A DNA stretch of 50,753 nt, taken from NCBI GenBank assembly GCA_027315385.1, contig DAHUYD010000073.1, positions 1 through 50,753 on the forward strand. The letters are read 5' to 3'. The translations under genes and the position numbers were made by a program. Origin of the DNA: Acidobacterium sp. Its GTDB lineage: Bacteria; Acidobacteriota; Terriglobia; Terriglobales; Acidobacteriaceae. Of this stretch, positions 1-50,753 are shown one piece after another. Within the stretch, counting starts at the first letter, position 1. Each line of letters begins with the position of its first letter. The notes under the pieces are model-generated. The model saw nothing but the letters and a program-made list of their open reading frames with translations. It was not told the origin of the DNA and searched no databases.

Positions 1-82
1 CGACGTCCGTACCTCGGACAATCCCGGGCATCGAGGAGGAAATGTAAGCTTCGGAATGTCAGCAGAATCCCGGGGAAAATTC

Positions 83-157
83 TGGAGGCGCGGGTCGGAA
101 TCGAACCGACGCATAAAGGTTTTGCAGACCTCTCCCTTACCGCTTGGGTACCGCGCC
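83..157 (-). tRNA. tRNA-Cys (GCA)
   Basis: Read on the minus strand, the acceptor arms GGCGCGG and CCGCGCC pair perfectly over 7 bp and are followed by discriminator U and an encoded CCA. The T loop reads GGTTCGATTCC and the anticodon loop reads CTGCAAA, giving anticodon GCA for cysteine. The gene lies 55 bases downstream of tRNA-Gly on the same strand, so the two are probably co-transcribed from the promoter at 301-329. Confidence 0.95.
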
Positions 158-212
158 CCGAACAAGGAATTGTAGTCCAGAAACGGAAGTCCGGACAGAG
201 AAGCAGGCAGGA

Positions 213-287
213 TGGAGCGGGAGACGGGACTTGAACCCGCGACCCTCGCCTTGGCAAGGCGATGCTCTACCACTGAGCTACTCCCGC
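213..287 (-). tRNA. tRNA-Gly (GCC)
   Basis: Minus-strand cloverleaf. The acceptor arms GCGGGAG and CTCCCGC pair perfectly and are followed by discriminator U and an encoded CCA. The D arm reads TAGCTCAGTGGTAGAGC, the anticodon arm CGCCTTGCCAAGGCG has anticodon GCC, and the T loop GGGTTCAAGTCCC is canonical. It is the first gene of a two-tRNA unit with tRNA-Cys. Confidence 0.96.
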
Positions 288-300
288 ATGGTTCCCTCTG

Positions 301-329
301 AGTATAACGAGCAGGCATGGAGGGGTCAA
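301..329 (-). promoter_or_regulatory. sigma70-type promoter of the tRNA-Gly/tRNA-Cys unit
   Basis: On the minus strand a -35 box TTGACC (329 to 324) and a -10 box TATACT (306 to 301) are separated by exactly 17 bases. The predicted transcription start is near 294, about 7 bases before the mature 5' end of tRNA-Gly. It is the best-formed promoter in the window. No transcript data were available. Confidence 0.75.
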
Positions 330-356
330 CGGAGGAGCGGGCCTGTCCGTTTGGAT

Positions 357-495
357 GAGATGGCGCCGAAGGGGCTGAAGCCCGCATTCAATTTTGCGGT
401 CTTTTCGGCACGGTCATGCCCTGATACAAAGCGCAGGGGCTGAAGCCCGGGATGCGATGGTCCGCGAGATGGCGCCGCAGGGGCTGAGGCGCGGG
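357..495. repeat. dispersed GGGGCTGAAGCCC-type short repeats
   Basis: The phrase gagatggcgccg-(a/c)-aggggctga occurs twice, at about 357-379 and 467-488. A third GGGGCTGAAGCCCG core lies at about 436-449. The core can fold into a small hairpin (GGGCTGAAGCCC). Such short palindromic units are typical of intergenic REP-like families. No coding potential is evident here. Confidence 0.55.
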
Positions 496-506
496 AGGTG
501 ACGGGT

Positions 507-590
507 AGTCGGCGATCAGGAGTCGGCGATCAGGAGTCGGCGATCAGGAGGCGGCGATCAGGAGGCGGCGATCAGGAGGCGGCGATCGGG
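507..590. repeat. six-copy 14-bp tandem repeat
   Basis: Six head-to-tail 14-base units begin at 507, 521, 535, 549, 563 and 577. The first three read AGTCGGCGATCAGG, the next two AGGCGGCGATCAGG, and the last has one further change near its end. The G/T difference splits the array into two blocks, which suggests stepwise duplication. The array lies about 160 bases upstream of secA, between its presumed promoter region and the REP-like repeats. Confidence 0.9.
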
Positions 591-666
591 CCACCCTGCA
601 GCAACTGGGGCGATGCGGGTGGGCACACGGCGCGCGAAGCGGAATCGTTAGGTCTCGACTAAACTG

Positions 667-681
667 GAAAGGGACCCTTTC
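667..681. promoter_or_regulatory. palindrome in the secA leader
   Basis: GAAAGGG-A-CCCTTTC is a perfect 7+1+7 inverted repeat. It begins 2 bases after a -10-like TAAACT (660-665) and about 65 bases before the secA start. It could be an operator or the base of a leader hairpin. No matching -35 box is visible, so the promoter reading is weak. Confidence 0.35.
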
Positions 682-746
682 TACACAGTGGGAGGCAGCT
701 GAGAGCGCGCCGGGAAGGCCGGGGGCGCATCGACGGCGGCCGAAGG

Positions 747-3737
747 ATGATCTTGAGCAACAACGTACTCACAAAGATATTTGGGACGAGCAATGAGCGG
801 GTGGTGAAGAAACTGCTGCCCAGGGTGCGCGGCATCAACGCGCTGGAGCCGCAGATTGAGGCGCTGAGCGATGAGCAGCTGCGCGCGAAAACGGCAGAAT
901 TCCGGGCACGCCTGGCAAAGGCGCTGGAAGGCATAACGGAAGAAGAGGCGCGGATCGCGGCGGAAAAGCAGGCGCTCGACGAGCTTTTACCCGAGGCGTT
1001 CGCGGTGGTGCGGGAGGCGGGGCGCCGCGCGGTGAACATGCGGCACTTCGACGTGCAGCTGGTGGGCGGCATGGTGCTGCACCAGGGCAAGATCGCGGAG
1101 ATGAAGACCGGCGAAGGCAAGACGCTGGTGGCGACGCTGCCGGTCTACCTGAACGCGCTGGCCGGGCATGGGGTTCACGTGGTGACGGTGAACGACTATC
1201 TGGCCAAGCGCGATGCTGAGTGGATGGGCAAGATCTACGAATTTCTGGGGCTGACGGTCGGGGTGATCGTACACGATCTGGACGACAATCAGCGCCGGAA
1301 TGCGTATGCGTCGGATATCACGTACGGGACGAACAACGAGTTCGGGTTCGATTATCTGCGCGACAACATGAAATTCGAGCTGTCGGACTGCGTGCAGCGG
1401 GGCCACTCCTACGCGATTGTGGACGAGGTGGACTCGATTCTGATCGACGAAGCGCGGACGCCGCTGATCATCTCCGGGCCGACGGATCAGACGACGGATA
1501 AATACGTGCGAGTGAACCGCATCATTCCGTCGCTGGAGCAGGGCGAGGAGATCGAAAAGAGCCTGGAAGAGAAGATCCTGACGGGCGATTTCGTGGTGGA
1601 CGAGAAGCACAAGACCATCAGCGTGACGGATGAGGGCTGGGAAAAGATCGAGAAGCTGCTGGGCATCGGGAACATAGCAGACCCGGAGAACTGGGACCTG
1701 AAGCACCACGTGGAGACGGCGATCAAGGCGCACACGCTGTACAAGCGCGACGTGCAGTACGTGGTAAAAGACGGCGAAGTGATCATCGTCGACGAATTTA
1801 CGGGGCGCATGATGCCGGGGCGGCGGTGGTCGGACGGCCTGCACCAGGCGGTAGAAGCCAAGGAAGGGGTGAACATCCGCCGCGAGGATCAGACGCTGGC
1901 GACGATTACCTTCCAGAATTATTTCCGACTGTACAAGAAGCTGGCCGGGATGACGGGGACGGCGGAGACGGAAGCGTCGGAATTCGGGGAGATCTACAAG
2001 CTGGATATCGTGGTGATCCCGACGAACCGGCCGCTGCTGCGCATCGAGAATCCGGACGTGGTATTCCGCACGGCAAAGGAGAAATACAGCGCTGTGGCGG
2101 AGGAGATCGCGGGGCTGCACGAGAAGGGGCAGCCGGTGCTGGTGGGCACGACATCGATCGAGAAATCGGAGCTGCTTTCGCAGATACTGGCGCGCAAAGG
2201 GGTGCGGCACACGGTGCTGAACGCGAAGTTCCACGAGCGCGAGGCGGAGATTGTGGCGCAGGCGGGGCGGCTGGGGACGGTGACGATCGCGACGAACATG
2301 GCGGGACGCGGAACCGACATTCTGCTGGGGGGGAATCCGGAGTTTGTGTCGCGCCAGGAGCTGGTGAAGAAGAGCCTGGCGCGGGCGATCAGCGCGGCGG
2401 AGGGAGCGATCAATCCATACGCCGGGCCGGGGATGATGCGGTTCTACTATCAGGGCCAGGAATACGAGACGTCGCAGGAGAACTGGGAGAGCGTTTCCGC
2501 GGGGCATTTCGAGAAGGCGAAGAACGAGCACGAAGAGGTGGTTGGGGCGGGCGGGCTGCACATCATCGGCACGGAGCGGCACGAGTCGCGGCGCATCGAC
2601 AACCAGCTGCGGGGACGCGCCGGACGCCAGGGGGACCCGGGGGCTTCGCGATTCTATCTGTCGCTGGAAGACGACCTGATGCGGATCTTCGCGCGCGAGT
2701 GGATATCCACGCTGCTGCAGAAGATGGGCATGGAAGAGGGGATGCCGATCGAGTCGCGGATGATCTCAAAGCGGATCGAGGGAGCGCAGCGGGCAGTGGA
2801 GTCGCAGAACTTCGAGGCGCGCAAGCACCTGCTGGAATACGACGACGTGATGAACAAGCAGCGCGAGGCGGTTTACGGGCTGCGGCGTCAACTGCTGGAG
2901 GGGCTGGACCAGAAGGAACTGGTGGTCGAGGATTACGTTCCCAGCCTGCTGAGCGACATGCTGGACGAGCACGCAGGCGAGAAGGTACACCCCGACCAGT
3001 GGGACATCAAGGGACTGAAAGAAAAGGTGGCGGGACTGTTTGGCCTGGACATGACCGCCGAGGGAGTGGATACCGCGCAGATGACGCGGCACGAACTGGG
3101 AGAGGCGCTGTTCGAGAAGCTGAAAGAGAAGTACGAAGGCAAGGAAGGGCTGATCGGGGAGCAGCAGATGCGCTTCCACGAGCGGATGGTGATGCTGAGC
3201 GTGATGGATGGCCTGTGGAAGGACCATCTGCTCAACATGGACCACCTGAAGGAAGGGATCGGGCTGCGGGGATACGCGCAGCAGGATCCGCTGGTCGCCT
3301 ACAAGAAAGAATCCTTCGAGATGTTCGAAGAGATGATGGGGCGGTTCCAGGAAGACACGGTGCGGTTCCTGTTCAACATGAGGATAGTGGGCCCGGACGG
3401 ACGGCCAGTGGAAGCGGCGCCGCGGCCGCGGCCAGCGATACCGGCGGCTCCGCCGGTGGCCTCCGCCGATGGAGTCTCAGGCAATGGGCATCACCTGCCT
3501 TCGGGGCAGCCGGCGGCGATTCCTACTCGTGCGCCGCAAACGACGATCGACGAGCTGGAACGGGAATTCGAGCGGAAGAAGAGGCGGGAGCTGGAGCAGG
3601 CGCGCATGGCGGGGGCAGACGACAGCGGCGGAACCGTGACGCAGCGGAGGGTGGGCGAAAAGGTGGGGCGCAACGATCCCTGCCCGTGCGGATCGGGCAA
3701 AAAGTACAAGAAGTGTCACGGGGCGAACGAAGCGTAG
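747..3737 (+). CDS. secA: protein translocase ATPase SecA
   Basis: SecA is the motor ATPase that pushes unfolded preproteins through the SecYEG channel at the inner membrane. The 996-residue protein has the expected order: Walker A MKTGEGKT (about 119-126), a DEAD-type Walker B region [12 protein letters not shown] (about 226-237), the second helicase motor with [10 protein letters not shown], and a C-terminal zinc-binding SEC-C tail with Cys979, Cys981, Cys990 and His991. A low-complexity Pro/Ala linker precedes the tail. The ATG at 747 has GAAGG only one base upstream, too close for a ribosome site. An in-frame TTG at 753 has the same GAAGG at ideal spacing and would give an N-terminus [10 protein letters not shown], so the true start may be two codons later. 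Confidence 0.97.
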
Positions 3738-3894
3738 ACGCGGAGTGCGAAGGGAAGGGCTCCCGGCAAGCGCTCATCGATGATACGGCGGTACACGAAG
3801 ATGCGGCGGTACAGGAGCGGCGCGCATCGGAATCGCGCATCGCGTCGAGTCCGGCTGCCGCTCCAGCCGCGATCACCGTCCCCACCGTCACGCA

Positions 3895-4227
3895 TCAGGG
3901 CTGGATGGCGCCGGCGATCCAATCGGCATAGGCCTGGGTGACGGCTTCCGGCTGGAGGACGAGGAACTCCGGCAACTCGTAGGAATGAACGGCCCGGAGG
4001 GTCGCCTCGACCGCATCCAGCTTGTCCGCGGTGGTCTTGATGAGCAGGAGGATCTCCTCGGCAGTTTCCACTTTACCCCGCCAGCGGTAGACAGAACTGA
4101 CTCCGGGCAGGAGATTCACGCAGGCCACCAGCTGAGCTTCCAGCAAGGCAGCGGCAATGCGCTCGGCCTCGTCGCGCGAGCCGGCGGTGGAGAGCACCAG
4201 GCGAGTTGAGGCGGTGGGTACAATCAT
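3895..4227 (-). CDS. cutA: divalent-cation tolerance protein CutA
   Basis: This 110-residue protein matches the small CutA1 family in length and pattern. It has an early strand LVLSTAGSRDEAERIAAALL, the conserved LVACVNLLPGVSSVYRW segment, the EEILLLIKTT stretch and a HSYELPEFLVL motif. CutA1 proteins form very stable trimers with a ferredoxin-like fold and have been linked to copper tolerance, but their biochemical role is not settled. The gene converges on secA and diverges from the phosphohexomutase gene, so it is probably transcribed alone from the 4228-4299 gap. Confidence 0.9.
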   Translation of the reverse strand: MIVPTASTRLVLSTAGSRDEAERIAAALLEAQLVACVNLLPGVSSVYRWRGKVETAEEILLLIKTTADKLDAVEATLRAVHSYELPEFLVLQPEAVTQAYADWIAGAIQP

Positions 4228-4299
4228 CGGTGCGGAGCATCAGGACGGCTGTCAGCATCATAGAACTGAATCGAAACTGAATTGCGCAGGGGAACACGG

Positions 4300-5697
4300 A
4301 TGACCGAGATCAAATTCGGGACGTCGGGATGGCGCGCCGTTGTCGCCGAGGATTTCACGCTGGCGAATATTCGGCGAGCGGTGGCGGGCATTGCGCAGTA
4401 TGTGGCGGCGCAGAGCGGAGCGAAGACTGTGCTGGTGGGGCGCGATCCGCGATTTCTGGGTGAGAGCTTCGTGGCCGAAGCGGCGAAGGTGCTGGCGGTG
4501 CATGGGGTGACGCCACTGGTAATTCCGGAGCCGGCGCCGACACCCGCGATTGCTTATGCGGTGCGGCGGCTGAGGACAGGAGGATCGATCAACTTTACGG
4601 CGTCGCACAATCCGCCGGAATACAACGGGATCAAGTATTCGACGCCGGACGGAGCGCCGGCTCTGCCGGAAGTGACGAGCGAGATTGAGGCGAATATCCG
4701 CAGGCTGGGGGATGCGGAGCCGGCTCCGGCGGACTCCGGGGCAACATTCGAGCAGGTGGATGTGAAGCCGGATTATCTGAAGCGGCTGGCGGAGCTGGTG
4801 GATCTGAGTGCGATCAGGAAGTCCGGGCTCAAAGTAGTCTTCGATCCGTTCTGGGGGGCGGCGCGAGGCTATACGTGCCACATCCTGCGCGAGCATGGGG
4901 TGGAGACGGCGACGGTACACGATTATCGCGACGTGCTGTTCGGAGGTCACGCTCCCGAGCCGGACGATCACCTGCTGGGGGATTGCAAGGCGAAGATGAA
5001 GGAGACCGGAGCGGGCATCGGCGTAGCCACGGACGGGGACGCGGACCGATTCGGAATTGTCGATGGGGACGGGACGTTTATCCAGCCGAATTATGTAATC
5101 GCGCTGCTGTTCGATTACCTGGTGGAGACGCGGGGCTGGAAGAACGGGGTGGCGAAGTCAGTGGCGACCACGAACCTGGTGAACGCGATCGCGGAGCGAT
5201 ACGGCATCCAGCTGTACGAGACGCCGGTTGGATTTAAGTACATCGGGGAGCTGATCAACCAGGACAAGATCGCGATTGGCGGAGAAGAAAGCGCGGGATT
5301 GACGATTCGGGGCCATGTGCCGGAGAAGGACGGGGTGATCGCGGGGCTGCTGGCGGCGGAGATGGCAGCAGTACGCGGGTGCAGTCTCGGCGAGCAGTTG
5401 CGGCGGCTATTTGCCACAGTTGGTTCCTTTTATCCAAATCGGGAAAATTTCCGCTTGACGCCGGAGGTGAAGGAAAAATTCACTGAGAAGATAAAGAGGG
5501 ATCCGGCCGAGGTGGGCGGGCGAAAGGTTGCGCAGGTGGTGCGCACGGACGGGCTGAAGCTGATTCTGGCGGATGGGGCATGGGTCTGCTACCGCCTGAG
5601 CGGGACGGAGCCGGTGGTGCGGGTGTATTCCGAGGCACGGAAGGAAGAGGACCGGCAGCCGCTGAGCCAGGCGGCCAAAGACTGGGTGATGGCGTAG
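4300..5697 (+). CDS. phosphoglucomutase/phosphomannomutase family protein
   Basis: Alpha-D-phosphohexomutase superfamily enzyme that interconverts hexose 1- and 6-phosphates. The phospho-serine loop TASHNP (Ser102), the metal-binding loop DGDADRFG, the sugar-specificity loop GGEESAG and the C-terminal phosphate-binding RLSGTEPVVRVY are all present. An upstream in-frame TTG exists at 4282, but the ATG at 4300 has AGGGGA six bases before it and starts directly at TEIKFGTSGWR, as usual for the family, giving 465 residues. Whether the substrate is glucose, mannose or glucosamine phosphate cannot be decided by eye. The FtsB-like gene follows after 22 bases. Confidence 0.92.
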   Translation: MTEIKFGTSGWRAVVAEDFTLANIRRAVAGIAQYVAAQSGAKTVLVGRDPRFLGESFVAEAAKVLAVHGVTPLVIPEPAPTPAIAYAVRRLRTGGSINFTASHNPPEYNGIKYSTPDGAPALPEVTSEIEANIRRLGDAEPAPADSGATFEQVDVKPDYLKRLAELVDLSAIRKSGLKVVFDPFWGAARGYTCHILREHGVETATVHDYRDVLFGGHAPEPDDHLLGDCKAKMKETGAGIGVATDGDADRFGIVDGDGTFIQPNYVIALLFDYLVETRGWKNGVAKSVATTNLVNAIAERYGIQLYETPVGFKYIGELINQDKIAIGGEESAGLTIRGHVPEKDGVIAGLLAAEMAAVRGCSLGEQLRRLFATVGSFYPNRENFRLTPEVKEKFTEKIKRDPAEVGGRKVAQVVRTDGLKLILADGAWVCYRLSGTEPVVRVYSEARKEEDRQPLSQAAKDWVMA

Positions 5698-5719
5698 GCA
5701 GGGCAGAGCGAGGGGCGAA

Positions 5720-6106
5720 GTGAAGGGCGCTGGGGAAAAGCGGGAGATCGGTTCAGGGCAGCGGGCGCTGATCCACGCAGCGGGGCGGATCTACCGCAGC
5801 CGGCGGCGAGCGGCCACGATACTGGTGGTGGGGGCGGCGCTGGGTTTCGGCTACAACGCGGTGTTCGGCGTGAACGGCATCAACATGTTCGAGCATAAGC
5901 GGGCCGAGAACCGGGCAATCCAGCAGCGCATTCTGGAGCTGAAGCAGGCGAACCAGCAACTGGAGCAGAATGTCCAGGAACTGCAGAGCGATCCCGACGC
6001 GATCAAGCACGAAGCGCGTGAGCGCCTGCATTACGCGCGACCCGGCGAGGTGATCTGGACCGAGAATGCCCCGCCCCAGCAGCCATCGGCCGGCAGCCAG
6101 CCGTAA
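5720..6106 (+). CDS. FtsB/DivIC-like septum formation initiator
   Basis: The 128-residue protein has a basic cytoplasmic N-terminus, one membrane segment (about 33-50, AATILVVGAALGFGYNAVFG) and a coiled coil (about 58-90, rich in Q, E and L). It ends with the family hallmark DPDAIKHEARERLHYARPGEVIW. FtsB/DivIC proteins bridge FtsL and FtsQ in the divisome. It starts at GTG with AGGGG four bases upstream. Its place just ahead of murA ties it to cell-wall synthesis and division. Confidence 0.85.
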   Translation: MKGAGEKREIGSGQRALIHAAGRIYRSRRRAATILVVGAALGFGYNAVFGVNGINMFEHKRAENRAIQQRILELKQANQQLEQNVQELQSDPDAIKHEARERLHYARPGEVIWTENAPPQQPSAGSQP

Positions 6107-6158
6107 GCCGGGCTGAGGATTTTCTGAGGCAGCTGGCATTTAGACTGAATTCCGGATT

Positions 6159-7436
6159 ATGGACAAATTTGTTATTCGCGGCGGGAATCCGCTTCTGGGC
6201 ACTCTGCGTGTCAGCGGATCGAAGAACTCGGCGCTTCCGTGCATGGCAGCGGCCATTCTGACCGAGGAAGAAGTGGTCCTCGAGAACATTCCGCAGGTTC
6301 GCGATATCGAAACCGAGCGCAAGCTGCTCACATCGATGGGCGCAGAAGTGGAGCTGGGCTACGGGCGGGCACACCATCGGACGACGATCAGCTGCCGGGT
6401 GCTGTCCGATCCGACGGCAAAATACGAGATCGTGAAGACGATGCGGGCATCGTCGCTGGTGCTGGGGCCGCTGGTGGCGCGCACGGGAATGGCGCGGGTA
6501 TCGATGCCGGGGGGATGCGCGATCGGCGCGCGTCCGATCGATCTGCACATTAAGGGACTGGAGACGATGGGGGCGCAGATCGCGTACGAGCACGGCTACA
6601 TTGAGGCTCGCGCGGAGCGCCTGAAGGGCGCGCACATCCTCTTCGACAAGATCACCGTGACGGGCACGGAAGACCTGCTGATGGCGGCGGTACTGGCCGA
6701 GGGCGAGACGGTGATGGAGAACTGCGCGCGCGAGCCGGAGGTAACCGATCTGGCGGGGCTGCTGACCGCGATGGGCGCGAAGATCGAGGGCGCGGGGACG
6801 CCGACCATCCGCGTGCAGGGCGTTGAGAAGCTGCATGGAGCGAAGCATCGGATCAATCCCGACCGCATCGAGGCGGGAACTTTTCTGATAGCGGGTGCGA
6901 TTACGGGCGGGGACCTGATGGTGACGCAATGCAATCCGCAGCACCTGGGAGCGGTGATCGGCAAGCTGCAGGAGTGCGGCGTGCGGATTGAAGCGACCGG
7001 GGAGGACCAGATTCGGGTGCGGAGCGAAGGCAATCTGAAGGCCGCGGACATCTCGACGGAAGAGTATCCCGGGTTTCCGACCGACATGCAGGCGCAGTAC
7101 ATGGCACTGGCCACGCAGGCGGAGGGTGCTTCGCTGGTGAAGGAGAACATCTTCGAGAACCGGTTTATGCACGTGCAGGAGCTGGTGCGAATGGGCGCGA
7201 ATATCCGCGTGGATGGACGGACCGCGACGGTACGGGGGAAGACACCGCTATCCGCCGCGGCGGTGATGTGCTCGGATTTGCGCGCGTCGGCCTCGCTGGT
7301 GCTGGGGGCGCTGGTGGCGGACGGGGAATCGATTCTGGACCGGGTGTACAACATCGACCGCGGATACGAGCGGATTGAGGAAAAGCTGCGTGGAGCAGGA
7401 GCGCAGATTCGGCGGATGGGAAACGTCTTCTCCTGA
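6159..7436 (+). CDS. murA: UDP-N-acetylglucosamine 1-carboxyvinyltransferase MurA
   Basis: MurA catalyses the first committed step of peptidoglycan synthesis, transfer of enolpyruvate from PEP to UDP-GlcNAc. The 425-residue protein begins DKFVIRGG and has the substrate-binding SGSKNSALP (Lys22, Asn23) and the active-site loop MPGGCAIGARP with Cys120, the residue attacked by fosfomycin in sensitive enzymes. The repeated inverse alpha/beta halves are full length. No strong ribosome site precedes the ATG; TAGACT lies 12 bases before it and could be a -10 box with a very short leader. Confidence 0.97.
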   Translation: MDKFVIRGGNPLLGTLRVSGSKNSALPCMAAAILTEEEVVLENIPQVRDIETERKLLTSMGAEVELGYGRAHHRTTISCRVLSDPTAKYEIVKTMRASSLVLGPLVARTGMARVSMPGGCAIGARPIDLHIKGLETMGAQIAYEHGYIEARAERLKGAHILFDKITVTGTEDLLMAAVLAEGETVMENCAREPEVTDLAGLLTAMGAKIEGAGTPTIRVQGVEKLHGAKHRINPDRIEAGTFLIAGAITGGDLMVTQCNPQHLGAVIGKLQECGVRIEATGEDQIRVRSEGNLKAADISTEEYPGFPTDMQAQYMALATQAEGASLVKENIFENRFMHVQELVRMGANIRVDGRTATVRGKTPLSAAAVMCSDLRASASLVLGALVADGESILDRVYNIDRGYERIEEKLRGAGAQIRRMGNVFS

Positions 7437-7511
7437 GGGCCTCCGGGATACTCGACGATCCGAAGCGAATTCAAGGGGCGGAGCATCCAACGGCGAAGAG
7501 GAGATGCTCCG

Positions 7512-7997
7512 ATGGCAAACCCTGAGGATCGCGCCCTGCGGGCGCAGCTGGTGGAATATCTGCGCGGCGAAAGCGCCCACGCCAGCCTGAAATCCGCGAT
7601 CGACGATTTCCCCGAAAAGCTGCGCGGCGCAAAACCGAAAGGCTCGCCGCATTCCGCGTGGCAGTTGCTGGAGCACATCCGGATTGCGCTGCACGACCTG
7701 TACGAGTTCTCCACCAACTCGCATTATGTTGCGCCGAAGTGGCCGGACGATTACTGGCCGAAGGAAGACGCTCCACCGAGCACCGCGGCGTGGGACGCGT
7801 CGGTCCGCGCGGTGAAGAAGGACATTGCCGACTTCGAGAAGCTGACTGGCGATCCGGAATCGAACCTGTACGCCTCGATTCCGTGGGGAAATGGCCAGAC
7901 GCTGCTGCGCGAGGTGCTTGTGGCCGGACAACACACCAGCTACCATCTGGGCCAACTGGTGCAGCTGCGGCGCGAACTGGGCGCATGGAAAGAGTAG
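7512..7997 (+). CDS. DinB-fold (YfiT-like) protein
   Basis: The 161-residue protein is predicted to form the four-helix DinB/YfiT fold. Candidate metal ligands are His55 and His61 in LLEHIRIALHDLYEF, and His141 and His145 in VAGQHTSYHLGQL, the usual family pattern. Members include thiol S-transferases and proteins of unknown role, so no substrate can be assigned. GAGGAG lies eight bases before the ATG. The gene follows murA by 75 bases and converges on the histidine kinase gene. Confidence 0.85.
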   Translation: MANPEDRALRAQLVEYLRGESAHASLKSAIDDFPEKLRGAKPKGSPHSAWQLLEHIRIALHDLYEFSTNSHYVAPKWPDDYWPKEDAPPSTAAWDASVRAVKKDIADFEKLTGDPESNLYASIPWGNGQTLLREVLVAGQHTSYHLGQLVQLRRELGAWKE

Positions 7998-8044
7998 GGC
8001 AGTTCCAGGGCAGAGTCAGGCAGTGCGTGTGAGACGCCGCGGGG

Positions 8045-9397
8045 TCACGAGTTCCCTTCCGCGCTGAGGGCTGCTTTTGCGGGGGCGGGGTGATCCGCTC
8101 CGGGAACAAGAGCCGGAAAAGCCAGGGTGACTTTCGTCCCGCGGCCGGGCCTGCTGGTGACGTCAAAGGCGGCGGCCTCGCCGTAGAGCACCTGGAGGCG
8201 CTCGCGGACATTTTTCATGCCGATGCCGGTGCCGCGCAGGACACCGCTGCTGTGCGAGCGGCCAGGGGCGATGCCGACGCCATCGTCTTCCACTTCAATG
8301 ACGAGACGTTCGCCTTCCATTCGACTGCGGAGAGTGACCGCTCCACCGGCAATGCGCGGTTCCAGGCCGTGCTTGATGCTGTTCTCGACCAGCGGCTGCA
8401 GCAACATGCTGGGGACGGGAACGTGCAGAGTGGCGGGATCGATTTCCTTGACGACGCGGAGTTTTTCGCCGCCGAAGCGAACGACTTCAATGCTGAGGTA
8501 ATCCTCGGTGGTGGCGAGTTCGTCGCTGAAGGCGACGAATGCGTCGTGATCGCGAAGCCTGCGGCGAAGGATATTGGCGAGCCGAACGATGAGATCGCGA
8601 GCCTGTTCGGGGCGCGAGCGCACCAGGGAAGCGATGGAGTTGAGGGTATTGAAGAGGAAATGGGGGTTGATCTGCCGCTGGAGAGCGTCGAGGCGCGCCT
8701 CCAGGAGAAGGCGTTTCTGCTCTTCCAGCGAGCGCTCGATGCGAATGGCGTTCCAGATTTTGAGGGGAATGCCGACGACCATGGCGGCGCAGGCCCAGAC
8801 CGCGAGGCGAATGATCCACTGATTCGAGACCAGGGCGAAGAGGCGGAGAGGATAGAGACGATGGAGCCACTCGCGCAAGGCCTCCATGGCAACGATGAGG
8901 ACGAGCAGGAGGATCTGGCGATCGATGCCAGGGCGGCGCAGGTTGCGGCGGACCCATCGCCAGAGGCTGAGATCGACAAAGGGGGAAAAGGACCAGACCT
9001 CCTCCTTGCCGACAAAGCGGCCGTAGATCCCGGCTGTCATGGCAACGGCCAGCAGGAATGGCAGAGAGAGGTACTCCCGGTGGAGCATGGAAGGCAAAGA
9101 GAGGAAAATCGCTCCGAGCAGAGCCGGACCGGGGCCGAGGAGGATGCCGAGGAGAATGGTGGTTTCGAAGGAAATGTCCGCGCCGAGGAAGTTCGGCACC
9201 GTGTAGCGGAAATACACACCGAGGCCGAGGGGGATGCAGATGAAAGCGAGCAGGCCAAGGGTTTGGGCGAGGCTGCGGGTATCGCGAAACAGCAGGTTCT
9301 GAAACTCGCGGGAACGCGCCAGGACCGCGGACACCGCCGCGGCAACGCCCAGCTTGATCAGCAGGTTAATGCCAATGATTTGGGGGTCGAGCACCAC
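8045..9397 (-). CDS. LytS/YpdA-type sensor histidine kinase
   Basis: The 450-residue protein has an N-terminal block of about six membrane segments with a 5TM-Lyt-like pattern (residues 5-130), further hydrophobic segments at about 160-210, and a cytoplasmic His_kinase/HATPase module. The phospho-acceptor is His246 in RQINPHFLFNTLNSI. The N box LLQPLVENSIKHG has Asn339. The G boxes are DDGVGIAPG and GTGIGMKNV. Kinases of this class usually pair with a LytTR response regulator next door, but none is encoded in the flanking genes, so this one is an orphan. Its signal is unknown; relatives sense cell-envelope state or small carboxylates. Confidence 0.92.
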   Translation of the reverse strand: MVLDPQIIGINLLIKLGVAAAVSAVLARSREFQNLLFRDTRSLAQTLGLLAFICIPLGLGVYFRYTVPNFLGADISFETTILLGILLGPGPALLGAIFLSLPSMLHREYLSLPFLLAVAMTAGIYGRFVGKEEVWSFSPFVDLSLWRWVRRNLRRPGIDRQILLLVLIVAMEALREWLHRLYPLRLFALVSNQWIIRLAVWACAAMVVGIPLKIWNAIRIERSLEEQKRLLLEARLDALQRQINPHFLFNTLNSIASLVRSRPEQARDLIVRLANILRRRLRDHDAFVAFSDELATTEDYLSIEVVRFGGEKLRVVKEIDPATLHVPVPSMLLQPLVENSIKHGLEPRIAGGAVTLRSRMEGERLVIEVEDDGVGIAPGRSHSSGVLRGTGIGMKNVRERLQVLYGEAAAFDVTSRPGRGTKVTLAFPALVPGADHPAPAKAALSAEGNS

Positions 9398-9470
9398 AGC
9401 TTAAGCGTACCGCGCGGGAAGCACGGGCGGGCGGCGAAATGCATGGAGAGACAGAGATGCGGGGGAACGT

Positions 9471-9501
9471 GGACAGGGGGCGGTTGAGGCGCTTCTATAA
9501 T
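9471..9501 (+). promoter_or_regulatory. candidate promoter for a leaderless ribA transcript
   Basis: A perfect -10 hexamer TATAAT (9496-9501) ends six bases before the ribA ATG at 9508. A TGGACA (9471-9476) lies 19 bases upstream as a possible -35. Transcription from this -10 would start at or next to the A of the ATG. No Shine-Dalgarno sequence precedes the ATG, consistent with a leaderless message. Confidence 0.5.
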
Positions 9502-9507
9502 CGGCTT

Positions 9508-10179
9508 ATGTCCATCGTCTCAGTGCGCCAGCTTGCGAATGCGGATTTTCCGACACGATGGGGGCATTTCCGGATACTGGGCTTCGAAGGCGTGTACGCG
9601 CCGGAGCCGGGTCCGTGCGGGGCGGCGCAGGAGAAAGAAGAGGCGGTGGCGCTGACGATGGGCGACATCGGATCGAAACCGCCGCTGGTGCGGATTCACT
9701 CGCAGTGTCTTACCGGCGACGTCTTTCATTCGCTGCGCTGCGACTGCCGGCTGCAGCTGGAGCTCGCCCTGCGCAAGATCGGCGAACTGGGCGCGGGGAT
9801 CCTGCTGTATGAGCAGCAGGAGGGGCGCGGGATCGGGCTGATGGCTAAACTGCGCGCCTACGAACTACAGGATCAGGGTCTGGACACGGTGGAAGCGAAT
9901 CTACGGCTTGGGTTCAAGGCCGACTGCCGTGAATTCGAGTTGCCGGCCGCAATCCTGAGTCAGATGGGCGTGAAATCGGTGCGGCTGATCACGAACAATC
10001 CCGACAAAGTGGCGGCTCTGGAGACTGCGGGGATTCGTGTGGTGGAGCGGGTTTCGGCCGAAGTGCCGATCGAGGCGGCTTTCGAAGACTACCTGCGCGT
10101 GAAGCAGGAGAAGATGGGCCACATCCACGACGGAGCGCGCGGCCGGGAAGCAATTGGCAGCCGCGGTAACTCGAAATAA
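9508..10179 (+). CDS. ribA: GTP cyclohydrolase II (riboflavin synthesis)
   Basis: RibA opens GTP to the pyrimidine that begins riboflavin synthesis. The zinc site is Cys67, Cys78 and Cys80 in HSQCLTGDVFHSLRCDC. The catalytic region YEQQEGRGIGLMAKLRAYELQDQG and the LITNNPDKV motif are intact. The open frame extends upstream to 9439, but the family-like N-terminus begins at the ATG at 9508, giving 223 residues. It is a stand-alone domain without the fused RibB half common in other bacteria. The kinase gene diverges from it; ppk1 follows 53 bases later. Confidence 0.93.
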   Translation: MSIVSVRQLANADFPTRWGHFRILGFEGVYAPEPGPCGAAQEKEEAVALTMGDIGSKPPLVRIHSQCLTGDVFHSLRCDCRLQLELALRKIGELGAGILLYEQQEGRGIGLMAKLRAYELQDQGLDTVEANLRLGFKADCREFELPAAILSQMGVKSVRLITNNPDKVAALETAGIRVVERVSAEVPIEAAFEDYLRVKQEKMGHIHDGARGREAIGSRGNSK

Positions 10180-10232
10180 AGCGAATCAGGTAAACTCTGG
10201 GTGCGAACCCACCAACCTTTGGGCCGCCTGCA

Positions 10233-12398
10233 ATGCCTCGGGGAAAACAACGCGCGCAGAGTCTGCTGCTGAGCCGGGACGAGTCGTGGCTCGGGTTCAA
10301 CCGGCGCGTACTGGAAGAGGCCGAGGATCCCACCAATCCACTGCTGGAGCGCGTGAAGTTTCTGGGAATCACGGCGAGCAATCTGGATGAATTTTTCGAG
10401 ATCCGGATCGCGGGCGTGCTGCAGCGCATAGAGGACGGCTACAACGACGCATCGCCGGACGGGGCAACGCTGCGCGAGTCGCTGGAAGCGATCAAGGCAG
10501 AGACGCATCGTTTTGTAGCGGACCAATACCGCTGCTGGAACGAGGAGCTGCTGCCGTCGATGCGGCGGGCCGGCATTCGGGTGCTGGACTGGAACGAGAT
10601 GGGCGAAGAGGCGCGGGCGTTCGCGAGCGATTACTACCAGCGGGAAGTGGACCCGCTGCTGACGCCGATCACGATCGATCCGGCGCATCCCTTCCCGCGG
10701 GTGCTGAACAAAGCCATGTGCCTGGCGCTGCTGTTGCGGCGCAAGCGGCGCGGGGCGGCGGGGCCGGTGCTGGGAGTGCTCACGGTACCGCGGGCGCTGC
10801 CGCGTTTCATCTCTCTGCCTTCAGCGGAGGGGCACAACGACTTCATCTTTCTGCACGAGCTGATCGAGCGGAACGCGGCGGGGATGTACCGCGGGTACGA
10901 GATTCTTTCGCGCGCAGCCTTTCGCGTGACGCGCAACAGCAACTTGTACTTCCAGGAAGAGGAATCGCGGTCGCTGCTGGAAACGGTACGGACAGAGCTG
11001 CACAACCGGCGCAAAGGCGATGCGGTCCGCCTGGAAATCGACGGGGGCGCCGACGCGGAGATTGTCGAGCGGCTTCGCACGAACTTCGAGCTGGACGAGT
11101 CGCTGGTGTACCGGGTGGATGGACCGGTGAATCTGTCGCGGGTGATGACGCTGTACGGGGCGTCGAAGAATCCGGAATTGAAGTTTCGCCCGTTTGTATC
11201 GCGCGAGCTGCGGCTGCACCGGAAATCCGCGAATCTGTTCGACGAGCTGCGCCATCGCGACATCCTGCTGCACCATCCATTCGACTCCTATGAAGGCGTA
11301 GTGGGGTTTATCGAAGCGGCGGCTCAGGATCCGAGCGTGGTCTCCATGAAGCAGACACTGTACCGCACCAGCGACGATTCGCCGATCTTCCAGGCGCTTA
11401 CCGAGGCTGCGCAAACGCGGGAGGTGACAGCGGTGGTGGAGCTGATGGCGCGGTTCGACGAAGCGTCGAACATCCGCTGGGCGCGCAATCTGGAAGACGC
11501 GGGGGTTCAGGTTTTCCATGGGATTGTGGGATTGAAGACGCACTGCAAGCTGGCGCTGGTGGTACGCCGCGATCCGGACGGTGTGACCCGCCGCTATGCG
11601 CACCTTGGCACCGGGAACTACAACCCGGATACGGCGCGGTTCTACACCGATGTGAGCCTGCTTACGGCGGACCCGGAAATTACGGGGGCCGTGCACAGCG
11701 TATTCAACTATCTGACGGCGCATTCGGAATCGGACGACTATCGTCCGCTGCTGGTGGCGCCGCTGACGCTGGCGGAGAGCTTTATGCGGCTGATCCACCG
11801 CGAAGCCGAGCACGCGGCCGCGGGCCGGCCGGCGCGCATTATCGCGAAAATGAACTCGCTGCTGGAACAGAGCGTGGTGGAAGCGCTTTACTCCGCCGCC
11901 CATTCCGGTGTGGAGGTCGATCTGATCGTCCGGGGGATCTGCTCGCTGCGGCCGGGCGTAAAGAATCTGAGCGAGCGCATCCGGGTGCGTTCGATCGTGG
12001 GGCGTTTTCTGGAACACAGCCGCATTTTCTGGTTCGCCAACGGCGGCGACGAGGAGCTGTACTGCGGAAGCGCGGACTGGATGCCACGCAACCTGTTCGA
12101 ACGCTGCGAGGTGGTTTTCCCGGTACGCGACGCGCAGTTGCGAGCGCGGGTGCGCGATGAGATTCTGGCGGCCTATCTGGCGGATACGGCAAAAGCGCGG
12201 GTGCTGCGCTCCGACGGCTCCTATGCGCGGCTGCGAGCGCCAGGCCGGGAGGGGGGGCCGGCTCCCTTCAACGCTCAGGAGTTCTTTATTGCGGTAGCGG
12301 AGGGACGGGCGGGCGCCGAAAGTATTCCCAGGCCGCAGGCGGGCGGCCAACCAGCGCGTCAGGCGAAAAAGCGTACGACTCCGGCGGCTGCGGACTAG
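10233..12398 (+). CDS. ppk1: polyphosphate kinase 1
   Basis: PPK1 reversibly transfers the gamma phosphate of ATP to a growing polyphosphate chain. The 721-residue protein has the N-terminal LSRDESWLGFNRRVLEEA segment, the middle domain with DEFFEIRIAGV, and both PLD-like halves. His437 in GLKTHCKL corresponds to the autophosphorylated histidine, and His595 in RFLEHSRIF to the second essential histidine of the family. A basic, low-complexity tail of about 40 residues follows the catalytic part. No clear ribosome site precedes the ATG; a -10-like TAAACT lies at 10191-10196. Confidence 0.95.
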   Translation: MPRGKQRAQSLLLSRDESWLGFNRRVLEEAEDPTNPLLERVKFLGITASNLDEFFEIRIAGVLQRIEDGYNDASPDGATLRESLEAIKAETHRFVADQYRCWNEELLPSMRRAGIRVLDWNEMGEEARAFASDYYQREVDPLLTPITIDPAHPFPRVLNKAMCLALLLRRKRRGAAGPVLGVLTVPRALPRFISLPSAEGHNDFIFLHELIERNAAGMYRGYEILSRAAFRVTRNSNLYFQEEESRSLLETVRTELHNRRKGDAVRLEIDGGADAEIVERLRTNFELDESLVYRVDGPVNLSRVMTLYGASKNPELKFRPFVSRELRLHRKSANLFDELRHRDILLHHPFDSYEGVVGFIEAAAQDPSVVSMKQTLYRTSDDSPIFQALTEAAQTREVTAVVELMARFDEASNIRWARNLEDAGVQVFHGIVGLKTHCKLALVVRRDPDGVTRRYAHLGTGNYNPDTARFYTDVSLLTADPEITGAVHSVFNYLTAHSESDDYRPLLVAPLTLAESFMRLIHREAEHAAAGRPARIIAKMNSLLEQSVVEALYSAAHSGVEVDLIVRGICSLRPGVKNLSERIRVRSIVGRFLEHSRIFWFANGGDEELYCGSADWMPRNLFERCEVVFPVRDAQLRARVRDEILAAYLADTAKARVLRSDGSYARLRAPGREGGPAPFNAQEFFIAVAEGRAGAESIPRPQAGGQPARQAKKRTTPAAAD

Positions 12399-12447
12399 AG
12401 CGCGTTATTGACTCTTCGCGCGGGCGGCGCTGCCGCCGGGAGGCAGG

Positions 12448-13590
12448 TTGGCGCGAACTTCGGTTGATGTCATCGTCCTTGGATTAGGCGCAATGGGAAG
12501 CGCCGCGGCGTATCACCTGGCGTCGCGTGGTGCGCGTGTGCTGGGAATCGAGCAGTTCACGTCGCCGCACAACCAGGGATCGTCGCATGGCGGGTCGCGG
12601 ATGATCCGGCAAGCCTACTTCGAGAGCCCGGATTATATCCCGCTGGTGCTGCGGTCGTATGAGCTGTGGCGCAAAGTGGAGGCCGCATCGGGGGCGAAAC
12701 TGCTGCACGTGACCGGCGGGCTGACCCTGGGCGCAAAGGAAGGCAATCTGGTATCGCGCACGGTGGCGGCGGCTCGGCAGCACTCGATTCCTTTCGAGAT
12801 GCTCGATGGGGCGGAGGTGCAACTCAGGTTCCCCGGCATCCGTCCGCTGAGCGGCGACGCGGCGGTACTGGAGCCGAACGCGGGCTACCTGCTTGCGGAG
12901 GAGTGTATTCGCGCGCATTTGAAGCTTGCCGCCGGGGCGGGAGCGCAGCTCCACTTCGAGGAGAAGATGGTTGGGTGGGCTGTAGCCGGGAGCGGCGTAA
13001 GAGTGCGCACCTCAAAGGGAGATTACGATGCGGGACACCTGGCGATCACCGTGGGACCGTGGGCCAACGAGGTTCTTGGAGAGCTGTTTCCGCTGCGGGT
13101 AACGCGCCAGGTGATGAGTTGGTTCGCTCCGCGCGGCGGCGTGGAGCCGTTTCTGCCCGAGCGCTTTCCGGTGTTTCTGATGGAGGACAAGGATGGAGTG
13201 CCGGGGTATGGCTTCCCAGCCATCGATGGACCGGCGGGCGGCATGAAAGCGGCGGTTCACGGGAGCAACGACGAGTGCACGCCGGCGAGCGCGGAGCGGA
13301 GGGTGGGCCGTGAGGACATCGAACGAATCCAGCGAAAGGTTGGCGGGCGAATACCAGCGCTTCAGGGAGACCCGATTCGTGCCGAAACCTGTCTGTACAC
13401 GATGACTCCGGACGAGAATTTCGTAATCGGGGCGCATCCTGAAACGGCAAACTGCTCGGTGGCATGCGGGTTTTCCGGGCACGGTTTCAAATTTGCGCCC
13501 GTGGCCGGCGAGATCATCGCAGACCTGGCAACGAAGGGCGCCACCGACCAGGCGATCGGCATCTTCGATCCGGCCAGATTCGGCAGCTGA
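12448..13590 (+). CDS. N-methyl amino acid oxidase (MSOX/MTOX family flavoprotein)
   Basis: FAD-dependent amine oxidase of the monomeric sarcosine oxidase and N-methyltryptophan oxidase family, which oxidatively demethylates N-methyl amino acids to give formaldehyde and H2O2. The Rossmann motif GLGAMGSAAAYHLASRG is at about 12-28, and SSHGGSRMIRQAYFE follows. Cys315 in AETCLYTMTPDENF aligns with the cysteine that binds FAD covalently in MSOX. ACGFSGHGFKFAP completes the FAD domain. It starts at TTG behind GGGAGG; no nearby in-frame ATG keeps the dinucleotide fold intact. The exact substrate is unknown. A GntR regulator lies downstream. Confidence 0.88.
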   Translation: MARTSVDVIVLGLGAMGSAAAYHLASRGARVLGIEQFTSPHNQGSSHGGSRMIRQAYFESPDYIPLVLRSYELWRKVEAASGAKLLHVTGGLTLGAKEGNLVSRTVAAARQHSIPFEMLDGAEVQLRFPGIRPLSGDAAVLEPNAGYLLAEECIRAHLKLAAGAGAQLHFEEKMVGWAVAGSGVRVRTSKGDYDAGHLAITVGPWANEVLGELFPLRVTRQVMSWFAPRGGVEPFLPERFPVFLMEDKDGVPGYGFPAIDGPAGGMKAAVHGSNDECTPASAERRVGREDIERIQRKVGGRIPALQGDPIRAETCLYTMTPDENFVIGAHPETANCSVACGFSGHGFKFAPVAGEIIADLATKGATDQAIGIFDPARFGS

Positions 13591-13696
13591 GTCATGCGGC
13601 AGGAGGGCAGGCGTGAGGAATGGAACGGGCGCGGAATTGCGGATTCGCGGGCTCTCCGCGTTACGCCGGGTTACAATCCGTTCGGGACGGAAACTC

Positions 13697-14431
13697 ATGC
13701 CTGCTCGCGCATCCACCGGCAAAGCGTCTGGACGAACCAGGAATAACCACGGCAACAGCCTGCGGAAGGCTTTCCACGAGGTTCGGGAACTGATCGTGCA
13801 CGGGCGGCTGTCGCCGGGCTCGTGGATTGTGGAAACCGACCTGGCGCGGCATTTGCAGATGAGCCGGACGCCGGTTCGAAGCGCGCTGCATCTGCTGCAG
13901 CGCGAAGGCTACGTGATCGAGCACACGAATGCGCGCAAGTCGCGCATGATGGTGGCGCCGCTGACTCTGGAAGACGCTGCCGAGCTTTATCCGATCATCG
14001 GGCATGTGGAGGGGCTGGCAGGCAGGCGGACGGCCATGCTGTCGAAAAGCCGGCGGGCCGAGATTGTGGCTGAGCTGAAAAATCTGAACCAACAGCTGCG
14101 CGACATTCTGGAGGCCAAACCTCCGGGCGCGGGCGGGATCTTCGACATGGACCGCAGCTTTCACAGGACCATTGTGGAGTCGGGGGCGGGACCGCGGCTG
14201 CTGACGCTGCACAAATCCATTGAGCCGCAGGCGGAGCGCTACTGGCGGCTCTACGCCAGCTCGATCATCAACGATCTTCACCTGTCAGTGGCCGAGCACG
14301 ATGAGATTATCGCGGCGGTGGCCGCCGGCGACCCTGACGGGATCGAGCGGGCTCTGCAGAGCAACTGGCAGAACGGCTGCGCGCGGCTGGCCCGCGTGAT
14401 CGAGATCTTCGGGGAACGGGGTAGCTGGTAA
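13697..14431 (+). CDS. GntR-family transcriptional regulator (FCD type)
   Basis: The 244-residue protein has an N-terminal winged helix (about 18-90; LIVHGRLSPGSWIVETDLARHLQMSRTPVR region) followed by an all-helical FCD ligand-binding domain (about 95-235) with candidate metal-binding DMDRSFHRTIV and SVAEHDEII motifs. FCD regulators usually respond to amino acids or organic acids. The open frame extends upstream into the oxidase gene, but the ATG at 13697, with GGGACGG upstream, gives the family-like start. A pair of GntR-like palindromes lies just downstream, ahead of the TonB-dependent receptor, and this protein is the natural candidate to bind them. Confidence 0.9.
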   Translation: MPARASTGKASGRTRNNHGNSLRKAFHEVRELIVHGRLSPGSWIVETDLARHLQMSRTPVRSALHLLQREGYVIEHTNARKSRMMVAPLTLEDAAELYPIIGHVEGLAGRRTAMLSKSRRAEIVAELKNLNQQLRDILEAKPPGAGGIFDMDRSFHRTIVESGAGPRLLTLHKSIEPQAERYWRLYASSIINDLHLSVAEHDEIIAAVAAGDPDGIERALQSNWQNGCARLARVIEIFGERGSW

Positions 14432-14487
14432 ACGGGGTTCTGTCTTTCCCCAGGCTGCCCTTTGCTGTCCCTGACGCCTGGGGATAG

Positions 14488-14546
14488 TTGACACGACCGC
14501 TGCGGATATTGTACACAATGTCATCAACAGAGTTGTGTACGCACAA
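14488..14546 (+). promoter_or_regulatory. promoter region with paired GntR-like operators
   Basis: A -35-like TTGACA (14488-14493) is followed by two palindromes. Site A at 14508-14519 is ATTGT-AC-ACAAT. Site B at 14533-14546 is TTGTG-TACG-CACAA. GTACACAA in site A and TTGTGTAC in site B are also exact inverted copies whose centres are 22 bases apart, about two helical turns. Site A overlaps where the -10 box should lie, which fits repression. TTGTnnACAA-like sites are typical of FCD-type GntR proteins. The next start codon is that of the receptor at 14651. Confidence 0.55.
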
Positions 14547-14650
14547 GGCGCCTGTTCCCCAGGATCCCCCGGCATTTGCGGCACTTGAACACCCATGGGT
14601 TAAGGCGCCGGCACAACAAGACAATCAGGAACGCGCTTCTGGAGGACCGG

Positions 14651-17600
14651 ATGACACGGAAGTTCAGGTTGATGCTTATCCTTTTGTCGGCGCTGCTACT
14701 GGCTGCGCCGCGCGCGATGTTTAGCCAGGCGCCTACCGCAGCTGCTCTCGCAGGAACTGTGACCGACCCATCCGGGGCTGTGATCCCTGGGGCTAAGGTC
14801 AGCATCATGCGCCCCACCACCGGGTACAACCAGACCGTTACCTCGAATTCCGTCGGCGGCTACATTTTCCCGGACCTGCAGGCCGGGCGATACACCCTCA
14901 AGGTCAGCGCCAATGGCTTCAGGGGGCATCAAATCAACGGCGTTGTGGTCCAGACGGGCCGTACCCTGAACCTGAACGTGAGCATGACGGTGGGTTCCAC
15001 CACCCAGACGGTCGAAGTCTCCACCGCCGCCCAGGTTCTGGAAACCACGATCAATACTCTGTCGACCACGATCACGCCTGACGCGGTGCAGGACCTTCCG
15101 CTGAATGGGCGCGATGCCCTGCCGTTTGCACAATTAGTTGCGGGGGCCCAGACCGGAGGCGACCAGAGGTTCACTACCTACGATGCCATGCCGAACGCCG
15201 CCATCAATATCACCGTTGACGGCATGAACGACAATTTCCAGCGGTTCAGGACCAGTTCCACCGGCTTCTTCGATGCGGCGCCGCTGCGGATTGGCGCGGT
15301 GCAGGAAGCAACCGTATCGACGAACGACCTGACAGCCGATGCCGGAGCGGAAGGGGGAGCGACGCTTGGCTTCGAGCTGAAGCGAGGCACGAATCACTTC
15401 CACGGCGGCGCCTTCTGGGAAACCCAGAACAGCGCGTTCAACGCGAATACTTACCTGAACAACGCGGAGGGAATAAAAAGGACTCCTTTCCACATCAGCG
15501 ATTTCGGAGGCGATGCCGGCGGTCCCATCTGGAAGAACAAGGTGTTCTTCTTTGGTAATTACGAGCAGGAATATGTCCCCGGCAATACAGAGAGCTATGG
15601 CAGTGTCCTATCGCCCGCCGCCCAGGGCGGCCTGTTCACCTATGTTGGGACCGACGGCAACGTACACAACGTCAATGTCCTGAGCGTCGCAGCCGCGAAT
15701 GGGTTTCCCTCCACGGTGAACTCGGCGGTGGCCGGTGAATTCTCGCAGATTAACCCGACGGTCTCCAAGGCGCTGTCGAACGTTCCCAATCCCGCCTTTC
15801 CGTACCAGGACGAACTCGCCTGGCAATATCGCTGGAACTTCGACCAGATTTATCCTACGCTTCGCGTCGACTATCAGATCCGCCCTAACATCGAATGGAA
15901 TGCCTCCTACGATCTTGAGTGGCGGACCTACCCCGGCTACCAGCCATATCCAGGCGACCCTTACACGAACTCCAGTTTCAATTCGAGCTATCAGACCTAC
16001 ACCACGGGCTTTGAATGGACGATCACGCCAAAGTTGGTCAACCAGTTCAATGCCGGTCTTCTGAACACGCAGGAGGAGTTCAACGTTGGGCATGGATGGA
16101 ACCCCTTCACGCCGGAAAACAACCTGATCATCGATGCGCCCTACTTTGTAAACGGGGGGCAGACTCTGTTGCCGTATTTACCCAACTACTACCTGCCCGA
16201 GCCGCGCAATAATCCGGTGAGAAACTTTACTGACAATCTCTCCTGGACGGACGCCAATCACACGTTTACTTTTGGCGGCGACCTTCGCAACTCCACGGAC
16301 TTCGACACGGGCGTGAACGATCCCGTAGGCAACTACCTTGGCCTGAGCAACCTCGATCCTGCGCTCAGTATGTTCAATTCGACGAATTTTCCGTATATGA
16401 ACTTCAACGAGGCCAATAACCAGGATCCCGCGAACGCGGAAGCTCTGTATGCCACGCTGAGCGGCCGCATCAACTACTTCTACGGGACGAACTATGTCAA
16501 TTCGGCTACGCACCAGTATCAGACGCTTGGGGTGATGAAGCAGCCGGAAGCGCAGACCGTAGGCGGCTTCTACTTCCAGGATGCCTGGAGACTGACACCG
16601 CACTTTGCTCTTAACTACGGCTTCAGGTGGCAGTTCTCCGGCGCGGTACACAACACCAACAACACCTACACCAATCCGACCTTCGCCAGCCTGCTTGGAC
16701 CATCCACGCAACTGTTCCACCCGGGGCAACTGAACGGCGTACAAAATCCGCAGGTATCGCTTCGCCCCGCCCCCTACAGCGGGGATATGAAGGAGCCCGC
16801 TCCCAACGTGGGGTTCGCCTGGAATCCGGATTTGACGAAGGGATTCCTGGGCAGGCTGGCGGGCGGTTCGAACCTTGTGATTCGAGGCGGCGCGGCGGTT
16901 ACCTGGTACGACGAGGGCTGGACGACCTTCGAGCAGGCCACACTCTACTCCAACCCAGGGGACACGCAGGTGGTATCGGAGAATCCGGGACCGACCACGA
17001 ACACGCCGCCTGGAGAGTTCCCTGCCGGATCGCTGGACCTGGGGGCCGCGCCCAGCCTGAACGGATTCCCGGCGAGCTTCAGCTTCCCGGTGCCGGAGTC
17101 GGATTTCACGTTTGCCTTTCAGCCCTTTGCCACAGTGGATCCCAACATCCGCTCGCCGTACATTGAGAACTGGTACTTTGGGCTGCAGCGGCAGTTCCCT
17201 TCGCACACCGTAGTTCAGGTTAACTACGTGGGCAACCATTCCGTTCACATGTGGATGAACTACGACCTGAACGAGGTGAATATCTTCGAGAACGGGTTCC
17301 TGAACGAATTTAAGACCGCTCAGGCGAACCTCGCCTCGTATCAAGCCAACAACCCAAACTGCGGAAACACCGGGACCTGCAGCTTTGAAGGCTCCCCCGG
17401 GGCACTTCCGCTCATGGAACAGGCCTTTGGAACCCGTGGGTCGGGATTCACCAATCCTACGAATGTGACCGATGTCGGCACCGGGCAGGCAGGCACTCTG
17501 GCCTATGCGATTGCGGATAATCCAACCTGGTTTTGCAACCTTGTCGGCACCGGCAGCGGCGGATCATTCAGTCCCTGCGCGAATCTTGGTTACACGGGGG

Positions 17601-18517
17601 GAACGCCATACCCGATCAATGTATTCCAGGCGAACCCTTTTGCCTCCGGCGAGCCCATCATGCTGCTTTCGGATCCCGGCAGCGAATCGTATAACGGCCT
17701 GCAGATTCAGGTTAAGCATCCCACGGGACACAACCTCGTATTACAGGCCAACTACGCATACAGCCATGCTTTCACTAACCGGTATATCGGCGACTACTAT
17801 ACAGGAGACGAAGCCATCGGCAACTTTGTAACCCTGCGCAATACGAAGCTGAGCCGCGGGCCGTCTCCACAGGATCTGCGACACACGCTAACTGCTTATG
17901 CCCTGTATACGCTGCCATTCCGCCCGCAAAGCCGGCTCATGAAGGAGGCCTTTGGGGGGTGGACGCTCTCACCGATCGTCGAGTGGCACACAGGAGAGAA
18001 CTTCAAGATGCTCGGCGGCACGAATACCTTTAACTACTACGCTGGTTCCGGGCAACCTGATGCCAGCGATTCCGGTGTGGTGCTTCACGGAGTTACCACC
18101 CGGCAGCTGCAGAAGCAGGTCGGGTACTATCCCAGCCCATCAACCCCATCGACTCCAATGCTGCTCATGAATCCCAAGGTGTTTACAAGCGGCGAGGTAA
18201 CGTCCGAAGAGACGCCGGGTCAACTGGGGCAGTTCGTCTTCCTCCACGGACCCCAGTTCTTCAATACCGATTTCGCGGCGACGAAGCTCTTCCCAATCGC
18301 CGAAGCGGTGCAACTCGACATCCAGGCCGAGATGCTCAACGCCTTCAACCACCCTAACTGGAACTATGTCGACGGGTATTCGGGTGGAACCAACAACCCA
18401 GCACAATATGTAAATGTCACTAATAGCCCGGCCGCTCCGGGAGCAGAGATCAACCCTGAAGGCCTGCAATCCGGGGGAGCTCGCGACATTCAGTTTCGCG
18501 TTCAGCTGGTGTTCTGA
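14651..18517 (+). CDS. TonB-dependent receptor with carboxypeptidase-regulatory domain (Oar-like)
   Basis: Large outer-membrane receptor (1288 residues) of the type abundant in Acidobacteriota. A signal peptide (about 1-25, ending MFSQA) is followed by an Ig-like carboxypeptidase-regulatory domain (AGTVTDPSGAVIPGAKV), a plug with ITVDGMNDN, and a long barrel ending in the outer-membrane signature RVQLVF with a terminal Phe. GGAGG lies five bases before the ATG at 14651. The frame is open further upstream to 14576, but without a ribosome site. The peptidase gene follows after 82 bases holding a strong hairpin. The pairing suggests import of peptides or their products; the ligand is inferred, not shown. 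Confidence 0.9.
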   Translation: MTRKFRLMLILLSALLLAAPRAMFSQAPTAAALAGTVTDPSGAVIPGAKVSIMRPTTGYNQTVTSNSVGGYIFPDLQAGRYTLKVSANGFRGHQINGVVVQTGRTLNLNVSMTVGSTTQTVEVSTAAQVLETTINTLSTTITPDAVQDLPLNGRDALPFAQLVAGAQTGGDQRFTTYDAMPNAAINITVDGMNDNFQRFRTSSTGFFDAAPLRIGAVQEATVSTNDLTADAGAEGGATLGFELKRGTNHFHGGAFWETQNSAFNANTYLNNAEGIKRTPFHISDFGGDAGGPIWKNKVFFFGNYEQEYVPGNTESYGSVLSPAAQGGLFTYVGTDGNVHNVNVLSVAAANGFPSTVNSAVAGEFSQINPTVSKALSNVPNPAFPYQDELAWQYRWNFDQIYPTLRVDYQIRPNIEWNASYDLEWRTYPGYQPYPGDPYTNSSFNSSYQTYTTGFEWTITPKLVNQFNAGLLNTQEEFNVGHGWNPFTPENNLIIDAPYFVNGGQTLLPYLPNYYLPEPRNNPVRNFTDNLSWTDANHTFTFGGDLRNSTDFDTGVNDPVGNYLGLSNLDPALSMFNSTNFPYMNFNEANNQDPANAEALYATLSGRINYFYGTNYVNSATHQYQTLGVMKQPEAQTVGGFYFQDAWRLTPHFALNYGFRWQFSGAVHNTNNTYTNPTFASLLGPSTQLFHPGQLNGVQNPQVSLRPAPYSGDMKEPAPNVGFAWNPDLTKGFLGRLAGGSNLVIRGGAAVTWYDEGWTTFEQATLYSNPGDTQVVSENPGPTTNTPPGEFPAGSLDLGAAPSLNGFPASFSFPVPESDFTFAFQPFATVDPNIRSPYIENWYFGLQRQFPSHTVVQVNYVGNHSVHMWMNYDLNEVNIFENGFLNEFKTAQANLASYQANNPNCGNTGTCSFEGSPGALPLMEQAFGTRGSGFTNPTNVTDVGTGQAGTLAYAIADNPTWFCNLVGTGSGGSFSPCANLGYTGGTPYPINVFQANPFASGEPIMLLSDPGSESYNGLQIQVKHPTGHNLVLQANYAYSHAFTNRYIGDYYTGDEAIGNFVTLRNTKLSRGPSPQDLRHTLTAYALYTLPFRPQSRLMKEAFGGWTLSPIVEWHTGENFKMLGGTNTFNYYAGSGQPDASDSGVVLHGVTTRQLQKQVGYYPSPSTPSTPMLLMNPKVFTSGEVTSEETPGQLGQFVFLHGPQFFNTDFAATKLFPIAEAVQLDIQAEMLNAFNHPNWNYVDGYSGGTNNPAQYVNVTNSPAAPGAEINPEGLQSGGARDIQFRVQLVF

Positions 18518-18537
18518 CGGCGGAATGAACAAGGCCT

Positions 18538-18570
18538 GGTGCTCCCGGCAGCGAACATACCGGGAGCACC
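18538..18570 (+). terminator. 11-bp intercistronic hairpin
   Basis: GGTGCTCCCGG (18538-18548) and CCGGGAGCACC (18560-18570) form a perfect 11-bp stem with an 11-base loop. No U-run follows. It lies between the receptor and peptidase genes, 20 bases after the receptor stop. It may be an attenuator, an mRNA-stabilising structure or a partial terminator that lowers peptidase expression relative to the receptor. Confidence 0.6.
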
Positions 18571-18599
18571 CCTAACAAAGCAGTAAAGCCAGGAGAACT

Positions 18600-20915
18600 A
18601 TGGAGCGGCGATGGATGGTTCGGCTCTCAGTGTGTCTTGCACTTGGTGGGTTAGCGCACAGCGGATGGGGCCAGGACAGCCGGGCCGATTTCGACCGCGC
18701 GCTGAGCCTTCAGAAGACTTACAGTGCGCTCGTTCTGAACGAGCCGGATGCACCGGTATGGCTACACGGCGGCGATCGGGTGCTATACCGGAAAAGCGTC
18801 GCGGGCGGCCATACATTCGTGATCTACGACGCGTCGACACTGACTCAGGAGCCCGCCTTCGACCAGGGGAAAGTGGCAGCCGCGCTATCCGCAGCCAGCG
18901 GCGAGCACTATAGCGCCCTGACCCTGCCGTTTGGGCGATTCGAATTTCTCTCAGGCGGGTCGGCGATCGCTTTTGAGACGGAAGATGCGCGCTGGCGATG
19001 CGACCTGCATGCGTGGACCTGCACTAACCTGGGCCCGCTCTTCCTCATCCGGAACGGGATTGCCAACTACGGCTACGACGACACTCCGCGGGCGGAGAAC
19101 CACTTCGGCCGAACGCTGCCTTCACCCGACGGCAAATGGCTGGCCTACATTCAGAACTTCAACGTGCGGGTGCGATCGAAAGACGGCGCGCAAACCATTA
19201 ACCTGAGCATGGATGGCTCGCCGGATAACTACTATGCCTTTTCCACTATGGCCTGGTCGCCGGATTCGACACATCTGGCTGCTTATCGCATCCGGCCGGG
19301 TTACCGGCGCCTGGTTCACTATGTTAATCCGGTTCCGGGGGACCAGTTGCAGCCGACTTACTATGCCATGGTCTACCCTAAGCCGGGCGACGTTCTGGCC
19401 CTGCCGCAGCCGACACTCTTTGACGTCTCATCCGGGCGGGAGATTCCCGTAAGCAATGCCCTGTTTCCCAATCCATACTTCCTGACTCGTCCGGTCTGGT
19501 GGAAGGACAGCCGCGGGTTTACTTTCAACTACAACCAGCGCGGCCATCAGGTGTACCGGGTGATTGAGGTCGATCGTGCCGGTCATGCGCGCTCGCTGAT
19601 CACAGAGACGAGTTCCACATTTATTGACTACAGCCCCCTTCGGGATAACCAGTACGATAATGGCAGCATTTACCGTCATGACGTCAACGACGGGCAGGAG
19701 ATTATCTGGGCTTCGGAGCGCGACGGCTGGAAGCAACTCTATCTCTATAACGGCCGCACGGGGATGCTGGAAAACCAGATCACGAAAGGCCACTGGGTTG
19801 TGCGCGCCGTTAACTACGTGGACGACAAGAAGCGCGAAATCTGGTTCGAGGCAAGCGGAGTGAATCCCGGCGAGGATCCTTACTTCGTCCACCTCTACCG
19901 AATCAACTTCGACGGAAGTGACCTGACACCGCTGACTCCGGCTCCCGCGGATCACCACACTGTGTTTTCTCCCGACGGAAAGTACTACGTTGATCTGTGG
20001 TCACGCATCGATCTGGCTCCGGCGATGGCCATCTACCGAACTTCCGACAATCAGCAACTGGCAGTTATCGAGCGCGCAGATATCAGCAAACTGGTTGCCG
20101 CCGGGTGGCAACCGCCGACGGTTTTCAAGGCCAAAGGGCGCGATGGCGCTACGGATATCTGGGGCATCATCTATAAGCCGCATAACTTCGATCCGAGCAG
20201 GAAATACCCGGTTGTCGAAGATATCTATGCCGGCCCGCAGGGATCGTTTGTCCCAAAGAGCTTCACAACGCGGGTTGAGCCGCTCACCCAACTGGGGTTT
20301 GTCGTAGTGCAGATCGATGGGATGGGGACCAACAATCGCTCCCGGGCCTTTCATGACGTCACGTGGAAGAACCTCAAGGACGCCGGCTTTCCGGATCGCA
20401 TTCTGTGGCATCAAGCCGCGGCCGCGAAGTTTCCCTGGTACGATATCTCGCACGGAGTGGGCATCTTCGGCACATCGTCCGGCGGACAGAGCGCGCTTGG
20501 GGCATTGCTGTTTCACCCGGCTTTCTACACTGTCGCGGTCTCCAACAGCGGCTGCGATGACAACAGGATGGACAAGATCTGGTGGAACGAGCAGTGGATG
20601 GGGTGGCCGATCGGACCGCAGTACGCCGCATCCTCCAACGTAGATAACGCCTGGCGGCTGCGCGGGAAGCTGCTGATGTTTGTCGGGCTGCAGGACCACA
20701 ACGTGGATCCCTCTTCCACATTCCAGGTGGTCGATCATTTGATCCGCGCCAACAAGAACTTCAGCCTGGTAGTGGTTCCGGAGGCGGACCATGGGACGCG
20801 GGGCCCGTGGGCCTACTACACGGAACGCAGGACGGTGGACTTCTTTGTTCGGAACATGCTCCACGAGCAGCCGCCGGACTGGAACTCGGCCGCGGCGAAA
20901 CCGCCCACCGTTTAG
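18600..20915 (+). CDS. secreted S9-family (DPP IV/prolyl oligopeptidase-type) peptidase
   Basis: The 771-residue protein has a signal peptide (about 1-24, ending GWG), an N-terminal beta-propeller of the DPP IV type (about 60-480) and a C-terminal alpha/beta-hydrolase domain. The nucleophile is Ser626 in FGTSSGGQSA. The acid is the Asp of GLQDHNVDP and the histidine lies in EADHGTRG. S9B enzymes release dipeptides from oligopeptides, often after proline. AGGAG lies four bases before the ATG at 18600; an in-frame ATG at 18615 is an alternative start. It follows the TonB-dependent receptor and is probably co-transcribed with it, supplying or processing its ligand in the periplasm. Confidence 0.92.
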   Translation: MERRWMVRLSVCLALGGLAHSGWGQDSRADFDRALSLQKTYSALVLNEPDAPVWLHGGDRVLYRKSVAGGHTFVIYDASTLTQEPAFDQGKVAAALSAASGEHYSALTLPFGRFEFLSGGSAIAFETEDARWRCDLHAWTCTNLGPLFLIRNGIANYGYDDTPRAENHFGRTLPSPDGKWLAYIQNFNVRVRSKDGAQTINLSMDGSPDNYYAFSTMAWSPDSTHLAAYRIRPGYRRLVHYVNPVPGDQLQPTYYAMVYPKPGDVLALPQPTLFDVSSGREIPVSNALFPNPYFLTRPVWWKDSRGFTFNYNQRGHQVYRVIEVDRAGHARSLITETSSTFIDYSPLRDNQYDNGSIYRHDVNDGQEIIWASERDGWKQLYLYNGRTGMLENQITKGHWVVRAVNYVDDKKREIWFEASGVNPGEDPYFVHLYRINFDGSDLTPLTPAPADHHTVFSPDGKYYVDLWSRIDLAPAMAIYRTSDNQQLAVIERADISKLVAAGWQPPTVFKAKGRDGATDIWGIIYKPHNFDPSRKYPVVEDIYAGPQGSFVPKSFTTRVEPLTQLGFVVVQIDGMGTNNRSRAFHDVTWKNLKDAGFPDRILWHQAAAAKFPWYDISHGVGIFGTSSGGQSALGALLFHPAFYTVAVSNSGCDDNRMDKIWWNEQWMGWPIGPQYAASSNVDNAWRLRGKLLMFVGLQDHNVDPSSTFQVVDHLIRANKNFSLVVVPEADHGTRGPWAYYTERRTVDFFVRNMLHEQPPDWNSAAAKPPTV

Positions 20916-20935
20916 CCGTCAGCTACGGGAAGCAA

Positions 20936-20965
20936 GTGCGGAGGCCTGCTTGCCGGCCTCCGTAC
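20936..20965 (+). terminator. hairpin after the peptidase gene
   Basis: GTGCGGAGGCC (20936-20946) pairs with GGCCTCCGTAC (20955-20965) over 11 bp with one G-U pair, leaving an 8-base loop. It starts 20 bases after the peptidase stop. No U-run follows, as seen with other hairpins in this GC-rich window. It lies between two convergent operons and may end transcription from either side. Confidence 0.55.
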
Positions 20966-21096
20966 CTCATCCATCAACATATAGAGAGCCAGGCGCATGC
21001 TTGCCCCGCCCGTGCGGCCGCCGCAGCTCGGGGGACCGGCTTTGTCCGGCCCACTATGCCTGGGCGACGCCGGCCCCGCGAAAGCGATAAAAGCTT

Positions 21097-22416
21097 TTAG
21101 AAAATGAACCAGACAGCAGCGTAGACTGTGTTGTTGTCCGCCGCATTGCGGCCGGAACCGTCATAGTTGGCTCCGGAGCCGTTGAAGCGGCTGAAGCCGT
21201 TATAGGCAATGGTCAGATCGATGTTCTGGTCGGGCCAGTAGCTTCCCTGAAAGATGTAGCCGGCGGTATTCGGACTTCCGCTTCGGCTGCCCGTGACGGC
21301 AGCGGGGCTGTACAGCGCAGAGTCGGTGGTTCCGGCCATATTGAAGTACGAAGCGGTGACGTTATATTTGCTGCTCCAGTACCAGGTCGCATCCATGCGC
21401 CCAAGATCGAGGGTGTGATCGCGCATGGCCGCTCCGCCGGCCAGGTAGGTCGCATCGAGGCTGGAACTCTCGTGAATGTAAGTGCCGTGAACGCTGAGAG
21501 TATCCACCCCAAAGGGGCGCTCGTATGAAAAGTCGAATGAGGGATCGACGTAGCGATCCGCGGGACCGTTGACGGCGCCCGGGTAGGACCGCATGTAGAG
21601 ACCATAGGTACCGGCTTCAAGATAACCCTTGCCGATATATTGCTGCCAGGCAAAGCGCCAATAAGGCGCAACTCCGTCGACGTTATAGCTGAAGTTTGTT
21701 CCCGTTGCCGGGGCGGGTCCGCCCGCATGCTCGGATCGATACAACGAGATATCGCCGTAGAGATGATCGTTCCACATAGCATAGCCGCCAACACCGGCCA
21801 CGTCCTGCGCCAGGCCGCCGTCAATCACCGGACCCGCAACAGAGCCGGGGGTCTGATCGGCCGAGATGTAGGGATAGCCCCACGCGGGAGTACTGTTCCA
21901 GAGATCTTCGACGGTGGGGTTATTGTTGAGCGTCACGCCGTAGGTCAAATCTTTGCCATTCACCTTCATACTGTTGGCATAGCGAATGTCGGTATTGTCC
22001 ATTGTGAAGTGGTCGCTCTGGTGATCGTAGGTCGCCTGGGCCATGACGCCGAAGTGGGCGGCGATCTCCTCCGCAAGAAACAAACTGAACTGCTGGGGAA
22101 ACTCGGCTGTGCCGTTCTGGGTGCCGGGCTGCGCCTTGTTCAGCCGGGTATCCGATGCGATCAGCATGGCAGAGAGGGGCAGATTGCGCAGGAGGCGCAA
22201 GGTGCTTCCGTCGCCTATCGTGTTCTTCTTCGTATGGTCCACCAGTTCATAGGCATGCAGCTTAAACCAGCGTCCAAACGGGGTAAGTTCCGGCGGAGCG
22301 TAATGGCAGACGTTACAGGAGAGGCCGGTTTGGCGCGCGAAACTGGGGACTGCCCAGGCGGATGCGGCGTAACTGAGGACCACGAGAGGGGCGAGGAGTT
22401 TGACGACAGGTCGCAT
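21097..22416 (-). CDS. fused monoheme cytochrome c-porin (Cyc2-like outer-membrane protein)
   Basis: The 439-residue protein has a signal peptide cleaved near AWA-VP (about residue 22), then FARQTGLSCNVCH with a single c-type heme motif (Cys34, Cys37, His38) and LTPFGRWFKL. The rest alternates aromatic and polar residues as in an outer-membrane beta-barrel and ends in AAVWFIF with a terminal Phe. This layout, one heme plugged into the mouth of a barrel of about 400 residues, is that of the Cyc2 family of fused cytochrome-porins known from iron-oxidising bacteria. The family match is by eye and distant relatives of unknown role exist. GGAG precedes the ATG. It is the last gene of the Rieske/cytochrome b operon, 24 bases after it. 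Confidence 0.7.
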   Translation of the reverse strand: MRPVVKLLAPLVVLSYAASAWAVPSFARQTGLSCNVCHYAPPELTPFGRWFKLHAYELVDHTKKNTIGDGSTLRLLRNLPLSAMLIASDTRLNKAQPGTQNGTAEFPQQFSLFLAEEIAAHFGVMAQATYDHQSDHFTMDNTDIRYANSMKVNGKDLTYGVTLNNNPTVEDLWNSTPAWGYPYISADQTPGSVAGPVIDGGLAQDVAGVGGYAMWNDHLYGDISLYRSEHAGGPAPATGTNFSYNVDGVAPYWRFAWQQYIGKGYLEAGTYGLYMRSYPGAVNGPADRYVDPSFDFSYERPFGVDTLSVHGTYIHESSSLDATYLAGGAAMRDHTLDLGRMDATWYWSSKYNVTASYFNMAGTTDSALYSPAAVTGSRSGSPNTAGYIFQGSYWPDQNIDLTIAYNGFSRFNGSGANYDGSGRNAADNNTVYAAVWFIF

Positions 22417-22440
22417 AAGTGCTCCGTTGCAAAAGGCGAA

Positions 22441-25419
22441 TCAGCGGTTATAACGCAAAGCGCGAATGTAAGAGATGAGCGCCTTCAGGTCCGCCGGGTT
22501 GAGACTGACCGGCGGCATTCCGTGGGACTGCATTGCGCTGGAGGGATGCTCAAGCAGGTGCTGGATCATGTCCGGCGGAAGCTCGGAAGCCGTGGCCGTA
22601 AGCGAGGGCGCCGCGGCCGTACCCTCCATGCCGCCGCCTCCATGACACGTGGAACATCTGGCCTGGAAGTAGATTTCCCTGCCCTTTTGCTCTTCGGCGG
22701 TCAATTTGGGAGGAGGCGCGTGACGAGCGGGCGAAGGCTCTTCGGCACCAGTCGCAGTTGCAGAGGAGGGCTTGCGCAGTTGCGCGAGATAGGCGATGAG
22801 ATTTTCGATTTCAGGATCGGTGAAGGAAAAGGTGGGCATGCCGCCAGCTTTCATGCGGGCGTTCGGATGGCGAATGAGATCGGCCAGCTGCTGGTGGGAG
22901 TATTTGTTCGTAACTCCGATGAGGGAGACGGCAAGAGGCGTGCCAATTCCGTTGACGCCGTGGCAGGCAATGCAGCCGTGAGAGTTGAATATTTTCTCGC
23001 CGGCAGCGGCGGGCGCGGACAACTGAACAGCGGCGGATTCGACCTGTGGCTGCGAAGCCGGCACTGGCGCAGGCTGCTTTGCCGGCGCGGCTGAAGCTTC
23101 CGGTTGGGCCGCGGGCGCAGGCGATGAGGCGACTGGCTGCGATGGAAGAGCGAGGATGGGCAGTGGAGCTTCGTGCGCGGGCACAGGCAGAGAGTTCAGG
23201 TATGCCCAGAGCTGATGGGTCTGCCGAGCCGAGAGGCCCGCGGGGGGCATGCCCTTCGCAGTCATTTCCGGGAGCGGATGGTTGATGAGTACAGCGAAAG
23301 TCTGCTCCGGAAGCTGCCGGGAGATGCCCGCCAGTGCCGGGCCAATCTTAGTGCCCTGGGCCTGAGCGCCGTGACATGCCAAACATGCGTGCTGAGCGAA
23401 GAGAGCCTGGCCAGCGGCAATATCGGAAGGCGATGGGGCGTGCGACGAACTTGCGGCGGAGGGGGCCGCAGGGACCGCCTCCGGTGGAGGCGGCGGCGCG
23501 GGCTGACGCAGCGGAGGAACGTGCTGCGCGGAAGGCGCGGCCACTCGGGCAGGGGCGGGGAGGCTCCTGAGGAACGCCACGACCGCGTTGAGCTGATCCG
23601 GGGGCAGAGCAACGGGGACCATTCCTTTGGCCTGCATGGCCGGCGTCGGATGCTCAATGTGCATACGGATAACGGCCGGGGAAGTTCGGGCGGCCCATCC
23701 CGCCAGGGCGGGAGCGCGCGCGGTACCCTGAGCGGCGGGTCCGTGGCAGGCGAAGCATGCGTGGGCCTGAAATACCTGGTGGCCCTGGTCGATCAAACCA
23801 GAGCCAGCCGCGCTTTGTTCGGCCGACGCAGGTCCCGCGGGGCCTGGAGCGACCGATGCGGCAGCGTTCAAAGCTGCGGGGGCGGGGGCCGCATTTGCCG
23901 ATTCCGGCAGAGAGCTGCTTTCAGCAGCGACATTCTCGGCGGGAGTGCCCAGCGCGTCAAGATAAGCGACGAGTTGCCTGAGGTGGGGGGTAGAAAGATC
24001 CGGGACGGGCATTCCCGCCGATCGCATGGCCGGACTCGGATTCCGCAACAGTGCGACCAGAGCATCCGGCGCGAACTTTTTGCCGATGCCGACCAGGGAG
24101 GGGCCGATTGCGCCCCGCCCACGAGGTCCATGACAGCCGGAACAGCCATTGTCGGCGAAGAGGGCCTTGCCGCGGGCAACCGTTGGATTCGCGGAGGCCG
24201 GCTCGATCAGATTGATTGCGCCCGGAGCCTGCATGAACGGCTGGAACGGACTTTCGGTATAGGCCTTCTCCTCGGCAGCCTGCAGAATCAGTTGCCGGCG
24301 CACGGTGGGATCGTGCATGTCCTGATAACGGCTGAGACCGCCAAGATAGATAACGCCGAGAAGCACAAACGAGACGGCAAGGAGCGGAACGGGGCGACGC
24401 CAGGGACGACGCTCGAAACTTCTGTCAAGGAACGGCAGCAAAAAGAACAACAGGGCAAGGAGCGCGGGAATAACGACGATTCCGAGAACGGCCGTTGAAC
24501 CTTCCCAGAACTTCAGCCACTCGAACATCGGCAGGTAATACCATTCCGGACGCGGCAGATAATTGGCGGCCGCGGGGTTGGCACGGGGGCCTAGTTCCAC
24601 GGGACGAAAGTGCGCCAGGAATCCGAGGGCGGACATCAGAACCATCGCGAAGCCCATATCCATCAGGACCTGCTTTGGATAAAAGCTCTCCGGTGGAAGC
24701 TTCGGATCGATGGGATCTTCCCTGACCGGGCCGGCGGCACCGGCTTTCCGGAAAAGGTAAATATGCGTTGCGATGAAGGCGAAGATGCAACCCGGGATCA
24801 AGAACAGATGAGCAATATAGAAGCGGGACAGGGTGAGGGTTCCGATGGTATCGCCGCCACGCATAAGGCGGGCGATCCAGCCACCAACGAGGGGGACCTC
24901 GGAAACGATATTGGTTCCGACCGCGGTGGCGAAGTAGGCCTTCTGATCCCAGGGCAACAGGTAGCCGGTGAATGCCATCCCGAGGACCAGGAAGGCGAGC
25001 ACGCCGCCGGATATCCAGAGCAGTTCGCGGCGGCCTTTGTAGGCTCCGTAGAGAAAGGTCTGCAGGAAGTGGAGGGCAAGAACGATGACCATGGCGCTCG
25101 AGCCGTAATAGTGGAGACTTCGCAGGAAGTCTCCGGCAGCAACCTGCTTGGTGATGTAGGCCACGCTGACGTGGGCATTCTGCGCCGAGGGCACGTAATA
25201 TATGGCCAGACAGATCCCGGTGATGACCTGGGAGATAAATATAAAGAGCAGCCCGGAGCCGAAAATATAGGCCCAGCTGGCTCCTCCAGGGATGGGTTCG
25301 TCGAGCGAAACCTTCAGAATGAGGTTCAGGCCGGTCCTTTTCTCAATCCACCTGAGCAGTCGCCGAGCCCGCGTTTTGGGCATGGGGTCTGGAGTGCTGG
25401 AATTCATGCTTTCTCTCAC
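22441..25419 (-). CDS. cytochrome b6/subunit IV-type protein fused to five cytochrome c domains
   Basis: The 992-residue protein begins with a complete cytochrome b core. Heme b ligands are His103/His117 (13 residues between) and His204/His219 (14 between, the b6-type spacing). The quinol-site PEWY motif is at 291-294. About seven membrane segments leave the C-terminus in the periplasm. Five CxxCH domains follow at 426-430, 555-559, 679-683, 816-820 and 922-926, each with a likely distal Met (470, 600, 724, 861, 968), joined by Ala/Pro-rich linkers. One c domain is common in such fusions; five is unusual. It probably oxidises quinol with the upstream Rieske protein and passes electrons along its own heme chain. 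It starts at GTG (25419) or ATG (25407). Confidence 0.92.
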   Translation of the reverse strand: MRESMNSSTPDPMPKTRARRLLRWIEKRTGLNLILKVSLDEPIPGGASWAYIFGSGLLFIFISQVITGICLAIYYVPSAQNAHVSVAYITKQVAAGDFLRSLHYYGSSAMVIVLALHFLQTFLYGAYKGRRELLWISGGVLAFLVLGMAFTGYLLPWDQKAYFATAVGTNIVSEVPLVGGWIARLMRGGDTIGTLTLSRFYIAHLFLIPGCIFAFIATHIYLFRKAGAAGPVREDPIDPKLPPESFYPKQVLMDMGFAMVLMSALGFLAHFRPVELGPRANPAAANYLPRPEWYYLPMFEWLKFWEGSTAVLGIVVIPALLALLFFLLPFLDRSFERRPWRRPVPLLAVSFVLLGVIYLGGLSRYQDMHDPTVRRQLILQAAEEKAYTESPFQPFMQAPGAINLIEPASANPTVARGKALFADNGCSGCHGPRGRGAIGPSLVGIGKKFAPDALVALLRNPSPAMRSAGMPVPDLSTPHLRQLVAYLDALGTPAENVAAESSSLPESANAAPAPAALNAAASVAPGPAGPASAEQSAAGSGLIDQGHQVFQAHACFACHGPAAQGTARAPALAGWAARTSPAVIRMHIEHPTPAMQAKGMVPVALPPDQLNAVVAFLRSLPAPARVAAPSAQHVPPLRQPAPPPPPEAVPAAPSAASSSHAPSPSDIAAGQALFAQHACLACHGAQAQGTKIGPALAGISRQLPEQTFAVLINHPLPEMTAKGMPPAGLSARQTHQLWAYLNSLPVPAHEAPLPILALPSQPVASSPAPAAQPEASAAPAKQPAPVPASQPQVESAAVQLSAPAAAGEKIFNSHGCIACHGVNGIGTPLAVSLIGVTNKYSHQQLADLIRHPNARMKAGGMPTFSFTDPEIENLIAYLAQLRKPSSATATGAEEPSPARHAPPPKLTAEEQKGREIYFQARCSTCHGGGGMEGTAAAPSLTATASELPPDMIQHLLEHPSSAMQSHGMPPVSLNPADLKALISYIRALRYNR

Positions 25420-25428
25420 TGGTCCGCC

Positions 25429-25989
25429 TTAGCTGAGCTCTTCGCGATTTGGGACGTTTGCACGGAAGTATTCAAAGTGGACCAGCAGCTCTCCTGATTC
25501 CGCCTCGTTGGGAAGAGGGTCCATGCCGCGCGGGGCGGGACCCGATATGTGCTTGCCCTGGCTATTGAAGACGCTTCCGTGACACGGGCAGAAAAACCTG
25601 TCGCTGGACGCCTGCCAGGAGACGTTGCAGCCGAGGTGGGGACAAATGGACGAGAGGACCAGACATTTCCCGTTCGGCAGGCGCTGGACGTAAACGGATT
25701 CGGTGGTGACAACCTCTCGCCAGCCATCCAGCTGGCGGAAGGTGACGTCCTTTCGAACGGGCGGGCTGCCAATTGGAGGTAAGTGGTCGACGAGGCCGAC
25801 CTTCGACCATTTGGACCCGCGCTGTTTGGTATACAGGGGATAAAGCACGAAACGCAGAACAGGGGCAGCCAGCATCGCACCCATCCCCACGGTTCCCACT
25901 GAAAGAAGCGCGCCGAAAAAAGATCTGCGGCTGATTACGATAACTTCGCGGCCATGCTCGTCCTGAGGGGTCTTTCGATTGCTATCCAT
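25429..25989 (-). CDS. Rieske [2Fe-2S] protein of a bc-type complex
   Basis: The 186-residue protein has a twin-arginine-like anchor (SRRSFFGALLSVGTVGMGAML, about 20-40) and a Rieske fold. Cluster ligands are Cys116/His118 in CPHLGC and Cys134/His137 in CPCHGS; Cys121 and Cys136 are placed to form the usual disulfide. The frame is open to 26046, but the ATG at 25989 gives a normal Rieske N-terminus. The cytochrome b gene starts 10 bases downstream, so the two form the core of a quinol:cytochrome c oxidoreductase. A GCCGTG-TCA-CACGGC hairpin lies at 26015-26029, upstream of the start. Confidence 0.93.
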   Translation of the reverse strand: MDSNRKTPQDEHGREVIVISRRSFFGALLSVGTVGMGAMLAAPVLRFVLYPLYTKQRGSKWSKVGLVDHLPPIGSPPVRKDVTFRQLDGWREVVTTESVYVQRLPNGKCLVLSSICPHLGCNVSWQASSDRFFCPCHGSVFNSQGKHISGPAPRGMDPLPNEAESGELLVHFEYFRANVPNREELS

Positions 25990-26014
25990 GTCCGATATCC
26001 ATTCCTGTGGTTGT

Positions 26015-26029
26015 GCCGTGTCACACGGC
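26015..26029 (-). promoter_or_regulatory. palindrome upstream of the Rieske gene
   Basis: GCCGTG-TCA-CACGGC is a perfect 6+3+6 inverted repeat that ends 26 bases before the Rieske start codon. It could be a leader hairpin or an operator. A weak -10-like CATAAT lies about 60 bases further upstream on the minus strand, so a second promoter for the respiratory genes is possible. Confidence 0.35.
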
Positions 26030-26154
26030 GGACGCCGAGACGACAACGTGGCAGCCGCGTGGCGCTGGAGAATTTTTGCATTATGGGGCCCGGAATATGC
26101 CGACGGAAGTTTCCTGGGAGCGGAACGTCCGAGAGCTCAGGTTGTTCGAAACGA

Positions 26155-26520
26155 TCAGATACGAATGAGCACGAGAAGCAGGAGCCGGCGTCGGCCAGAA
26201 GCCTGGCGAACAGGGGCCCGGGGGTCAGCAGAATCGTGGACGCCCCCGCAGAACAAGATTACCGCGCCAGAGGCGGAATCGGCCTGCATCGGCTGTTCCA
26301 ACTCGTCCGCGGCGATGGCGGCGCGAGCAGACCTGAAGTGATGGACCGGGCGAGCGGGCATGGCCTGGACGTAATCCAGCGGCAGGGGCGGCTTGACACA
26401 GGGGGCCGCATCAGCGCGCGCAAAGCAACCCGTCGGCGAGCGAGGCGAATGAGGCAGTGCGACAACCCCGGGCGTCATTATGGCAAGCAAAGCGGTCAGC
26501 ACGCCGACGAGGAATCGCAT
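26155..26520 (-). CDS. small secreted protein of unknown function
   Basis: Not recognised. From the ATG at 26520 it encodes 121 residues beginning with a convincing signal peptide (RFLVGVLTALLAIMTPGVVA). A Pro/Ala/His-rich stretch with two isolated Cys near residues 32 and 41 follows, then a basic, Leu-rich end. There is no CxxCH motif. The frame is open to 26598, but that longer form would read through the CRP-like palindrome. It sits first in the apparent Rieske/cytochrome operon, 165 bases before the Rieske gene. It may be a genuine periplasmic partner or only a leader reading frame. Confidence 0.35.
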   Translation of the reverse strand: MRFLVGVLTALLAIMTPGVVALPHSPRSPTGCFARADAAPCVKPPLPLDYVQAMPARPVHHFRSARAAIAADELEQPMQADSASGAVILFCGGVHDSADPRAPVRQASGRRRLLLLVLIRI

Positions 26521-26553
26521 ACGAGAGGTTCGCAGTTGTAAAGTAGTACCGTC

Positions 26554-26569
26554 TGTGACAAATATCACA
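26554..26569. promoter_or_regulatory. perfect CRP-type palindrome
   Basis: TGTGA-CAAATA-TCACA matches the consensus of the CRP branch of the CRP/FNR family in all ten conserved bases. It lies in an AT-rich island (about 26521-26640), unlike the surrounding GC-rich DNA, 34 bases before the first start codon of the respiratory operon. A -10-like TATGAT occurs on the minus strand at 26618-26613, which would place the site downstream of the start point, as for a repressor. Activation from a closer start point is also possible. Confidence 0.6.
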
Positions 26570-26760
26570 TATGAATGGCGCTTTTCATCATCATCCAATA
26601 ATTGCCAATAGTATCATATACATGCATGATTCAATATTTGCCATCAGGAGGCCGGAAGACCCCGAGGCGGGGAGAAGTGCAGGCGAGACGGGACTGATGA
26701 GCGACGGTAATATCACCCCAGTTAACAGGCGAATGTAAAGGCAGCCGGGTGCCCGGGAGG

Positions 26761-28557
26761 CTACCCACGGGTGGCGGAGGAGGGGCGGCGATTCCCGAAG
26801 GGCCGCCCCTTTACCTGTCCCTGGCCCTCCCGAAGTGTGACGAGTTGGTTGGGGGCGACGCCGTGCAGGCGCTCGTTGAGTCCCGAGGGCCAGCGGACGT
26901 CGATATCGGCGGAAGTTGCTTTGCCGAGGCCGAAGTGCAGGCGCGGATCGCTGGACGAGAGGAAGCTCGATCCGCTCAACACTTCCTGCGCCTGGGTTTT
27001 GCCGCCATAGCGGACGACGATGCGGGCTCCGATGGCGCTGCGGTTGCTTTTGACGCCCTCCAGCCGGACTTTGATCCAGTGGTTGCCGGCTGGGGCATCG
27101 TTGCGCAGGAGGGTGGGCGGCTCGTTGACGTTCATGATGAGCACGTCCATGTCGCCATCGTTGTCGAAGTCTCCAAAGGCTGCGCCGCGGCTGCAATGCG
27201 CCGCAGCGATGCCCGGGCCGGCCTCGGCTCCCATCTCGATGAAGGAGCCGTTGCCGCGGTTGCGGAAGAGGATGCGCGGGCTGCGAGCAGGAAAGCGCGG
27301 CGAGACCTTCGCGACTTCAGGGTAGACCGATCCGGAAGTGAGGAGGATGTCGGGCCAGCCATCGTTGTCGAAGTCCACAATGCCGGCGCCGAAGCAAACG
27401 AAGCGGCTCTCGCGGTTGAGGCCGGCCGCGACGGTTACATCGTCGAAGTAGCCTTTGCCGTCGTTGCGGTAGAGTCCGGTGGCCTGGCCGTAGTAGTGGG
27501 TCTTCACGATATCCAGGTGGCCGTCGAGGTTGTAGTCGCCCACGGCGGCGCCCATGCCGCCCATCTCGCGGCCTTCGCCGTTGACGGCGACGCCGCGGAG
27601 GAGGGCTTCCTCGCGAAAAGTGCCGTCGCGGTTGTTCATGAGGAGAAAGGAAGGCGTCATATCGCAGGCGACGAAGATATCGGGCCAGCCGTCTTCGTCG
27701 GCGTCGAAGCTGAGGGCGGTGAGGCCATAGGAGCCGTGCAGCGCGGCGACGCCGGACTGCGTCGATACATCGGTAAAGGTGCCGTTGCCGTTGTTGCGGT
27801 AGAGATATTGATGGGCTTTGGGCAGGCCCAGGGGGCCGCACATGGTGGCCACTCCCTCGTAGTTGCAATTGGGAACATCGAGAGAGGGCTTTTGCGCGGT
27901 GGCGAGATCGATCTCAAGGTAGTTGGAGACAAAGAGATCGAGATGGCCGTCGCGGTTGTAGTCGAGGAAGGTGCAGCCGGTGCTGTAGCGCGTGGCGGGA
28001 AAGAGCAGGCCGGCCTCGGCGGTGACGTTGGAGAATGTGCCGTCGCCGTTGTTGCGGTAGAGGCGGTTCTGGCCGTAGTAGGTGAGGAAGAGATCTTCCC
28101 AGCCATCGTTGTTGTAGTCGCCGACGCAGACGCCCTGAGCCCAGCCGGGGTCGGCAAGGCCGGATCGCGCGGTGACGTCGGTAAACGTGCCATCTCGATT
28201 GTTGCGGTAGAGGCGGTTGCCGGAACCGGGGGGCGTGCCGGCCAGAGTGCGACCGCCGAGGATGAAGATGTCGATCCATCCATCGTTGTCGTAGTCGAAG
28301 AACGCGCAGCCGGTGGCCATTGACTCGACGATGTAGGTGAAGGTGCCGGGCTCGCCGTAGATGATGGGGGTGGTGAGCCCGGCCTGGCGGGCGACGTCGG
28401 TGAATCGCGAGAAAGGCGGAGCAGGCGTGTTCAGAGCGGAGGCGGCGGCGCGCAATTCGGGGGGCAGCAGCGCTGGGGCCAGAGCCTGAGGAATGGAACG
28501 CAGGAGCCGGCGCCGCGTCCAGAGATTCGGGGAATTCGTGTTGTTCATCGACGACAT
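26761..28557 (-). CDS. CRTAC1-type FG-GAP / ASPIC-UnbV repeat protein
   Basis: The 598-residue exported protein has a twin-arginine-like start (TRRRLLRSIPQAL). At least seven FG-GAP/calcium-loop repeats of the type DYDNDGWIDIF, DYNNDGWEDLF and DFDNDGDMDVL indicate an integrin-like beta-propeller. The C-terminal ASPIC/UnbV domain (about 505-585) includes GARIVVRYGG, LSSSDPRLHFGLG and VRWPSG. Acidobacteriota often carry such genes next to TPR genes, as here (22-base gap). The function of bacterial members is not established; a surface or periplasmic binding scaffold is plausible. The last codons overlap a hairpin with a UUCG-like loop. Confidence 0.9.
   Translation of the reverse strand: MSSMNNTNSPNLWTRRRLLRSIPQALAPALLPPELRAAASALNTPAPPFSRFTDVARQAGLTTPIIYGEPGTFTYIVESMATGCAFFDYDNDGWIDIFILGGRTLAGTPPGSGNRLYRNNRDGTFTDVTARSGLADPGWAQGVCVGDYNNDGWEDLFLTYYGQNRLYRNNGDGTFSNVTAEAGLLFPATRYSTGCTFLDYNRDGHLDLFVSNYLEIDLATAQKPSLDVPNCNYEGVATMCGPLGLPKAHQYLYRNNGNGTFTDVSTQSGVAALHGSYGLTALSFDADEDGWPDIFVACDMTPSFLLMNNRDGTFREEALLRGVAVNGEGREMGGMGAAVGDYNLDGHLDIVKTHYYGQATGLYRNDGKGYFDDVTVAAGLNRESRFVCFGAGIVDFDNDGWPDILLTSGSVYPEVAKVSPRFPARSPRILFRNRGNGSFIEMGAEAGPGIAAAHCSRGAAFGDFDNDGDMDVLIMNVNEPPTLLRNDAPAGNHWIKVRLEGVKSNRSAIGARIVVRYGGKTQAQEVLSGSSFLSSSDPRLHFGLGKATSADIDVRWPSGLNERLHGVAPNQLVTLREGQGQVKGRPFGNRRPSSATRG
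26781..26810 (-). terminator. hairpin over the 3' end of the FG-GAP gene
   Basis: AGGGGCGGC and GCCGCCCCT form a perfect 9-bp stem around a loop that holds a CC-TTCG-GG mini-stem on the minus strand. It overlaps the last codons of the FG-GAP gene. A further small stem (ccggg/cccgg) lies just downstream near 26745. No U-run is present. It may mark the end of the TPR/FG-GAP unit, upstream of the respiratory promoter. Confidence 0.4.
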
Positions 28558-28578
28558 TGTTCCGCTCTCATGTTCGGA

Positions 28579-30093
28579 TCAGGGCGCCTGGGGCGCAGCG
28601 GCGAGCTTCCTGCTGAGACTGAGCGCGGCCGCATTTTCGGGATCGATGCGGAGCGCGTGCCGCACCGCTTCCCTTGCCTCGCTGAGGCGGGATTCCGCAG
28701 CGAGCGTGGCGGCCAGGGAAATCCACGCCTGGGCATCCTGCGGGAGACCGGAGACGGTGATGCGGAACTGCTGCTCGGCTGCCGCGGTGTCTCCGGCCTG
28801 GAAGTCCATGTAGCCGAGGCGGTAGTGCGCGAGGACAAAATGAGGATCGGCGCGGAGGGCCAGCTGGAGTGCGGCGCGTTCGCCCTGGGTGTCGCCGAGA
28901 TCGTCCTGAACGAGAGCCAGTTGCCAGGCCAGGCCGGCGTCCTGGGGCTCTGCAGCGCAGGCTTGCTGGAGAAGCGCGGCTGCTTTGCGATTGTCGCCTG
29001 ACTTGCGCGCCTCCGCGGCCTCAGCAGCTTTGGAAACGGCAAGCGCCCGGTCCGACTCCTGTTTGAGCCTTTGCTGGTAAAGGAGAAGCTGGCGCTGCGC
29101 GGCCTGGGTTTCGCCGAGCGCGCGCAGAACCCTGGCCAGTTCGAAGTAAATCTGGGGCGCGTTTGCGCCGAGGGATCGCGCCTTTTCCAACTGCACTTTC
29201 GCGCCGGCGGGATCGTTCAGGTCCGCGAGAACCATGCCGAGGTTGACACGCGGGTTAAAGTCGCCAGGGCTGAGGGCCACGGCTTCCTCCAGATGCCTGC
29301 GCGCCGCCTGGTAGTCCCCTGCCCTTTTCTCCAGCAGGCCGTTCAGGTTGAGCAGGTCGGGATCGCGGGGAGCGAGCGCAAGCAGCTTTTGTCCCAGGGG
29401 AAGAGCGCGGTCGTTGTCGCCGGTAATGACCAGGGTGCGCAGATAGATTCGCTGCGCTTCGAGATCGCCGGGGCGGGCAGCGGCGAATGTCTTCGAAATC
29501 GCAGTCGCGGCTGCATAATGCGATTCGTCGACATAGAGCGCGACCAGCTGCGCGGTCAGGGCGTCGGAGCGCGGATCGGCTTTGAGGCCCTTCTGCAGCG
29601 TCTGCTCCTCCTCGCTCAACATGCCGGTCTTCCTGTAAGCGATGGCGAGATCGAGGGAGAGATTCTCGTCGGGGGCGGCACCGTGCAGGCTGCGGATTAC
29701 CGAGGTGTAGTCACCGGCAGCGATGAGGATTTTGGCCTGCCCGTCGAGCGCGGGGGCCGATGCGGGATCGATTTGAAGGGCGGAGCGGTAGGCCCGCAGC
29801 GCGCATTCCGGCTGACGATGGCGGCCGAACCAGGCACCCAGCCGGGTAAAGGACAGTGCGCCGGGACGATCGTGAATCTGTGCCTGGATGGAAGCGGGGC
29901 CGGTGCAGGCAGCGCCCGCCGCCGCGCAGAAGCAGGCCGCGGCCGCGAATCCGGCGAGGCACAGATCCGCACGCCGCAATTTGAAAACCCGACGACACGC
30001 AAGGGCAGAGGTTTGGGGCGAACGGGAAACGAGGCGAACCGCGCGGCGGGCATAAGCAGTGAAGGCCGATCGCCTGAAATACGCTGTGAGCAT
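28579..30093 (-). CDS. TPR-repeat protein with membrane anchor
   Basis: The 504-residue protein has a basic N-terminus, a hydrophobic segment (about 45-65, LCLAGFAAAACFCAAAGAAC) and then tetratricopeptide repeats to the end, for example ALRAYRSALQIDPASAPALDGQAKIL and ARRHLEEAVALSPGDFNPRVNLGMVLADL. TPR arrays are protein-protein scaffolds. The ATG at 30093 is preferred over the upstream start at 30129 because GAGGAG lies just before it. It is translated before the ASPIC/UnbV gene and probably co-transcribed. The pair likely work together at the cell envelope, but the partner is unknown. Confidence 0.88.
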   Translation of the reverse strand: MLTAYFRRSAFTAYARRAVRLVSRSPQTSALACRRVFKLRRADLCLAGFAAAACFCAAAGAACTGPASIQAQIHDRPGALSFTRLGAWFGRHRQPECALRAYRSALQIDPASAPALDGQAKILIAAGDYTSVIRSLHGAAPDENLSLDLAIAYRKTGMLSEEEQTLQKGLKADPRSDALTAQLVALYVDESHYAAATAISKTFAAARPGDLEAQRIYLRTLVITGDNDRALPLGQKLLALAPRDPDLLNLNGLLEKRAGDYQAARRHLEEAVALSPGDFNPRVNLGMVLADLNDPAGAKVQLEKARSLGANAPQIYFELARVLRALGETQAAQRQLLLYQQRLKQESDRALAVSKAAEAAEARKSGDNRKAAALLQQACAAEPQDAGLAWQLALVQDDLGDTQGERAALQLALRADPHFVLAHYRLGYMDFQAGDTAAAEQQFRITVSGLPQDAQAWISLAATLAAESRLSEAREAVRHALRIDPENAAALSLSRKLAAAPQAP

Positions 30094-30220
30094 ACTCTCC
30101 TCAGCACCCCGCAGGGCGGCACGAGACAAAGGTTGCCGCCGCCTGCAACCGCATCGGAAACCTGGAGCGGGAAAGCCGATGTCTGAGAATAATCAATCGC
30201 TCCGCGGCGGACAAGCAAAG

Positions 30221-30236
30221 CTGCTGCGAGGCAGCA
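30221..30236 (-). terminator. weak hairpin after the CadC-propeller gene
   Basis: On the minus strand TGCTGC-CTC-GCAGCA forms a short stem followed by TTTGCTTG. It lies about 60 bases after the stop of the winged-helix/propeller gene and before the TPR gene. It is a weak candidate terminator. The rest of the 198-base gap at 30094-30291 shows nothing else. Confidence 0.3.
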
Positions 30237-30291
30237 ACGGCTCCGATTTGGAGGAGAGCCGACCGCACAGGGCGCGATGCCGAGGAGGTGT

Positions 30292-32577
30292 CTATCGCGG
30301 CAGTTCCGCTGAGTAGAGATTCGCCGTGGAAGTGCGGGCGCTGACCAGGAGGACGTCTCCGGGGGCCAGCCCGGCGAAGCGGTAATCCAGGACGATGGCG
30401 GAGCGCAGGTCGTGCAGATCCGCCACGCGCTCGACCTTGCCGGTGGCGACAACGGCTCGGTAGATGGGCTGATCAGCCTGTGCGAAATCGTGGAAATAGA
30501 TGGCGTGGTCGTCGTGCGACCAGGCGGGATCGGCGATATTCTGCTGGGCCAGCAAGCGCCAGGTTTTTTTGGCAACGTCGTAGACCATCAGCTTCTTCTG
30601 GTCGATGGAAAGCGCGGCAATGTATTTGCCGCTGGCGGACCAGCGGGGACTGAAGAGGCCGCTGGAGCCGGGTAGCCTGGTGAGCTTGCGCGTGGCAACA
30701 TTAACCAGATAGATGGCTTTGGGTTCAGAAGCCTCGGCCATGAGATCGGGGAGGCGTCCGAAGACGAGGGTCTTTTGATCGGGAGACCAGTCAGGGTCGG
30801 CCTCGCTGCGTTTTTCGTCGAGCACTTCCTGGAGATGACCGCCGTCGGCATCCACGGTGTAAATCTTCCAGGGCATTCCCGGCTGGCGCGCCATGAGGAC
30901 GAGATGCTGGGCGTCCGGGGACCAGTGCATCATGAACACCTGCATGGGCCGGCTGGTGATCTGCATGCGGCCGGAGCCATTGGTGCGGCTGCGCCACAAC
31001 GAGCCATCGTCATCGCGGATCCAGGCGACCCACTGGCCGTCCCTCGAGAAGGCCACTCGACGCGCGTTGCTCAGAGGTCCGCCGCAGGGCACAAACAAGT
31101 GGGCATCCGGATCGTAGCGCAGCAGTTCGGACTGGTTGGTGAGGCCGATGAAGAAGGTGCGGTCGCCCTCTCGTCCGGTGATCGGCGCTTCGTAATCGAG
31201 TGGGCCGTTGGTGATGCGAATGGGTTTTTCAGGGCGGCCCAACCATCCACCCCGTTCCGGAATGGCCCAGATATTGCTGTCGCCGTTGCGGGCGGACTGG
31301 AAGACATAATAGCGTCCGTCGGCAGTCCAGCTGCCGCAGCACTCGGCAGGCGGAGAACTGGTCCAGTCCGGCAGGAGAAGATGCGCATCGCCTCCATGGC
31401 GGTTGAGGTTCCAGAGGGCCGAAGTATGAGTTTCGTCGTTGAGCAGTGTGAGGCGGAGGCGGCTGCCGTCCGGCGACCAGCGGAGCCAAAACGCGCGGCC
31501 AGGCAACGTGGCGAAGCGGTGAATGCCGGAGCCGTTCTCGTTGGCGACATAGAGCGAGTCGCCGCTGGCATAGAGAATGTGCTGGCCATCCGGCAACCAG
31601 GTGGCGTCGTGCGCCAGAATACCCGGGATCTTCTGCGCCGTCCCGCCAATGGTGGATGCGATCCAGAGGGCCTGCTCGGGAGCGGTGGCCAGATGATTGC
31701 GGAGCAGAAGCTGAGAACCATCGGGAGAGATATCGCCCAGGGACGGCGAGGCCAGCTCTTCCGGCAAAGCGAGGGTGGTGGTTTCGCCGTCTGCAATGAG
31801 CGCCTGGGCCAGGACAGCGCCGCCGTTCTCAATTTCCTGAAAATAGATCCGCGAGCCGTCTGTTGCGGTACCGGGAAAACTCTCGAAGAGGGGATCTCCG
31901 GGCGAGACGCGTCCCGAGAAGGTAATCCGGGTGAGGCGGGGTGGCGCTGTGTAGACCGGACGCTGCCCAACACCGAGGACGAAGCCGCCGAGTCCTGCGG
32001 CGGCGGCGGCGCAGAGTATCCACAGAAGGGTTCTGGAACGCCCGCGGCGAACCGGATGGAGCGGGATCGTCGTGCCGCCGCTCTGAGACGCGGGCAGCGG
32101 ATCGGCTGCTCGGGTTGGCCGCTCCAGCGGGTCGGCGGCGGGAGGCTTTATGCCCTCTTCGGGCGGGTTGAGAACCGTCACCGGCGCGAGGAAGCGATAG
32201 CCGCGACGCGCCAGGGTTTCGATGAAGCGTGGATTCTCGGCCGAGTCGCCCAGGGTATCGCGCAACTTATTGATGGCGGTGCCCAGGCTGTGGTCGAAGT
32301 CGACGATGGTCTCGGATCCCCAGAGCCGGTTCTGGATCTCCTCACGGGTGACGAGCTCACCGGGGCGCTCGAGCAAACAGAGCAGCACCCGAAAAGGCTG
32401 AGCCTGCAGGCGCAGGCGCACACCGGATTTACGCAGTTCTCCCGAGCCAGAGTCGGCCTCGAAAAGGCCGAAACGAAAACGGACTGCCGCCTTTTCCTGA
32501 TGCCCAGCCGAGACGGTCACGAGGGAGACCCGAAGTGGAAACAACCTATTTGTACCCTTCCGGGCGGAGACAGTCAA
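30292..32577 (-). CDS. CadC-like winged-helix regulator fused to a PD40 beta-propeller
   Basis: The 761-residue one-component membrane regulator has an OmpR/ToxR-type winged helix at about 33-133 (LRLQAQPFRVLLCLLERPGELVTREE region, then RRGYRFLAPV), a Pro-rich linker, one membrane segment (about 184-204) and a periplasmic TolB-like propeller to the end with repeats such as SPDGSRL, SPDAQHL and SPDQKTL. Such proteins bind DNA while anchored in the membrane. The start is uncertain: a TTG at 32577 is the longest, a GTG at 32520 is possible, and neither has a clear ribosome site. It diverges from the TonB-dependent receptor and is the likely regulator of that alpha-glucan locus. Confidence 0.88.
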   Translation of the reverse strand: MTVSARKGTNRLFPLRVSLVTVSAGHQEKAAVRFRFGLFEADSGSGELRKSGVRLRLQAQPFRVLLCLLERPGELVTREEIQNRLWGSETIVDFDHSLGTAINKLRDTLGDSAENPRFIETLARRGYRFLAPVTVLNPPEEGIKPPAADPLERPTRAADPLPASQSGGTTIPLHPVRRGRSRTLLWILCAAAAAGLGGFVLGVGQRPVYTAPPRLTRITFSGRVSPGDPLFESFPGTATDGSRIYFQEIENGGAVLAQALIADGETTTLALPEELASPSLGDISPDGSQLLLRNHLATAPEQALWIASTIGGTAQKIPGILAHDATWLPDGQHILYASGDSLYVANENGSGIHRFATLPGRAFWLRWSPDGSRLRLTLLNDETHTSALWNLNRHGGDAHLLLPDWTSSPPAECCGSWTADGRYYVFQSARNGDSNIWAIPERGGWLGRPEKPIRITNGPLDYEAPITGREGDRTFFIGLTNQSELLRYDPDAHLFVPCGGPLSNARRVAFSRDGQWVAWIRDDDGSLWRSRTNGSGRMQITSRPMQVFMMHWSPDAQHLVLMARQPGMPWKIYTVDADGGHLQEVLDEKRSEADPDWSPDQKTLVFGRLPDLMAEASEPKAIYLVNVATRKLTRLPGSSGLFSPRWSASGKYIAALSIDQKKLMVYDVAKKTWRLLAQQNIADPAWSHDDHAIYFHDFAQADQPIYRAVVATGKVERVADLHDLRSAIVLDYRFAGLAPGDVLLVSARTSTANLYSAELPR

Positions 32578-32764
32578 TGCACATCTGCACCGCTCCTCGT
32601 GATGATAGTTTCCCGTATGTTACTGGAATTTCGTAAGTTATATGGTGATTAACATTTGATTCAAAAAAGGCTCGCCGTGCATTGCCGGGTGTGGCGGTGA
32701 GCGAGTGTCATTCACGCTGGCCGGCAGTACGCAGTCTGCGGACTCAGAAGGCTCGGGAGGCTTT

Positions 32765-35700
32765 ATGGTGAATCGAATGAAGAGGGCTACAACTGGCACA
32801 GCCTGGTGGGCTTTTCTTTTGGTGGTGGTCTTCGCGGTTTCCGGCGGACTCGGCGCGTACGCTCAGTCCGACAACGGCAGCATTGTGGGCACGGTCACCG
32901 ATCAGTCGGGTGCGGCGATACCGAATGCGGCCATCGACATCACGAACCTTGCTACCGGGGTGAAGTTCCATGCCACGTCGGACGGCGAGGGCGGATTCCA
33001 GATTCAGGCGGTGCCGCGCGGATCCTACACTGCAGAGGTGAAGTCGAGCGGCTTTGAGAGCCAGAAGGCTAACTTCACGGTGGAAGTTGCGACGTCGCAG
33101 ACCCTGATCTTCAAGCTGTCGCCTGGCGCGGTGAACACCACGGTGACGGTAACGAGCGCCGCGCCGCTGGTGGACACGACGGATGCGACGATTGGGGACA
33201 CCATCCAGGGCAAGCAGGTTACGGACCTGCCGCTGAACGGCCGTAACTTTACGCAGCTGGCACTGTTGACGCCAGGGGTCACCCGCGGCGCGTATGGCGA
33301 CATTGCTTCAGGCGGCGGCAGCTCCAATATGACGGAAACCATGCGCAACAACGAGAGCGGCTCCGCGGCACTGTCCGTGAACGGGCTTCGTCCGCAGGCG
33401 GACAACTACATTCTGGACGGCGTGGACAACAACGATGGGATGGTCAACACCATCCTGTTCTATCCGAACATCGACGCGACTCAGGAATTCAAGATCGACA
33501 CGAACATCGCCCCGGCCGAGTACGGCCGCGCGGGCGGCGCGATCGTGGTGAGTTCCACGAAGAGCGGCACCAACAAATACCACGGCTCGCTCTTCGAGTT
33601 CTATCGCGACCGGAGCTTCGACTCCAACCCGAACTACCGGTTCGACGGAGCGCCTGCGACTCCGGCGGCGGGCTTCCTGCGCAACCAGCCCGGCTTCTCG
33701 ATCGGCGGACCGTTCCTGAAGAACAAGCTGTTCGGGTTCGGGGACTATCAGGCGCTGCGGGAGACACTCGCCGTGTCGCCGCACTACGTGACCGTTCCCA
33801 CCGCGCTGATGCGCCAGGGGAACTTTACGGAACTGCTGAACCAGGCGGGATCGGGCTCGAACCAGTACGAAACGCAGTATCCGCGGTGCTATCCGGGGTC
33901 GTACACGGACTCCAGCGGGACTCATCCGTACGCGGGGGCGACGACGTTCGGCGCCCAGGCCGGCTGGATCTTCGACCCGACCACGTGCGGCCAACCCGGC
34001 GGTCCCGCGCAGTTCATCTCGGGCGGGCAGGCCAATGTGATTCCCACGAGCCGGCTGAATCCGGCGGCGGTCGCCTACCTCAACGCGTTTCCCATGCCGA
34101 GCCGTACGGATCGCTATCTGAATAACTATCTTGTCACCCAGAACGAAGCCAACAAGTACAACACTTTCGATGTTCGCTTCGACTGGAACCCGACCGAAAA
34201 CGACCGGGCGTTCATCCGCTACAGTTACGACAACTCGGTGAACACGAAGACGTCTGAATTCACGAAGCTGCCGGCGGGAGGAGGCACCGGGATCAATCCG
34301 ACTCACGCGCGGGGCTACGATCTGGGGTACACGCATATCTTCTCGGCGAATGTTGTCAACGATGTGCACATCGCCTACAACCGCGACAACTATGGCTACA
34401 CGCCGCCCATGTACGGATCATATGTCTCGAAAGACCTGGGCATCGTGAACGCGAACATCAACATGGAGACCACCGGGGGCGCGCTGATCGGCGGGTGGAA
34501 GGGCAACCTCGAGTACACGGGCGACTACGGCCTGTACGCGGTTCCGCAGAACACGTACGAACTGAACGATGCGGTGAGCTGGAACAAAGGGCAGCACGCC
34601 TTCAAATTCGGGGGCACGTTTATCCGCCGCCAGGTGGAATTCTTCAACCCGCAGGAGGGCAAGGGCTACTTCTGGATCGACGAGGGGACGGTCGACTTTA
34701 CGGGCTACGAAGTCTCGGAGCTGATGGCGGGCGGCGTGGACCAGTACCAGATCGGCTCGCAGCAGGGCTACTTTGCGAACATCGGGCAGGAAGACGGGGT
34801 GTTCGGCGAGGACGTATGGCGGGTGAACCGGAATCTTACGCTGAACTACGGCCTGCGGTGGGATTTCCTGTCGCATCCGTATGAGGCGCACAACCAGCAG
34901 TCCGCCTTCAACGTGCAGACGGGGACGGTGATGATTGCCGGCAGGAACGGCGTCCCGGCCAGCATTATCTACCAGGACTACCATGACTTCGGTCCGCGGC
35001 TGGGGTTTGCGTACGACCTGCGCGGGGACGGCAAAACGGTGCTTCGCGGCGGATACGGGATTTTCTACTTCCACGACTACGGCGGCGTGGGCAACCAGCT
35101 TGGCGAACAGCCTCCGTTCGGCGGCAGCAACGATTACCTGGCCAGCAACGGATACTGCATCACGTTCACGGGGCAGCTGAACCAGACGCCGGTGAGCACG
35201 GGCAACGACTACAACTGCAACGGCTACACCAGCCCGTCGACGGTGGCGTACAGCGCCAGCGGGGACACGGGCATTCCGCTGCCGGCGCGCGGTTATCCCA
35301 ACTTCAACCCCGCGGCGCCGCCGCCGGGGACGGCGATGATCGGGGTTAACCCGCGCATGAAAACCAGCACGATTGACGAATGGAATCTACAGGTAGAGCA
35401 CCAGTTCGGTTCGAACAACGTTCTCAACGTCGCATACGTGGGGACGGGTGCCTCGAACCTTTCCTCTTACTACCCCTATAACATCAACCAGTTCGGCAGC
35501 GGCGTGCAGAACTTCCCGGGCTTAGGGGGCATCAACTACAACGACAATAACGGCATTTCGAACTATAACGGCCTGCAGGTGCACGCGGTGCATCGCGCGG
35601 CCAACGGCCTGATTGCGACGGCATCCTATGCGTGGTCGCATACGCTGGACGATTCCACAGGGGCCTCCGAGGGCCAGTCGGCTGCGCTGTACTTCTCGCC

Positions 35701-36301
35701 GATGGCTGGATACGGCAATTCGATCCAGGATCAGCGGCACGTGTTCAGCACGTCGATCCTTTACCCGCTGCCGTTCGGCCGGGGGCAGAAATTCGGCGGG
35801 GATATCTCGCGTCCGCTGGACTGGGTGGTGGGGGGATGGCAGACCAGCATCATCTCGCTGCTGCAGACCGGCACCCCGGTGGATTTGTCGACAGGCGAAT
35901 ACGCGCCGGGCAATCGTCCCGATCTCACAGGCAAGATTTCGTATCCGAAGTCAACGGGAGGCAACGCCGGGAATTACTGGTTCGATCCGGCCGCGTTTGC
36001 GAATCCGCCCACGGTCAAGTCGGCGGCCTGCAACTGCACGGTCTATACGCGACTGGGAACGCTGGGGCGCGATCAGATCTACGGTCCCGGCTTCAAAACG
36101 GTCAACTTCAGCCTGCAGAAGACGGTTCAGCTGGCCGAGCGCTATTCGCTGGAACTCCACGGCGATGCGTTCAACCTGCTGAACACGCCGGCGTTCACCA
36201 ATCCGAACGGCAGCCTCACGTCGTCGCAGTTCGGGCAGATCGAGGGAACGCAGGTTTACACGAACCGTCAAATCCAGCTGGCGGCGCGTTTCGTCTTCTA
36301 G
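32765..36301 (+). CDS. TonB-dependent receptor, Oar-like, of the alpha-glucan locus
   Basis: The 1178-residue receptor has a signal peptide (about 1-35, ending AYAQS), a carboxypeptidase-regulatory domain (GSIVGTVTDQSGAAIPNAAI), a plug with LPLNGRNFTQLALLTPGV and NYILDGVDNNDG, and a large barrel ending LAARFVF with a terminal Phe. GGGAGG lies four bases before the ATG at 32765; the open frame extends upstream to 32705 without a ribosome site. Two secreted GH13 enzymes follow on the same strand, so its substrate is probably a maltodextrin or similar alpha-glucan. That substrate call is from context only. Confidence 0.92.
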   Translation: MVNRMKRATTGTAWWAFLLVVVFAVSGGLGAYAQSDNGSIVGTVTDQSGAAIPNAAIDITNLATGVKFHATSDGEGGFQIQAVPRGSYTAEVKSSGFESQKANFTVEVATSQTLIFKLSPGAVNTTVTVTSAAPLVDTTDATIGDTIQGKQVTDLPLNGRNFTQLALLTPGVTRGAYGDIASGGGSSNMTETMRNNESGSAALSVNGLRPQADNYILDGVDNNDGMVNTILFYPNIDATQEFKIDTNIAPAEYGRAGGAIVVSSTKSGTNKYHGSLFEFYRDRSFDSNPNYRFDGAPATPAAGFLRNQPGFSIGGPFLKNKLFGFGDYQALRETLAVSPHYVTVPTALMRQGNFTELLNQAGSGSNQYETQYPRCYPGSYTDSSGTHPYAGATTFGAQAGWIFDPTTCGQPGGPAQFISGGQANVIPTSRLNPAAVAYLNAFPMPSRTDRYLNNYLVTQNEANKYNTFDVRFDWNPTENDRAFIRYSYDNSVNTKTSEFTKLPAGGGTGINPTHARGYDLGYTHIFSANVVNDVHIAYNRDNYGYTPPMYGSYVSKDLGIVNANINMETTGGALIGGWKGNLEYTGDYGLYAVPQNTYELNDAVSWNKGQHAFKFGGTFIRRQVEFFNPQEGKGYFWIDEGTVDFTGYEVSELMAGGVDQYQIGSQQGYFANIGQEDGVFGEDVWRVNRNLTLNYGLRWDFLSHPYEAHNQQSAFNVQTGTVMIAGRNGVPASIIYQDYHDFGPRLGFAYDLRGDGKTVLRGGYGIFYFHDYGGVGNQLGEQPPFGGSNDYLASNGYCITFTGQLNQTPVSTGNDYNCNGYTSPSTVAYSASGDTGIPLPARGYPNFNPAAPPPGTAMIGVNPRMKTSTIDEWNLQVEHQFGSNNVLNVAYVGTGASNLSSYYPYNINQFGSGVQNFPGLGGINYNDNNGISNYNGLQVHAVHRAANGLIATASYAWSHTLDDSTGASEGQSAALYFSPMAGYGNSIQDQRHVFSTSILYPLPFGRGQKFGGDISRPLDWVVGGWQTSIISLLQTGTPVDLSTGEYAPGNRPDLTGKISYPKSTGGNAGNYWFDPAAFANPPTVKSAACNCTVYTRLGTLGRDQIYGPGFKTVNFSLQKTVQLAERYSLELHGDAFNLLNTPAFTNPNGSLTSSQFGQIEGTQVYTNRQIQLAARFVF

Positions 36302-36317
36302 CAGGGCACCTGGTCTG

Positions 36318-36348
36318 TGCGCCACGGCGAAGGTCTCGTCGTGGCGCA
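36318..36348 (+). terminator. 13-bp hairpin between receptor and GH13 genes
   Basis: TGCGCCACGGCGA (36318-36330) pairs with TCGTCGTGGCGCA (36336-36348) over 13 bp with one G-U pair, closing a 5-base loop. It is the strongest hairpin seen in the window. TGAACTTTCG follows, with only a short T-run. It could terminate or attenuate the receptor transcript, or protect its 3' end after processing, and so set the ratio of receptor to enzymes. Confidence 0.65.
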
Positions 36349-36425
36349 TGAACTTTCGCGATCCTGCAAATGGGTACTGTACTGACAGCCAGCCATAGTC
36401 CGCAGCGACGGACAAGGGGATATCC

Positions 36426-38345
36426 ATGCCGTCTCTCAGGCGAAACGCTGCTCTGATTCTGCTCATGATTCTGAGCGCGGGGGCCGCATGGCCGCAGCTT
36501 CAGCCGCAGCAGGCCTGCGCGGCCGCGCCCGCAGGGGGGGCACCCTGCGTATATCAGGCCGATCCTCCGAACTGGTGGACGCAAATGCCCTCTCCCATGG
36601 TGCTGCTTTACGGCAGGAATCTGGGCGGCGCGTACATCCTGGCGACCGGCCGCGGCATCAGCGTCAGCCGAACCCAGTTCTCCGCGAACGGCCACTATGC
36701 CTTTGTCTGGCTGAAGAGCACCGCGGCCGGGCCGCAAACGATTCACATTTCGATCGCGACCTCCGGCGGCAGCACTTCCCTTCCATTTCGCTTCGCAGCC
36801 CGCACCGCGGCAAAGGACAACTTCCAGGGATTCTCCGCGGCCGACGCGATGTACCTCATCATGACCGACCGGTTCGCCGACGGCGATCCGGCCAACGACC
36901 CGCGCACGCCGGAGCGGAGCCTGGCGCGGGGTTGGCATGGCGGCGATTTCCGGGGCGTCCAGCAGCATCTGGATTACCTTCGCCAGCTGGGCGTGACCAC
37001 GGTGTGGCTGACGCCGGTGTATGACAACAGCGGCGAGCACCAGGCATATCACGGCTACAGCGCGAGCAATCTGTACCGGACCGATCCGCATTACGGATCG
37101 GTGACGGACTTGCAGCATCTGGCGGGCGCCCTGCATGCGCGGGGCATGAAGCTGGTGCTGGACACCGTTCCGAATCATGTGGGGGCTGACAACCCCTGGA
37201 TCTTCGACGAGCCGGCGCCGGGGTGGTTCCATGGCACGCGCGACGATCATTTCGAGTCGACCGGCGATTTCACGTCTTTGATGGACCCGCATGCCACCGC
37301 GCAGCAGCGCGCGCAGGTGACGCATGGCTGGTTCGCCAACGCATTGCCCGACCTTAACCAGGAGAATGCTCTGGTCCGGCAATATCTAATTCAGAATGTC
37401 GTCTGGTGGATTCAGACGACGGGCGCCGACGGGCTTCGCTACGACACGTTTTTCTTTGTCGGCCGGCCGTTCTGGCAAAGCCTGAACGGAGAACTGCGCA
37501 GGCTGTACCCGCGGCTCACCACGGTGGGCGAAACGTGGAGCCCTAACCCTGTGCTGACCTCGTACTTTGCCGGCGGAGCGGCGCACGAGGGGATCGACAC
37601 GGGGCTGACCACACCGTTCGACTTCCCGCTGTGCTTCGCGCTGCGGGCGGCGCTCTCGCATCAGGGGCCGGTGGCCGGCGGTCCGGTGGAGCACAACGAT
37701 CTCCGCGCGATCGAGGAAGTCATGAGCGAAGACTGGCTGTACCCGCATCCGCAGGAGCTGGTTGTTTTCTTCGGCAATCACGACATGGAACGCTTCCTCA
37801 GCCAGCCTGGCGTGGGCGTGGCCGATCTGAAACTCGCGTTTGCTCTGGTGGCTACGCTCCGGGGCATGCCGGAGATCTATTCCGGCGACGAGATCGCGAT
37901 GCGCGGCGGCAACGATCCCGACAACCGCCACGATTTCCCCGGAGGCTTTCCCGGCGACGCACAGAATGCGTTCACCGCGGGCGGCCGCACCGCCGAGCAG
38001 GCGGACGTGCATGACTGGGTTGCCACGCTCCTGAACTTCCGCCAGCGTCATCCGGGCCTTTACAACGGAGAGCAGCAGGACGTCTTCAGCGACGCCACAG
38101 CGTTCGCGTATGTGCGGGCCGCGGACGTCAATCGGGGGTGCATGTCCGGCAGCCCGCAGCGTTTTCTGATCGCGGTGAACGATGGCTCTGCGCCGCGCAC
38201 CGTCACGATCCCCACGAGCGCGACAGCACTACAGGGCTGCACGGTGTTTCAGGCGAAGGTGGGCCGGGGGACGGCAACGGCCGCAGCAGGCCAGCTGAGT
38301 CTGAGCCTGCCCGCGAAACAGGCGGTGATCTTTGAAACCAACTAG
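36426..38345 (+). CDS. secreted GH13 alpha-amylase/cyclomaltodextrinase-like enzyme
   Basis: The 639-residue protein has a signal peptide (about 1-24), an N-terminal Ig-like domain typical of cyclomaltodextrinases (about 40-135) and a GH13 barrel from DAMYLIMTDRFADGD onward. The catalytic set is complete: nucleophile Asp340 in GLRYDTFF, acid/base Glu369 in VGETW, and transition-state Asp453 in GNHDMERF. VLDTVPNHVG is the first conserved GH13 region. A C-terminal beta domain follows. It probably cuts cyclic or linear maltodextrins in the periplasm. The next gene begins 16 bases after its stop. Confidence 0.92.
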   Translation: MPSLRRNAALILLMILSAGAAWPQLQPQQACAAAPAGGAPCVYQADPPNWWTQMPSPMVLLYGRNLGGAYILATGRGISVSRTQFSANGHYAFVWLKSTAAGPQTIHISIATSGGSTSLPFRFAARTAAKDNFQGFSAADAMYLIMTDRFADGDPANDPRTPERSLARGWHGGDFRGVQQHLDYLRQLGVTTVWLTPVYDNSGEHQAYHGYSASNLYRTDPHYGSVTDLQHLAGALHARGMKLVLDTVPNHVGADNPWIFDEPAPGWFHGTRDDHFESTGDFTSLMDPHATAQQRAQVTHGWFANALPDLNQENALVRQYLIQNVVWWIQTTGADGLRYDTFFFVGRPFWQSLNGELRRLYPRLTTVGETWSPNPVLTSYFAGGAAHEGIDTGLTTPFDFPLCFALRAALSHQGPVAGGPVEHNDLRAIEEVMSEDWLYPHPQELVVFFGNHDMERFLSQPGVGVADLKLAFALVATLRGMPEIYSGDEIAMRGGNDPDNRHDFPGGFPGDAQNAFTAGGRTAEQADVHDWVATLLNFRQRHPGLYNGEQQDVFSDATAFAYVRAADVNRGCMSGSPQRFLIAVNDGSAPRTVTIPTSATALQGCTVFQAKVGRGTATAAAGQLSLSLPAKQAVIFETN

Positions 38346-38361
38346 CCCCAGGAGCGGATGG

Positions 38362-40134
38362 ATGCGGACGATGGGCCGATTTGCGGGCGCGATTCTCCTG
38401 GCGCTGGTTTGCGCGGGCGGAATTTCCGCGCAGAACCAGCAACAGCCGAATGCCAACTGGTGGAAGAACGGCGTCATCTACGAGATCTACCCGCGCAGTT
38501 TCCAGGATTCCAGCGGCGACGGAATCGGGGACCTGAAGGGGATCGCATCGCGTCTGGACTACCTGCAGAAACTGGGCATCAACGCTATCTGGCTCACGCC
38601 CATTTATCCCTCGCCTCAGGTGGATTTCGGGTACGACATCTCCGACTACGAGAATATCGATCCGCAATACGGCACCCTCGCGGACTTCGATCGGCTTGTC
38701 TCGGAAGCCGGCAAGCGCCACATCGGCATCATCATGGACCTGGTGCTGAACCACACATCCGATCAGCACCCCTGGTTCAAAGAGTCAGAGAGCTCCCGCA
38801 CGAATGCCAAAGCCGACTGGTACATGTGGCGCGATGCGAAGATGGTGAACGGCCATCGCGAGCCGCCCAACAACTGGGAATCGCTTTTCGGGGGTTCCGC
38901 ATGGCAGTGGGACCCGGCGCGCCGCCAGTACTACTACCATCGCTTTTACATTCAGCAGCCCGACCTGAACTGGAACAATCCGCAGGTTCGGAAGGCGATG
39001 TATAACGTCGCGCGCTTCTGGATCCGGCACGGGGTTGCCGGATTCCGGCTCGATGCGATCACTTCGCTTTTCGAGGATCCCCGAGACCGCAACGAACCGT
39101 ATGTTCCCGGCCCGGGCGGTAAGCCGCTGGTGAATGCTTACGGGGACAAGGTCGTCCAGACGATCTATACCGACGATCTGCCTCAGGTCCACAGCGTGAT
39201 CCGCCAACTTCGCCGGGTGGCCGACGAGACGAGTGGACGCAAAGTCGTTCTGATCGGCGAGACCTACCTGGACTCGGTCGCGGATTTGCGTTCCTGGTAC
39301 GGCGCGCACGACGACGAGCTCGATTTGCCGATGGATATGGAGATGGGGTTCATCAACAAGTTCGACGTTCCCGTGTTCCGGCGCCGAATCGACGAAGCGG
39401 AAACCGAGATCGACGGCAACCAGCCGCTGTTCGTCTTCGACAACCACGATAACCCGCGCTGGGACCGCTATCAGGTGGACCTGGCGGGTCAGCCGGTGTT
39501 CGGCTACGGCCCGCATCACGACGATATAGGCCGGGTTCTCTCCACGATCCTGTTCGCCTCGCACGACACGGCGATGATGTACTACGGCGACGAAATCGGC
39601 ATGGTCACCACGCCACCGGCGCGGAAACAGGACGTGCGGGATCCGATCGGCATTCGGGGCTGGCCGAAGGAGAAGGGCCGCGACGGCGAGCGCACGCCCA
39701 TGCAGTGGGACGGCTCGGCCAACGCGGGCTTTGCGCCGGCAGGCGTGAAGACCTGGCTGCCCATTCCGGCGAGCTACACGTCGGTGAACGTGGCAGCGGA
39801 AGAGGGCGAATCGGACTCGATGCTGAGCTGGTACCGGCAATTGATCGCGCTGAAGAAGAACGACGCCGCGATGCACGCGGGCAGCGAGATCATGCTGAAC
39901 TCGACCGACGACCACGTGCTGTCGTGGCTTCGGATCGCGCCGGACGGGGAGGCGGTCGTGGTGGCCTGCAACCTCACTGCGCACCCGCGGACAGTCGGGT
40001 TCCATCTGCACCGGCATGGTGTGCGGGGAGGCGCGCTGCGCACTCTGCTGAAAACGCCTGGCGCGCCCGACGCCAGTGGCGGGGCGAATGTTCAACTGGG
40101 AGCGTACGGAGTCTACATCGGCCGGGTTGAGTAA
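38362..40134 (+). CDS. secreted GH13 alpha-glucosidase
   Basis: The 590-residue protein has a signal peptide (about 1-24, ending GISA) and an oligo-1,6-glucosidase/alpha-glucosidase-type GH13 domain starting WWKNGVIYEIYPRSFQDSSGDGIGD. Catalytic residues are Asp231 in GFRLDAI, Glu300 in IGETYL and Asp363 in FDNHDNPRW; IMDLVLNHTSDQHPWF is the first conserved region. The open frame reaches back to a TTG at 38332 inside the previous gene, but the ATG at 38362 has AGGAG seven bases upstream. It likely releases glucose from oligosaccharides made by its neighbour. Most relatives are cytoplasmic, so export is worth noting. Confidence 0.92.
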   Translation: MRTMGRFAGAILLALVCAGGISAQNQQQPNANWWKNGVIYEIYPRSFQDSSGDGIGDLKGIASRLDYLQKLGINAIWLTPIYPSPQVDFGYDISDYENIDPQYGTLADFDRLVSEAGKRHIGIIMDLVLNHTSDQHPWFKESESSRTNAKADWYMWRDAKMVNGHREPPNNWESLFGGSAWQWDPARRQYYYHRFYIQQPDLNWNNPQVRKAMYNVARFWIRHGVAGFRLDAITSLFEDPRDRNEPYVPGPGGKPLVNAYGDKVVQTIYTDDLPQVHSVIRQLRRVADETSGRKVVLIGETYLDSVADLRSWYGAHDDELDLPMDMEMGFINKFDVPVFRRRIDEAETEIDGNQPLFVFDNHDNPRWDRYQVDLAGQPVFGYGPHHDDIGRVLSTILFASHDTAMMYYGDEIGMVTTPPARKQDVRDPIGIRGWPKEKGRDGERTPMQWDGSANAGFAPAGVKTWLPIPASYTSVNVAAEEGESDSMLSWYRQLIALKKNDAAMHAGSEIMLNSTDDHVLSWLRIAPDGEAVVVACNLTAHPRTVGFHLHRHGVRGGALRTLLKTPGAPDASGGANVQLGAYGVYIGRVE

Positions 40135-40290
40135 CGGGGACGGCGGCCGGCGCGGATATCGTTGGCGGCGACGAAGGTGGTCCCGCGAGTCCTGCAACAA
40201 CCACCACGAGCCCTGACGCCATTGGGCACAGGCACGCCGGACGGCACGGCAGCGGCGAGCAGCACCACCGGTTTAGCCAGCGTCCGGCAG

Positions 40291-40305
40291 GCTCACGGCG
40301 TGAGC
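40291..40305. terminator. hairpin between convergent operons
   Basis: GCTCAC-GGC-GTGAGC is a perfect 6-bp stem with a 3-base loop. It lies between the end of the alpha-glucosidase gene and the end of the PHP phosphatase gene, so it could act on both strands. No U-run is seen. The rest of the 183-base gap holds a loose ggtggt/accacc repeat and no gene. Confidence 0.4.
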
Positions 40306-40317
40306 ACGCCTCCGTTT

Positions 40318-41112
40318 CTATTTCCCAAAGATGCGCGCGAGGAGGCCGCCGTGCCGCTGCCGCGGAGGCTCATACTCGTAGACGCCATCGGGATCGGGCT
40401 GCGGCGGCAGTTTGCGATCCTCGAACGCCGCGCGGGGATTGTCGATGCACAGACGATCGGCAGTTTCCTGTCCGCAGCGCTTCGCAATGGCGGCGTGCGC
40501 CTCGCTCATGCGCGGTGGGCGGCCCTCCAGATTGTGGGCATCGGTGGCGATGAAATTCACCCAGTTTTTCTCGATCAGATTCCAGCTCAGCGCCTGCGCG
40601 CGCCTGCCGAATCGCCCGCTGAGCGAGGCCGCCGTAATCTGGACCAGGCAACCGGTGCGCATCCACTCCGCCATCCGCTCGTGCTCCCGCTGGAGCAGCG
40701 GATTGCGTTCCGGATGGGTAACGATCGGCCGGATTCCCTTCACGGTGAATTCGTAAAATGTGTCGCCGATATTCTGGGGAATCATGAACTCCGCAAATTC
40801 GACCAGCAGATAGCTGCCCTGGTTGATGGTGAACCTGCGGGGATGCTGAAGGGCCTGCTCGATGTTCTCGTAAGAGAGATGGAAGTCGCAGCCGAGGCCC
40901 AGGGTGAGCTTGCCGCCCACGCGCTCGCGGATTGCGGCGAGCCGCTCCTGGTTTTTCTCCGGATTGAATTCGTACACATCGTTGGCGTGCGGAGTGCAGG
41001 CGATATGCGTGATCCCGTCGGCCGCGGCCGCCTCCGCCTGAGCCACGGAACTGTCCAGATCCTTTGGCCCGTCATCCACGCCGAAGAGAAGATGATGATG
41101 GATATCGATCAT
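40318..41112 (-). CDS. PHP-domain tyrosine-protein phosphatase (CpsB/YwqE-like)
   Basis: The 264-residue protein has the PHP metal-site motifs in order: [15 protein letters not shown] at the N-terminus, [23 protein letters not shown] and ATDAHN. These match the CpsB/YwqE family of manganese-dependent phosphatases, which dephosphorylate bacterial tyrosine kinases that control polysaccharide export. No capsule or tyrosine-kinase gene lies in the window. The gene is the last of a four-gene operon, and its ATG overlaps the purQ stop by four bases (ATGA), indicating translational coupling. A histidinol-phosphatase-like role is less likely given the HHH start and DDG motif. Confidence 0.87.
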
Positions 41113-41807
41113 GATCGTTGCGCCAGCGCGTCCACCAGCGACGCAAAAATCCTAAACCCATCCGCGGAGCCCAGCAGCGCTTCGCTGGAGCGGTCAGGAT
41201 GGGGCATCATGCCGAGCACGTTGCGCCCCTCGTTCAAAATCCCGGCAATGTTATCGAGTGAGCCGTTGGGATTCGCTTCGCGGGTGGCCTCGCCCGCGGC
41301 CGTGACGTAGCGGAAAGCGACGCGATCGGCGCGGTTCAGCTCCACGAGCGTGTCCGCATCGCAGAAGTAGTTTCCTTCCATGTGACCGATGGGCATCTGG
41401 AGCACCTGGCCGCGGTTGAGATTGCGAGTAAAAGGCGAGTCCGTCGTCTCCGCGCGCAGATACACCTGTTTGCAGATGTACTGCAAGCCCGCATTGCGCA
41501 GCAGCGCGCCTGGCAGCAGACCAGCCTCGCAGAGAATCTGAAAGCCGTTGCAGATGCCCAGCACCAGGCCGCCATCCCCGGCAAATTTCTTCACGGACTG
41601 CATCACCGGCGAGAAGCGGGCAATGGCGCCGGTACGCAAATAATCTCCATAGGCAAAGCCGCCGGGGACGAGAATCGCGTCGCAGTTCTGCAAATCCGGC
41701 GAGTCGTGCCATAAATACACGACCGGCTGACGGGCAATCTCCGCCAGCACATGATGAGTATCCTGATCGCAGTTCGATCCCGGGAAAACGAGTACGCCGA
41801 ATTTCAT
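41109..41807 (-). CDS. purQ: phosphoribosylformylglycinamidine synthase subunit PurQ
   Basis: PurQ is the glutaminase subunit that feeds ammonia to PurL in purine synthesis. The 232-residue class I amidotransferase begins [17 protein letters not shown], has the nucleophile Cys86 in [10 protein letters not shown] and the [12 protein letters not shown] histidine motif near the end. The open frame extends upstream into trmFO to 41921, but the ATG at 41807 is the normal family start. It lies 11 bases after trmFO and overlaps the PHP phosphatase by four bases. purS and purL are not in the window, so the purine genes are dispersed. Confidence 0.96.
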
Positions 41808-41818
41808 AGCTATCCATC

Positions 41819-43201
41819 TCAGGTTAGCAGGTTGACACTCGAAGAATCCGGTTCCTGGACCTCGTGCCGCGCTCCCTGGCGTTCCAGCCACTCCTCCATT
41901 GCCTGGAGGGACCGCTCGCACTGGATGCGGTGCCGCTCGCGCTTATCGCGCACCCGTTTGCGGATTGCTTCGTCGAGCGGTTCCAGCAGATCGAACGTGA
42001 TGTTGGCCGGCTGAAAGCGCTCTGGATCGGCCTCCGTAATGTACCGCACCAGCGACCCCAGCGCCGTGCCGCGCGGAACCGGCTCGGGCCTGCCGCCCTG
42101 CGCCAGCATTGCCGCATAGATCCCCGCGAGCATGCCGGTGGCGATGGATTCCGTGTAACCCTCCACGCCCGAGATTTGTCCGGCAAAGAAGATGCCGGGA
42201 TGCTGCCGCATGTTGAGCAACGGAGTGAGCAGGCGCGGCGCATTGATGTAGGTGTTGCGGTGGATCTGCCCGTAGCGGAGGAACTTCGCCTGCTCGAGGC
42301 CGGGAATCATCCGGAAAATATGCGCCTGCTGGCCAAACCTGAGGTGGTTCTGGAAGCCGACCATGTTATACGAGTCGGCCCGCAGATTCTCGCAGCGCAG
42401 CTGCACCACCGCCCAGGGTATCTTCCCGGTGCGCGGGTCGCGCAGCCCCACCGGCTTCATGGGCCCAAAGCGCAGCGTGTCTCGTCCGCGACGGGCCAGT
42501 TCCTCAATCGGCAGGCAGCCCTCGAAATACTCGAGCTTCTCCCACTCCTTCGGCTCGACGCTCTCAGCCGCGAGCAGGGCATCCAGGAACGCTTCGTACT
42601 CGGCCTGGCTCATGGGGCAGTTGATGTAATCGGCGGATCCTTTGTCGTAGCGGGCCGCGAGGTAGACGCGTTCGCGATCGATCGAGTCCGCCTCGACGAT
42701 GGGGCTGATGGAGTCGTAAAACGCCAGGTGGCCGGCGCCGGTGAGCCGCGCAATCTCCTGCGAAAGCGCGCTGGAGGTCAGCGGCCCCGAGGCGATAATC
42801 GTGAGGCGATCCGAGGGATCGAGCCGAGTGACCTCCTCGCGGTGAACATGGATCTTCGGCTCCGCGGCGATCCTGCCGCCAATCTGGCGGGAAAACTCCA
42901 CGCGATCCACGGCCAGGGCGTGCCCCGCCGGAACCGCGGTGGCATCCGCACAGGCGAGCAGGGGGGATCCGGCGCGGCGCATCTCCTGCTTCAGCAGCCA
43001 GGGCGCGGTGTCCCGGCTCTCCGACTTCAGCGAATTCGAGCAGACCAGCTCGCCGAAATCCGCAGTCTGGTGCGCGGGGGTCTGCCGCGCCGGGCGCATT
43101 TCATACAAATGGACCTCGACGCCCATACGCGCGGCCACCAGAGCCGCCTCCGGCCCGGCCAGGCCTCCGCCGATCACGCGAATTGCGCGGGCCGCCGTCA
43201 T
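41819..43201 (-). CDS. trmFO: folate-dependent tRNA (uracil-54-C5)-methyltransferase TrmFO
   Basis: TrmFO makes ribothymidine at position 54 of tRNA using methylenetetrahydrofolate and FADH2. The 460-residue protein has the FAD-binding [21 protein letters not shown] at the start, [24 protein letters not shown], the [12 protein letters not shown] signature and [16 protein letters not shown] near the end. Length fits the family. Its ATG overlaps the stop of the GNAT gene by four bases, and purQ follows closely, so it belongs to a tightly coupled operon. Confidence 0.96.
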
Positions 43202-43683
43202 GCCTGGCCCGCCACCGCGGCCAGAGCTTCATCGGCCAGGCGCATCCGCTTCCAGGCGTCCATCGTTTGGGCGCCCAGCGACTGGTAGAACGCAATGGAC
43301 GGCGCGTTCCAGTCGAGCACGTGCCAGTAGAGCAGCCTGCACCCGCGGTCTACCGACAGCGCCGCTACCTGCGCCAGCAGCGCCTTGCCGATGCCGCGCC
43401 CGCGAAACTTCGGGCGGACAAACAGGTCCTCGAGGTGCATGGACCGCCCGCGCCAGGTTGAATAGACCGGGAAAAACAGCGCAAACCCGGCCGGCTCGCC
43501 GTCCTCTTCGGCGATGAGGCACTCGAAATAAGCGCTTTCTCCCGGCGCCGGAAACCCATCCTGGAGCAGCTCGGCCTCGCTTACCCTGACTGCGTCCGGC
43601 TCGCGCTCGTACTCCGCCAACTCGCGGACAAAGGCAAGAATCTGTGGCACATCGGCAGCGGTGGCAGGGCGAATGGTGGCCAT
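43198..43683 (-). CDS. GNAT-family N-acetyltransferase
   Basis: The 161-residue GNAT protein starts ATIRPATAADVPQILAFVRELAEYE, resembling diamine/spermidine acetyltransferase-like members. It has LEDLFVRPKFRGRGIGKALLAQVA, the acetyl-CoA pyrophosphate loop, and ends with NAPSIAFYQSLGAQTMDAWKRMRL. The acceptor is unknown; small amines or amino groups are likely. It is the first gene of the operon with trmFO. A -10-like TATAAT lies only eight bases before the ATG and no ribosome site is present, suggesting a leaderless transcript. Confidence 0.9.
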   Translation of the reverse strand: MATIRPATAADVPQILAFVRELAEYEREPDAVRVSEAELLQDGFPAPGESAYFECLIAEEDGEPAGFALFFPVYSTWRGRSMHLEDLFVRPKFRGRGIGKALLAQVAALSVDRGCRLLYWHVLDWNAPSIAFYQSLGAQTMDAWKRMRLADEALAAVAGQA

Positions 43684-43691
43684 AGATTCCC

Positions 43692-43697
43692 ATTATA
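43692..43697 (-). promoter_or_regulatory. -10 box of the GNAT-trmFO-purQ operon
   Basis: A perfect TATAAT on the minus strand ends eight bases before the GNAT start codon. No good -35 box is found at 16-18 bases. Transcription would begin within one or two bases of the ATG, leaving no room for a ribosome site. Confidence 0.5.
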
Positions 43698-43863
43698 GAA
43701 ACCCGGTGCGGCGATGCCTCCGGACAGCTGAGATTGGCGGGATGGGGCAATCGCCGAGGTACGGCCCTGCAATTTCGCCACAGTTTTGTCAGATTCGGGC
43801 TTCCTTTTTTGGCAAATTGGCGTCATTATGGGTGAATTCCGGCCCTCCGGCGCGGAGGCGCTC

Positions 43864-44640
43864 ATGATTCGCTGCCTGATCGAAGCAGCGCGGCTCGGCT
43901 TAGTCGCGGTGATGGCCGCCCCGGCGGTGATCTCTGCCCACGGCGCTGGTCCGCAGATGTCCCCCGTCACGACTCCGGCTGCCGGCATCGCTCTGTCGCC
44001 GGAGAGCCTGGGCGACCTGGCTCTGGCGCGCCAGCAGTACATTCAGGCCATCGCCGACTACGACCAGATTCCGCGCAAATCGGCAGCAGTCTGGAACAAG
44101 ATCGGGATCGCGTACCATCATCTCTTCGCCTATAAAGTTGCGCGGCGCGACTACGAGCGCGCGCTGCACATGCGCGCCAATTTTCCTCAGGCGCTGAATA
44201 ATATCGGTGCAGTCTATTACGCGACGAGGAAATACGGCAAGGCCATCAAGTACTACCGGAGATCTCTCCACCTGGATCCGAACGATGCCTCGGTTTATGC
44301 CAATCTCGGAGTAGCCTATTTTGCGCAGGGCAAAGTTACCCTGGGAGTGGAGGCGATTCGCGCCGGGTTCGATCTGGACCCCAACATTTTTTCCGCGGAC
44401 GCTCCCCAACTGGTGAGTTCCCCGCTGCCCGCCCACGATCGCGCCGAGCAGGATTTCTGCCTGGCGCGCCTCTTCGCCCAGGCGGGCAACTTCCGCCAGG
44501 CCATTGGCTTTCTGCGCCGCGCGCTCAATGAGGGGTTCAGCGACCGGAAGAAGCTTCTGCACGACAACACGCTGGCGTCATTACGCGCCACGCCGGAGTT
44601 TGCGCAGCTGATGAACGAGCAGAAGCTGAACAAGCATTGA
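43864..44640 (+). CDS. secreted TPR protein
   Basis: The 258-residue protein has a signal peptide (about 1-26, ending ISAHG) and about four tetratricopeptide repeats (about 55-170), for example AVWNKIGIAYHHLFAYKVARRDYERALHM and ASVYANLGVAYFAQGKVTLGVEAIRAGF. A C-terminal helical part follows. The ATG at 43864 is chosen because GGAGG lies five bases upstream; the frame is open back to 43786. It diverges from the GNAT operon. It is probably a periplasmic scaffold; no partner is evident. Confidence 0.82.
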   Translation: MIRCLIEAARLGLVAVMAAPAVISAHGAGPQMSPVTTPAAGIALSPESLGDLALARQQYIQAIADYDQIPRKSAAVWNKIGIAYHHLFAYKVARRDYERALHMRANFPQALNNIGAVYYATRKYGKAIKYYRRSLHLDPNDASVYANLGVAYFAQGKVTLGVEAIRAGFDLDPNIFSADAPQLVSSPLPAHDRAEQDFCLARLFAQAGNFRQAIGFLRRALNEGFSDRKKLLHDNTLASLRATPEFAQLMNEQKLNKH

Positions 44641-44912
44641 TTCAACTGCGACCAGCGGCTCGGACAGTACGCCGGCCCGTCTTCCAGACAACCTTCGCCG
44701 GCTAATTGTCCACTAATGGGAGACAGGCTCAGGGGCGGACACAAAAATGCCCCGGCATGGTGAACTTTTGCTGAACGCAATTTGCTGAATAGGGTCCGCA
44801 AGCGATTGCGACCGCAGCGGCGTCTGAACGCTTGTTACCTCGCCGGCGCAACGGAACAGCGCGCCCGCACCTTCCTGAAAACAATCCGCGCGATACCTGT
44901 AAAGCCATTCCC
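44641..44912. other. leader region of the Ig-like lipoprotein gene
   Basis: This 272-base stretch has no convincing gene. It holds a hairpin GGGGC-N12-GCCCC (44732-44753), two direct copies of TTGCTGAA (44768-44775 and 44782-44789) and a CAAGCG/CGCTTG inverted repeat around 44800-44835. These may be promoter or leader elements of the downstream gene. No clear -35/-10 pair stands out. Confidence 0.4.
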
Positions 44913-47441
44913 ATGAGCATCTCCACACCGGCTTCTCGTCTGGGCTTGATGAAACGGTGTCGTCTGCCGTTGCTCGTCGTCTCCGTGTCTTTGCTTTCCG
45001 CTCTGCTCGCATCTCCGCTGACAGGTTGCGGAAACGCGCATGGCACAACAGTCTCACAGAAGAGCGTAAAGTCGATTGGCGTTGCGCCCGCAACGGCGAA
45101 TATGGCGGTGGGCGCCACGCAGCAGTTCACGGCCACCGCGACCTACAACGACTCGACGACCGCCAACGTCACGTCGATGGCGACGTGGACGACCGCGAAC
45201 TCGGCTATAGCCACTGTCAGCTCAAGCGGGATGGTCACCGCCATCGCAGCGGGCACCACCACCGTTACCGCTTCGCAGAGCGGCGTCAGCGGGACAGCAT
45301 CGATCACAGTAGCGGCAAGTGCGCCGACGCTTAAATCCATCGCGGTCACGCCCGCCTCGCCCAGCATCGTTACGGGCGCCACGCAGCAGTTCACGGCCAC
45401 CGCGACCTACAGCGACGGTTCTACGGGAAATATCACGTCGCAGGCGAGCTGGAGTTCTTCGAATCAATCCATCGCCACAGTAAGTTCCAGCGGACTGAGT
45501 ACCGGCGTGGCGGCGGGCGCCGCCGTCATCACGGCCACCCTCAATGGCGTGAGCGGTACGGCTTCGCTCACCGTCACGAGTCCCGTGGCAACACTGGCCA
45601 GCATCGCGGTTACTCCGTCGTCGCCGAGCATCGCCGCGGGCGACACCCAGCAATTCACGGCGACGGGGACGTATAGCGATGGTTCGACTGCCAACGTGAC
45701 GTCACAGGCAAGCTGGAGTTCCTCGGATAAGTCAGTCGCAACTGTTGACTCCAGCGGACTCGCAACCGGAGCGTCAGCCGGTTCCGCCAAAATTACGGCG
45801 ACCTTGAGCGGCATCACCGGCTCGGCATCGCTCACGGTGACAGCGGCCACGGGCGGGGGCGGCGGCGCCGTGGATATCACCACCTGGCACGTGGACAACA
45901 ATCGCAGCGGCCTGAATTCCAACGAGACCACGCTGACGCCCGGTACCGTCAATCCTTCGAGTTTCGGGAAGCGCTTCTCGTACATCTTCAACGGCTATGC
46001 GTATGGCGAACCGCTGATCGTGTCGAACCTGACGATCAACGGCGCGAACCACGATGTGCTCTACGTCGCCACGGAAGCCGACATGGTGTACGCCTTCGAC
46101 GCGGACAACGGCAGCAGCACACCGCTGTGGTCAACATCGTTGCTGAATTCCGGAGAGACGCCCCTGACGAATGGCGCTATCAAGCCGTATGAAGGGGTCA
46201 CATCGACGCCGGTCATCGACCTCAGCAGCAACACCATCTACGTGGTTTCAGAACAGCAAACCGGCTCCGGGGGAACGTTCCGCCTGAATGCGCTGAGTCT
46301 GCTTACGGGCAAGCCGCAGATCCCCGCGGCGACGATCACCGGATCAGTCTCCGGCAGCGTCGCCAAAAACGACACACTTACGACGAGCTGCGTGCAGCGG
46401 GCGGCTCTGCTGCTGGCGAACGGGAATATCTATATCGGGGTGGGCGGCTGCCCGGCCGGCTGGCTGTTCGCCTACAATGCCTCCACACTGGCGCAGGTCG
46501 CGGTGTGGAATGCGAGCCCCAACCAGGCCGGGGTGGGCCCGTATGCCAGCGCGGGCGGCGTATGGATGGGCAGTGGCGGTCCCGTCGCCGACAGCAACGG
46601 CAACATTTACATCGTCACCGGCAACGGCCCGTGGGACGGCAAGACGGCGTGGGGCGACTCGGTCATCAAGTTCAGTCCATCCCTGCAGATCGAAGATTCG
46701 TTCACTCCGGACGCATATGAGTACCTGGACTGCGCGGATGTCGACTTTGCCGCAGGCGGGCTGATGATGATCCCAGGCACAGCGGATATCGTGGCCGGCG
46801 GCAAAACCGGCCGCGTGTATCTGCTCAACGGCGGCAATCTGGGCGGAGAGCACACGAACGACACGGGAGCGCTGGACCGGGTGTGGTTCGAGTCGGACCT
46901 CTCCCCACCCTACACATCGCAGCCGTGTCCCTATATGTCCGGCAACCCTACGGGAGAGATCAGCTCGTACGAGATCTTCGGCACCTCGGCGTATTTCAAC
47001 GGCTACGTCTACCTGGGGATCAGCCCAACGGGCTCCAGCACGGTCGCGCCGGTGCGGCAGTTCGCATTCAGCGGCAGCAGCAACACGCTGACGCCCGGCG
47101 CCTACAGCGGGCCGGCGTCTGAGGACCAGCCCCTGAACACCCGCGGCACGACGCCTTTCATCTCTTCGAACGGCAACCAGGATGGCATCGTGTGGATGAT
47201 CAACGAGGGAGTTCCGCTGCAACAGGGCACGCCGACGGCGGCCACGCTCTACGCGTATGACGCGCAGAATTTTCCCGACCAGATCTACAGCAGCAGCACG
47301 AACTCCGCGGACGTTCCGGGCTACGGGATCAAGTTCACCTCGCCGGTGGTCGCCAACGGGAAGGTCTATATTTCCACCGGCCACGATCCGACAACGGCAG
47401 CGAATCCGCGGGGCGAGATCGACGTGTACGGAGAGAAGTAG
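44913..47441 (+). CDS. lipoprotein with three bacterial Ig-like (Big_2) repeats and a PQQ-like propeller
   Basis: From the ATG at 44913 the protein has 842 residues. A lipobox ASPLTGC places the acylated Cys at about 39. Three Big_2-type Ig repeats of about 88 residues follow (DNA 45073-45335, 45337-45597 and 45600-45845), each with the core GATQQFTATATYSDGST...ASWSS. A Gly-rich hinge leads to a large propeller with HDVLYVATEADMVYAFDADNG and NIYIVTGNGPWDG, resembling PQQ-type beta-propellers. No catalytic residues are recognised. It is probably displayed at the cell surface for adhesion or binding. The upstream open frame to 44832 lacks a ribosome site. Confidence 0.85.
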   Translation: MSISTPASRLGLMKRCRLPLLVVSVSLLSALLASPLTGCGNAHGTTVSQKSVKSIGVAPATANMAVGATQQFTATATYNDSTTANVTSMATWTTANSAIATVSSSGMVTAIAAGTTTVTASQSGVSGTASITVAASAPTLKSIAVTPASPSIVTGATQQFTATATYSDGSTGNITSQASWSSSNQSIATVSSSGLSTGVAAGAAVITATLNGVSGTASLTVTSPVATLASIAVTPSSPSIAAGDTQQFTATGTYSDGSTANVTSQASWSSSDKSVATVDSSGLATGASAGSAKITATLSGITGSASLTVTAATGGGGGAVDITTWHVDNNRSGLNSNETTLTPGTVNPSSFGKRFSYIFNGYAYGEPLIVSNLTINGANHDVLYVATEADMVYAFDADNGSSTPLWSTSLLNSGETPLTNGAIKPYEGVTSTPVIDLSSNTIYVVSEQQTGSGGTFRLNALSLLTGKPQIPAATITGSVSGSVAKNDTLTTSCVQRAALLLANGNIYIGVGGCPAGWLFAYNASTLAQVAVWNASPNQAGVGPYASAGGVWMGSGGPVADSNGNIYIVTGNGPWDGKTAWGDSVIKFSPSLQIEDSFTPDAYEYLDCADVDFAAGGLMMIPGTADIVAGGKTGRVYLLNGGNLGGEHTNDTGALDRVWFESDLSPPYTSQPCPYMSGNPTGEISSYEIFGTSAYFNGYVYLGISPTGSSTVAPVRQFAFSGSSNTLTPGAYSGPASEDQPLNTRGTTPFISSNGNQDGIVWMINEGVPLQQGTPTAATLYAYDAQNFPDQIYSSSTNSADVPGYGIKFTSPVVANGKVYISTGHDPTTAANPRGEIDVYGEK
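45073..45845 (+). repeat. three tandem Ig-like coding repeats
   Basis: Three direct coding repeats of about 260 bases lie within the lipoprotein gene. Units two and three are the most alike and share long identical protein blocks such as SWSS, TATLNGVSG/TATLSGITG and SLTV. Unit one is more diverged, which suggests duplication of units two and three after the first split. Such arrays can change copy number by recombination. Confidence 0.8.
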
Positions 47442-47543
47442 CGCAGAACAGGGAGCCCGGGCTTCTCCGCGACCGCCGCCGATGCTGGTCCACCGGCAAC
47501 GGTCTATAGTGGAAATCGAAGATTTCCGACGGGAGAGAGCCCT

Positions 47544-49103
47544 CTGGCCTGCGACGACCTCAGAGACTGGATCAAGACCCTCGACAAAGCCGGCGAATTG
47601 CGGCGGATTCGCGTGGAAGTGGATCCGATTCTCGAGATGGGCGAGATCGCCGACCGCGCGGCGAAATCCAGAGCGCCGGCCCCCGGCGGTCCCGCGCTGC
47701 TCTTCGAGAACGTCAGGGATTATCCCGGCTCGAGCGTGCTGATGAATCAGTTCGGCAGCGAGCGGCGGATGAAGCTCGCGCTCGGGGTGGATTCGCTGGA
47801 CGAGATCTCGGGGCGTATCCGCGCGCTTCTGGAGGTGAAATCTCCTGAAGGCTTCCTGGAAAAGCTGAAGATGCTGCCGATGCTCGCCGACATCGGCAAA
47901 TACTTCCCCAAAACCATCGCCGCGAAAGACGCGCCGTGCAAGCAGGTCATCCGCCGCGAGGGGTTCAGTGTGCTCGACTTTCCAGTGCTGCAGACCTGGC
48001 CGCTCGACGCGGGGCGCTTTATCACGCTGCCCTGCGTGATCACCCGCGATCCGCGCACCGGCAGGCGCAACATGGGCATGTACCGCATGCAGGTCTACGA
48101 CGGACAAACGACCGGCATGCACTGGCAGCGGCAAAAGAACGCCGCCGAGCATCTGCGCGAGCGGCTGCGCGCGGCGGCGGGAGGCGCATCGTCGCGGGTA
48201 CACGCCATGGCCGAGACGGCGGGGGGCATCGCCAATCTCGCCGTCACGAACCTCGACGCGGGAAAGAACCGCCTGGAAGTGGCCGTCGCGATCGGCACCG
48301 ATCCCGCGACGACATTTTCCGCCATCGTTCCCGCGCCTCCGGAGGTCGAGGAATTCCTCATCGCCGGTTTTCTCCGGCAGCAGCCGGTGGAACTGGTGAA
48401 ATGCGAAACCGTGGATCTGGAGGTTCCCGCGCATGCGGAAGTGGTGCTGGAAGGCTATGTGCGCCTGGACGAGCTGCGTCCTGAAGGCCCCTTCGGCGAC
48501 CACACCGGCTTCTACACCATGCAGGAGGACTACCCGGTCTTCCACATCACGTGCATCACGCACCGCCGAGATCCCATCTGGCCGGCTACTGTCGTCGGCA
48601 AGCCGCCCATGGAAGACGCCTGGATGGGCAAGGCGGTCGAGCGCATCTTTCTGCCGCTCTTCCGCCTGACGCTGCCGGAGATCGTCGACATCAACCTTCC
48701 CGTGGAGGCGGTGTTCCACAATCTGATGATCGTGTCGATCCGCAAGAGCTACGCGGGGCACGCGCGCAAAGTGATGAACGGGGTGTGGGCGATGGGCCAG
48801 GCGATGTTCACCAAGTGCATCATTGTGGTGGACGAGGACTGCGACGTGCAGGACCTGCGCGAAGTCACGCTCCGGGTGGCCAACAACATCGACCCCGAGC
48901 GGGATATCCAGTTCACGCTTGGACCCGTCGATTCGCTGGACCACGCCTCCCGCCTGGCGAATTACGGGAGCAAGATGGGCATTGACGCCACTCGCAAGTG
49001 GGCCGCCGAAGGCTTCACGCGCCCATGGCCGCCGCTGATTGAAATGGACGCTGTTACGAAAGCCCGGGTCGACAACCTGTGGAAGAAGCTCGGCATCGAT
49101 TGA
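47544..49103 (+). CDS. UbiD-family prenylated-FMN decarboxylase
   Basis: UbiD enzymes use prenylated FMN to (de)carboxylate aromatic or alpha,beta-unsaturated acids. The motifs GEIADR, RRNMGMYRMQVYDGQTTGMH, EGYVRLDELRPEGPFGDHTGFY and IVDINLPVEAVFHN are present. The conserved family start DLRDWIKTLDKAGELRRI is encoded upstream of the first usual start codon (TTG 47598). The only in-frame initiator is CTG at 47544, with GGGAGAG six bases upstream, giving 519 residues. The TTG would delete this segment. A TATAGT -10-like box lies near 47504-47509. The UbiX partner that makes the cofactor is not in the window. The substrate is unknown. Confidence 0.9.
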   Translation: MACDDLRDWIKTLDKAGELRRIRVEVDPILEMGEIADRAAKSRAPAPGGPALLFENVRDYPGSSVLMNQFGSERRMKLALGVDSLDEISGRIRALLEVKSPEGFLEKLKMLPMLADIGKYFPKTIAAKDAPCKQVIRREGFSVLDFPVLQTWPLDAGRFITLPCVITRDPRTGRRNMGMYRMQVYDGQTTGMHWQRQKNAAEHLRERLRAAAGGASSRVHAMAETAGGIANLAVTNLDAGKNRLEVAVAIGTDPATTFSAIVPAPPEVEEFLIAGFLRQQPVELVKCETVDLEVPAHAEVVLEGYVRLDELRPEGPFGDHTGFYTMQEDYPVFHITCITHRRDPIWPATVVGKPPMEDAWMGKAVERIFLPLFRLTLPEIVDINLPVEAVFHNLMIVSIRKSYAGHARKVMNGVWAMGQAMFTKCIIVVDEDCDVQDLREVTLRVANNIDPERDIQFTLGPVDSLDHASRLANYGSKMGIDATRKWAAEGFTRPWPPLIEMDAVTKARVDNLWKKLGID

Positions 49104-49157
49104 TGCCTGGGCCTGCTCTCCGGCCCAATTTCCGCAGGTTTACAGGAAAGACCGATC

Positions 49158-49955
49158 TTGCTTTCAAGTCCTCGTTCAGCGCTGGTGCTGGCCTTTCTGG
49201 CCGCTCTGCTGGTACACCCGCTCCGCGGTCAAACCGAGACCCCTTTCGAAGACTTCTCCCTGCGCAATGGCTGGTCCGTGTTCACCGAATACTCTCCGGA
49301 CTCGACGCATATCTTCCTCGGCATCGCGCAGGACCGCGAATTTCTGTCGCTTGGGCTGGCCTATCACCATCGCCTGGTGCTCAATCGCGTGTGGGAACTC
49401 GCCTGGACGCCGGAGGTTCGCCCGCTGATGGCCGAGAGCGACCCGGTTCGCAGCAGCGAAAACTACAACGTCTGCGTCTTCGCCAACGGCAACACCAATC
49501 AGCCGTGCACGCCCATGGCGGGCTACTCGATCTTCGTTCCCCGCCAGCCGGTCATCAGCCCTTCTCCGCAGTCGTCGAACCAAACCGGCTCGGTCGCCGG
49601 CCAGCCTTACTTCGAGGACTACACCTACCACTACAGCCGCCGCTGGAGCTGGGTTCCCGGGCTGAGCCCGATCGGTTTTCAGGGCGCGTTCTTTCCCCGC
49701 CGTTCCGTCCAGCCGCTTCTCGAGGTCTCAGGGGGTTTCGCCGCTTCCCTGCGCGATATCCCCCTCTTCGACACTTCGGCGCTGAATTTCACCTTTTCCT
49801 TCGGAGCCGGGGTCCGCTTCTTTCATACTCCGACCCACGCCACGGAACTGGAGTTCCGCGTGCAGCACTTCTCGAATGGCTATCTGGGCACGGCCAACGA
49901 TCCGGGCATCGACTCGCGCATGCTCCGCCTGAGCTATGTGTGGGGATCGCGCTGA
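49158..49955 (+). CDS. outer-membrane lipid A deacylase-like protein (PagL-type)
   Basis: The 265-residue protein has a signal peptide (about 1-24, ending PLRG) and a small barrel-like pattern of alternating aromatic and polar residues. ELEFRVQHFSNGYLGTANDPGID near the C-terminus resembles the HxSN active-site region of PagL 3-O-deacylases; here His237 and Ser239. The catalytic acid is not clearly placed. PagL removes a 3-O acyl chain from lipid A in the outer membrane. The start is TTG at 49158 with AGGAAAG upstream. It follows the UbiD gene by 54 bases. Confidence 0.6.
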   Translation: MLSSPRSALVLAFLAALLVHPLRGQTETPFEDFSLRNGWSVFTEYSPDSTHIFLGIAQDREFLSLGLAYHHRLVLNRVWELAWTPEVRPLMAESDPVRSSENYNVCVFANGNTNQPCTPMAGYSIFVPRQPVISPSPQSSNQTGSVAGQPYFEDYTYHYSRRWSWVPGLSPIGFQGAFFPRRSVQPLLEVSGGFAASLRDIPLFDTSALNFTFSFGAGVRFFHTPTHATELEFRVQHFSNGYLGTANDPGIDSRMLRLSYVWGSR

Positions 49956-50099
49956 TTCCTCACTCCGCAGCCTCCATGCCGCAGAAGCTGCGAACCGCAC
50001 CGCTCGTGAGAGGCTTTTTGCTCCGCGCACCCAAAGGTAACATCCGGCCCTCAAATCCATCTCCCCGCATTCACCGCGTTCCATCTAAACTGGAGATTC

Positions 50100-50753
50100 A
50101 TGGCTCATCTTCAGGAGCAGCTGGACGAGATCACCACCCGCACCCGGACGCTGGTGCAGCCGGAGCGCCTGGCCATCGGCGAGCGTTCGATTGAGGAGCT
50201 CTTTGCCACCGGCATCGAGCAGCGCATCCTGCCCGTCGGCGCCACCGCGCCCGATTTCGCGCTGCCTGATTTCTCCGGCAAGCTGGTCCGCTCTTCTGAC
50301 TTGCTCGCCCTGGGCCCTCTGATCCTCAACTTCTTCCGCGGCCGCTGGTGCCCGTACTGCATTACCGAGCTGGAATGCTGGCGCGACCGCTACCCTGCTC
50401 TGCGCGAGCGCGGCGCGCTGGTGGTGGGCATCTCGCCGCAAACGCAGCGGCAGTCCGACTTCACCGCCAGCCAGCACTCGATTCCCTTCCCCATCCTCAC
50501 CGACCAGGGCTGCGCCGTCGCGGAACAGTTTGGCCTCGTCTGGAAGCTTCCCGACTATCTGCGCAGCTACTATCTTGGCATCCTGGTCAACATCCCGTTC
50601 ATCAACGGGGATCCGAGCTGGAAGCTGCCGCTGCCGGCGACTTACGTGCTTGGCCCCGGCGGGAAGGTCGTCTACGCCGAGGCGCATGCGGATTTCCGCG
50701 TCCGCCCCGAACCGGAAGACGTGCTGCGGGTACTGCCGGCGTTTGCGCGGTCC
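50100..50753 (+). CDS. peroxiredoxin-like (AhpC/TSA/redoxin) protein, 3' truncated by window end
   Basis: An open frame of 218 codons from the ATG at 50100 runs to the last base without a stop. After a helical start of about 45 residues, GATAPDFALPDFSGKLV and LILNFFRGRWCPYC (Cys84, Cys87) mark a thioredoxin-fold peroxiredoxin of the AhpC/TSA type, with LVVGISPQT, FPILTDQG and ATYVLGPGGKVVY following. Such proteins reduce peroxides or thiols. The CPYC pair is closer to bacterioferritin-comigratory/redoxin relatives than to typical 2-Cys AhpC. GGAG lies four to five bases before the ATG. The gene is incomplete here. Confidence 0.85.
   Translation, partial: MAHLQEQLDEITTRTRTLVQPERLAIGERSIEELFATGIEQRILPVGATAPDFALPDFSGKLVRSSDLLALGPLILNFFRGRWCPYCITELECWRDRYPALRERGALVVGISPQTQRQSDFTASQHSIPFPILTDQGCAVAEQFGLVWKLPDYLRSYYLGILVNIPFINGDPSWKLPLPATYVLGPGGKVVYAEAHADFRVRPEPEDVLRVLPAFARS

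Follow-up and report, generated by a model that had tools for sequence, protein, structure and literature searches.

An acidobacterial operon joins a Cyc2-like barrel protein to a Rieske/cytochrome b complex with tethered hemes: a candidate outward electron conduit

The acidobacterial genome G000 (91% complete, 194 contigs) carries a three-gene operon on its minus strand, in which a Rieske protein is followed by a cytochrome b fused to five c-type heme domains and then by a Cyc2-like fused cytochrome-porin. We estimate a probability of roughly 55% that this operon encodes an outward conduit, through which menaquinol electrons would reach an acceptor outside the cell, probably Fe(III) at low pH. 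The operon lies in a stretch of 50,753 nucleotides, the whole of which is here called the window. Published work is cited by PMC number, and each statement taken from it reflects those sections of the paper that were available to us.

Genes of the operon

A perfect CRP/FNR-type palindrome, TGTGA-N6-TCACA (26554..26569, assigned to neither strand), stands 567 bp upstream of the Rieske start. From it a leader (25987..26553, minus strand) extends to the Rieske [2Fe-2S] gene (25429..25986, minus strand), which encodes 185 amino acids from an ATG start. The cytochrome b fusion (22441..25419, minus strand) comprises 992 amino acids when read from a GTG, with an alternative ATG start at 25404, and the Cyc2-like gene (21097..22416, minus strand) encodes 439 amino acids. 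Neither an oxidase gene nor a separate multiheme cytochrome gene is present in the operon. An earlier, sequence-only reading of this DNA had described a Rieske protein, a cytochrome b with five CxxCH motifs, a barrel protein with one N-terminal CxxCH and a CRP-type palindrome, all of which are borne out at the coordinates given here. Of the two gaps that it reported between the three genes, 24 bases stands, but 10 bases is corrected to 9.

The leader includes a small open reading frame (26155-26520), which the same reading had taken for a secreted protein encoded by the operon. It has no Pfam or NCBIfam match, its codon-position G+C is ambiguous, and tblastn against the loci compared finds nothing better than E 0.15. 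Without a family match or a relative, it is rejected as a member of the operon and is probably leader sequence rather than a gene. A remnant of an ancestral barrel gene, expected in the leader if that gene had moved from the front of the operon to its end, was likewise rejected, with chance-level blastn matches only, to three related operons (L032, L033 and L035).

The Cyc2-like barrel protein

By its sequence, the window barrel fits the published definition of Cyc2, namely at least 365 residues, an N-terminal CxxCH, an AXPXFAR[Q/K][T/Y] motif and PXL at +4 (PMC8406198). Behind a signal-like N-terminus, the 439-residue protein carries AVPSFARQT ahead of its heme site, CNVCH, with PEL four residues past it. 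The 16-strand porin barrel of Cyc2 is predicted with moderate confidence: the AlphaFold2 model has 16 strands of at least nine residues (pLDDT 62.8, pTM 0.68), its heme end being poorly modelled. Foldseek places outer-membrane porins on top (best E 3.3e-10); an outer-membrane barrel is named in 48 of the best 50 entries, with OprO (4rjw) at rank 47. Pfam and NCBIfam searches of the barrel return no family match, and a sequence search against solved chains (PDB) returns two chance-level matches only. The sequence definition and the predicted fold uphold the earlier claim of a Cyc2-like porin.

In having more than 365 residues, the motif, CxxCH, PXL at +4, the predicted strands and porin matches that include OprO, the window barrel resembles Cyc2/Cyt572; it differs in sharing its operon with a Rieske protein and a cytochrome b. 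A barrel relative at L048 (10001-11242) skips the stretch after CxxC, including the heme-ligand His, and may be a copy without heme or the product of an assembly fault.

The cytochrome b fusion and the Rieske protein

Together, the other two products have the hallmarks of a Rieske/cytochrome b complex. Pfam recognises PF00355 in the Rieske protein (2.2e-11), and in the fusion Cytochrome_B (4.5e-47) and Cytochrom_B_C (1.9e-7; PF00033/PF00032), followed by Cytochrome_CBB3 in five stretches. The two cluster-binding boxes of the Rieske protein are CPHLGC and CPCHGS, the latter within CPCHGSVF. Cytochrome b contains two His pairs, starting at residues 103 and 204 with 13 and 14 residues between the partners, and a PEWY-type Qo motif (PEWY at 291), while the c-type heme acceptor of such a complex is provided by five fused class-I c domains. 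As a guide to the direction of flow the Rieske residues are not decisive: the window keeps Ser, Phe replaces Tyr, and relatives vary.

The five CxxCH motifs of the tail lie on the minus strand at 24130..24144 (residues 426-430), 23743..23757 (555-559), 23371..23385 (679-683), 22960..22974 (816-820) and 22642..22656 (922-926), and each is accompanied by a distal M...GM motif. The linkers joining the c domains consist of 53-74% Ala, Pro and Ser. The AlphaFold2 model of the whole fusion (pTM 0.25) is poor in cytochrome b and usable for the separate c domains only; it depicts five helical domains with very-low-confidence linkers between them.

Conservation of the operon in related genomes

We refer to operons of the window kind, composed of a barrel, a Rieske protein and a cytochrome b with a c-heme tail, as type I. 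In a family sample of 60 genomes, 16 carry a full-length barrel (E <=1e-100), with 19 such places in all, and 14 carry a close cytochrome b (E <=1e-120). Both are present in 13 genomes, the barrel only in three, the cytochrome b only in one and neither in 43 (Fisher p 1.4e-9, to be taken with caution since the genomes are related). Of the 14 genomes with the close cytochrome b, 11 have the barrel next to it; the stretch around the cytochrome b in G022, G048 and G027 contains no Cyc2-motif gene. Counted from the barrel, 15/19 full-length places of the family sample adjoin a Rieske/cytochrome b set and 4/19 do not.

The family sample, the named MAGs and G324 together provide 17 adjacent type I loci. 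The barrel gene comes first in 16 of them, and the order Rieske-cytochrome b-barrel is found in the window only; from gene order alone we infer a rearrangement in the window. In a further set of 19 barrel loci, in which the named relatives are Acidobacteria MAGs, 12 are without Rieske/cytochrome b in the sequence available, several of them because the contig ends. Barrels on plasmids lack Rieske/cytochrome b neighbours in all seven neighbourhoods examined (of nine), where annotation is incomplete. At the level of the phylum, a survey finds the barrel in 8/297 genomes. In related genomes, then, barrel, Rieske and cytochrome b stay together, as the synteny survey suggested by the sequence-only reading was meant to establish; with a conserved neighbourhood and a predicted barrel fold, neither of the outcomes that would have counted against that reading, a non-barrel fold or a neighbourhood conserved nowhere else, has come about.

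Tail hemes and soluble cytochrome c

The 17 type I loci differ in the number of tail hemes: five in the window, L032, L033 and L035; four in L034, L052, L053, L054, L055, L057 and L114; and one in L038, L060 and L097. In L036, L056 and L066 the tails are cut, in L066 by the contig end. A separate small one-heme cytochrome is encoded between barrel and Rieske in all three one-tail-heme operons and in L066, but between the genes in none of the 11 operons with complete tails of four or five hemes. Because a separate cytochrome c is present with one tail heme and absent with four or five, the tether would appear to stand in for a soluble carrier, and this trade-off is the strongest support for the view, already put forward for the five hemes of the window, that tethered hemes do the work of soluble periplasmic carriers.

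In a tree of the barrels, operons with four or five tail hemes form one group (90/98), within which the five-heme operons are a subgroup (91/99). The strict AXPXFAR[Q/K][T/Y] motif occurs in 13/13 barrels of type I operons with four to five hemes or cut tails and in 0/3 full-length barrels from one-tail-heme operons, where close variants are found.

Further clusters and plasmid relatives

A second barrel operon of the same genome is located at G000:C101 (L051, 9251-17693). It encodes a cupredoxin-like protein, an NAD(P)-binding FAD/4Fe-4S protein, a Rieske protein, a b6 protein, a PetD-like protein, an eight-heme c, a one-heme c and a barrel with 54% identity to the window barrel over the part present. 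Such split Rieske/cytochrome b clusters with an NAD(P)-type subunit are termed type II. A Cyc2-like barrel occurs in 14 of the 15 split-type clusters of the family sample, the fifteenth (L088) being cut by a contig end beside the cupredoxin gene. Four of these 14 barrels are of the window's kind and ten come from a deeply separate clade; eight of the ten were placed in the tree and cluster together there (99/96). Since the same complex pairs with either of two barrel clades, this pattern argues for a functional coupling of type II complex and barrel. Outside the family, the full second cluster is present in three of the four phylum-survey barrel genomes examined (L109, L111 and L113; not L115).

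The G000:C101 cluster, not the window operon, resembles the Rieske/cytochrome b complexes with NAD(P) oxidoreductase of Kuenenia (PMC12954380) in its NAD(P)-binding FAD/4Fe-4S, Rieske, b6 and PetD-like proteins and its eight-heme c; it differs from them by the addition of a cupredoxin-like protein and a Cyc2-like barrel. Anammox complexes of this type are proposed to make NAD(P)H. At L095 (6045-11505, G028:C18), a related but longer Rieske/cytochrome b complex includes a six-heme c and an NAD(P)-type subunit, and no Cyc2-like barrel is seen nearby; it is the one examined among four longer-relative matches. A third conserved kind of cluster, type III, combines a distant Cyc2-like barrel with a two-heme c and a cupredoxin-like protein (L059 4739-7714, L068 7255-10345, L069, L070, L096, L097 5084-8185 and L116).

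Plasmid pACRY03 of Acidiphilium cryptum JF-5 encodes a barrel relative with 35% identity (E 3e-62). Its island (L146, 104-11186) contains genes for an anaerobic ribonucleotide reductase and PdxST as well as U32/SCP2 genes, which we take to serve oxygen-independent ubiquinone synthesis, with the Cyc2-like barrel and a c-type cytochrome on the opposite strand. The same island is carried by an At. ferrooxidans plasmid (L148), and is perhaps a mobile anaerobic-respiration module. The isolation study of strain JF-5 names it an Fe(III) reducer in the title.

The palindrome and its genomic distribution

Even when one mismatch is allowed, the palindrome upstream of the operon is the sole TGTGA-N6-TCACA site in the window. 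Genome G000 has 14 perfect sites, including one at each of its two barrel operons; a reversed control pattern is counted 0 times in G000, twice in G039 and 0 times in G044. A scan of the leaders with an FNR-type consensus gives no site at one mismatch or fewer. Perfect sites lie within 600 bp upstream of 12/16 type I operons (4/16 without) and of 9/19 type II operons (10/19 without), the latter count including one operon with only 116 bp upstream and one barrel-only contig. Type III clusters have an upstream perfect site in 0/7 cases. Across 41 loci (773,530 bases), 22 of 30 perfect sites fall inside the 24,400 upstream bases (binomial 4e-27, a guide only, because the sequences are related).

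We then compared the neighbourhoods of the sites in G000 (L118-L131) and in G039 and G044 (L132-L145). In G000, perfect sites stand upstream of cydA, of a universal stress protein gene and of a cytochrome c assembly/hemA pair; further sites adjoin ArsR/thioredoxin, GGDEF-PAS, PPDK-domain protein and other genes, and most of the 14 adjoin genes without an obvious low-oxygen link. Two genomes, G000 and G039, have cydA directly downstream of a perfect site. Sites in G039 also precede the type I operon and a universal-stress-protein gene next to cydB. In G044 a universal-stress-protein gene, again next to cydB, has a site upstream, as do the type I operon and a further Cyc2-like gene; the remaining sites of both genomes are without a clear link. 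As the same palindrome precedes barrel operons and cydA, its distribution suggests a low-oxygen regulon under a putative CRP/FNR-type regulator. Shewanella offers a parallel, in that CRP is needed there for Fe(III) reduction genes and activates cydAB (PMC4417206, PMC8458880). The same regulon could also serve a microaerobic Fe(II) oxidiser.

Electron path and direction

The operon had been read from its sequence as a path linking the cell surface to the quinone pool, and comparison with related genomes supports this. The path that we infer would begin with the oxidation of menaquinol at the Qo site of the dedicated Rieske/cytochrome b complex, which is assumed to run a proton-translocating Q cycle. 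The high-potential electron would pass from the Rieske centre to the five His/Met-type c hemes, which on their flexible linkers would span the periplasm and deliver it to the outer-membrane Cyc2-like barrel. The heme of the barrel would hand it on to an acceptor outside the cell, in acidic water most probably dissolved Fe(III). Expression would fall under the CRP/FNR-type low-oxygen regulon. Such an outward pathway could be driven because the iron couple at low pH is high enough, at about +770 mV at pH 2 (PMC8406198).

Outward flow is favoured by the low-oxygen regulon, the lack of an oxidase in the operon, the scarcity of RuBisCO, the menaquinone genes and the relative on pACRY03. RuBisCO is absent from G000 and from 30/33 genomes. 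Futalosine-type menaquinone genes are present, with MenD below the cut-off, and a separate cytochrome b adjoins an oxidase subunit at C139. Outward bc1-to-Cyc2 models have been proposed for ferric reduction in At. ferrooxidans, and ferric iron reduction is known from Acidobacterium and Acidicapsa (PMC8790237).

We hold the opposite direction to be doubtful. Electrons from Fe(II) would then enter through the barrel, part of them going to an oxidase encoded elsewhere and part being forced uphill through the Rieske/cytochrome b complex to the quinones, at the expense of the proton gradient, as acidophilic iron oxidisers do. This is in line with a barrel that fits the Cyc2 definition, as the Cyc2 proteins tested oxidise Fe(II) (PMC8406198), and with Cyc2 in Acetobacteraceae, for which the authors favour Fe(II) oxidation (PMC10715153); At. 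ferrooxidans does run its bc1 uphill (PMC8790237), and among the type I genomes G052 and G324 have a gene for a RuBisCO-family protein, a family that also includes RuBisCO-like proteins. Against these points stand the absence of an oxidase from the operon, the RuBisCO counts given above and the palindrome, which ties the operon to cydA. With menaquinone at about -70 mV (PMC12954380) and iron at about +770 mV at pH 2 (PMC8406198), the uphill step would be very steep. A conduit working in both directions, with Fe(II) oxidation in the presence of oxygen and Fe(III) reduction in its absence, strikes us as unlikely: Cyc2 and bc1 take part in At. ferrooxidans models of both directions (PMC8790237) and His/Met-type c domains are compatible with either, but the missing oxidase and the missing RuBisCO of G000 weigh here too. 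The earlier statement that direction could not be told is accordingly relaxed, in that outward flow can be argued for and is favoured, while the inward and reversible readings keep some weight.

If electrons do flow outward, the operon would provide a concrete pathway for ferric iron reduction by acidophilic heterotrophs including acidobacteria, a process that is only partly understood (PMC8790237): a Cyc2-like barrel would be wired to a Rieske/cytochrome b complex that pumps protons. It would also represent an unusual bc-type complex with its own heme chain towards the outer membrane, and Cyc2-like genes in environmental genomes could not serve as markers of iron oxidation without their neighbour genes. 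More tentatively, and with the odds against it, the Cyc2-like barrels of Acidobacteriaceae may be extracellular reductases, each with a dedicated Rieske/cytochrome b complex to which it is wired, and all controlled by a single low-oxygen regulon. In the window kind, with hemes on the cytochrome b, no soluble carrier would be needed for a Q-cycle enzyme to respire onto the outer membrane; in the G000:C101 kind, with its NAD(P) oxidoreductase, one quinol electron would go outside and the other would be driven to NAD(P), coupling extracellular respiration to electron bifurcation.

Comparison with known systems

Cyc2, bc complexes and clusters of Rieske, cytochrome b and porin genes are all known; what appears new is the union of a Cyc2-like barrel and a heme-string cytochrome b in a single operon. 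The nearest precedents are the Cyc2/bc1 chain of At. ferrooxidans and the ext cluster of Geobacter. In At. ferrooxidans, the pet operon lies apart from cyc2. That operon, cycA-sdrA-petABC, encodes the bc1 complex (PMC10654088). The bc1-CycA-rusticyanin-Cyc2 system likewise links the quinone pool, a bc complex, periplasmic carriers and Cyc2, with a proposed outward route (PMC8790237), but soluble carriers bridge the periplasm there, whereas in the window a single operon encodes the parts and the hemes are tethered to cytochrome b.

The Geobacter cluster is extHIJKLMNOPQS, in which a Rieske protein (ExtO), a cytochrome b (ExtP), c cytochromes and an outer-membrane porin (ExtI) are encoded in one conserved cluster; it differs in its separate 4- to 12-heme cytochromes, its small cytochrome b and a porin that the available sections do not describe as heme-bearing (PMC5877670). 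The ext cluster affects selenite and tellurite (PMC5877670), and a barrel serving an acceptor or donor other than iron, such as humics, chromate or selenite, is conceivable but very unlikely. A point in favour is the NCBIfam ExtP score of the window cytochrome b, 186.1 bits, yet this falls short of the equivalog cut-off of 290, as the 77.7 bits of the fusion on ExtS fall short of 100, and the window barrel has a CxxCH, unlike ExtI as described. Because the ext cluster already joins Rieske, cytochrome b, c cytochromes and porin, the original remark that no such system had been described needs a qualifier. For the exact combination, with the heme-string cytochrome b and the Cyc2-like barrel encoded together, a partial search of the literature yielded no account, and other papers, among them those in subscription journals, may give one.

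MtrCAB and OmbB-OmaB-OmcB also transfer electrons across the outer membrane. They do so with separate multiheme cytochromes and a 26-28-strand barrel (PMC10654088, PMC5877670), whereas the window operon, with one fused heme and 16 predicted strands, lacks the separate multiheme cytochrome and larger barrel of the MtrAB type.

Neighbouring genes in the window

Upstream of the operon and on the same strand, positions 26761-30129 encode an FG-GAP/UnbV-ASPIC protein and then a TPR protein. Two large outer-membrane-barrel proteins with carboxypeptidase-like domains are encoded at 14576-18517 and 32705-40131, the second being followed by two alpha-amylase-family genes.
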